Source: an uncultured Bacteroidales bacterium
Lineage (GTDB): Bacteria; Bacteroidota; Bacteroidia; Bacteroidales; FEN-979
NCBI GenBank assembly: GCA_903885595.1
Contig: CAISJJ010000536.1
Coordinates: 1 to 32,183, forward strand
Reading direction: 5' to 3'
DNA: 32,183 bases
Below the pieces are notes generated by a model that saw only the letters and a program-made list of their open reading frames with translations, had not been told where the DNA came from and ran no database searches. This document shows, in pieces, positions 1-32,183 of this stretch; position 1 is the first letter of the stretch, and each line of letters opens with the position of its first letter. The position numbers and the translations under genes were made by a program.

Positions 1-81
1 GATTTGAAAATTTGAGGATTTGAGGATTTGAGGATTTGAAAATTTGAGGATTTGAAGATTTGAGGATTTGAGGATTTGAGG
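1..81. repeat. Tandem 8-nt repeat array GATTTGAG
   Basis: Ten consecutive 8-nt units of GATTTGAG, with the variants GATTTGAA and AATTTGAG, fill the first 80 bases. The array probably continues beyond the left edge of the window. The reverse-complement motif CTCAAATC reappears at 383-439, just before the arsenite efflux gene, so the region between is bracketed by the motif in inverted orientation. Arrays of this kind are common between genes in Bacteroidota. The unit is far too short and the array has no spacers, so it is not a CRISPR. Confidence 0.85.
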
Positions 82-110
82 TAGCATTTGAAGCAGAGAC
101 CTTTATCCAT

Positions 111-132
111 GCGCGCTCCGTAGGAGCGAAAT
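111..132. repeat. REP-like palindrome, copy 1
   Basis: CGCTCC-GTA-GGAGCG is a perfect 6-bp palindrome around a GTA centre, followed by AAAT. A second copy lies at 160-182. Short palindromes with this core look like dispersed intergenic REP-type elements. Confidence 0.55.
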
Positions 133-159
133 ATTGGTAGAACGATAAGGTTCAGGAAC

Positions 160-182
160 ATTTCGCTCCGTAGGTGCGAAAT
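160..182. repeat. REP-like palindrome, copy 2
   Basis: ATTTCGC and GCGAAAT flank TCCGTAGGT. The core matches copy 1 at 111-132 apart from one change (GGAGCG to GGTGCG). The flanks differ between the two copies, so this is a repeated small element and not a duplication of the whole region. Confidence 0.55.
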
Positions 183-223
183 TATTGCGATCATTCTATT
201 TAAAAATTTGAAAAATATTGGTT

Positions 224-381
224 ATGAGGAATGATAAAGAAAATCTGATTGTTAAACTGAATATTGGCTTACCCTATGTGAAATGTCGAAAAACCACCCA
301 TCCAATCCAGAATTAAAGGAGAAATTAAAATCAATCACGAACATCTTGTCTAAAATTATTATCACCTCAAAATCAAAATAA
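224..381 (+). pseudogene. Remnant of a four-helix-bundle (23S rRNA intervening-sequence-type) protein gene
   Basis: An ATG at 224 opens a 30-codon frame that begins MRNDKENLIVKL, the typical start of the Bacteroidota four-helix-bundle family, and stops at 314-316. In another frame, codons from about 304 to the TAA at 379-381 read NPELKEKLKSITNILSKIII and then TSKSK, which resembles the usual C-terminal helix of the same family. The family is normally about 115-130 residues. The two ends sit only about 50 bases apart, so the middle is missing and the frame is broken. I infer an internal deletion plus frameshift. The family assignment is from recalled sequence patterns. Confidence 0.6.
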
Positions 382-382
382 T

Positions 383-439
383 CATTTTCACATCCTCAAA
401 TTTTTCAAATCCATTTTCACATCCTCAAATCCCCAAATC
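383..439. repeat. Direct repeat CATTTTCACATCCTCAAAT, two copies
   Basis: The 19-nt sequence CATTTTCACATCCTCAAAT occurs at 383-401 and 412-430 (period 29 nt), followed by a further CAAATC-type unit to 439. It is the inverted-orientation counterpart of the array at 1-80. It ends 8 nt before the ATG of the arsenite efflux gene, so it must form part of that gene's leader or promoter region. Confidence 0.75.
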
Positions 440-447
440 TATTCTTT

Positions 448-1497
448 ATGACAACAAAACTTAAATTTCTAGACCGCTACCTTACATTATGGATTTTTCT
501 TGCCATGGCCATCGGCGTGTGCTGGGGCTGGCTCTTTCCCGGAATTGCCGGTTTTTGGAATTCAATGTCATCCGGAACTACCAATATTCCGATTGCCATC
601 GGACTTATCGTGATGATGTATCCCCCATTGGCCAAAGTCAAATATGAAGAGCTGGGAGATGTTTTCAAAAACACGAAGATACTCGGATTGTCGCTTGTAC
701 AGAACTGGCTGATCGGCCCGGTGCTTATGTTCTTGCTTGCCATTATTTTTCTGCAATTCAACATTGATTATATGTATGGGTTGATACTCATCGGGTTGGC
801 CCGATGCATCGCCATGGTGATCGTATGGAATGAGCTTGCAAAAGGAGATAATGAATATTGTGCCGGACTGGTTGCCTTTAACTCTATCTTCCAGGTCCTA
901 CTTTTCTCCGTATATGCCTATTTGTTCATAGCGGTTTTCCCGGCGTGGTTTGGACTTCCTACTAACAGTGCAGTGGAAGCCATTACCATAACACAGATTG
1001 CTGAAAGTGTTTTTATTTATCTTGGAATTCCTTTCCTGGCAGGATTTCTCACACGGTTTATCCTGATCCGGGTAAAAAGCAAAGACTGGTATCACACGAA
1101 ATTTATACCTAAAATCAGTCCGCTCACCCTGATCGCATTGCTTTTCACAATCCTGGTTATGTTTTCCCTGAAAGGTGAATATATCGTAAAAATCCCCCTG
1201 GATGTGATCCGGATTGCCATCCCCCTGAGCATCTATTTTGTGATCATGTTCCTGCTATCATTTTGGATGAGCAAGAGGGTAGGGGCTACCTACGAACAGG
1301 CGGCAACCCTCTCATTCACAGCGGCCAGCAATAATTTTGAACTGGCCATTGCTGTTGCAATTGCTGTATTTGGAATTAATTCAGGTGAAGCCTTTGCAGC
1401 AGTTATCGGTCCCCTGGTAGAGGTTCCTGTTCTCATAGGACTGGTGAATGTTGCACTGAAGTTCAAAAAGAAGTATTTCCTAAGTAAGATAAGTTAA
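448..1497 (+). CDS. acr3: ACR3-family arsenite efflux permease
   Basis: A 349-residue integral membrane protein of the bile-acid/arsenite (BART) superfamily, expected to export arsenite across the inner membrane. It is strongly hydrophobic throughout, consistent with the ten helices of the family, and the length is normal. The signature [13 protein letters not shown] (residues 117-128) holds Cys120, the family's conserved functional cysteine. The C-terminal stretch with PLVEVPVLI carries the conserved glutamate. The ATG at 448 gives a normal N terminus. No arsR regulator or arsenate reductase is adjacent: the left side is repeats and a pseudogene, so this is an orphan copy as far as the window shows. 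It is convergent with the LruC gene, with a 7-bp gap. Confidence 0.9.
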
Positions 1498-1504
1498 CAT
1501 AAAC

Positions 1505-3796
1505 TCACTTTACCGGTTTGATGTACATCTTTGTGTTATCGCGATATCCGGGTAAGTCCTTATACCAATCCTGGTAGGTTGTACCACCTGATTCTGCCCA
1601 GGGGCCGAACTTGAGGTTTCCATATACAATTTCCACGGTTTCCCAGGTATAATCGTATTGTTCGGGGATGCTGATGGCCCAGGGAAGATTGTTATCAGTC
1701 TTGTAATAGCGTCCTGTTGCAGGATCAGAATCATCATCACCGGTACCAAAGAGCGACATATTAACCAGTGAGGTTGGCATATGATCAGGGAGATGAATCT
1801 CAACACTCCGCTCCATATTCTTGATAATAAATGGATTGTAGGGTGGTGCGCCGATATTTGATTGTGACTGGGGTGTGTTGAAGTGCAGGTTTATTCTGAT
1901 GGTATCGGAAATGCCATATGGGAAATCCTTTTCGGTATTGAAATAAGCCCCTCCGGTTCTGTGAATTACCTTTTCGACATTATCGATGGCAATGATAACA
2001 GCCTTCTCCTGATTATTTTCGGTGCCATTCAACGCATTGTCAATGTAGCCGTATGTAAGGCTCTGGCCTGAAACAGATTCAACCGTGACGGGCAAAGCGC
2101 CATCAAACTGCCAGCCGAATCCATTCTGCAGGAAAGCCCCCACAGCGCGTATGTAAAAGGTAGGCTTCACATCCACAACTTTGTTTTGTGCATTGGTGAT
2201 ATACCAGTAATTACAATCAACTACCAGGTCATTCATGTCATAATCGCCCCTGCTGGGCCAGAGGTCTTCAAAAGCAAGTGAGCCAAATTTATTTTTACCG
2301 GGATAAAAATTATCATATGCCCGTGTAGGATCATCGGGATAATCATCGAGGTTATCAGGTACACCATCGCCGTCGCGGTCGTTTGACGGAGGGGCCGGGG
2401 GCTGGTTTCCTTCCGGATTGCATTCAGATACAGGTATGGTGATCGTGGTGTTGGCAATTGATTTCAGGGTGGCGCCATGCTCGAAATTGGCGGGATAACT
2501 GCCGTTTAACAAGCTTCCGCTTAAAGTCAGCATTTCAATGGGACCGTCGATGTGTTTACCGCCATTGATCCTGGCCGTGTTTGTTGATTTTAACACGCTG
2601 GTACTGCCTTCTCCCTTGATATCATTGTTCACGATCAGGTTGGTACACATCACCATCGATTTGTTCCTGAGTTTTAATTCGGCTCCTCCATTCACAGTGG
2701 CGCCCAGGTAAGCACGGATAAATCCTCCGTCAGATGAATATTCAACATTGTTGAAGTTGATATTTCCATGGCTGATAATGGCACATTCATTTTCGACTTC
2801 ACTTTGGTTGAAATTGATGTCACCCGAAACTTCGATCAATCCTTCGTTGGTCACCTTGTGAATAACATTCCATTGCCCGTTGTTGATTGTCAGCGTTCCG
2901 GTATTAAACAGTTCCCCGCTACTGCCGTTCATGTTGTAGGTGCCATTGATCGTCATATCTCCAAAATTCTGCACCAGGTCGTTGGGATTGAAATTTGCAT
3001 TTACGGTCAAGGTTCCTGAATTCATTACCTGGGCATCCTGATTCAGATTAAATGATCCGATGGTGGCAGTTGAATTGGAATAAACCTTCAGGTAGCAGTT
3101 TTTGCCCATGGACAGCGAACCAATTGAGGCGCTGCCACCTCCTGTAATGATTAGGGTTGCAGCGTTATCCTCCTGCCCCGACATGCTGATCGTTCCGTTA
3201 AATACACCACAGATTTTGAGTTTGCCTTTATTGATGGCAATGCTTCCGTTGTAAACGCCTGTTATGCAATATGTTTTACCATTATTAATTGTAAATGAAC
3301 CTGCAGTGGGAGTGCCGTCACAACCGGAATCACAACTCGGGTCAGCAATGGCATTTTGAGATTTCAACTTGCTTTTAACGGTTTCCGTGAAAGTGTACGA
3401 AATCACATCCGATACAGCCATCGTTACGATCCGTGCGGTACCATCGCCAGTTTTCAACTCAATGTAGATCTGCTGGAGTGCGGTAGGTATGCGGATTCCG
3501 GTAACAAATGGAAAATTGTAACCCGCTGAACCGGTCAGCAAAACATTACCATCAGAGAGGGGATTTCCGTCATATACTGTAATTTTATCCAATTCCCCGA
3601 TACTTGCAGGGAGATCGACAGCTATCTCAAGACTAACCAATCGCGATGATTCCCAATTGAAAGATGCAGGAACCTTAAGGTCTTCCATCTTCTTTGGTCC
3701 CTGCTGGGGATCTGGTTCCTTTTCCTTATGACAGGAAACAAGTGTTAAAGCGACAACAATGGATAACAATAGGTAAATTCTTTTCAATGAGTTCAT
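1505..3796 (-). CDS. LruC-domain lipoprotein
   Basis: I chose the ATG at 3796 (763 aa) because it is followed directly by a lipoprotein signal: a hydrophobic stretch, then lipobox LVSC with Cys22. The longer frame to 3910 would bury this signal behind 38 residues. After an acidic linker (KEKEPDP) comes a beta-rich domain, then a Cys-containing segment. A long stretch of short G/N-rich beta repeats (GTLTVN, GTLTINNG, GDINFN type) resembles a beta-helix. A thrombospondin-3-like calcium motif (DRDGDGVPDNLDDYPDD, about residue 470) precedes a C-terminal LruC/DUF4842 domain containing the hallmark FEDLWPSRGDYDMNDLV. It is expected to sit in the outer membrane or at the surface; its function is unknown. 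It lies downstream of the beta-helix gene on the same strand, 245 bp away. Confidence 0.85.
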   Translation of the reverse strand: MNSLKRIYLLLSIVVALTLVSCHKEKEPDPQQGPKKMEDLKVPASFNWESSRLVSLEIAVDLPASIGELDKITVYDGNPLSDGNVLLTGSAGYNFPFVTGIRIPTALQQIYIELKTGDGTARIVTMAVSDVISYTFTETVKSKLKSQNAIADPSCDSGCDGTPTAGSFTINNGKTYCITGVYNGSIAINKGKLKICGVFNGTISMSGQEDNAATLIITGGGSASIGSLSMGKNCYLKVYSNSTATIGSFNLNQDAQVMNSGTLTVNANFNPNDLVQNFGDMTINGTYNMNGSSGELFNTGTLTINNGQWNVIHKVTNEGLIEVSGDINFNQSEVENECAIISHGNINFNNVEYSSDGGFIRAYLGATVNGGAELKLRNKSMVMCTNLIVNNDIKGEGSTSVLKSTNTARINGGKHIDGPIEMLTLSGSLLNGSYPANFEHGATLKSIANTTITIPVSECNPEGNQPPAPPSNDRDGDGVPDNLDDYPDDPTRAYDNFYPGKNKFGSLAFEDLWPSRGDYDMNDLVVDCNYWYITNAQNKVVDVKPTFYIRAVGAFLQNGFGWQFDGALPVTVESVSGQSLTYGYIDNALNGTENNQEKAVIIAIDNVEKVIHRTGGAYFNTEKDFPYGISDTIRINLHFNTPQSQSNIGAPPYNPFIIKNMERSVEIHLPDHMPTSLVNMSLFGTGDDDSDPATGRYYKTDNNLPWAISIPEQYDYTWETVEIVYGNLKFGPWAESGGTTYQDWYKDLPGYRDNTKMYIKPVK

Positions 3797-3960
3797 GTGT
3801 TTGCGATTTTTTAAATATTCGTTAGGGATATCTGTCAATTTCTTCATGCTTTTCATCAGTGTAGTGAAGGTGGTCTTATTTGTTTTAAGAATGTTGTGAT
3901 TTACAACCATACAAAACTAACAAGACCTGCATACAGTAACAAGCGGAAATTTGTATGTGC

Positions 3961-4004
3961 TTACCTTAATCTCGTAATCGTCTTTAAAAATGCACTTAAG
4001 GTAA
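3961..4004. repeat. Inverted repeat TTACCTTAA / TTAAGGTAA
   Basis: Perfect 9-nt arms at 3961-3969 and 3996-4004 enclose a 26-nt loop. It lies between the stop of the beta-helix gene and the start of the LruC gene, both on the minus strand. There is no T-tract, so it may be either a weak terminator or an operator. I cannot decide which. Confidence 0.3.
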
Positions 4005-4041
4005 TTTGCTGGAATTTACCTTTGCTGAATTTTTATCAATT

Positions 4042-5640
4042 TCAGCGCAAAAGCAGGAAAGGTTTTGTCCTCATTATCGATTCGCCTGTTATGCGTAGAA
4101 AATAAAATCCGGCAGGCCATTGATCTATTCCCGATTCATTGGAATTGACATATATTGTCTGCGGTCCAGTGTAAAGAAATCTGTCCTCCGAATGCCACAC
4201 CTTTTTGCCATTGCTGTTAAAAACCGTGAGTGAGAAAATCCCCGGACGATCCGGTGTAAATGATACGGAAAAATCCGACCTTACCGGGTTTGGAGTTATA
4301 AATAACCCGCTGCTGGCCTCTGGTGGTGGATTAACCCATGTTACCGGATTCCATTCGTATGCCCCGATATCGATCCGGTTATTGTAAATCCGGTCATTAC
4401 ACGCAAGATCTTCACCAGGCACCTGTAACGATGTGGTATCGGGAGTTCCCCGATCAATAAACGGGGAATTGTTCAGCAGGGAATAAGGAAATTCTCCGTT
4501 ACCTGTAAAGCCGGGAATCGTATCGAGGTTGTTTTCATATTCACCATGATAGCCCTGCTGGCCTCCGCTACCCTGAAAGTCATCAATGCCTCCTGCAACA
4601 TTGCAATAATAAAAATTCGGAGCTGAACGAACATCCCAGATATAGACCTCCTGTCCCAACCCTGCGGCATTGTCATAAAGAATCGTATTGTAATTGCTGG
4701 GGCAGGCCGAATCGTTGGCATATAGTCCACCCCCATAGGATGCCTGGTTATTCACGATGGTGTTGTTTGACAGGCTGACGTTACACCGGATAATGGATAT
4801 GCCGCCCCCGAAAAAGAGTGCGTTGTTGCCATCAACAAGATTGTTCGATGCTACATTTGTGGGTGAAGAGCGGAGATAGGCAAATCCACCTCCCAAACCC
4901 GAAAAATTTTGATGGAAGATGTTAAATTGTAAAACCGGGTCGGAAAACTCAAAAGAGGCTCCACCCCCGATGCCGGTGGAAGAATTATTCTCGAAAAGGC
5001 AGTATTGAAGAACCGGGTTGGAATGAACCGCACAAAAAGCGCCGCCATAACCATAAGGAAGGTTAGGGGTACCGCAGCGGTTTTCACGAAAGGTGTTCCT
5101 TGTAAGCAGGATATCGGCATATTTGGCATAAACAGCCCCTCCCCATTTATGCGCAAGGTTGTGGAAGAAATCGCAATCGGAAATTGCCACTTTATTCCAG
5201 TTGAATACGCGCATGACCCCTCCGTTGATCCCTGTCGTGTCCTGGGATACCGCCTTCCCATACTCGAAGTGACAAAATGAAAAAAAGGAGGTGTCAGTGG
5301 TTGGTGCCAGCTGGTTGAAAAGAAACCCGTGCCATCCTCCCGAAACAGACAGCGTATCGGCAAATCCGGATGTATCGGATACCGTGAAAATAATCGGATA
5401 CCCGGCATTGCCTATCGCCCTGATAACGCCCAAAACCCAAATTTCATAAGAACCATGGAATATGACCCTGGTACCCGGCAAAATAACCAGGCTGGTATCG
5501 GCATTAATCCGGAGATCCCCCACCACATTTACGGTATCCACACTCCATATTCCTGAAACCTTCCCGGTAACAGTGATGGAACTTCCATGAACAAAATCGA
5601 GAATACATAAGGAAACGAGGAGCAGGAGCAAGTGTTTCAT
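4042..5640 (-). CDS. Secreted right-handed beta-helix protein with T9SS sorting domain
   Basis: A 532-residue protein with a cleavable signal peptide (MKHLLLLLVSLCILDFVHGS). The central part is a parallel beta-helix of the polymorphic-outer-membrane/choice-of-anchor-Q type, with repeated G-G-G/F-xx-N-N patterns such as GGAVYAKYADILLTRNTF and SNNTIVNNQASYGGGLY. It ends in DIGAYEW, typical of this group. From about residue 445 a type A Por/T9SS sorting domain starts with ITPNPVRSDFSVSF and ends with LRITGESIMRTKPFLLLR. It is therefore exported by Sec, moved across the outer membrane by T9SS and anchored or released. Such folds act as adhesins or polysaccharide-binding or -cleaving proteins, but no catalytic motif is visible. 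It is divergent from the subtilisin gene. Confidence 0.85.
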   Translation of the reverse strand: MKHLLLLLVSLCILDFVHGSSITVTGKVSGIWSVDTVNVVGDLRINADTSLVILPGTRVIFHGSYEIWVLGVIRAIGNAGYPIIFTVSDTSGFADTLSVSGGWHGFLFNQLAPTTDTSFFSFCHFEYGKAVSQDTTGINGGVMRVFNWNKVAISDCDFFHNLAHKWGGAVYAKYADILLTRNTFRENRCGTPNLPYGYGGAFCAVHSNPVLQYCLFENNSSTGIGGGASFEFSDPVLQFNIFHQNFSGLGGGFAYLRSSPTNVASNNLVDGNNALFFGGGISIIRCNVSLSNNTIVNNQASYGGGLYANDSACPSNYNTILYDNAAGLGQEVYIWDVRSAPNFYYCNVAGGIDDFQGSGGQQGYHGEYENNLDTIPGFTGNGEFPYSLLNNSPFIDRGTPDTTSLQVPGEDLACNDRIYNNRIDIGAYEWNPVTWVNPPPEASSGLFITPNPVRSDFSVSFTPDRPGIFSLTVFNSNGKKVWHSEDRFLYTGPQTIYVNSNESGIDQWPAGFYFLRITGESIMRTKPFLLLR

Positions 5641-6024
5641 TGTCAGTTGTTTTTATGTTACCGGTCACATGGAATACCCATTATTGTCATTGATGGTAGG
5701 GAGGAACAGGCCCATATAGGTATTTCACGATTAAAATTCTGATATACCAGCGTCGGATGGTAGCGGTAACAAACTTACATATTTTCAATAAAAGATGCTC
5801 AGTTACAATGAAAAAATGCAGACTGGAAGGAACAGGGATTACTATTCTTCTTATTTTTACCTGCAATATATTACAACTTGCTTTTTGATTGATCACAATT
5901 GCAACAGTTGAAATCAATCAACCAAAGTATTTCAAAGTTAAATCAGTTAATATCCGCTGATATTATTTCGATCAACCAAATTACCAGTTAAAACGACTAA
6001 TAATCCAAATCAAAAAACATCCAT
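5641..6024. other. Divergent intergenic region (384 bp), no gene seen
   Basis: AT-rich spacer between the beta-helix gene (minus) and the subtilisin gene (plus), which must hold both promoters. The only minus-strand open frame here has no recognisable features. A Bacteroidota -7-like TAAGTTTG reads on the minus strand at 5777-5770, but I found no TTTG at the right distance, so I do not call it a promoter. A 9-bp dyad at 5885-5921 is listed separately. Confidence 0.6.
5885..5921. promoter_or_regulatory. Dyad TTGATTGAT / ATCAATCAA upstream of the subtilisin gene
   Basis: Perfect 9-nt arms at 5885-5893 and 5913-5921 are separated by 19 nt, about 100 bp upstream of the ATG at 6025. Because it lies between divergent genes it is not a terminator. 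It could be an operator or an RNA hairpin. No regulator can be assigned. Confidence 0.3.
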
Positions 6025-9000
6025 ATGCGCAAAAATTTCCTTTTTATACTTCTGTGTTTATTTATCTTTTCATTCGCAAATTCGCAGAAAAATGCTGTGG
6101 ATTATACCATCCATTTAAAAACAGCTACATTGGTCCCGGAGCCCAATGCAAAAGAATACCTCTCTTCCTGGATTTCTAACCGGGGGGATTCTTTCAATTC
6201 TCACTATTTCAGGATCGTTCAGTTTTCACGAACCCCGGTAGAATCGGAAAAGGTGATGCTGAAAAATGCTGGGGTAGAACTGCTGGATTATTTGCCCAGC
6301 CTGGCTTATTTTGCATCCTTTACAAAGGATATCAATGCAGATGCAATGTTAAACCTGCCAGTCAGAAGTATTATGGATGTTGCACCCGATTACAAACTCG
6401 ATCCGTTGCTTTTCAGTGAAAACTATCCTGGTCATTCCATCGTCGATGGCAACAAGATAAAGTTAATGGTCAGTTATTACCCAAACCTTGATCCTGCGCA
6501 GGCTGTTGACGCGTTGCGTGCCGAAGGATTGGTAATCACAGAGCGGGATGATTTTGGGAAATTTGTTACTGTGATTACGCCCATAACGGAGATCATGAGA
6601 ATTGCATCATTGCCGCTTGTTCTGTTTATGGAGCCTGTTTCTCCCGATCCGGCACCCGAAAACTACACCGGACGTACTTTGCATCATACCAATGTTATTG
6701 CTTCTGATTATGTTACCGGACGCCATTACGACGGTACAGGGGTTCATATAATGCTGCAGGACGATGGCGTGATCGGCCCTCATATTGATTATCAGGGCAG
6801 GATTGGGGCACAGTTTGTAACCGTCAACAACGGAAATCATGGCGACCATTGTGCCGGGATCATCATGGGTGCGGGGAACCGCGATCCCAAAGCCAAAGGG
6901 AATGCTTTTGGCGCTGATATATATGTTTACAATGTCTCGCCGAGTTATCCTGGTTTTTCTGCGATCCCTACGGTCTACGCAAGCCTTGGCATCAGGGTGA
7001 CCTCTGCTTCATACAGCGACGGCTGCAACACGGGTTATACTTCGCTCACACGCACACTCGACCAGCAGGTGCGAACCTATCCATCGCTCTTTCATGTTTT
7101 TTCTGCAGGAAATTCCGGTGTTGAGGATTGCGGATATGGCGCCGGGGCGGGATGGGGTAACATTACCGGTGGACATAAAATGGGCAAGAATGTTATAACG
7201 GTGGCTAATCTTGATTACCAGGATAACTTATCATCCTCCAGCAGCAGGGGACCTGCACATGATGGCAGGATAAAACCGGATATCGGAGCCAAGGGAACCG
7301 ATGTCAATTCAACCATCGACCCAAATGACTATGAACTTAAATCGGGCACCTCGATGTCATGCCCCGGAATAGCCGGGACCCTTGCCCAGCTGATCCAGGG
7401 ATACCGTGAGTTGAATAACGGAAAGGATCCGAAGGCCGGATTGCTGAAAGCAGTAATCCTTAACACCGCCGAAGACCTTGGAAACCCCGGGCCTGATTTT
7501 AAATTTGGCTGGGGACGGGTCAATGCCCTGCGTGCCATACAGGTGATCGAAGAAGAGAGATATGATTCAGGGGTTATCACCCAGGGGTCATCAGTGATCC
7601 ATAGCATTTCTGTACCTGCCAATACAGCCCAGTTGAGGGTTATGGTATACTGGACTGATTATCAGGCCTCAGTTAACACAAACTGGGCGCTGGTGAACAA
7701 TCTTGACATTACCCTGACCGATCCGGGTTCAACGGTATGGAAGCCATGGGTTTTGAGCCGTTACCCGCACCCCGACAGTCTTGACAAGCCTGCCACCAGA
7801 GGAGTTGATAACAGGAACAATATGGAACAGGTCACCCTGGAAAACCCAGGCGCAGGAACCTATACCTTGAATGTGCAGGGATTTAATGTCCCGCAGGGTC
7901 CTCAAACCTATTATGTTGTTTATGAATTTATTCCGGATGCCGTTATCCTTACCTATCCCATTGGCGGTGAATCGCTTGTTCCGGGTGAAACCGAAACCAT
8001 CAGATGGGATGCATATGGCAGCGGTGAACCATTCTCACTCTGGATTTCAAAAGACAATGGACAAAACTGGGATCCTATTGCCGAAAACTTGTCAGGAGGT
8101 ACCCGGTACTTCAACTGGACAGTAGCTTATAATCTGACAGCCGAAGCATTGGTGAAGGTGACAAGGGGAGGATCGGAATCTCAAAGTGCGGTACCATTTT
8201 CAATATCAGGGGTTCCGTGTAATGTTACCGTTGACTGGGCCTGTCAAGATGCTTTACATCTCAGCTGGAGTGAAGTGGTTGGCGCAGCTTCCTATGAGGT
8301 ATTCAGGCTTGGAGAAAAGTACATGGAACCCATTGGGATAACTTCAAACACCTCGTTTATTGTTAACGCTCCCAGCCCAACCACCAGTACATGGCTCAGT
8401 GTGCGGGCAATTGGTGAAAACGGGGCTGTTGGACGCAGGGCTGTTGCTGTTGAAAAAGCGGCAGGAACATTCAATTGCCATCCGGTTGATGCAATGATGT
8501 CAGCTGCTCCAACTGCCGAATGGGGCGTTTTTCAATCATGCATGTCCCTGAATGCAGTCAATGTCCCGGTTGAGGTGAAAAATTTTGGCCTGGAGCCAAT
8601 CACCAATCCCACTTTGCATTTTCAGCTGGATGCTGGTCCTGTATATACCGAAACGTACAATGGAACCATTGATCCGGATTCAACCGGGTATTACACGTTT
8701 ACTGAAAAAATCGACATTTCCGCCATCGGTTCCCATATGCTGACAACCTGGGTTGAATACCCGGCAGACCAGAACCCTGTTAACGACACCTTGCAGAGAC
8801 CAATTGAAGTGATTGAAGGGAGCACAATGTCGATCGGGAGCATTCAAACATTTGATGCCTGGGTTAAATGTCTCTCGGCACCTATTTGTGAGCTCTATTC
8901 CTGTCCGCTTGAAGATGGGTGGATTAACCTGGCGAATGATGTTTACGACCATCACGACTGGAGAACATTCAGGGGAAATACACCTTCACCGGGAACGGGT

Positions 9001-9675
9001 CCGGGCGTTGATCATACTACGGGTACCTCAGCCGGAAATTATCTTTACATTGAACCTTCGGTTTATTGCCTGAATAAACTGGCTTCCATGTCAACACCAT
9101 GTCTTGACCTTACCAACGGGGTCAACCCCGGGCTGTCGTTATGGTATCATGCCTTTGGTGCAGATATCGGATCGTTTCATGTTGATCTTTTTTCAGGATC
9201 TGATGTAATTATGGATATTGCAGAACCGGTTGCCGGAAACCAGGGTGATGAATGGAAAGAGATGGAGATTGACCTTACGCCATGGATTGGCCAGGTTGTC
9301 GGGATCAGGTTCAGGGGTATAACGACCTGTAAAGATAAGGGTGATTTTGCCATCGATGATTTTGGTGTTGCAGAGGTGATCACCTCAGTTGATGGACTTC
9401 AGACAAGCCAGCCTGATCATCTTTCAGTATATCCAAACCCGGCCGGGAAAGAGGTGACAGTTTCGCTTCCGGATGCCGGAGATCAATCATGGGTTCTTCG
9501 CATGGTCGACATGTACGGACGGGTCGTTTACAGCAAATCCATCCGTGCAGCCGATCAGAAAATTCAGGAAGTAATCAGCCTGTCAAACCTTCAAAATGGC
9601 ACTTATCTGCTTGATTTAAAGTCGGATAAAAAATCTTATCAAAAGAAGTTAAGCATCATGGGAACGCAGTATTAA
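6025..9675 (+). CDS. Secreted S8 (subtilisin-family) serine peptidase with T9SS sorting domain
   Basis: A 1216-residue multidomain extracellular protease. A signal peptide (MRKNFLFILLCLFIFSFANS) is followed by a propeptide-like region to about residue 220. The catalytic triad is visible: Asp246 in LQDDG, His272 in NHGDHCAGI and Ser443 in SGTSMSCPG, with oxyanion Asn363 in SAGNSG. Next come a jelly-roll/P-like beta domain (about 510-640), an Ig-like segment beginning ILTYPIGGESL, and a fibronectin-like segment. A MAM/ConA-like domain (about 970-1115) ends in KGDFAIDDFGV. A type A T9SS sorting domain begins at SVYPNPAGKEVTVSLP (about 1134). All catalytic residues are present, so it should be active. 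Likely role: degradation of external protein for nutrition. Confidence 0.92.
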   Translation: MRKNFLFILLCLFIFSFANSQKNAVDYTIHLKTATLVPEPNAKEYLSSWISNRGDSFNSHYFRIVQFSRTPVESEKVMLKNAGVELLDYLPSLAYFASFTKDINADAMLNLPVRSIMDVAPDYKLDPLLFSENYPGHSIVDGNKIKLMVSYYPNLDPAQAVDALRAEGLVITERDDFGKFVTVITPITEIMRIASLPLVLFMEPVSPDPAPENYTGRTLHHTNVIASDYVTGRHYDGTGVHIMLQDDGVIGPHIDYQGRIGAQFVTVNNGNHGDHCAGIIMGAGNRDPKAKGNAFGADIYVYNVSPSYPGFSAIPTVYASLGIRVTSASYSDGCNTGYTSLTRTLDQQVRTYPSLFHVFSAGNSGVEDCGYGAGAGWGNITGGHKMGKNVITVANLDYQDNLSSSSSRGPAHDGRIKPDIGAKGTDVNSTIDPNDYELKSGTSMSCPGIAGTLAQLIQGYRELNNGKDPKAGLLKAVILNTAEDLGNPGPDFKFGWGRVNALRAIQVIEEERYDSGVITQGSSVIHSISVPANTAQLRVMVYWTDYQASVNTNWALVNNLDITLTDPGSTVWKPWVLSRYPHPDSLDKPATRGVDNRNNMEQVTLENPGAGTYTLNVQGFNVPQGPQTYYVVYEFIPDAVILTYPIGGESLVPGETETIRWDAYGSGEPFSLWISKDNGQNWDPIAENLSGGTRYFNWTVAYNLTAEALVKVTRGGSESQSAVPFSISGVPCNVTVDWACQDALHLSWSEVVGAASYEVFRLGEKYMEPIGITSNTSFIVNAPSPTTSTWLSVRAIGENGAVGRRAVAVEKAAGTFNCHPVDAMMSAAPTAEWGVFQSCMSLNAVNVPVEVKNFGLEPITNPTLHFQLDAGPVYTETYNGTIDPDSTGYYTFTEKIDISAIGSHMLTTWVEYPADQNPVNDTLQRPIEVIEGSTMSIGSIQTFDAWVKCLSAPICELYSCPLEDGWINLANDVYDHHDWRTFRGNTPSPGTGPGVDHTTGTSAGNYLYIEPSVYCLNKLASMSTPCLDLTNGVNPGLSLWYHAFGADIGSFHVDLFSGSDVIMDIAEPVAGNQGDEWKEMEIDLTPWIGQVVGIRFRGITTCKDKGDFAIDDFGVAEVITSVDGLQTSQPDHLSVYPNPAGKEVTVSLPDAGDQSWVLRMVDMYGRVVYSKSIRAADQKIQEVISLSNLQNGTYLLDLKSDKKSYQKKLSIMGTQY

Positions 9676-9698
9676 CAGTTTTAAAAATCGGGCGCTCC

Positions 9699-9726
9699 TC
9701 CATGCTATGGTTTTAGCTGGCATGGA
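9699..9726. repeat. Hairpin TCCATGC / GCATGGA between two secreted-protein genes
   Basis: 7-nt arms at 9699-9705 and 9720-9726 with a 14-nt loop lie in the 75-bp gap between the subtilisin and the YCF48-like gene. No T-tract follows, so termination is uncertain. It may separate or moderate expression of the two co-oriented genes. Confidence 0.3.
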
Positions 9727-9750
9727 ATTTACGATTGAAACAGTACATGG

Positions 9751-11109
9751 ATGAAAAAAAACCAGGTTAAGTTTTTATTTTTAACCATGATGCTTTTGGC
9801 TTGCATCGTTTCTCCGGCACAGGGGACATGGGAGAAAATGGATATTCCCACGCATCACTATTTGAAATCGGTTTATTTTACCGATAGTTTGTATGGATGG
9901 GTTGCAGGCGATTCCGGCACAATCCTCCATACAACCGATGGTGGAGTTTCATGGCTTATGCAGGATTGTCACAGTTTCAATGAAATTGTTGATGTTTTTT
10001 TCCTGAACCGGAATCTCGGATGGGCCTCAGCCTTAAATTACAACACGCCTCCATTTGGAACCGTATTGCTAAAGACAACCAATGGCGGTGATGATTGGGT
10101 TGAATATCCCTATCCCGTCGAAAATATTTTTATATCCTGTATCCTTTTCAGGGATTCGCTCACCGGCTGGATTGGTGGCACCCCGCATGCGCTGGCCAAA
10201 ACGACGAATGGAGGCCTCGATTGGCAGGAGGCTTCGGTTGATACGTCCATTCTTGCATTCTTTCCGGTGCTGAGCATCCAGTTTTACGATGACAGGTACG
10301 GTTATGCAAGTGGTGGAATGTTTGATATTGCAGGTGTTATCTGGAGGACCTCTGACGGAGGCTCGATGTGGTATGCGATTGATGCGTCAGAAGCCCCGGC
10401 CGATGAGGTTCATGGTTTGCACATTTTTGATTCCCTCAATGTTATGGGTGCAGGCGGAGATCCCGATTTTGGTTATGGTGTGGGAATGATCAGAACGTCG
10501 GACGGGGGAATGCACTGGACCTACGATGAACTGGATATACAGGGCAATGCCTATGATATTGATTTCAGAACCAATTCAGAGGTTTGGGCGCCTTTGGGCC
10601 CCAAACAAAAGTTTATCTACAGCCTCGATGCCGGGAATACATGGAACTGGATTACAACGCCGGATTCCACTGCCATCTACGATGTTATTTTCCCCGACTC
10701 GCTGCATGGATTTGCCGTCGGTCAAAAGGGAGCCATGCTGAAATACAGGCCACGGATTGTGCCATCGGTTCCATCAATCTCAGCAGTTTATGAAGGATTT
10801 ATGTTATCCCAGAATTACCCCAACCCCTTCCGGATTACGACAAAATTCAAATACTATGTTCCGCCCCCGGAGAAAAATAATCATCTTATTCCCGACCAAT
10901 CCGACGCTTTTCTTGAGATCGGGGTTTATAACATGTTGGGAAAGGAAGAAACCTCCTTGACAGGGTCCAATACCCTGACAGGGTGGCATGAAATGGAACT
11001 TGTGACCGGCGATCTTCCGGCCGGCATTTACTTTTATCAGTTGCGCCTTATCAACCGAGGACAAATATTTCCGGTAACCGCGCCCAGGAAATTCATTCTA
11101 ATGAGATAG
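9751..11109 (+). CDS. Secreted YCF48/BNR-repeat protein with T9SS sorting domain
   Basis: A 452-residue protein with a signal peptide ending near SPAQG (residues 21-25). Six Asp-box-like repeats follow the pattern S/T-T/x-D/N-G-G-x-x-W at about residues 61-68, 109-116, 151-158, 200-207, 249-256 and 291-298, as expected of a YCF48-like beta-propeller. A type A T9SS sorting domain starts with LSQNYPNPFRITTKFKYYVP (352-371) and ends with PAGIYFYQLRL plus a short tail. The propeller family includes photosystem assembly factors in cyanobacteria. In Bacteroidota such proteins are secreted and mostly uncharacterised, so no enzyme activity is claimed. It lies 75 bp after the subtilisin gene. Its last 12 bases overlap the 3' end of the convergent BNR gene. 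Confidence 0.85.
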   Translation: MKKNQVKFLFLTMMLLACIVSPAQGTWEKMDIPTHHYLKSVYFTDSLYGWVAGDSGTILHTTDGGVSWLMQDCHSFNEIVDVFFLNRNLGWASALNYNTPPFGTVLLKTTNGGDDWVEYPYPVENIFISCILFRDSLTGWIGGTPHALAKTTNGGLDWQEASVDTSILAFFPVLSIQFYDDRYGYASGGMFDIAGVIWRTSDGGSMWYAIDASEAPADEVHGLHIFDSLNVMGAGGDPDFGYGVGMIRTSDGGMHWTYDELDIQGNAYDIDFRTNSEVWAPLGPKQKFIYSLDAGNTWNWITTPDSTAIYDVIFPDSLHGFAVGQKGAMLKYRPRIVPSVPSISAVYEGFMLSQNYPNPFRITTKFKYYVPPPEKNNHLIPDQSDAFLEIGVYNMLGKEETSLTGSNTLTGWHEMELVTGDLPAGIYFYQLRLINRGQIFPVTAPRKFILMR

Positions 11110-12750
11110 GGATTGATCAATAACGATCATCCTTTTGGTTTCGACCCGGTCTTGAAGGATCAGCCTGAAAATGTATATTCCATTCCCAGTGAAATGTGAT
11201 TTGTTAATGAGTGCCGGATTGAATTCAACCTCGTAATATCCCGGATATTTGATCTCATTTACAAGTTCCATCACTTCATTGCCAGGAAGATCATAGATTT
11301 TTAAGGATACATGGCCAACCGAAGTTATCCGGAATCCAATCCTGGTGTTGTTCGTGAATGGGTTGGGATAATTTTGTTTTAATCCGGCAACATTTGATTG
11401 GTCCACTTCTCCGATGTGATTGACATCAGAAAAATCGATCGGGACAGTCCATATCTGGTAGATCCCCGTAGAATTATCCATCCAAACAGGGATCAGCCTT
11501 GAATCAGTCGATGTAATGTCGATATTGTCACCCTGGTATCCTTGCCCGAGGTAACCGATTGGCGCAGGCTGAAAATTATGATCACTGATCTCATATTCAT
11601 GCCATGAATTGCCGCCATCAAGTGATCTTGCCAGAAATACCCCGGCTGAATCATTTGTGGTATGCCGGTCATCATAAAAAATAATGTTGATGGCACCGTA
11701 TTTATCGATGTGCATCGATGGAAAGTATTGTGTTTTTCCATTGTTCAGCGCATCCTGGTTTACCCTTATCCCCTGCGACCAGGTATTCCCGCCATCGGTG
11801 GACCGGTGCAAAATAATATCCGGATCCGATCCCGCAGGTGCAAGGTTCTTCTGCCCGCTCACAATATAGATCCATCCCCTCCTGACACCGCTTGTCGTAT
11901 CTACCGCGATGCCTGGCAATCCATTCACCCGGATGTTCTTTTTATTGGGAAGCACTCCGGTAATGCCGTTTACAGCAAATGCATTCTCAGTGACACTCCA
12001 GTCTTCTCCGCCATTTGACGAAGAGGCGAACCCGACCAGAATTTCATTAAAAGGAGTCACATCAATGACCCCTGCCCAACATGCGTAAAGCGTTCCATCC
12101 GGGCCAATGGCAATATCACCGCCGGCGCTTCTGTTTAACGGATTGTTAATGGGTTTTGGTGTAATCCAGTGTTGAGCAGCATCATCTGTATAAGCAACCA
12201 TCAGCGGATAGGGTAGGGCGAACTTAACCCAAACCGCATAGGTTCGGCCAAAATATGAACTCTCAGGGCCAACATCGGTGGCCAGCGCTGCCCGCTCCAG
12301 GTCATCGGTTGAAATTACATTTTGCGGTGACCAGGTTTGCCCGTTATCCAGGGAATAGTGCGAATACAAACCAACAAACGGCGACCGTCCCATGCGGGTA
12401 AGGATAAAGGTTCCGTTTTTATCGATGGTTATCCCGGGATCGCCGCCATGGAATTCGATGGGTGTACCCGTGCATGTATCATTACCCGTCCAGTTGCTGC
12501 CTCCGTTTGCGGAAGTGTAAATCCCCTCACTGATAAAAAAGGGATAAAATTTTAAGGTGTTGCACGCGGAAAAAAGAAGTTGGGGATCCAAGGGGCTTTT
12601 AACAATGAAAACCTCCGTTTGGTTTAAATTTCCCGGATATATCCTGTAATTCGTTCCGAATTTAAGCGGGTAATCACCATGTTCGTGGTTTTGTGCAAAA
12701 ACAGCTGTCAGATTAATCAGGAAAAATAATAAAACATGTAATATTCTCAT
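11098..12750 (-). CDS. Secreted BNR-repeat (sialidase-fold) protein with T9SS sorting domain
   Basis: A 550-residue protein with signal peptide MRILHVLLFFLINLTAVFAQ. Several Asp boxes are visible (SANGGSNW, SLDNGQTWS, SSNGGEDWS, STDGGNTWS, SLDGGNSWH), giving a six-bladed sialidase-type propeller. I do not see a convincing arginine triad or the N-terminal FRIP motif, so true sialidase activity is doubtful. A type A T9SS sorting domain begins at about residue 457 (LKQNYPNPFTNNTRIGF). It is convergent with the YCF48-like gene, overlapping by 12 bp, and sits 87 bp downstream of the TonB receptor gene on the same strand, possibly in one transcript. Confidence 0.82.
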   Translation of the reverse strand: MRILHVLLFFLINLTAVFAQNHEHGDYPLKFGTNYRIYPGNLNQTEVFIVKSPLDPQLLFSACNTLKFYPFFISEGIYTSANGGSNWTGNDTCTGTPIEFHGGDPGITIDKNGTFILTRMGRSPFVGLYSHYSLDNGQTWSPQNVISTDDLERAALATDVGPESSYFGRTYAVWVKFALPYPLMVAYTDDAAQHWITPKPINNPLNRSAGGDIAIGPDGTLYACWAGVIDVTPFNEILVGFASSSNGGEDWSVTENAFAVNGITGVLPNKKNIRVNGLPGIAVDTTSGVRRGWIYIVSGQKNLAPAGSDPDIILHRSTDGGNTWSQGIRVNQDALNNGKTQYFPSMHIDKYGAINIIFYDDRHTTNDSAGVFLARSLDGGNSWHEYEISDHNFQPAPIGYLGQGYQGDNIDITSTDSRLIPVWMDNSTGIYQIWTVPIDFSDVNHIGEVDQSNVAGLKQNYPNPFTNNTRIGFRITSVGHVSLKIYDLPGNEVMELVNEIKYPGYYEVEFNPALINKSHFTGNGIYIFRLILQDRVETKRMIVIDQSLSH

Positions 12751-12837
12751 TATAAATTTATTAATGAATTTTCAGGCTGAAGTTCTCCTGGATCCGCAAT
12801 TCCTGTTATCATCATTTCCGGCCCTTGTGAAAACCGG

Positions 12838-14994
12838 CTAAAAAGTATATCCCAGGTTAATTGAAAGGTAATAATCCCTTGGGGCGCCTGCTTCATAAAA
12901 TCGCTTATCGGCTGAATTGGTATTGGTAAATCCGACATAAATCTCGTTAAAAATATTATTGATCCCCCCGGAAGCCATGATGTTTAATTTTCCGAATCTC
13001 AGATCCAGTCCCAACAAACCATTCAGAAGGTTATAGGCCTTTGTCTTGTCGGTGTTTTCATCGTCAACCCACAGACCGCTGATTCCCTGGTAACTGGCTT
13101 TTGCAAATATGTTTACATGCTTGCCAAGCGGTCGGGAGTAGGCAAGCGAAACATACAGATTATTTGTTGGAACACTCGGTACAATGTTGCCTGAAAAATC
13201 CTTGGTGTGGCTTACCAGATTTCCAAGGGAGTCTTCAATGGTTTTGGCTTCATAGGTCAGATATTTGAAATCAGACCAGGTATAGGTCAGTCCGAAGTTA
13301 AGGCCTTCATATATTTCAAGCTGTGCCCCCAGTTCAACACCCAACCGGTTTGTCTTGGCTGCATTCCGGTAAAATACTTCACCTAAAACCTCATAAGGAA
13401 TGATTTCATTGTCAATGCGGATGTTAAAGATGGTCGCTTCATATATGAATCTTTTAAGAAAACGCTTATCCCATCTGAACATATTCCCCTTGATCCCGAT
13501 TTCGAAGTTTTGCGACTCTTGAGGGTTTAGATCCTGGTTAAACAGATAGGCCGGAACAGGACTCGCCATTTCATTCGCTGCGGGAGCATCGAAACTTAAT
13601 CCGAATGAGGTGTATAGTGCAATCAAAGGGGTTAGTTTATAATTCAAAGCAAGTTTAGGCGTAAATGCATTGAATGGCCTTCGGTCGGTGCGCGATGGTA
13701 AAGTCTCCTCCGTTTGGTCATATACGACATTGTCATAACGGCCTGTCAATAATACAAACATTTTTTCCTTGAGAATTTCGAAATTATCAGATATGTAAAA
13801 ACCCTTATTGACAATGTTCTCGCTTTCCAACTGAAGGATCTGGTCTCCCTTTTCCCCGTTGATGTTTTCGTAATATTCGGTTCTTGCAGGTTGCGAGAAC
13901 AGGTCACCACCAATTGAAAATTCATTATGTCGTTTCCCCAGCATTGATTTATTGGTATACCTTCCACTGAGTCCTAAGCCGTAACGGTTTATAATCCGGT
14001 AGTCTTTTGCCGTGCGTTCAAAAAATTTAATGGTACCGTAGGCAGTGATCTCAATTTCATTATTTAAGTTCCCTCCGAATGCTGCATCATACCTGATCAC
14101 TACTCTTCCCTTTGTCGTAATCCGTTTCTCATCACGGCTGACCGATTTGGGATTTGCCTGCCAGGGATCTGCTTCAAATTCCGCTTTGGTCAATGAGCCC
14201 GGCAGTTTAATGGCGCCGTCGACAAAATACCCCAGGATAGAAAGTGATGTGTGCGGAGAGGGATTGGTCTCCAGTACCATGTTCACAATGTGCCAGTATT
14301 CGTTGTTGTGCTGTCGGTACCCATCATAATTTATGTAGCTGTATGTCGTAAGGAACCGGTATTTATCTGTTTTGACTGCAGCTTTAAACCCATTTTTTCG
14401 CAATCCGAAAGATCCGAACTGATTGAACTGAACAATGGAGGACCGGTCAAACTCGATGTCATTGATGAAGTTTGCAACTCCTCCCGGCGCATTGGTGTAA
14501 AGGGATGATGCGTTGCCCTTCACGATCTCTATCCTGCCGATTGAATTGAAATCCAGCGCCTCCAGGCGAGTTTGTCCATCAGGTTCCGATTCGGGTATGT
14601 CATCCAGTAAAATCCTGATTCCACGTACCCCCGAATTCGAACGGCTGCCAAAACCCCTGATTGAAAACCTGACATCATGATCGCCGTAGCGTGATTGTAA
14701 AAATAAACCAGGGACAGCAGAAAGCATATCATTAGAGCCTATTTTCCGGTCATATTTGTATGAAGTGTAATTCAAACGGACAACCGAATAGGGAATATCG
14801 ATGATGCGGTGCGACACCCTGGTAGCCGTAATAACCACCTCATCCAATTCACGGTATATGGTATCGGGAATGGAAGGTAATGTGTCATTCAGGGTGATTT
14901 TCTGCGAAAAGGCATTCAAGTTCCCAAGTCCAAGCAGGATCAGGAGCATCAATGTCGAAAAAGTAATTTTTTTCTTACCGGAGTTCCTTTTCAT
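12838..14994 (-). CDS. TonB-dependent outer-membrane receptor (FecA-like)
   Basis: A 718-residue outer-membrane receptor for TonB-driven uptake. The signal peptide ends near AFSQ (28-31). A TonB-box-like DEVVITATR lies at 51-59 and the plug domain at about 62-178, with the conserved VRFSIRGFGSRSNSGVRG, DGQTRLEALDFNSIGRIEIV and APGGVANFIND segments. The 22-stranded barrel follows and ends in NLGYTF with a terminal Phe. There is no carboxypeptidase-like N-terminal domain and no SusD partner, so it is not a SusC-type glycan receptor. The plug resembles iron-siderophore/citrate receptors. The substrate cannot be fixed from sequence, and no siderophore genes are nearby. Confidence 0.9.
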   Translation of the reverse strand: MKRNSGKKKITFSTLMLLILLGLGNLNAFSQKITLNDTLPSIPDTIYRELDEVVITATRVSHRIIDIPYSVVRLNYTSYKYDRKIGSNDMLSAVPGLFLQSRYGDHDVRFSIRGFGSRSNSGVRGIRILLDDIPESEPDGQTRLEALDFNSIGRIEIVKGNASSLYTNAPGGVANFINDIEFDRSSIVQFNQFGSFGLRKNGFKAAVKTDKYRFLTTYSYINYDGYRQHNNEYWHIVNMVLETNPSPHTSLSILGYFVDGAIKLPGSLTKAEFEADPWQANPKSVSRDEKRITTKGRVVIRYDAAFGGNLNNEIEITAYGTIKFFERTAKDYRIINRYGLGLSGRYTNKSMLGKRHNEFSIGGDLFSQPARTEYYENINGEKGDQILQLESENIVNKGFYISDNFEILKEKMFVLLTGRYDNVVYDQTEETLPSRTDRRPFNAFTPKLALNYKLTPLIALYTSFGLSFDAPAANEMASPVPAYLFNQDLNPQESQNFEIGIKGNMFRWDKRFLKRFIYEATIFNIRIDNEIIPYEVLGEVFYRNAAKTNRLGVELGAQLEIYEGLNFGLTYTWSDFKYLTYEAKTIEDSLGNLVSHTKDFSGNIVPSVPTNNLYVSLAYSRPLGKHVNIFAKASYQGISGLWVDDENTDKTKAYNLLNGLLGLDLRFGKLNIMASGGINNIFNEIYVGFTNTNSADKRFYEAGAPRDYYLSINLGYTF

Positions 14995-15158
14995 AACTAA
15001 TTGTTTGCCAAAGATTCAATTTCAATATATCAATGGTGATCTTGTTGAAAACTGATAACAACCATAAAACAGGTAAAGTTAATATTTTATACCAAAGAAT
15101 GCAACAGTGTCCCGGATTGATTTTAAATGAGCGAACTTTAAGGGCGCTGGAATAGCGA

Positions 15159-16382
15159 TTAAGAATGCCGGTGCAGAAGTTTCATGAATCCGGCGGCTAT
15201 TACATCGAGGTCGAATTCGCTGCAAAGGAAATCGTATCCCCGGGTTCCGGCTTCTGTAAGCAGGGACCTGTTTTCGGCCAGGAATCTGATTTTAACAGAA
15301 AGATCAAGGGCATTTTCGGGCTCAAAAGCCCAGCCTGCTTTTCCTTGTTCAATAAAAAGTTCTTTGGCTTCACCCTCAACACCTAGCAAAACGGGCTTGT
15401 GCAAGGCAAGGTTTTCGAAAATTTTGGATGGAATGGCCCCTTTGAAAAGGTCCAGTTTGCGCAAGGGGATCAGGGCGGCATCCGATGCCCGGATGATTGG
15501 AACAACCTCGCGCTTGGGACGGTTGTCGAGGAAAAAAACATTTGAAAGGTTTAACTCCGCTTTCAAGGCGATAAGCCGGTCACGGATGGGGCCGCTTCCG
15601 ACCAGGATGAATTTAATGTGAGGTCTGTCTTCCAGTATTTTAGCAGCATGGAGTATGACTTCCAATCCCTGTGCATGTCCAAGAATCCCGGCATAAAGCA
15701 GCAACAAATCATCTTGATGAAACCCATTCCTGGCCCGCCACATGGGTTCTTCATCAGTTTTGCTCAATTCATCCATGTCCACCCCGTTCTTGAGCCAATA
15801 AACGGTCTTTGAGGGAAAACGACCGGAGATATTTTTTACAATCCCCTGTGTTTGCCCCGAAATAATGACTGAATGGCTATATAGAAATTCCTCCAGCCGT
15901 GTCGATAATTTTAACAGCGCCGTATTGGTAACCAGTCCAAGTTTTTCAGCGCTTTCAGGCCAGAGATCCGATACATTGAATATCATCCGGGCTCGTTTAA
16001 ATATTGACAATAGCCAGGCTGAAATTCCAAGGAACAATGGCGGCGATTCACACATGACGAAATCCTGCTGCTTAATTTTAAACAGCCCGATCAGAAATGA
16101 CGTTATAACAAAACTGAAATAATTGACCAGCCTGGGAAGAATGGCTTTGCTTGTTCCTGTAAAAATCCAGCAACGGTGAACTGGGATTCCCTCAATTTCT
16201 TCATGGCAGTAAAATTTCCCCCGGTAGCCTTGATGAATATGCATTTGAGGATAGTTTGGCATAGCGGTCAGGACCACAACCTTAACGCCCTGCTTTTGCA
16301 ATCGTTTGGCAAGTTGAAGTAACCGGTTTTGCGGTGCCCCGGTTTCCGGTGGAAAATATTGGGTAATGATCAGGAAGTTCAA
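15159..16382 (-). CDS. WbuB-like family 4 glycosyltransferase
   Basis: A 407-residue GT-B retaining glycosyltransferase. The N-terminal acceptor domain opens with the typical FLIITQYFPPETGAPQNR motif. It contains YRGKFYCHEEIEGIPVHRCW, CESPPLFL (111-118) and NVSDLWPESA (136-145), features shared by WbuB-type sugar transferases of O-antigen or exopolysaccharide synthesis. The C-terminal GT4 domain has LLYAGILGHAQGLEVILHAA and the glycine/glutamate-rich donor site around KIFENLALHKPVLLGVEGEA. It is presumably cytoplasmic or membrane-associated. No other polysaccharide genes are in the window, so its pathway is not shown. It lies 45 bp downstream of the GIY-YIG-like gene, same strand. Confidence 0.85.
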   Translation of the reverse strand: MNFLIITQYFPPETGAPQNRLLQLAKRLQKQGVKVVVLTAMPNYPQMHIHQGYRGKFYCHEEIEGIPVHRCWIFTGTSKAILPRLVNYFSFVITSFLIGLFKIKQQDFVMCESPPLFLGISAWLLSIFKRARMIFNVSDLWPESAEKLGLVTNTALLKLSTRLEEFLYSHSVIISGQTQGIVKNISGRFPSKTVYWLKNGVDMDELSKTDEEPMWRARNGFHQDDLLLLYAGILGHAQGLEVILHAAKILEDRPHIKFILVGSGPIRDRLIALKAELNLSNVFFLDNRPKREVVPIIRASDAALIPLRKLDLFKGAIPSKIFENLALHKPVLLGVEGEAKELFIEQGKAGWAFEPENALDLSVKIRFLAENRSLLTEAGTRGYDFLCSEFDLDVIAAGFMKLLHRHS

Positions 16383-16427
16383 CAGGAAAGCAATTTAGGG
16401 AACCAAAGTTACAATAATTCCCGATAC

Positions 16428-16964
16428 TCATTTTCCCATGGCAAGCCTTCTTTCATTAGGATGGTCGGAGTAAATCTGCACAGCTCTCACCGGAATCACC
16501 TCCTTGTGCTGAGCCCATGCAAGTGCCTCCATGGATTTTGTCTTGTTTTTTCTGGCAGTGACAACAGGATTGATGAGGGCTGTTTTTCCGGTGGAGACCA
16601 GCGTGGTGTTGTCATAATGAAAAACCTCCTGAGCATGTATGTTTGCCGGGGGCTTGTGGGTTAGAATATAAGCTTCCCATGCACGGTGGCGAAAAGGTTG
16701 ATCAACGCCGGCACATGCATAGCATAGTTCATGACCAGTGGCAAGATGTGTCATCCAGGATAATCGGTTTTCCGGAGAAATTACCTCTGCCTTGATATTC
16801 TCTGCTTCCCCGATGTATATTAGTTTTAGCAGGTCTACAGTCTGATCTGCTGCATTGTAACTTGCTTCATAAACAAAGAATATACCTGAATATTCTGCCA
16901 GGCAGGCTTGGTGCTGGTCGCGCCAGTATCCGCTGATATGTATAACGATTGTTTGTTCAGCCAT
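16428..16964 (-). CDS. GIY-YIG-like domain protein
   Basis: A 178-residue protein. Residues 27-52 show GIF...LIYIG, a match to the GIY-YIG nuclease core, but with 20 residues between the two halves instead of the usual 10 or so. Downstream lie Arg67, His73 and a Glu97 in EAYILTHKPPAN, placed like the family's catalytic arginine and metal-binding glutamate. The C-terminal 60 residues are basic and unassigned. A DNA-processing role is possible but unproven. It is divergent from the response-regulator gene; the 178-bp gap contains the operator-like repeats. Its start is the first Met (MAEQTIVIHI). Confidence 0.6.
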   Translation of the reverse strand: MAEQTIVIHISGYWRDQHQACLAEYSGIFFVYEASYNAADQTVDLLKLIYIGEAENIKAEVISPENRLSWMTHLATGHELCYACAGVDQPFRHRAWEAYILTHKPPANIHAQEVFHYDNTTLVSTGKTALINPVVTARKNKTKSMEALAWAQHKEVIPVRAVQIYSDHPNERRLAMGK

Positions 16965-17062
16965 CAGGGAGATTTAAAATGGGAAGCATTAACTTCAATA
17001 ACTGTACCAAAATCATAAAACACATATAATCAGCAATATGACGTATATTTATAAAAATTTGA

Positions 17063-17130
17063 GTGTAAAATGTGTAAAATAACTTTACAGTTAATGTAAA
17101 ATTATTTTACATTTGTTTACACTTTTTACA
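17063..17130. promoter_or_regulatory. Operator cluster GTGTAAA-N5-TTTACA upstream of the response regulator
   Basis: Two full dyads are present: GTGTAAAATAACTTTACAG at 17072-17090 and ATGTAAAATTATTTTACAT at 17094-17112, with centres 22 bp apart. A flanking half site GTGTAAA lies at 17063-17069, and reversed half sites TTTACAC and TTTACA lie at 17116-17122 and 17125-17130. The cluster ends 12 bp before the ATG at 17143. The same 6-5-6 dyad occurs twice upstream of the precursor gene at 28270-28318. The position so close to the start suggests autoregulation, probably repression, of the regulator gene. That is inference. Confidence 0.75.
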
Positions 17131-17142
17131 ATCGTATTTGAC

Positions 17143-18516
17143 ATGGACAAAAAAGCGAAATTACTGATCGTTGAAGACAACCCTGAAATACTGCAGGCGC
17201 TGCAATTTTTCCTTGAGTATGAATTTCAGTTGATTACCTCTCTGACGAATCCCAACCTTATCCCTTCAACCCTTCGTGCAGAACAATATGACATAGTGCT
17301 GCTGGATATGAATTTCACAGCTGGTATCAATACCGGGAATGAAGGCCTTTTCTGGCTTGCCGAGATCCTGAAAATTGATCCTACTTTATGTGTGATCATG
17401 ATGACGGCTTATGGCAATATTGATCTGGCGGTGAAGGCCATCAAAATCGGAGCCACCGACTTTGTAATGAAACCATGGGACAACGATAAATTACTCGCAA
17501 CGCTCAATGCGGGATTGAAAATACGTAAGTCTTCCATTGAATTCAATAAAAAGCATGAGAATTCCGACCAGTCCAATATGGATCTTGAACAGCAATTTTC
17601 GGAATTTATTGGCGAATGCCCTGCGATCAGGCGGGTGATGGACATTGTTGACAAGGTTTCACAAACCGATGCAAATATTCTGTTAACAGGTGAAAATGGT
17701 ACTGGTAAAGGATTGATTGCCAAAGAAATACATCGAAGATCCCATCGTACACAGCGTCAAATGGTAACAGTCGACATGTCGTCGATCCCGGTTTCTTTGT
17801 TTGAAAGTGAACTGTTTGGTCATAAAAAAGGAGCTTTTACCGATGCCAGGCAGGACCGGATCGGGCGGTTTGAAAGTGCGAGCCTCAGTACCCTGTTTCT
17901 TGATGAAATTGGGAACCTGTCGTTGAATATGCAGACTAAAATCCTCAATGTTTTACAGGAACGTCAGATTGTACCGCTTGGATCAAATAAGGTTATCCCC
18001 ATCGACGTCAGGTTGATTTGTGCCACCAATAAGCATTTGGAAAAAATGGTCATGGAAGGACTGTTCCGTCAGGATCTTTTATTCCGGATCAATACCATTC
18101 AGATTGATCTGCCGCCGCTTCGTGAGCGTGGACGTGATATCGAACTGATGGCGGGATATTTTCTTGATAAATTTTCTGTGAAATACAACAAAGGTCAAAT
18201 GAGTTTCGATCACCTGGCCATGCTTGCCCTGAAAAGTTATCCATGGCCGGGAAATATCCGTGAGCTGGAACATTCCATCGAAAAGGCAGTGATCCTTTCC
18301 GATTATCGCATCGTTCAGGCTGACGATCTGTTATTGAAAAAATTTCCCGTTCAGGGAAATAACCTGGCCGAGATTCCTGCTTCGTTCGACGAATATGAAA
18401 AGAATATTATCAAGAATGCATTGCTCAGAAATATGGGAAACCTGTCGAATGCAGCCCGGGAACTAGGAATCTCACGACCTACGATGTATAAAAAGATCAA
18501 GGAGTATGGTCTGTAG
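17143..18516 (+). CDS. Sigma-54-dependent response regulator (NtrC family)
   Basis: 457 residues from the ATG at 17143. An upstream TTG at 17113 would place the operator repeats inside the gene, so it is rejected. The receiver domain has Asp12, phospho-acceptor Asp55 in VLLDMNF, Thr88 and Lys110. The AAA+ sigma-54 interaction domain has Walker A GENGTGKG (183-190), the loop GAFTDA (230-235, where GAFTGA is the classic form), Walker B LFLDEIGN and the arginine region FRQDLLFRIN. A C-terminal Fis-type helix-turn-helix is visible (NLSNAARELGISRPTMYKKI). It should bind dyad sites upstream of -24/-12 promoters and activate RNA polymerase with sigma-54. Its stop overlaps the kinase start by 11 bp. 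It faces the peptide operon, whose upstream region carries matching dyads. Confidence 0.93.
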   Translation: MDKKAKLLIVEDNPEILQALQFFLEYEFQLITSLTNPNLIPSTLRAEQYDIVLLDMNFTAGINTGNEGLFWLAEILKIDPTLCVIMMTAYGNIDLAVKAIKIGATDFVMKPWDNDKLLATLNAGLKIRKSSIEFNKKHENSDQSNMDLEQQFSEFIGECPAIRRVMDIVDKVSQTDANILLTGENGTGKGLIAKEIHRRSHRTQRQMVTVDMSSIPVSLFESELFGHKKGAFTDARQDRIGRFESASLSTLFLDEIGNLSLNMQTKILNVLQERQIVPLGSNKVIPIDVRLICATNKHLEKMVMEGLFRQDLLFRINTIQIDLPPLRERGRDIELMAGYFLDKFSVKYNKGQMSFDHLAMLALKSYPWPGNIRELEHSIEKAVILSDYRIVQADDLLLKKFPVQGNNLAEIPASFDEYEKNIIKNALLRNMGNLSNAARELGISRPTMYKKIKEYGL

Positions 18517-19858
18517 ACAATACTATGTCAGCATAGTAATGAGAGTTCTTTTTCTGGCATTGAGTTGCCTCCTTTTTTTTTATATCATCTTCCGTATTCC
18601 CAATTACTCGATGATATTCCTTGCTGCTGCAATGGTAGTTTACAGCATTGTTTCGCTGGTGCGGTATCTGAATAAAATCAATCAGAAGCTGGAGAACTTT
18701 TTCCTGTCTCATCTGAGCGGCGAAGTCAATTATACATATGTCCCGGTTGGAAGGTCTGATGAATTCAATAAACTATATTCTTACTTTAACCAGATCAATC
18801 AGAAACTGGAGAAAGCGAGGATTGAAAATGAGATCAGGAATAATTATTTTAAAACCATTGTTGATCAGACCTCTATCGGACTTATTTCATTTACCGGTGA
18901 TGGACGGGTGGAATTTATCAATGATGCAGCCAAGCGCATATTCAAAGTTTTTGTTGTTGGAAACCTGAAAAAGCTGGATATCTTTCATGAAGGATTCAGC
19001 GAATTCATTTTGCGCCTTGAACCTCAGAAATTAGAACTTACATCGGTGGTGGTCGATGGCGAAACAGTTCAGCTATCCATTAAAAAGGTCGATTTCAAAG
19101 CGGGAGATAAACATATTCACCTGATTTCGCTGCAAAACATCAAAGCTGAACTGGATCAAAAGGAAATGGAATCATGGCAAAAGCTGATTCGTGTGCTTAC
19201 CCATGAAATCATGAATTCTATTACTCCGATAACCTCCCTGGTGAATACCATTTCACGGATTTTCAAAAACAGGGAAACCGGTGACATCACCAAGCCCGAA
19301 CATACTACATCCCAGGCCATTGAGAAGACTGTAAAAATGCTCGATATCGTTGAAGGCAGAGGGGCCGGACTTGTTCAGTTTGTGAATAATTACCGTGATC
19401 TGACAAAGTTGTCAAAGCCCCAGTTAATGCTCATCAATGTCAATAACTTGCTTCTGAATGTTCAATTGCTTTTTGCCGAACAGTTGAAGGAACAAAATAT
19501 TCGTGTTCTGATTTCATGCCACCGCACCATCCATATCCAGGCCGACCGTAAATTGTTGGAACAGGTTTTGATCAACCTGTTTAAAAATGCCATGGAAGCC
19601 TGCACCGGCAGACAGGATAGCCTGATCAAACTCTCGGCACTGTCGGGTCAGGATAAGACAATCATTGAGGTTGAGGACAATGGTTATGGAATTCCACCTG
19701 TGGTTGCTGAAAATATGTTTGTTCCCTTTTTTACAACTAAAGAAAAGGGATCAGGGATCGGGCTGAGCCTGTCGCGACAGATTATCAGGTTGCATGGCGG
19801 AAGCCTGAATTACTATTCTGTGCCCGGACAGAAGACTATCTTTACAATTAAAATATGA
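18506..19858 (+). CDS. Sensor histidine kinase, short-loop membrane type, partner of the upstream regulator
   Basis: 450 residues from the ATG at 18506, which overlaps the regulator stop by 11 bp; an ATG at 18539 is a reasonable alternative. Two membrane helices (about 13-29 and 35-53) are joined by only about six residues, so there is no extracytoplasmic sensor domain. A HAMP-like linker and coiled region (about 55-112) and a PAS-like domain (about 113-210) follow. The dimerisation helix has His233 in LTHEIMNSITP. The ATPase domain has the N box INLFKNAMEA (356-365), G1 DNGYGIP (391-397) and G2 GSGIGL (415-420). It is expected to phosphorylate Asp55 of the regulator. Short-loop kinases often sense through a partner transporter. 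Its 3' end is 2 bp from the ATPase gene on the other strand. Confidence 0.92.
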   Translation: MVCRQYYVSIVMRVLFLALSCLLFFYIIFRIPNYSMIFLAAAMVVYSIVSLVRYLNKINQKLENFFLSHLSGEVNYTYVPVGRSDEFNKLYSYFNQINQKLEKARIENEIRNNYFKTIVDQTSIGLISFTGDGRVEFINDAAKRIFKVFVVGNLKKLDIFHEGFSEFILRLEPQKLELTSVVVDGETVQLSIKKVDFKAGDKHIHLISLQNIKAELDQKEMESWQKLIRVLTHEIMNSITPITSLVNTISRIFKNRETGDITKPEHTTSQAIEKTVKMLDIVEGRGAGLVQFVNNYRDLTKLSKPQLMLINVNNLLLNVQLLFAEQLKEQNIRVLISCHRTIHIQADRKLLEQVLINLFKNAMEACTGRQDSLIKLSALSGQDKTIIEVEDNGYGIPPVVAENMFVPFFTTKEKGSGIGLSLSRQIIRLHGGSLNYYSVPGQKTIFTIKI

Positions 19859-19860
19859 CA

Positions 19861-20532
19861 TCAGAATCGTTCATTTACGATCTGACCATCAAAGAGATTC
19901 ACGATACGACCGCTGAATTCTGCATCACGCTGAGAGTGTGTTACCATTACAATGGTTGTTCCGGTATTATTGAGCAGGGTAAGCATATTCATGATCTCTT
20001 CTCCTCTGGCTGAATCAAGATTTCCGGTTGGTTCATCAGCCAGGATCAGTGAAGGATTGGTGATCAGGGCACGCGCCACGGCCACCTGCTGCTGTTGTCC
20101 CCCTGAAAGCTGCACCGGGAACTGATTTTTCCGGTGAACAATCTCAAATTTATTCAGTATTTCATCTACCCTCGATTTGCGCTCACTGCCCCTGATACCC
20201 AGGTATACCAGAGGGAGTTCAATGTTTTCGAAAATGGTCAGCTCATCGATGAGGTTGAAATTCTGAAAAATGAAACCAATTTTTTCTTTTCGAAGTTGCG
20301 CCCGTTGTTTTTCGGAATACCCGGCAACATTTTCTTCCAAGAAAAAATAGTTCCCCGCAGTAGGGGAGTCAAGTAGCCCGAGAATATTCAGCAGGGTTGA
20401 TTTTCCGCAGCCTGAAGGCCCCATGATTGCTACAAATTCACCCGGAAGAACTTGAAAATCGACCTTATTCAATGCCCTGGTTTCTACGGCATCCGATTGA
20501 AATACCTTGACCAGTGATTCTGTTCTAAGCAT
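19861..20532 (-). CDS. ABC transporter ATPase, LolD/MacB type
   Basis: A 223-residue cytoplasmic ATPase that normally pairs with FtsX-like permeases. Walker A is GPSGCGKST (38-46), the Q loop is in FIFQNFNL, the signature LSGGQ spans 142-146, Walker B is LILADEPTG (162-170) and the H-loop is VMVTHS. The residue usually Arg three positions after LSGGQ (LSGGQQQR) is Gln here (LSGGQQQQV), a small oddity. It is the last gene of the peptide operon, 17 bp after the C39 exporter. The only FtsX-type permease in the window is two genes upstream, so the two probably form one transporter. No periplasmic adaptor (MacA/HlyD) or TolC gene is present. Confidence 0.9.
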
Positions 20533-20549
20533 ACCTACCCATATTAATG

Positions 20550-22745
20550 TTAACCTAATTCAAGCTGGTTACGCACAAGTTCATAATAAAATCCTTTCAG
20601 TATGATCAATTGATCATGCGTGCCTTGTTCGACGATCCGTCCCTTTTCCAGGACAATGATCTGGTCGGCATGCCTGACGGTACTTAAACGGTGAGCAACA
20701 ATTACCGCTGTTTTTCCGTGAAAGAATGCAGCCAGGTTCTCTACGATTTTTCGTTCGTTTGAGGCATCAAGTGAATTGGTTGCCTCATCAAAAAACAGAT
20801 ATTCCGGGTTGCGGTAAATTGCCCGTGCAATCAGGATCCGCTGTTTTTGTCCTTCGCTGATACCGGCTCCATCCTGCCCGATGCGTGTGTTGATACCCAG
20901 AGGCAAAGTGGCAATGTAATCGTCAAGATTGGCTGCCCCGATCGAACGGGATAGTTTTTGGTCATCGGTAGCATCTCCGCTTAAGGCAATGTTGTTGGCA
21001 ATGGTATCTGAAAAGATATATCCATCCTGCATCACCGATCCGCATTGACTTCGCCAGAACCTGCAGGAGATGTCGTTTAGCGGGACCTCACCGATGCTGA
21101 TCCGGCCGGTTACTGGTTTGTAAAATCCAAGCAGCAGTTTGACCAGGGTTGTTTTTCCACTCCCGCTGGAGCCAACGATGGCGGTGACTTTTTGTGATGG
21201 AATGGAAAGCGTTATATGCTGCAGGACTTCTGGTGAATGCGGGCCTTCATATTGAAAAGAGACATCGCTGATGTTGATGTCATGGTTTGAAGGCAAAACC
21301 CGCATCCCCGGTAAATCCGGATCCTCTTCATCCCTTTGTGCATTGATCTCCTCCAGCCGGTCCATGCTGATACTGGCATCCTGAGCCTCCCTGAGAAAAT
21401 TAACCATTTGCTCTACCGGGTTGTTCAGCTGTCCCAAAATATATTGGATGGATAACATCATCCCAAGCGTGAGTTCTCCCTTGATTACCAGGCCGGCTGC
21501 CAGAAAGGTGATAAGAATATCTTTCGTTCTTACGAAAAAGAGCGCCCCTGCACTCTGGTACTGGTTCAGGGTCAGACTTTTGATGCTCAGCTTATAGAGA
21601 TTTTCCTGGATGTTTTCCCATTCCCTGCGTTTCTGATCTTCGCAGTTATACAGCTTTATCTCCTGCATGCCCGTGATCATCTGGATCAGGGTATTCTGGT
21701 TTTCGGCCAGCCGTGCGAACCTGATATAATCCAGTTCCCTTCTTTTTCTCATAAAAAGATAAACCCAGGCAGCATACAGGGCGCTTCCAAGCAGAAATAC
21801 CATGAAAATGAGAACATTGTAATAAAGCAGTACGGCTCCGAAAATGAAAAAAGTGACCATGGAGAAGAGCACATTGAGGGAACTTACCGTCAGAAACGAT
21901 TGAATTCTTTGGTGGTCCTGGATCCGTTGCATCAGGTCTCCGATCATTTTGGAATCAAAAAACCCGAGCGGGAGCTTCATGATCTTGGCCAGAAAATCGG
22001 AGATCAGCGATATGTTAATGCGCGTGCTGATATGCAGCAATATCCAGCCCCTGAGGTATTCGATCACCGTGAGCCCGGTGAAAAGCGCAAGCTGCCCCAG
22101 AAGTACCAGGGTAATGAAACCAAGATCGTGATTCCGTATGCCCCTGTCAACGATCGACTGGGTGAGAAACGGAAAGGTCAGCTGGACCAGACTGCCAAGC
22201 ACCATGCCCAGGAATAACTGAAACAGGGCTTTCTGACGCGGCTTTAAATAGGGCACAAGGAATTTGAATTTTGACGGGGGCGAAGGTTCACCTGGTTGCT
22301 GGTTAAACGTTTCTCCTGGTTCAAGTAACAGGCAGACACCGGCATCGTGATCCTCATTTCCTGCAAGCCATGATTTCATGAATTCATCCTTCGGCAAGGT
22401 CAGTTTTCCATGAGCCGGATCGGCAATATAAACCCACTCTTTTCCCCTTTTATTCCTGATGTTATGCACGACCACAAAATGACGCTGGTTCCAGTGTACA
22501 ATGCATGGGAGCGGCGCTTCACCGGCTAGCTGGTCAAAGGTAAGCTGGGCGCCAAGCACATTGAAGCCAATTGCTTCGGCCGCGTCGCTGATCCCCAGCA
22601 ACGAAACCCCGTCGCGTGTAATGTAACACTTTTCGCGCAAAGTGGTCAGCCGGTATTTTTTCCCATGATGCCTGGCAATCATCTGAAGGCAGGCCGGGCC
22701 GCAGTCCATTGAATCGTGCTGGTGATAAAAAACAAAACCCATCAT
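20550..22745 (-). CDS. C39-peptidase ABC exporter (GG-leader processing and export)
   Basis: About 731 residues. I chose the ATG at 22745, which overlaps the permease stop as ATGA (a second ATG is at 22742), over the upstream start at 22859, because the C39 domain begins at once with FVFYHQHDSMDCGPACLQM. Catalytic residues are Cys15, His89 (QRHFVVV) and Asp109 (IADPA), with oxyanion Gln9. The membrane domain (about 170-440) is followed by an ATPase with Walker A GSSGSGKTT (525-533), signature ISEGQKQR (629-636) and the switch AHRLS. The family cuts leader peptides after a double glycine and exports the product. The precursor at 27934-28149 has exactly such a leader, so this is the probable maturation protease and exporter. 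Confidence 0.93.
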   Translation of the reverse strand: MMGFVFYHQHDSMDCGPACLQMIARHHGKKYRLTTLREKCYITRDGVSLLGISDAAEAIGFNVLGAQLTFDQLAGEAPLPCIVHWNQRHFVVVHNIRNKRGKEWVYIADPAHGKLTLPKDEFMKSWLAGNEDHDAGVCLLLEPGETFNQQPGEPSPPSKFKFLVPYLKPRQKALFQLFLGMVLGSLVQLTFPFLTQSIVDRGIRNHDLGFITLVLLGQLALFTGLTVIEYLRGWILLHISTRINISLISDFLAKIMKLPLGFFDSKMIGDLMQRIQDHQRIQSFLTVSSLNVLFSMVTFFIFGAVLLYYNVLIFMVFLLGSALYAAWVYLFMRKRRELDYIRFARLAENQNTLIQMITGMQEIKLYNCEDQKRREWENIQENLYKLSIKSLTLNQYQSAGALFFVRTKDILITFLAAGLVIKGELTLGMMLSIQYILGQLNNPVEQMVNFLREAQDASISMDRLEEINAQRDEEDPDLPGMRVLPSNHDINISDVSFQYEGPHSPEVLQHITLSIPSQKVTAIVGSSGSGKTTLVKLLLGFYKPVTGRISIGEVPLNDISCRFWRSQCGSVMQDGYIFSDTIANNIALSGDATDDQKLSRSIGAANLDDYIATLPLGINTRIGQDGAGISEGQKQRILIARAIYRNPEYLFFDEATNSLDASNERKIVENLAAFFHGKTAVIVAHRLSTVRHADQIIVLEKGRIVEQGTHDQLIILKGFYYELVRNQLELG

Positions 22746-25135
22746 TCGTATTTTAGGACATTTGCAGGATTTTCGCGTAAAATCCTGAGCGTTTTCATCA
22801 GCAGGATCAGTGATACAAAACCGCCAACCGCAACTACTGATAAAAAGAACAAGTGCCATTGCAACGAAACCCGGTAATAAAATTCATTGAGCCATAAGGA
22901 TAATACATACCATGCCAGGGGTATGGCAATGGCAGCGGCAATGATCACAAAGACAATGAATTCTTTTTGAATTAAATAAATAATGATCCCCGGTGATGCA
23001 CCAAAAACCCTGCGTATGGTCATCTCTTTCATCCGGCGTTCTACGATCAGCATCGCCAGTCCGAATAATCCCATCCCGGTAATGACAAAAGCCAGGAAGG
23101 TAAACGAACCAATAACCCTTCCGAAATTTTGTTCCTTGATGTACAGCTCGTTGAGCTTTTCATCAAAAAACTTGTATTCCAATGGAACGTTGGGCGTAAG
23201 CCCTTCCCACGATCGAATGATCACATCCAGGACATCTTCCTCCTTCCCGGCCTTGAACCTGATAACCAGCGACTGAAAAGCCTCCGGGTTAAAAAGGAAA
23301 ATGGCCGGATTGATCTGTTTATGCAGCGAATGAATATTAAAGTCTTTTACCACACCAATTATCCTGAACCGCCCGATTGTATTCTGTAAAGGATCCCTGA
23401 ACTCCAGCTGCCGCAATGCCTCTTCGTTAATGATGACTGATTTCGCGTTGACGACCTGTTCATTGGGATTAAAATCTTTCCCCAGTACAAAATCAATCCC
23501 CATTGTTTCAAAGAAATGATGATCAATGGACAGCCGCTCAAAAGAGACCGTTTTCTTTTTATCCCCCGGGAGTTTGAGGTTCGTCATAGAGACATCTTTG
23601 GTGGGAAGCGCAATGGAGATTCCGGTCAATGACAATATATGAGAGGAGGTTGCCAGGACTTTTTTAACCTGCTGATATTGGCTGATGTCAAATTGCTTCA
23701 AGGATAAAACGATCAGGTTTTCCTTGTTAATACCATTCTTCTGACCCAGGAACAGCTTGATTTGCTCATGAATGGTGAGCAAAGAGATGAAAAGTGCAAT
23801 GGTTATCAGAAATTGGAACACGATGAAAATTTTACTGAAACTTACCTTCTTGTATATGTAGTAGTTCGATTTCAGTGCAGTAAGCGGATCAAGGGACGAG
23901 AGATATACCGCAATGTATGATCCTGACAGGATTCCTATGCAGATGGTGATCCCTGCGGTAATGGCAATGTAGGATATCGCATTGCTTGAAACAAAAAAGA
24001 TTTCGTATGAATAATAGTATTGAATAACTGGTGCAACCAATCCCAGGATAAGAAATGCGAGTGGAAAGGCAATAATCGTCAGCAGGAGTGATTCGGTAAG
24101 TACCTGGCTCCTGAGATTCCGCCGGGTTGCGCCCAAAACCTTTCTGACCCCGATCTCCTTAAATCGCATGGCCGAACGCGCGGTGCTGAGCATTGAGTAA
24201 TTTATGGTTGCAAGCAGAAGAATGAAAAAGGCCAGGGAAAGGTAAATAAATATGTTTTGCATGCTTCCTTTGGCAATGAAATCATTTTGCAGATCATTTG
24301 AATGGAGATAGATCTTGGTGAAGTTTTGAAATTCAAATGATAGACCTGCATTGGAATAGTAGTTCGTGGTGAACCAGGGTAATCTTTTATTGATGGATTC
24401 AATGGAGCCGTTTTGCCTGATTACAATATAAGTTTCTACCATTAATTCATTTTCCAGCGATTCGTTCGGCTCGGCTAATTGCTGGCTTTTAAGCCATATG
24501 TCAGTAAAGAGCCCGATCCCGCAAATAAAATCCGGTTTTAAAGTTGAATTCCAGGGCAGGTTTTCATAAACTCCTTCAACTAAAAGATTATAGATGAGGC
24601 CGTTAATATTCACCTCCAGGTCTTTTCCGACAGGCGACTCCTTCTCGAAAAATCGTTTTGCTGCATCAGATGATATGAATACAAAAAATGGATGCTTCAG
24701 CGCCTGGGACCTTCTGCCCGATATTATTTTAATTTTTAAGGAATTAAATATTTCAGGATCAGCACAATAAAATTTTGAAACCGGAATATTTTGCGAATTA
24801 TTGCGAATGTCAACTGCTCCATAATAATTATCAAGGCTGATAATTCTGAAAGATTTGTCAATTTCCGGAAAAGATTTGATTAAGGAGGTTTTAATATTCA
24901 GGGGCCCCAAAGGCTGCCTGTTCCCTTTCATATCATTGACAATCAGCCGGTATATACTATCTGCATTTTTAAACCAACTGTTAAAGCTCAACTCGTTGAT
25001 GGCAAAAATGATCAGGATAAACGATGCCGTCAGTCCCAATACGAGCCCCGACAGGTTTATTGCAGTGTAAATCCTGCTCCTGCTAAGAATCCGGAAGGAT
25101 AATTTTAAATTATGCAGAAAAACCTGGCGCATCAT
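22742..25135 (-). CDS. FtsX/MacB-type ABC transporter permease
   Basis: About 797 residues. I prefer the ATG at 25135, which overlaps the preceding stop as ATGATG, over 25150. It is a Bacteroidota-type long FtsX permease. A first helix (about 24-45) is followed by a periplasmic MacB_PCD-like domain (about 50-285). A helical block then carries the FtsX core ARSAMRFKEIGVRKVLGATR, followed by further helices, a second periplasmic domain and the second core ERRMKEMTIRRVFGASPG near the C terminus. Such permeases transmit ATP-driven motion to periplasmic substrates such as peptides or lipoproteins. Being inside the peptide operon, it may act in export, immunity or sensing. The ATPase partner is probably encoded two genes downstream. 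Confidence 0.9.
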   Translation of the reverse strand: MMRQVFLHNLKLSFRILSRSRIYTAINLSGLVLGLTASFILIIFAINELSFNSWFKNADSIYRLIVNDMKGNRQPLGPLNIKTSLIKSFPEIDKSFRIISLDNYYGAVDIRNNSQNIPVSKFYCADPEIFNSLKIKIISGRRSQALKHPFFVFISSDAAKRFFEKESPVGKDLEVNINGLIYNLLVEGVYENLPWNSTLKPDFICGIGLFTDIWLKSQQLAEPNESLENELMVETYIVIRQNGSIESINKRLPWFTTNYYSNAGLSFEFQNFTKIYLHSNDLQNDFIAKGSMQNIFIYLSLAFFILLLATINYSMLSTARSAMRFKEIGVRKVLGATRRNLRSQVLTESLLLTIIAFPLAFLILGLVAPVIQYYYSYEIFFVSSNAISYIAITAGITICIGILSGSYIAVYLSSLDPLTALKSNYYIYKKVSFSKIFIVFQFLITIALFISLLTIHEQIKLFLGQKNGINKENLIVLSLKQFDISQYQQVKKVLATSSHILSLTGISIALPTKDVSMTNLKLPGDKKKTVSFERLSIDHHFFETMGIDFVLGKDFNPNEQVVNAKSVIINEEALRQLEFRDPLQNTIGRFRIIGVVKDFNIHSLHKQINPAIFLFNPEAFQSLVIRFKAGKEEDVLDVIIRSWEGLTPNVPLEYKFFDEKLNELYIKEQNFGRVIGSFTFLAFVITGMGLFGLAMLIVERRMKEMTIRRVFGASPGIIIYLIQKEFIVFVIIAAAIAIPLAWYVLSLWLNEFYYRVSLQWHLFFLSVVAVGGFVSLILLMKTLRILRENPANVLKYE

Positions 25136-26367
25136 GAATGGATATGGCAAAAGTTGAACCGGTTGAGATAGATTTCGTAATTACTGATGGGTGGGCAAAG
25201 GAATTGAAATATACAATCACTGCATGGGTTTACTCCCGTCCGCATCCTTATCCAGCTTTTCCCTGAACTGATCTCCTGCCTGATGATGCTTTCAAGAGAC
25301 TCGGTAGCGGCATTGCCAACCGCCTTATCGTTCATATTTGCCAGTACGCTGCCATCGGGCAGAATAATCAGTTTGCCATAGTCGTTTTCATTCATGGTCA
25401 TCCTGGAAAATATTTGATATTGAGATGGTTGCGACAATTTTACATCCTCTTCGGTAATGAATACATGATCTTTGAAAAACTGCATATTATCCCCATTGAA
25501 GTATGGCTTGAAAAATGCCTGTTTTATCGAAAACTGCCTGATTATTTCTATCGCCTGATCAACATCTTCGCTTTTCTGAACGATAAAATAAAACTCAACA
25601 TGTTGAATATGATCGTGATGCTGACAAAGAGCTGTTAATTTTTCAATTTGCAGCCGGTCAAGCGGAAAAGAGAAATACAGGGACAACCAGTCAAATTTTT
25701 TCAACACGTTCCGGCAATCCTGATCTGATTGACTGAAGGGCATGTGAAATTTCCGGCGGAATGAAGTGCCTGCGAACATGCTGCTGAGTTTTTCCAATTT
25801 GGAGGCCGTCATGATGCCGGAGCTGACAAAGTTAATGGTTGCAAGCGGCAACGCGCTGATCTGGCTGAATACCGAATGTATAATGTCGTCCGATAATTCC
25901 ACGGCCGCATGTGATACGAACATGGGATAAATAAATTGTTTTGAAGCATCCTTAAATCTCTCCAGGCTTTTATCAGAGCCTGTATCCAGGTGAAAAGTGA
26001 TCTCATGCAGGTGGTGCTCTATTGTTTGCAGCCCCTTTTTGATCACCGGTTCCGGAATAATATTAAATGGTTTTGATGCCGACCATCCGGGGGCAAAAAC
26101 ATCGCCCATGTACTTTTGGCGAAGTTGTGCAATAAATTTCTGAATAACAGGCGATTTGATCTGGTCATCCGTTAATTGATAAACATAGCCGTTTGAAGGA
26201 TCGAGAAGTTGCTGAACGATTTCAGAAATTTCAGTCAAACCGCTGTATATCAGATATTTTTTGTTAACCGTGTTGTAGAGGAGAACCTGGTCGTTTTTTA
26301 CAACGCCGTGAACAAATGGTTCAATTGAGAGCCAGCCGGCCCGGGAGTTATTCATGAAAAGCTTCAT
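25132..26367 (-). CDS. Pseudo-radical-SAM partner protein, GG-Bacteroidales type
   Basis: A 411-residue protein whose start overlaps the maturase stop by 20 bp (an ATG at 26355 also overlaps). It resembles a radical SAM/SPASM protein in length and layout, but the CxxxCxxC SAM-cluster motif is absent: the equivalent strand reads ITFHLDTGSDK, with no cysteine. A C-terminal cysteine set remains at C382, C385, C391 and C407 (C-x2-C-x5-C-x15-C, in NPCSDCIFQFLCPPISNYE and FNFC). This parallels C440/C443/C449 of the maturase. The sequence fits my recollection of the pseudo-rSAM family of the GG-Bacteroidales system (TIGR04150). It may bind an iron-sulfur cluster or the precursor peptide as a scaffold. 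It is unlikely to cleave SAM. Confidence 0.8.
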   Translation of the reverse strand: MKLFMNNSRAGWLSIEPFVHGVVKNDQVLLYNTVNKKYLIYSGLTEISEIVQQLLDPSNGYVYQLTDDQIKSPVIQKFIAQLRQKYMGDVFAPGWSASKPFNIIPEPVIKKGLQTIEHHLHEITFHLDTGSDKSLERFKDASKQFIYPMFVSHAAVELSDDIIHSVFSQISALPLATINFVSSGIMTASKLEKLSSMFAGTSFRRKFHMPFSQSDQDCRNVLKKFDWLSLYFSFPLDRLQIEKLTALCQHHDHIQHVEFYFIVQKSEDVDQAIEIIRQFSIKQAFFKPYFNGDNMQFFKDHVFITEEDVKLSQPSQYQIFSRMTMNENDYGKLIILPDGSVLANMNDKAVGNAATESLESIIRQEISSGKSWIRMRTGVNPCSDCIFQFLCPPISNYEIYLNRFNFCHIHS

Positions 26368-27856
26368 TAATCAGGTGGCGGTACAACGAAAAGTTTTCCT
26401 CAATCAAATTGAAATTTCTGGCCAGGTAAAGCGGAAATTTTTTAACATCCATAAAGTATTCACATACAGGATTTTCTGTTTCAACCCCGGTATTAAAAAC
26501 ACACTCTTTACAATTATCGGCAAGAAAACACTGATTGCAAAGTGGCCTGATTTTATCGAAACACCGGTTGAACAAATCGGCAACTGTTTCATTTTGTATC
26601 CTGATCTCATTGTTTTTCAATTGTCCGATTTCAAAAACCCTGCTGATGTGTTCACAGGGTACGATACAACCATCGGCAGTTAGAAAAACCCGCAAAGAAA
26701 ACGGGGAACAGGTCGCTGTGGGCACAAACTCCTTTGTTCCGCCATTGCCATTACTGGTGGTCATTATCTCGAAATGGTTTTTAAATATATAGCCGGAGTA
26801 TTTTTCGATGACATTTGACAGATCTTTCATCGCCGGGTGATTGAGCATCAGTTCGCGGATAACTGTTTTTTGATGCTCATCATTCCTGGTCCCTTCGATA
26901 AAGGTTTTGTGAAATTCCTCCTTATACTCCTCGTTGATATGCTGCGTACTGATCAGCGAGACAAGGGGCGTTTTACCATATTTCTGTTTGAAAAAGGCAT
27001 GAACACTGCTGAAACTGTTTTTGTTGTGAAGAACTGTAAGAAAGGAGATGTTTTTATCAAAATAGTCAGGAAAATTTTCTTTTATGAAATCAAGATTTTT
27101 AACGACCAGGTCAAAGGATGACTGTTTGTTTGGCAAAAGCCTGAAGGAATTTCCAACCTCATCGCCGTCGAGGCTGACAGAAATTTCGAAATTATTCGAC
27201 GTCAGAAACCCGGCGTATTTTGAGAGCAGCAAACCATTGCTTGACATGGTGAACCTGAAATTATAACGATCGCCATACGTATTAGTCAGATAATCAACTA
27301 TTTCCTGGATGAAACGAATGTTTTTCAATGGTTCACCTCCATAAAAACTGATGGTGAGCTGGCTTGCATCCTTGTCTCGCATTGAAAGCATATGATCCAG
27401 CGCCTTACGGGCATCGGCCGGATTGAATTTCCGTTTTCCGCGTTCTTTGTTGATATAGAATTTGCTGTAGGTGCAATAGGTGCAGGAGAGGTTGCAATCT
27501 TCGGTCGTCTCAAAAATCACCTGCTGGATCCTGGAGATGTTTTTCGAAACCCGGGAGGGGAGGAGCCTTCCGTTCAGATTAATATTTCTGGGTATTTGAA
27601 AGAAACGGTTTTTTTTAAGGAAACGGAACTTATTCCATTGATAAATCAATTCACTGAAAGGGAAACCTCCATATTCAGGGATTTCAATTTCCTGGCCGGG
27701 TCGAAAGGATTGAATGTATTGCTTCAGGTCTGTTCCTGATTCATTCAGTTCAAACAGATGCCTGATCAGCGGATGGCACAATAAAACCTGGTTCCTGAAG
27801 GGACTATAAAGAAACAGATTGCCTTTTGAAGTTTTAAAAATGACTGCTTTTTTCAT
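26348..27856 (-). CDS. Radical SAM/SPASM peptide maturase, GG-Bacteroidales type
   Basis: A 502-residue enzyme. An N-terminal domain of about 105 residues precedes the radical SAM core with CNLSCTYC (Cys121, Cys125, Cys128 bind the 4Fe-4S cluster) and the SAM motif FYGGEP (171-176). The C-terminal SPASM region has many cysteines: C383, C397, C401, C432, C440, C443, C449, C452 and C465, consistent with two auxiliary clusters. Enzymes of this class modify ribosomal peptides, for example by thioether or carbon-carbon crosslinks. The gene follows the precursor by 77 bp and overlaps the pseudo-enzyme. It matches the recalled maturase of the GG-Bacteroidales system (TIGR04148). The chemistry on this substrate is unknown. 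An unusually good Shine-Dalgarno precedes the ATG at 27856. Confidence 0.9.
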   Translation of the reverse strand: MKKAVIFKTSKGNLFLYSPFRNQVLLCHPLIRHLFELNESGTDLKQYIQSFRPGQEIEIPEYGGFPFSELIYQWNKFRFLKKNRFFQIPRNINLNGRLLPSRVSKNISRIQQVIFETTEDCNLSCTYCTYSKFYINKERGKRKFNPADARKALDHMLSMRDKDASQLTISFYGGEPLKNIRFIQEIVDYLTNTYGDRYNFRFTMSSNGLLLSKYAGFLTSNNFEISVSLDGDEVGNSFRLLPNKQSSFDLVVKNLDFIKENFPDYFDKNISFLTVLHNKNSFSSVHAFFKQKYGKTPLVSLISTQHINEEYKEEFHKTFIEGTRNDEHQKTVIRELMLNHPAMKDLSNVIEKYSGYIFKNHFEIMTTSNGNGGTKEFVPTATCSPFSLRVFLTADGCIVPCEHISRVFEIGQLKNNEIRIQNETVADLFNRCFDKIRPLCNQCFLADNCKECVFNTGVETENPVCEYFMDVKKFPLYLARNFNLIEENFSLYRHLINEAFHE

Positions 27857-27862
27857 AAACTG

Positions 27863-27868
27863 CCTCCT
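27863..27868 (-). promoter_or_regulatory. Strong Shine-Dalgarno AGGAGG of the maturase gene
   Basis: On the minus strand AGGAGG precedes ATG (27856) with a 6-nt spacer. This is a near-perfect anti-16S match, whereas the other genes here show none, as is usual in Bacteroidota. It directly abuts the hairpin at 27869-27889. Confidence 0.6.
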
Positions 27869-27889
27869 TCCTGGTTTTCTAAGCCAGGA
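27869..27889 (-). other. Hairpin between precursor and maturase
   Basis: TCCTGG and CCAGGA form a 6-bp stem around a 9-nt loop, ending at the AGGAGG ribosome site. There is no T-tract. It could slow transcription, mark an mRNA processing point or protect the precursor mRNA. The position suits a device that keeps precursor levels above enzyme levels. That role is inferred. Confidence 0.35.
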
Positions 27890-27933
27890 TACTGAGGGGC
27901 AAATTTAACGATTTTTAAATGCGCGATCAATTG

Positions 27934-28149
27934 TTATACCAGGGAGGGCCTGTCCTGAACAGTGCTGCTGGTGGTTGGGGATTCACCGCATACGCACAGG
28001 TCGCCAATCGGACCACCCGACCGTTTAGTCGATTGATGGGGATTATCAACTGAACAAAAACATTTAACATCAATACCGCCTTTAATCTGGGCTAACATAT
28101 TCTTTCTGATTTCGGCTTTGTACAGGGTAACGAGGCTAAGTTTTTTCAT
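27934..28149 (-). CDS. RiPP precursor peptide, GG-leader, two C-x-C motifs in the core
   Basis: A 71-residue peptide. The leader MKKLSLVTLYKAEIRKNMLA followed by QIKGG (residues 1-25) has the KKLsL...E...M..I-K-G-G pattern of Bacteroidota natural-product precursors, as in the recalled GG-Bacteroidales precursor family (TIGR04149). Cleavage after Gly25 by the C39 exporter would leave a 46-residue core. The core has four cysteines in two motifs, KCFCS (C30, C32) and LCVCG (C52, C54), each followed by an acidic residue and Pro. A second SGG at 44-46 lies between them, and the tail is rich in Thr, Ser and Pro (SPTTSSTVQ). It is the first gene of the operon, behind a sigma-54-like promoter and paired dyads. 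The mature structure and activity are unknown. Confidence 0.88.
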   Translation of the reverse strand: MKKLSLVTLYKAEIRKNMLAQIKGGIDVKCFCSVDNPHQSTKRSGGPIGDLCVCGESPTTSSTVQDRPSLV

Positions 28150-28199
28150 GGCTTTATGTTTTTATTTTTGGTTTAGTTTTCAATGTTATGCCAATAGCA

Positions 28200-28217
28200 T
28201 AACAAAATTAATGCCAA
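28200..28217 (-). promoter_or_regulatory. Putative sigma-54 (-24/-12) promoter of the precursor operon
   Basis: The minus strand reads TTGGCATTAATTTTGTTA from 28217 to 28200. GG of the -24 element (28215-28214) and G of the -12 element (28203) have the required 12-base offset. The -12 element is GT where GC is standard. Transcription would begin near 28191, about 42 nt before the ATG. Caution: the same bases contain TAATTTTG, which fits the housekeeping -7 element, but there is no TTTG at the matching -33 distance. Confidence 0.55.
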
Positions 28218-28269
28218 TGTGATAATGTAATGATATTCAATAGTATATAAAATTGTAATAATTGAAATT

Positions 28270-28318
28270 GTGTAAAAATATTTTACACTTATGTAAAATG
28301 TGTAAAGAAGATTTACAC
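28270..28318. promoter_or_regulatory. Paired upstream operators GTGTAAA-N5-TTTACAC of the precursor operon
   Basis: Dyad 1 is GTGTAAAAATATTTTACAC (28270-28288) and dyad 2 is GTGTAAAGAAGATTTACAC (28300-28318). Both have perfect 7-bp arms and 5-nt centres, with centres 30 bp apart. A half site TGTAAA (28292-28297) lies between them. Relative to the predicted start near 28191 they are centred at about -88 and -118, typical for NtrC-type enhancer sites. They match the dyads upstream of the response regulator. Dyad 2 ends 2 bp from the BatA-like stop codon. Confidence 0.8.
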
Positions 28319-28320
28319 GA

Positions 28321-30393
28321 CTATGGATGTTTTACCAACCTGATCAGGGCAATTTCAGAGGCGAGAAACAGAAGGGCAAGGATGATAAATAACTTCCACA
28401 GGGGGGTGCCTTGTTTTATTTGATGGATTTCCCGGATAATCGAAGTTCTTTTCTCTTTGATAATCCGGATATCTTTTACAGGTAATCGTTTTATCTGTTC
28501 ATCGAGCGCTGAGGGGCTCAAACAGGTTAAATCCGATTCTTTCCTGTTGAAATTAAAGGCGATTCCGGAGATGGTATTCTTTCCTGAAATTACATGGTAA
28601 AATCCTGCATCTCTGACCTGGTCATTAATTAAAAGTGAAATATTCGTTCCGAATTTCCTTATTCCCGGAATTATTTCAAATTCGGAACCCGTTTTTTTTA
28701 ATTTGAATATATGGGTTTCGATTACGGAATCAACTGGAATTTGGATCGTTGCCTGCTCTCCGGCAGTATAACAGAGGGGAGGAGGGTGATTGCTCAACAA
28801 GGCGATCTTAAATAAGGTTGGTACAAAGATCATGTGTTTCGGGAATATCGTCCAGGATTCGTCCAGGGGTGCAAAAAAAAGATAGATCTTTCCCTTTTCA
28901 CAGGGGGCTGAGATTAAAAATGGCTGGTTGTCAGGTAGTTTGCAAAGAGTTTCTATGTCACTCCCGATAGCAGGTTTATAAGCATAGTGCCTGAAAACCA
29001 TCGGAAGGTCAATGTTCTTTGGAAGCGCCACCTTCCCGTTATCATCTTTGTCAAAAACATCGTTGTAGAGCTCACTTTCCACATTGATGACCGCCAAACG
29101 TTGCCGGGCGGTGTCAACTGTTCCGTACCCGCTGAGATTGAAGAGGGCAAGCAATGCGTTATAGGAGTCGGTATTACCCGATAAAGGCGGAAAGACCACC
29201 AGGTTCCCACCTCCACGCACAAAACGGTTCACCTCCTGGGCTAATCCCGAGGAAATTTCCTCAGGGCTGTTGAGGATGAGTAAAGAATTGGAAAACAGTT
29301 TTGTATAATTAAGCTGTTTTACCTGGCCATTGGTGAATTGAATCGATGAATCATTGAGAAACAATGCGTTGAGGTATACGTTTTCATTTTTTTCGTTGAT
29401 CGCGAACACAGGAATTGAGGGTAAAACAGGATAGGCGAAATAGTATTTATCGTCATATATTATGGGATAATCAGTGATTTCAACCAGCCCATATTGAATT
29501 CCGGCGCCATTTTCAGTATAGGATAAGGTAATTTCAGTAGTGGAATTGGGCTCAACAGAGATACTTGCCAACGCTTTCTGAATGGAGTTTATGGTGAGTT
29601 TGACCGGTATTTTTTCGAGTGACTCGCCGGAGGAATTGCGAATAACTACCCGCAAACCAGCTGGCTGCCCGGGCTGATGAACCGGTGACATGAAGTAGAC
29701 GGAATCGATATACAGGTTGTTTCTTTTTGTAGCAGCCAGGGGTACCAGGAACCAACTGATGCCTGTGTCGGGTTTTGCAGTGAGCAGTTGCGAAGTCGTT
29801 TTCTGGAAATCTGAAATCAGGTAGGCATCCATGCTCATTTTCCCGGTTTCAGTCGTCATATCATTCTGTCGGTTGATGACTTCCGAAATTGTTCTTGCTG
29901 AGGCTGAAACCTGCACTTCATCAACGAGTTTGCGAAGTTCCTCTGAACTTACGAACCGCTGGTGCCTGCCTTCGAAGTCATTGGTGACCAGTTGAAACAG
30001 ATCGGACGGGGAATAGGCAGATGCAATTTCCAAAGCCTTATTTTTCGCAACATCAATTAATTTGCCATCTGTGGTCAGCGATTCCATCGAGAATGAATTA
30101 TCCACATAAATGCTGACAGCCCGCTGGCCGGTAATTTTCTTCTGTTGTTTAGAAGCAGGTATGTAAGGCTGGGCAAAGGCAATGACGAGAGAGGCCAGCG
30201 CCAGTAAACGGGCCAAAAGTATAAGCAGCTGCCTGAGCTGCGATTGTTTTTTAGTCTCCTGCTGAATCTCCTGAAGCCACCTGACATTGGTAAAATAAAC
30301 CTTTTTGAATTTCCTGAAATTAAAAAGGTGGATGAGGATCGGGATTGCCAGCGAGGTCAGGGCAATCAGGAACAAGGGGTGAATGAATTGCAT
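28321..30393 (-). CDS. BatA-like von Willebrand factor A membrane protein
   Basis: 690 residues from the ATG at 30393. An in-frame TTG two codons upstream is not needed. The N-terminal BatA module starts MQFIHPLFLIALTSLAIPIL and includes a second helix at about 56-76. A vWA domain with MIDAS motif D98-N-S-F-S102 (IYVDNSFSM) follows. A large beta-rich periplasmic region and a GATase/ThuA-like segment (LLILNSPEEISSGLAQEVNR) come next. A C-terminal helix (LWKLFIILALLFLASEIALI) is followed by a basic tail. This is the usual architecture of Bacteroidota BatA-domain proteins linked to aerotolerance or MoxR-type systems. No MoxR or other Bat genes are adjacent. The ATG is only 10 nt past a strong terminator. 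Confidence 0.85.
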   Translation of the reverse strand: MQFIHPLFLIALTSLAIPILIHLFNFRKFKKVYFTNVRWLQEIQQETKKQSQLRQLLILLARLLALASLVIAFAQPYIPASKQQKKITGQRAVSIYVDNSFSMESLTTDGKLIDVAKNKALEIASAYSPSDLFQLVTNDFEGRHQRFVSSEELRKLVDEVQVSASARTISEVINRQNDMTTETGKMSMDAYLISDFQKTTSQLLTAKPDTGISWFLVPLAATKRNNLYIDSVYFMSPVHQPGQPAGLRVVIRNSSGESLEKIPVKLTINSIQKALASISVEPNSTTEITLSYTENGAGIQYGLVEITDYPIIYDDKYYFAYPVLPSIPVFAINEKNENVYLNALFLNDSSIQFTNGQVKQLNYTKLFSNSLLILNSPEEISSGLAQEVNRFVRGGGNLVVFPPLSGNTDSYNALLALFNLSGYGTVDTARQRLAVINVESELYNDVFDKDDNGKVALPKNIDLPMVFRHYAYKPAIGSDIETLCKLPDNQPFLISAPCEKGKIYLFFAPLDESWTIFPKHMIFVPTLFKIALLSNHPPPLCYTAGEQATIQIPVDSVIETHIFKLKKTGSEFEIIPGIRKFGTNISLLINDQVRDAGFYHVISGKNTISGIAFNFNRKESDLTCLSPSALDEQIKRLPVKDIRIIKEKRTSIIREIHQIKQGTPLWKLFIILALLFLASEIALIRLVKHP

Positions 30394-30403
30394 GGCCAAA
30401 GTT

Positions 30404-30436
30404 AAAAAAAATCCCGGCTGGGAGGCCGGGATTTTT
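30404..30436 (-). terminator. Rho-independent terminator of gdhA
   Basis: A 12-bp stem, AAAAATCCCGGC (30407-30418) with GCCGGGATTTTT (30425-30436), encloses a 6-nt loop. On the minus strand the stem ends in a run of eight T. It begins 26 nt after the gdhA stop, and being A/T-flanked on both sides it would work in both directions. Confidence 0.92.
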
Positions 30437-30462
30437 GAAATTGATAGTTATATTGTTGATCA

Positions 30463-31800
30463 TCAGATTACACCCTGATCAAGCATGGCGTTGGCAACCT
30501 TTAGGAAACCGGCAACGTTGGCGCCCTTAACATAGTTTACATAGCCTTCCCTGTCTTTGCCATATTTTACGCAGGCCTCATGAATGCTGCACATGATGTG
30601 ATGCAGGCGCTCATCAACCTCTTTTGCAGGCCAGCTCAGTTTCATGGCATTCTGCGACATTTCGAGACCTGAGGTAGCGACACCGCCGGCATTGACTGCT
30701 TTACCCGGTGCAAACAGGATCTTGTTTTCCAGGAACTGCTCAATGGCTTCAGGTGTGCTTGGCATATTGGCGCCTTCAGCAACACACATTACGCCATTTT
30801 TAATCAGGTTCTGTGCATCCTCCTTGCCAAGTTCGTTCTGGGTGGCGCAAGGCAGTGCAATGTCGCATTTCACTTCCCATGGACGTTTGCCCTGGTGGAA
30901 CTGTGCATTCGGGAATTCGTATGAATAGGGCTTAACAATGTCCTGGTTCGAAGCTCTCAGCTCGAGCAGGTACTCAATTTTTTCACCTGAAATGCCATCG
31001 GGATCGTAAATATATCCATCGGGACCTGAAATGGTAACTACTTTGGCGCCCAGTTCAGTTGCTTTGATGGCTGCGCCCCAGGCTACATTGCCAAACCCTG
31101 AGATGGCCACAACTTTGCCATTGAAAGTTTCACCTTTGGTGGCAAGCATTTCCTTGGCAAAATATACAGCGCCGAATCCGGTTGCTTCAGGGCGTACAAG
31201 ACTACCGCCCCAATTGAGTCCTTTGCCGGTTAAAACGCCCGAATTTTCACGTGCCAGTTTTCTGTACATGCCATATAAAAACCCGATTTCACGGCCGCCA
31301 ACACCAATATCACCGGCAGGAACATCGGTTTCAGGTCCGATCAGTTTCCAAAGTTCGAGCATGAATGACTGGCAGAAACGCATGATTTCTGCATTCGATT
31401 TTCCTTTGGGATCAAAATCGGAACCTCCCTTGGCGCCACCCATAGGAAGCGTTGTAAGGCTGTTCTTGAAAATTTGTTCGAAACCCAAAAATTTCAGGAT
31501 GCTGAGGTTTACACTTGGGTGGAAGCGAAGGCCTCCCTTATATGGACCAATGGCGTTGTTAAACTGAACCCGGTATCCCAGGTTTACCTGTACTTTTCCG
31601 CTGTCGTCAACCCAGCAAACTTTAAATGTTAAAATGCGATCGGGCTCAACAATCCGGTCGATGATGTTTGCCGATTCGAAATGAGGGTTCTCATTGTATA
31701 CCTCTTCGATTGATTCAAGTACTTCCCGAACTGCCTGGAGGTACTCATTTTCTCCCGGATGTTTTTTCTCCAGGTCGTTCATGATTTTCTCTAAGTTCAT
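30463..31800 (-). CDS. gdhA: Glutamate dehydrogenase, NADP-type hexameric
   Basis: A 445-residue cytoplasmic enzyme that interconverts 2-oxoglutarate plus ammonia and glutamate, the main ammonia-assimilation step in many anaerobes. The dimerisation and catalytic domain contains Lys88 in GPYKGGLRFHP, Lys112, catalytic Lys124 in MGGAKGGSDFDP and Asp164 in PAGDIGVGGREIG. The dinucleotide domain has ISGFGNVAWGAA, and the C-terminal segment has GGVATSGLEMSQN. Length and motifs match the NADP-dependent bacterial enzyme. It is monocistronic by layout, with a promoter at 31880-31911 and a strong terminator at 30404-30436. Confidence 0.97.
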   Translation of the reverse strand: MNLEKIMNDLEKKHPGENEYLQAVREVLESIEEVYNENPHFESANIIDRIVEPDRILTFKVCWVDDSGKVQVNLGYRVQFNNAIGPYKGGLRFHPSVNLSILKFLGFEQIFKNSLTTLPMGGAKGGSDFDPKGKSNAEIMRFCQSFMLELWKLIGPETDVPAGDIGVGGREIGFLYGMYRKLARENSGVLTGKGLNWGGSLVRPEATGFGAVYFAKEMLATKGETFNGKVVAISGFGNVAWGAAIKATELGAKVVTISGPDGYIYDPDGISGEKIEYLLELRASNQDIVKPYSYEFPNAQFHQGKRPWEVKCDIALPCATQNELGKEDAQNLIKNGVMCVAEGANMPSTPEAIEQFLENKILFAPGKAVNAGGVATSGLEMSQNAMKLSWPAKEVDERLHHIMCSIHEACVKYGKDREGYVNYVKGANVAGFLKVANAMLDQGVI

Positions 31801-31879
31801 TTTGATTCAGTTTTAAATGTTAATGACCAGTATTTGTGTAATCGTTAAAATGCTAACATTGTGAAATTAATAACAAATG

Positions 31880-31911
31880 CAAAATTACAGAGTTCGTGCC
31901 GACTAACCAAA
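31880..31911 (-). promoter_or_regulatory. Bacteroidota-type promoter of gdhA
   Basis: On the minus strand TTTG (31911-31908), a 20-nt spacer and TAATTTTG (31887-31880) match the Bacteroidota primary-sigma consensus TTTG-N19-21-TAnnTTTG. Transcription would start near 31873, giving a leader of roughly 70 nt before the ATG at 31800. Confidence 0.65.
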
Positions 31912-31937
31912 CAAAAACACATAATTTTTTGCACTGT

Positions 31938-32183
31938 TCACTTTTTAATTTTTACGACCAGTTTACCTCTTTGGTACCGGTTGATGTACTCAACGGAACC
32001 ATCGGGTTTGTAAAAAACATCATCACCATCTTTTTGGTTTTGCGTATAATGGGACAATTGCTTCGTAATCCCGTTGCTGTAAAATGCTTTCTGTGTACCG
32101 TTTCCCTGGTTGAAATGTCCTTCGCCGATAATCGAGCCAAGTGCATCATAATACAGCCAGGTACCCTGATGGTTCCCGTTGAC
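31938..32183 (-). CDS. MORN/YwqK-like repeat protein, C-terminal part (runs off the window)
   Basis: An open frame with no start inside the window covers the last 246 bases and ends at TGA 31940-31938, giving 82 residues. It shows the repeat rhythm of MORN-variant/YwqK proteins: GTWLYYDALGSIIGEGHF, then NGTQKAFYSNGITKQLSHY, then GDDVFYKPDGSVEYINRYQR, then a GK-V end. These repeats mediate protein or membrane contacts, and the function is unknown. The true 5' end lies beyond base 32183. It ends 137 bp before the gdhA ATG, and the gdhA promoter lies in between. Confidence 0.7.
   Translation of the reverse strand, partial: VNGNHQGTWLYYDALGSIIGEGHFNQGNGTQKAFYSNGITKQLSHYTQNQKDGDDVFYKPDGSVEYINRYQRGKLVVKIKK

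What the first reader, a model, noticed from the sequence alone, without database searches (positions are those of the whole stretch)
17063..28318. Self-contained RiPP locus of the GG-Bacteroidales type with dedicated regulation and two transport modules
In one 11-kb block lie a GG-leader precursor, a radical SAM/SPASM maturase, a pseudo-radical-SAM partner, an FtsX permease, a C39 exporter, an ATPase and a sigma-54 two-component pair. Precursor, maturase and pseudo-enzyme fit a family triad I recall as uncharacterised in product. The C39 peptidase matches the GG leader. The combination with its own sigma-54 switch makes a complete induced peptide system of unknown activity.
Basis: partly seen in the sequence, partly recalled or inferred. 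Interest (0 to 1): 0.88.

Follow-up and report, generated by a model that had tools for sequence, protein, structure and literature searches.

The report
Sigma-54-switched four-cysteine peptide factory
A bacterium related to uncultured Bacteroidales carries a conserved eight-gene block that encodes a small four-cysteine peptide, a radical enzyme predicted to modify it, exporters that would trim and move it, and a sensor-regulator pair whose likely binding site occurs, in exact copies outside coding sequence, only in front of this block's own two promoters, so a peptide of unknown purpose with what looks like a private on-switch can now be tested.

Summary
Precursor, radical SAM maturase, pseudo-rSAM, FtsX permease, C39 exporter and ATPase form one tight minus-strand operon, tail to tail with a sigma-54 response regulator and kinase. 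Maturase and pseudo-rSAM pass the TIGR04148 and TIGR04150 cut-offs; the precursor (12.7 bits) fails TIGR04149 (25). It is a distinct type with a CxC...CxC core, four Cys invariant in 35 of 35 aligned proteins. The eight genes recur in the same order in 11 complete loci; the maturases form one clade (support 100). New: a -24/-12 sigma-54 element before the precursor (at most one mismatch in 12 of 14 loci, 0 of 170 control ORFs) and paired palindromes GTGTAAA-N5-TTTACAC before both the precursor and the regulator gene. Four of six exact sites in the 6-Mb genome are here; the other two lie inside ORFs. One subclade carries a changed operator at both promoters; two close relatives lack clear sites. 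The regulator-kinase-ATPase-FtsX half has sister cassettes with adaptor and TolC-like genes; those partners are missing here. Product chemistry, activity and signal are unknown. New variant of a known kind.

The parts
16428..16964 (-). 178-aa uncharacterised protein, divergent from the regulator gene; accessory ninth gene of the block in the window's subclade (by eye a GIY-YIG-like pattern; recalled, no family hit)
   Evidence: found in 6 of 43 family genomes, beside the block regulator in all six; no Pfam, NCBIfam, PDB or PADLOC hit, one PHROG at E 0.23
17072..17090 (.). operator palindrome 1 before the regulator gene (exact core TGTAAA-N5-TTTACA at 17073-17089)
17094..17112 (.). operator palindrome 2 before the regulator gene (exact core 17095-17111)
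17143..18516 (+). sigma-54-dependent NtrC/AtoC-type response regulator (receiver, AAA+ with GAFTDA loop, Fis HTH)
18506..19858 (+). histidine kinase: two adjacent hydrophobic stretches with almost no loop, weak PAS, HATPase
19861..20532 (-). LolD/MacB-type ABC ATPase (likely partner of the FtsX permease)
20550..22745 (-). C39 peptidase-containing ABC exporter (QHDSMDCGPAC, HFVVV, DPAHG)
22742..25150 (-). FtsX/MacB-type permease with two MacB_PCD and two FtsX stretches (ADOP-like)
25132..26367 (-). pseudo-radical-SAM partner (TIGR04150): predicted rSAM/SPASM fold, no Cx3Cx2C, SPASM-type cysteines kept
26348..27856 (-). radical SAM/SPASM maturase (TIGR04148)
27934..28149 (-). 71-aa precursor: 25-residue GG leader, core with CFC and CVC
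28201..28217 (-). sigma-54 -24/-12 element TTGGCAT-N5-TTGTT, 68 bases before the precursor ATG
28270..28288 (.). operator palindrome GTGTAAA-N5-TTTACAC, proximal
28300..28318 (.). operator palindrome GTGTAAA-N5-TTTACAC, distal, 30 bases further upstream

Best explanation
This is a conserved operon for a predicted RiPP (ribosomal, enzyme-modified peptide), likely to be switched on through sigma-54 by its own two-component pair, which is predicted to bind paired palindromes in front of both the precursor gene and the regulator gene. Shown here: gene content, order, one maturase clade, the repeated palindromes, the conserved sigma-54-type element, the invariant four-cysteine core. Inferred steps: (1) the kinase, with almost no periplasmic part, would get its signal through the membrane, most likely from the FtsX-ATPase transporter; (2) the phosphorylated regulator would bind the two palindromes about 90-120 bases before the predicted start and drive transcription of precursor, enzymes and transporters, while sites close to its own start codon would tune its own level; (3) the maturase, helped by the probably inactive pseudo-rSAM as a leader-binding or electron-carrying partner, would join the CxC cysteines to neighbouring residues, probably by thioether bonds; (4) the C39 exporter would cut after Gly25 and release the core into the periplasm; (5) FtsX-ATPase would then expel the peptide or protect the cell from it, and report on it to the kinase.
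For: Eight genes in the same order in 11 complete loci; 15 block maturases form one clade, support 100, 1 change against 14.0 for shuffled labels. In 43 family genomes the block-type kinase occurs in 16 and the maturase in 16, 15 shared, 11 of them on one contig; both exceptions (G010, G021) end at contig ends inside the block. Sigma-54 element before the precursor: at most 1 mismatch in 12 of 14 loci against 0 of 170 other ORFs of the same loci; at most 2 in 14 of 14 against 11 of 170; at most 1 in 2 of 69 non-block maturases (800 bp) and in 2 of 2000 single-base shuffles. rpoN is present. Operators: 6 exact sites in 6,019,827 bases, 4 here, the other 2 inside ORFs; in 13 loci 42 of 45 operator-like sites lie in the two promoters; L177-L179 carry the GTGTCAA version at both. 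Loci fetched after the pattern was fixed: 4 of 5 regulator promoters and 1 of 1 precursor promoter fit. CxC...CxC in 35 of 35 proteins and 16 of 16 block precursors. All 14 sister kinase-regulator pairs found sit beside ATPase, adaptor and FtsX genes, 13 also beside a TolC-like gene. By correlated divergence the split {RR, HK, ATPase, FtsX} / {precursor, maturase, pseudo-rSAM, C39} ranks 1 of 35.
Confidence: 0.62

Rival explanations
1. An ordinary narrow-spectrum bacteriocin: the modified peptide kills relatives, FtsX-ATPase is self-immunity, and the two-component pair answers envelope damage rather than the peptide.
For: GG leader, C39 exporter and rSAM maturase are bacteriocin-like; the block is patchy (maturase in 16 of 43 family genomes); the core varies faster than the leader (mean 42% against 65%); efflux systems as immunity are discussed for Bacteroidales RiPP clusters in PMC10352776 (section 3.2 read), and Bce-type FtsX transporters in Gram-positives (search listing only).
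Against: The block follows a batA-like gene in 14 of 15 loci with a readable flank and its genes diverge together, unlike a mobile bacteriocin island; no dedicated immunity gene was recognised; the core cysteines are invariant. None of this excludes a bacteriocin.
Confidence: 0.4
2. The exported four-cysteine peptide is a metal- or redox-active molecule (two CxC motifs as ligands) rather than a toxin or signal, and the kinase responds to metal or redox state.
For: CxC...CxC is kept in 35 of 35 aligned proteins and 16 of 16 block precursors while much of the core drifts.
Against: No conserved receptor seen: the window's TonB receptor (12838-14994) had no match in the 2-5 kb of flank read beside eight block regulators (L215-L222), flanks that only partly reach as far as it lies here; cysteines are equally expected as thioether donors.
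Confidence: 0.2
3. The shared palindromes are bound by another regulator and the two-component pair controls something else.
For: No binding data; the two close relatives G011 and G005 lack clear sites.
Against: Sites lie before the regulator gene itself and the precursor; a sigma-54 promoter needs an NtrC-type activator (established knowledge); the operator variant is shared by both promoters in L177-L179; sister intergenic regions show other paired palindromes before sigma-54 elements (palindromes read by eye).
Confidence: 0.08

Closest known systems
TIGR04148/TIGR04149/TIGR04150 rSAM RiPP cassettes of Bacteroidales (five-gene cluster of Bacteroides uniformis ATCC 8492, passages of PMC4573289; BGC3-5 with pseudo-rSAM, BGC5 also with a histidine kinase and response regulator but no transporter, section 3.2 of PMC10352776)
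   Same: GG-leader precursor, TIGR04148-type maturase, TIGR04150 partner, often a C39 exporter; once a two-component pair nearby
   Different: precursor below the TIGR04149 cut-off; FtsX permease, MacB-type ATPase and sigma-54 pair as fixed members; HlyD adaptor shrunken or not found; partner protein without Cx3Cx2C
Sister sigma-54 two-component / MacAB-TolC-like cassettes of the same family (L165, L258-L270)
   Same: same kind of regulator and kinase, ATPase and FtsX; sigma-54-like element before the ATPase in 11 of 13 examined
   Different: no RiPP genes seen; adaptor in 14 of 14 and TolC-like gene in 13 of 14; divergent instead of convergent; block operator in 1 of 13
Bce-type peptide-sensing modules (recalled; search listing)
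   Same: FtsX-type ABC transporter beside a short-loop membrane kinase
   Different: NtrC-type regulator and sigma-54 instead of OmpR-type; permease of the two-domain MacB/ADOP type; tied to peptide production
CteB, SCIFF thioether maturase (5wgg)
   Different: 17% and 8% identity over the aligned parts; other substrate; the pseudo-rSAM lacks Cx3Cx2C

Membership tests
TIGR04148 GG_samocin_CFB maturase | score over curated cut-off 300 | tested here: met
   365.5 bits; C121, C125, C128 and C383, C401, C440, C443, C449, C452, C465 invariant in 27 of 27 aligned
TIGR04150 pseudo_rSAM_GG | score over curated cut-off 250 | tested here: met
   322.1 bits
TIGR04149 GG_sam_targ_CFB precursor | score over curated cut-off 25 | tested here: not met
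   12.7 bits; ten relatives 12.7-23.2; best E among all 35 is 4.6e-05, that of the 23.2-bit member
double-glycine C39 (PCAT) secretion | GG leader with hydrophobic -4, -7, -12 and an intact C39 Cys-His-Asp domain | tested here: met
   the motif positions are recalled; cleavage itself not testable here
sactipeptide / ranthipeptide (thioether RiPP) | Cys-to-carbon thioether in the product | not testable with these tools
   only resemblance: CteB; below-cut-off NCBIfam hits to RumMC and PapB maturases; invariant Cys
sigma-54 (bEBP) regulation | -24/-12 promoter, upstream palindromes, NtrC-type activator, rpoN in the genome | tested here: met
   GAFTDA in 10 of 11 regulators and GTFTDA in 1, in place of the usual GAFTGA
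MacAB-TolC efflux | FtsX permease, ATPase, adaptor and TolC encoded together | tested here: not met
   no adaptor or TolC gene between precursor and regulator; present in sister cassettes
Bce-type sensing module | OmpR-type regulator and permease with a single extracellular domain (recalled) | tested here: not met
   regulator is NtrC-type; permease has two FtsX and two MacB_PCD stretches
Bce-type sensing module | kinase with two TM helices and almost no extracellular loop (recalled) | tested here: met
   hydropathy of 10 block kinases; the two stretches merge in some, as in L007

The most novel reading that the evidence does not exclude
A peptide autoinduction circuit of Gram-negative bacteria: the exported, modified four-cysteine peptide is sensed by the FtsX-ATPase transporter, which switches a loop-less kinase and, through sigma-54, more peptide production - a Bce-like flux sensor wired to a RiPP, with the classical HlyD adaptor discarded stepwise because the FtsX pump took over.
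Probability: 0.2. Interest if true: 0.9.

Novelty: new variant of a known kind. Interest (0 to 1): 0.62.

Why it matters
The held papers that describe GG/rSAM/pseudo-rSAM cassettes of Bacteroidales give no tested function (PMC4573289, passages; PMC10352776, section 3.2). This variant brings a named promoter, named operators and a dedicated switch, so the peptide could be induced on demand. It also looks like a RiPP pathway fused in evolution with a sigma-54/FtsX transport-and-sensing module while losing its normal export adaptor, and it suggests that the 'pseudo' state of the partner enzyme is derived, since 40 of 71 partner proteins outside the block keep the cluster motif.

Tried and rejected
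Mobile island: argued against by the fixed place after a batA-like gene in 14 of 15 readable loci and the single clade; the exception is L172 (G011). In L254 the dehydrogenase gene upstream of batA was not found. Empty site: of 14 same-genus genomes with batA and without the block, two have the neighbouring glycosyltransferase directly after batA (L189, L199); in the other 12 it was not in the stretch fetched.

Metallophore with TonB receptor: no match in the short flanks read.

Other members of the regulon: the two exact sites outside the locus lie inside ORFs (L169, L170), so none is proposed; sites with one mismatch (46 of the 52 counted) were not examined, apart from 8242 in the window, which lies inside ORF 6025-9675.

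Anti-phage defence: only weak viperin hits of the maturase (E 3.9e-09 and 1.2e-07), read as general radical SAM similarity.

Gene between C39 and ATPase in L008, L177-L179: similar by sequence to HlyD-like ORFs (three of those tested pass Pfam HlyD_3), itself without a Pfam hit over cut-off (L177, L179; L008).

Literature: searches of the held open library gave no description of this block; subscription papers are not held, so absence there is not shown. The paper that defined the TIGR families (Haft and Basu, recalled) was not read. PMC9062424, PMC7470986 and PMC8326336 were only searched for terms.

Rows dropped: loci on the same contig as another (L171, L174, L176, L180, and L181, L183, L184); partner ORFs of 330 aa or less, maturases under 300 aa; L009 from the 13-locus count; L270 from the sister promoter list. 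L009, L008, L010, L011 and L173 were labelled 'block' although their contigs do not show all eight genes. One search counted L011 outside the block; one search mends that (0 of 14 block, 40 of 71 others).
Full report
Observation. The window encodes, on the minus strand, a 71-aa precursor (27934-28149), a radical SAM/SPASM maturase (26348-27856), a pseudo-radical-SAM protein (25132-26367), an FtsX/MacB-type permease (22742-25150), a C39 exporter (20550-22745) and an ABC ATPase (19861-20532). On the plus strand an NtrC-type response regulator (17143-18516) and a histidine kinase (18506-19858) run towards them and end two bases short of the ATPase stop.

Precursor. It scores 12.7 bits against TIGR04149, below the cut-off of 25; ten relatives score 12.7-23.2. 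A search of 5.8 billion proteins gave 35 hits of 60-100% identity, the window's own included. In their alignment M1, K2, the GG at 24-25, D27, C30, C32, P37, C52 and C54 are invariant. In the wider block D27 is not (E in L177 and L178, N in L011), but CxC...CxC is there in 16 of 16 block precursors. So the small ORF is a real gene with a GG leader and a four-cysteine core.

Conservation. Complete eight-gene blocks in identical order: window, L006, L007, L012, L013, L172/L218, L175, L177/L215, L178/L216, L179/L217, L254, that is 11 loci. Further loci (L008, L009, L010, L011, L173/L256, L251, L252, L255, L257) agree as far as their contigs reach. Maturases outside this clade have the partner and often C39, but rarely FtsX or the two-component pair (L062, L074, L081 are partial exceptions). 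The 15 block maturases form one clade with support 100 among 88 rows (five of the 15 were labelled block from incomplete contigs). In 43 genomes of the family the block-type kinase (16) and the maturase (16) co-occur in 15, on one contig in 11; the two exceptions end at contig ends.

Regulation. Before the precursor ATG lies TTGGCAT-N5-TTGTT (28217-28201). A -24/-12 element within one mismatch is there in 12 of 14 block loci, against 0 of 170 other ORFs of the same loci and 2 of 69 maturases outside the block; within two mismatches it is 14 of 14, at -64 to -83, against 11 of 170. Further upstream are two 19-base palindromes GTGTAAA-N5-TTTACAC (28270-28288, 28300-28318); two more lie before the regulator gene. 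In the whole 6.02-Mb genome the exact core TGTAAA-N5-TTTACA occurs six times: four here and two inside ORFs elsewhere. At up to one mismatch it occurs 52 times, as often as the backward-read control (52), so it is not enriched genome-wide; in the window 5 sites stand against 0.17 expected from shuffles. Over 13 loci, 42 of 45 operator-like sites are in these two promoters (the pattern was drawn from these loci). In L177-L179 the operator reads GTGTCAA-N5-TTGACA at both promoters: a parallel change expected if one protein reads both. Loci fetched later fitted in 4 of 5 regulator promoters and 1 of 1 precursor promoter (not all independent of earlier loci). G011 and G005 do not fit. No sigma-54 element was found before the regulator gene in 11 loci, and its palindromes lie near the start codon, which suggests feedback on itself (inference).

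Two modules. The family also carries sister pairs of kinase and regulator (kinase 32-37% identical to the window's). All 14 found sit beside an ATPase, an adaptor and FtsX, 13 beside a TolC-like gene; 11 of 13 examined have a sigma-54-like element before the ATPase and 1 of 13 has the block's operator, both at up to two mismatches. In the block, divergence of regulator, kinase, ATPase and FtsX correlates most among themselves and that of precursor, maturase, pseudo-rSAM and C39 among themselves; this split ranks first of 35 (11 loci, pairs not independent, some sequences partial). So the block looks like a RiPP cassette fused to a sigma-54/FtsX module.

Lost adaptor. In 15 non-block loci a HlyD-like ORF of 428-563 aa was found; three of them tested pass Pfam HlyD_3. 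In L008 and L177-L179 only 173-209-aa ORFs remain, in L006 a 55-aa relic, and in the window, L007, L012, L013, L172 and L175 nothing was found. Hence the C39 exporter would release its product into the periplasm, where the FtsX protein's large domains could take it (inference); an adaptor encoded elsewhere is not excluded.

Accessory gene. A 178-aa protein (16428-16964), divergent from the regulator, occurs in 6 of 43 family genomes, in all six beside the block regulator.

Mechanism and limits. Best reading: a sigma-54-switched four-cysteine RiPP whose FtsX-ATPase handles and perhaps reports the product. In the ten block kinases examined hydropathy shows two adjacent membrane stretches with almost no loop, as in intramembrane-sensing kinases (recalled). 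The kinase H-box is HEIMNS in the window and HEIGNS in L007. Chemistry, export, activity and inducer are untested.

Literature. Passages of PMC4573289 and section 3.2 of PMC10352776 describe TIGR04148/04150-type or pseudo-rSAM cassettes without tested function; in the latter one cluster (BGC5) also has a histidine kinase and response regulator, but no transporter. Passages of PMC8939145 mention TIGR04149. Searches for this block found nothing in the held library.

Noticed in passing
L014-L085, partner proteins: Many proteins of the 'pseudo-rSAM' family keep an intact Cx3Cx2C motif (40 of 71 outside the block), so the family name is misleading for them.
   Followed up: partly
L008, L177, L178, L179, L006: Apparent stepwise shrinkage of the HlyD-like adaptor behind the C39 exporter: 428-563 aa elsewhere, 173-209-aa ORFs, a 55-aa relic, none found.
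   Followed up: partly
L165, L258-L270: Sister cassettes: sigma-54 two-component pair beside ATPase, TolC-like, adaptor and FtsX genes, most with a sigma-54-like element and, by eye, their own paired palindromes.
   Followed up: partly
window 16428-16964: Uncharacterised 178-aa protein found only beside the block regulator among 43 family genomes.
   Followed up: partly
L008 9490-9931, L010 5631-6095: Two precursor genes in tandem; no sigma-54 site was found before the second.
   Followed up: no
L007 (SACF01000006.1): Record titled Alphaproteobacteria but with the block and the dehydrogenase-batA neighbours of this Bacteroidales group; looks like a wrong label.
   Followed up: no
L074 10258-13440: A Marinifilum maturase locus with FtsX and ATPase in another arrangement, possibly an independent recruitment.
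   Followed up: no
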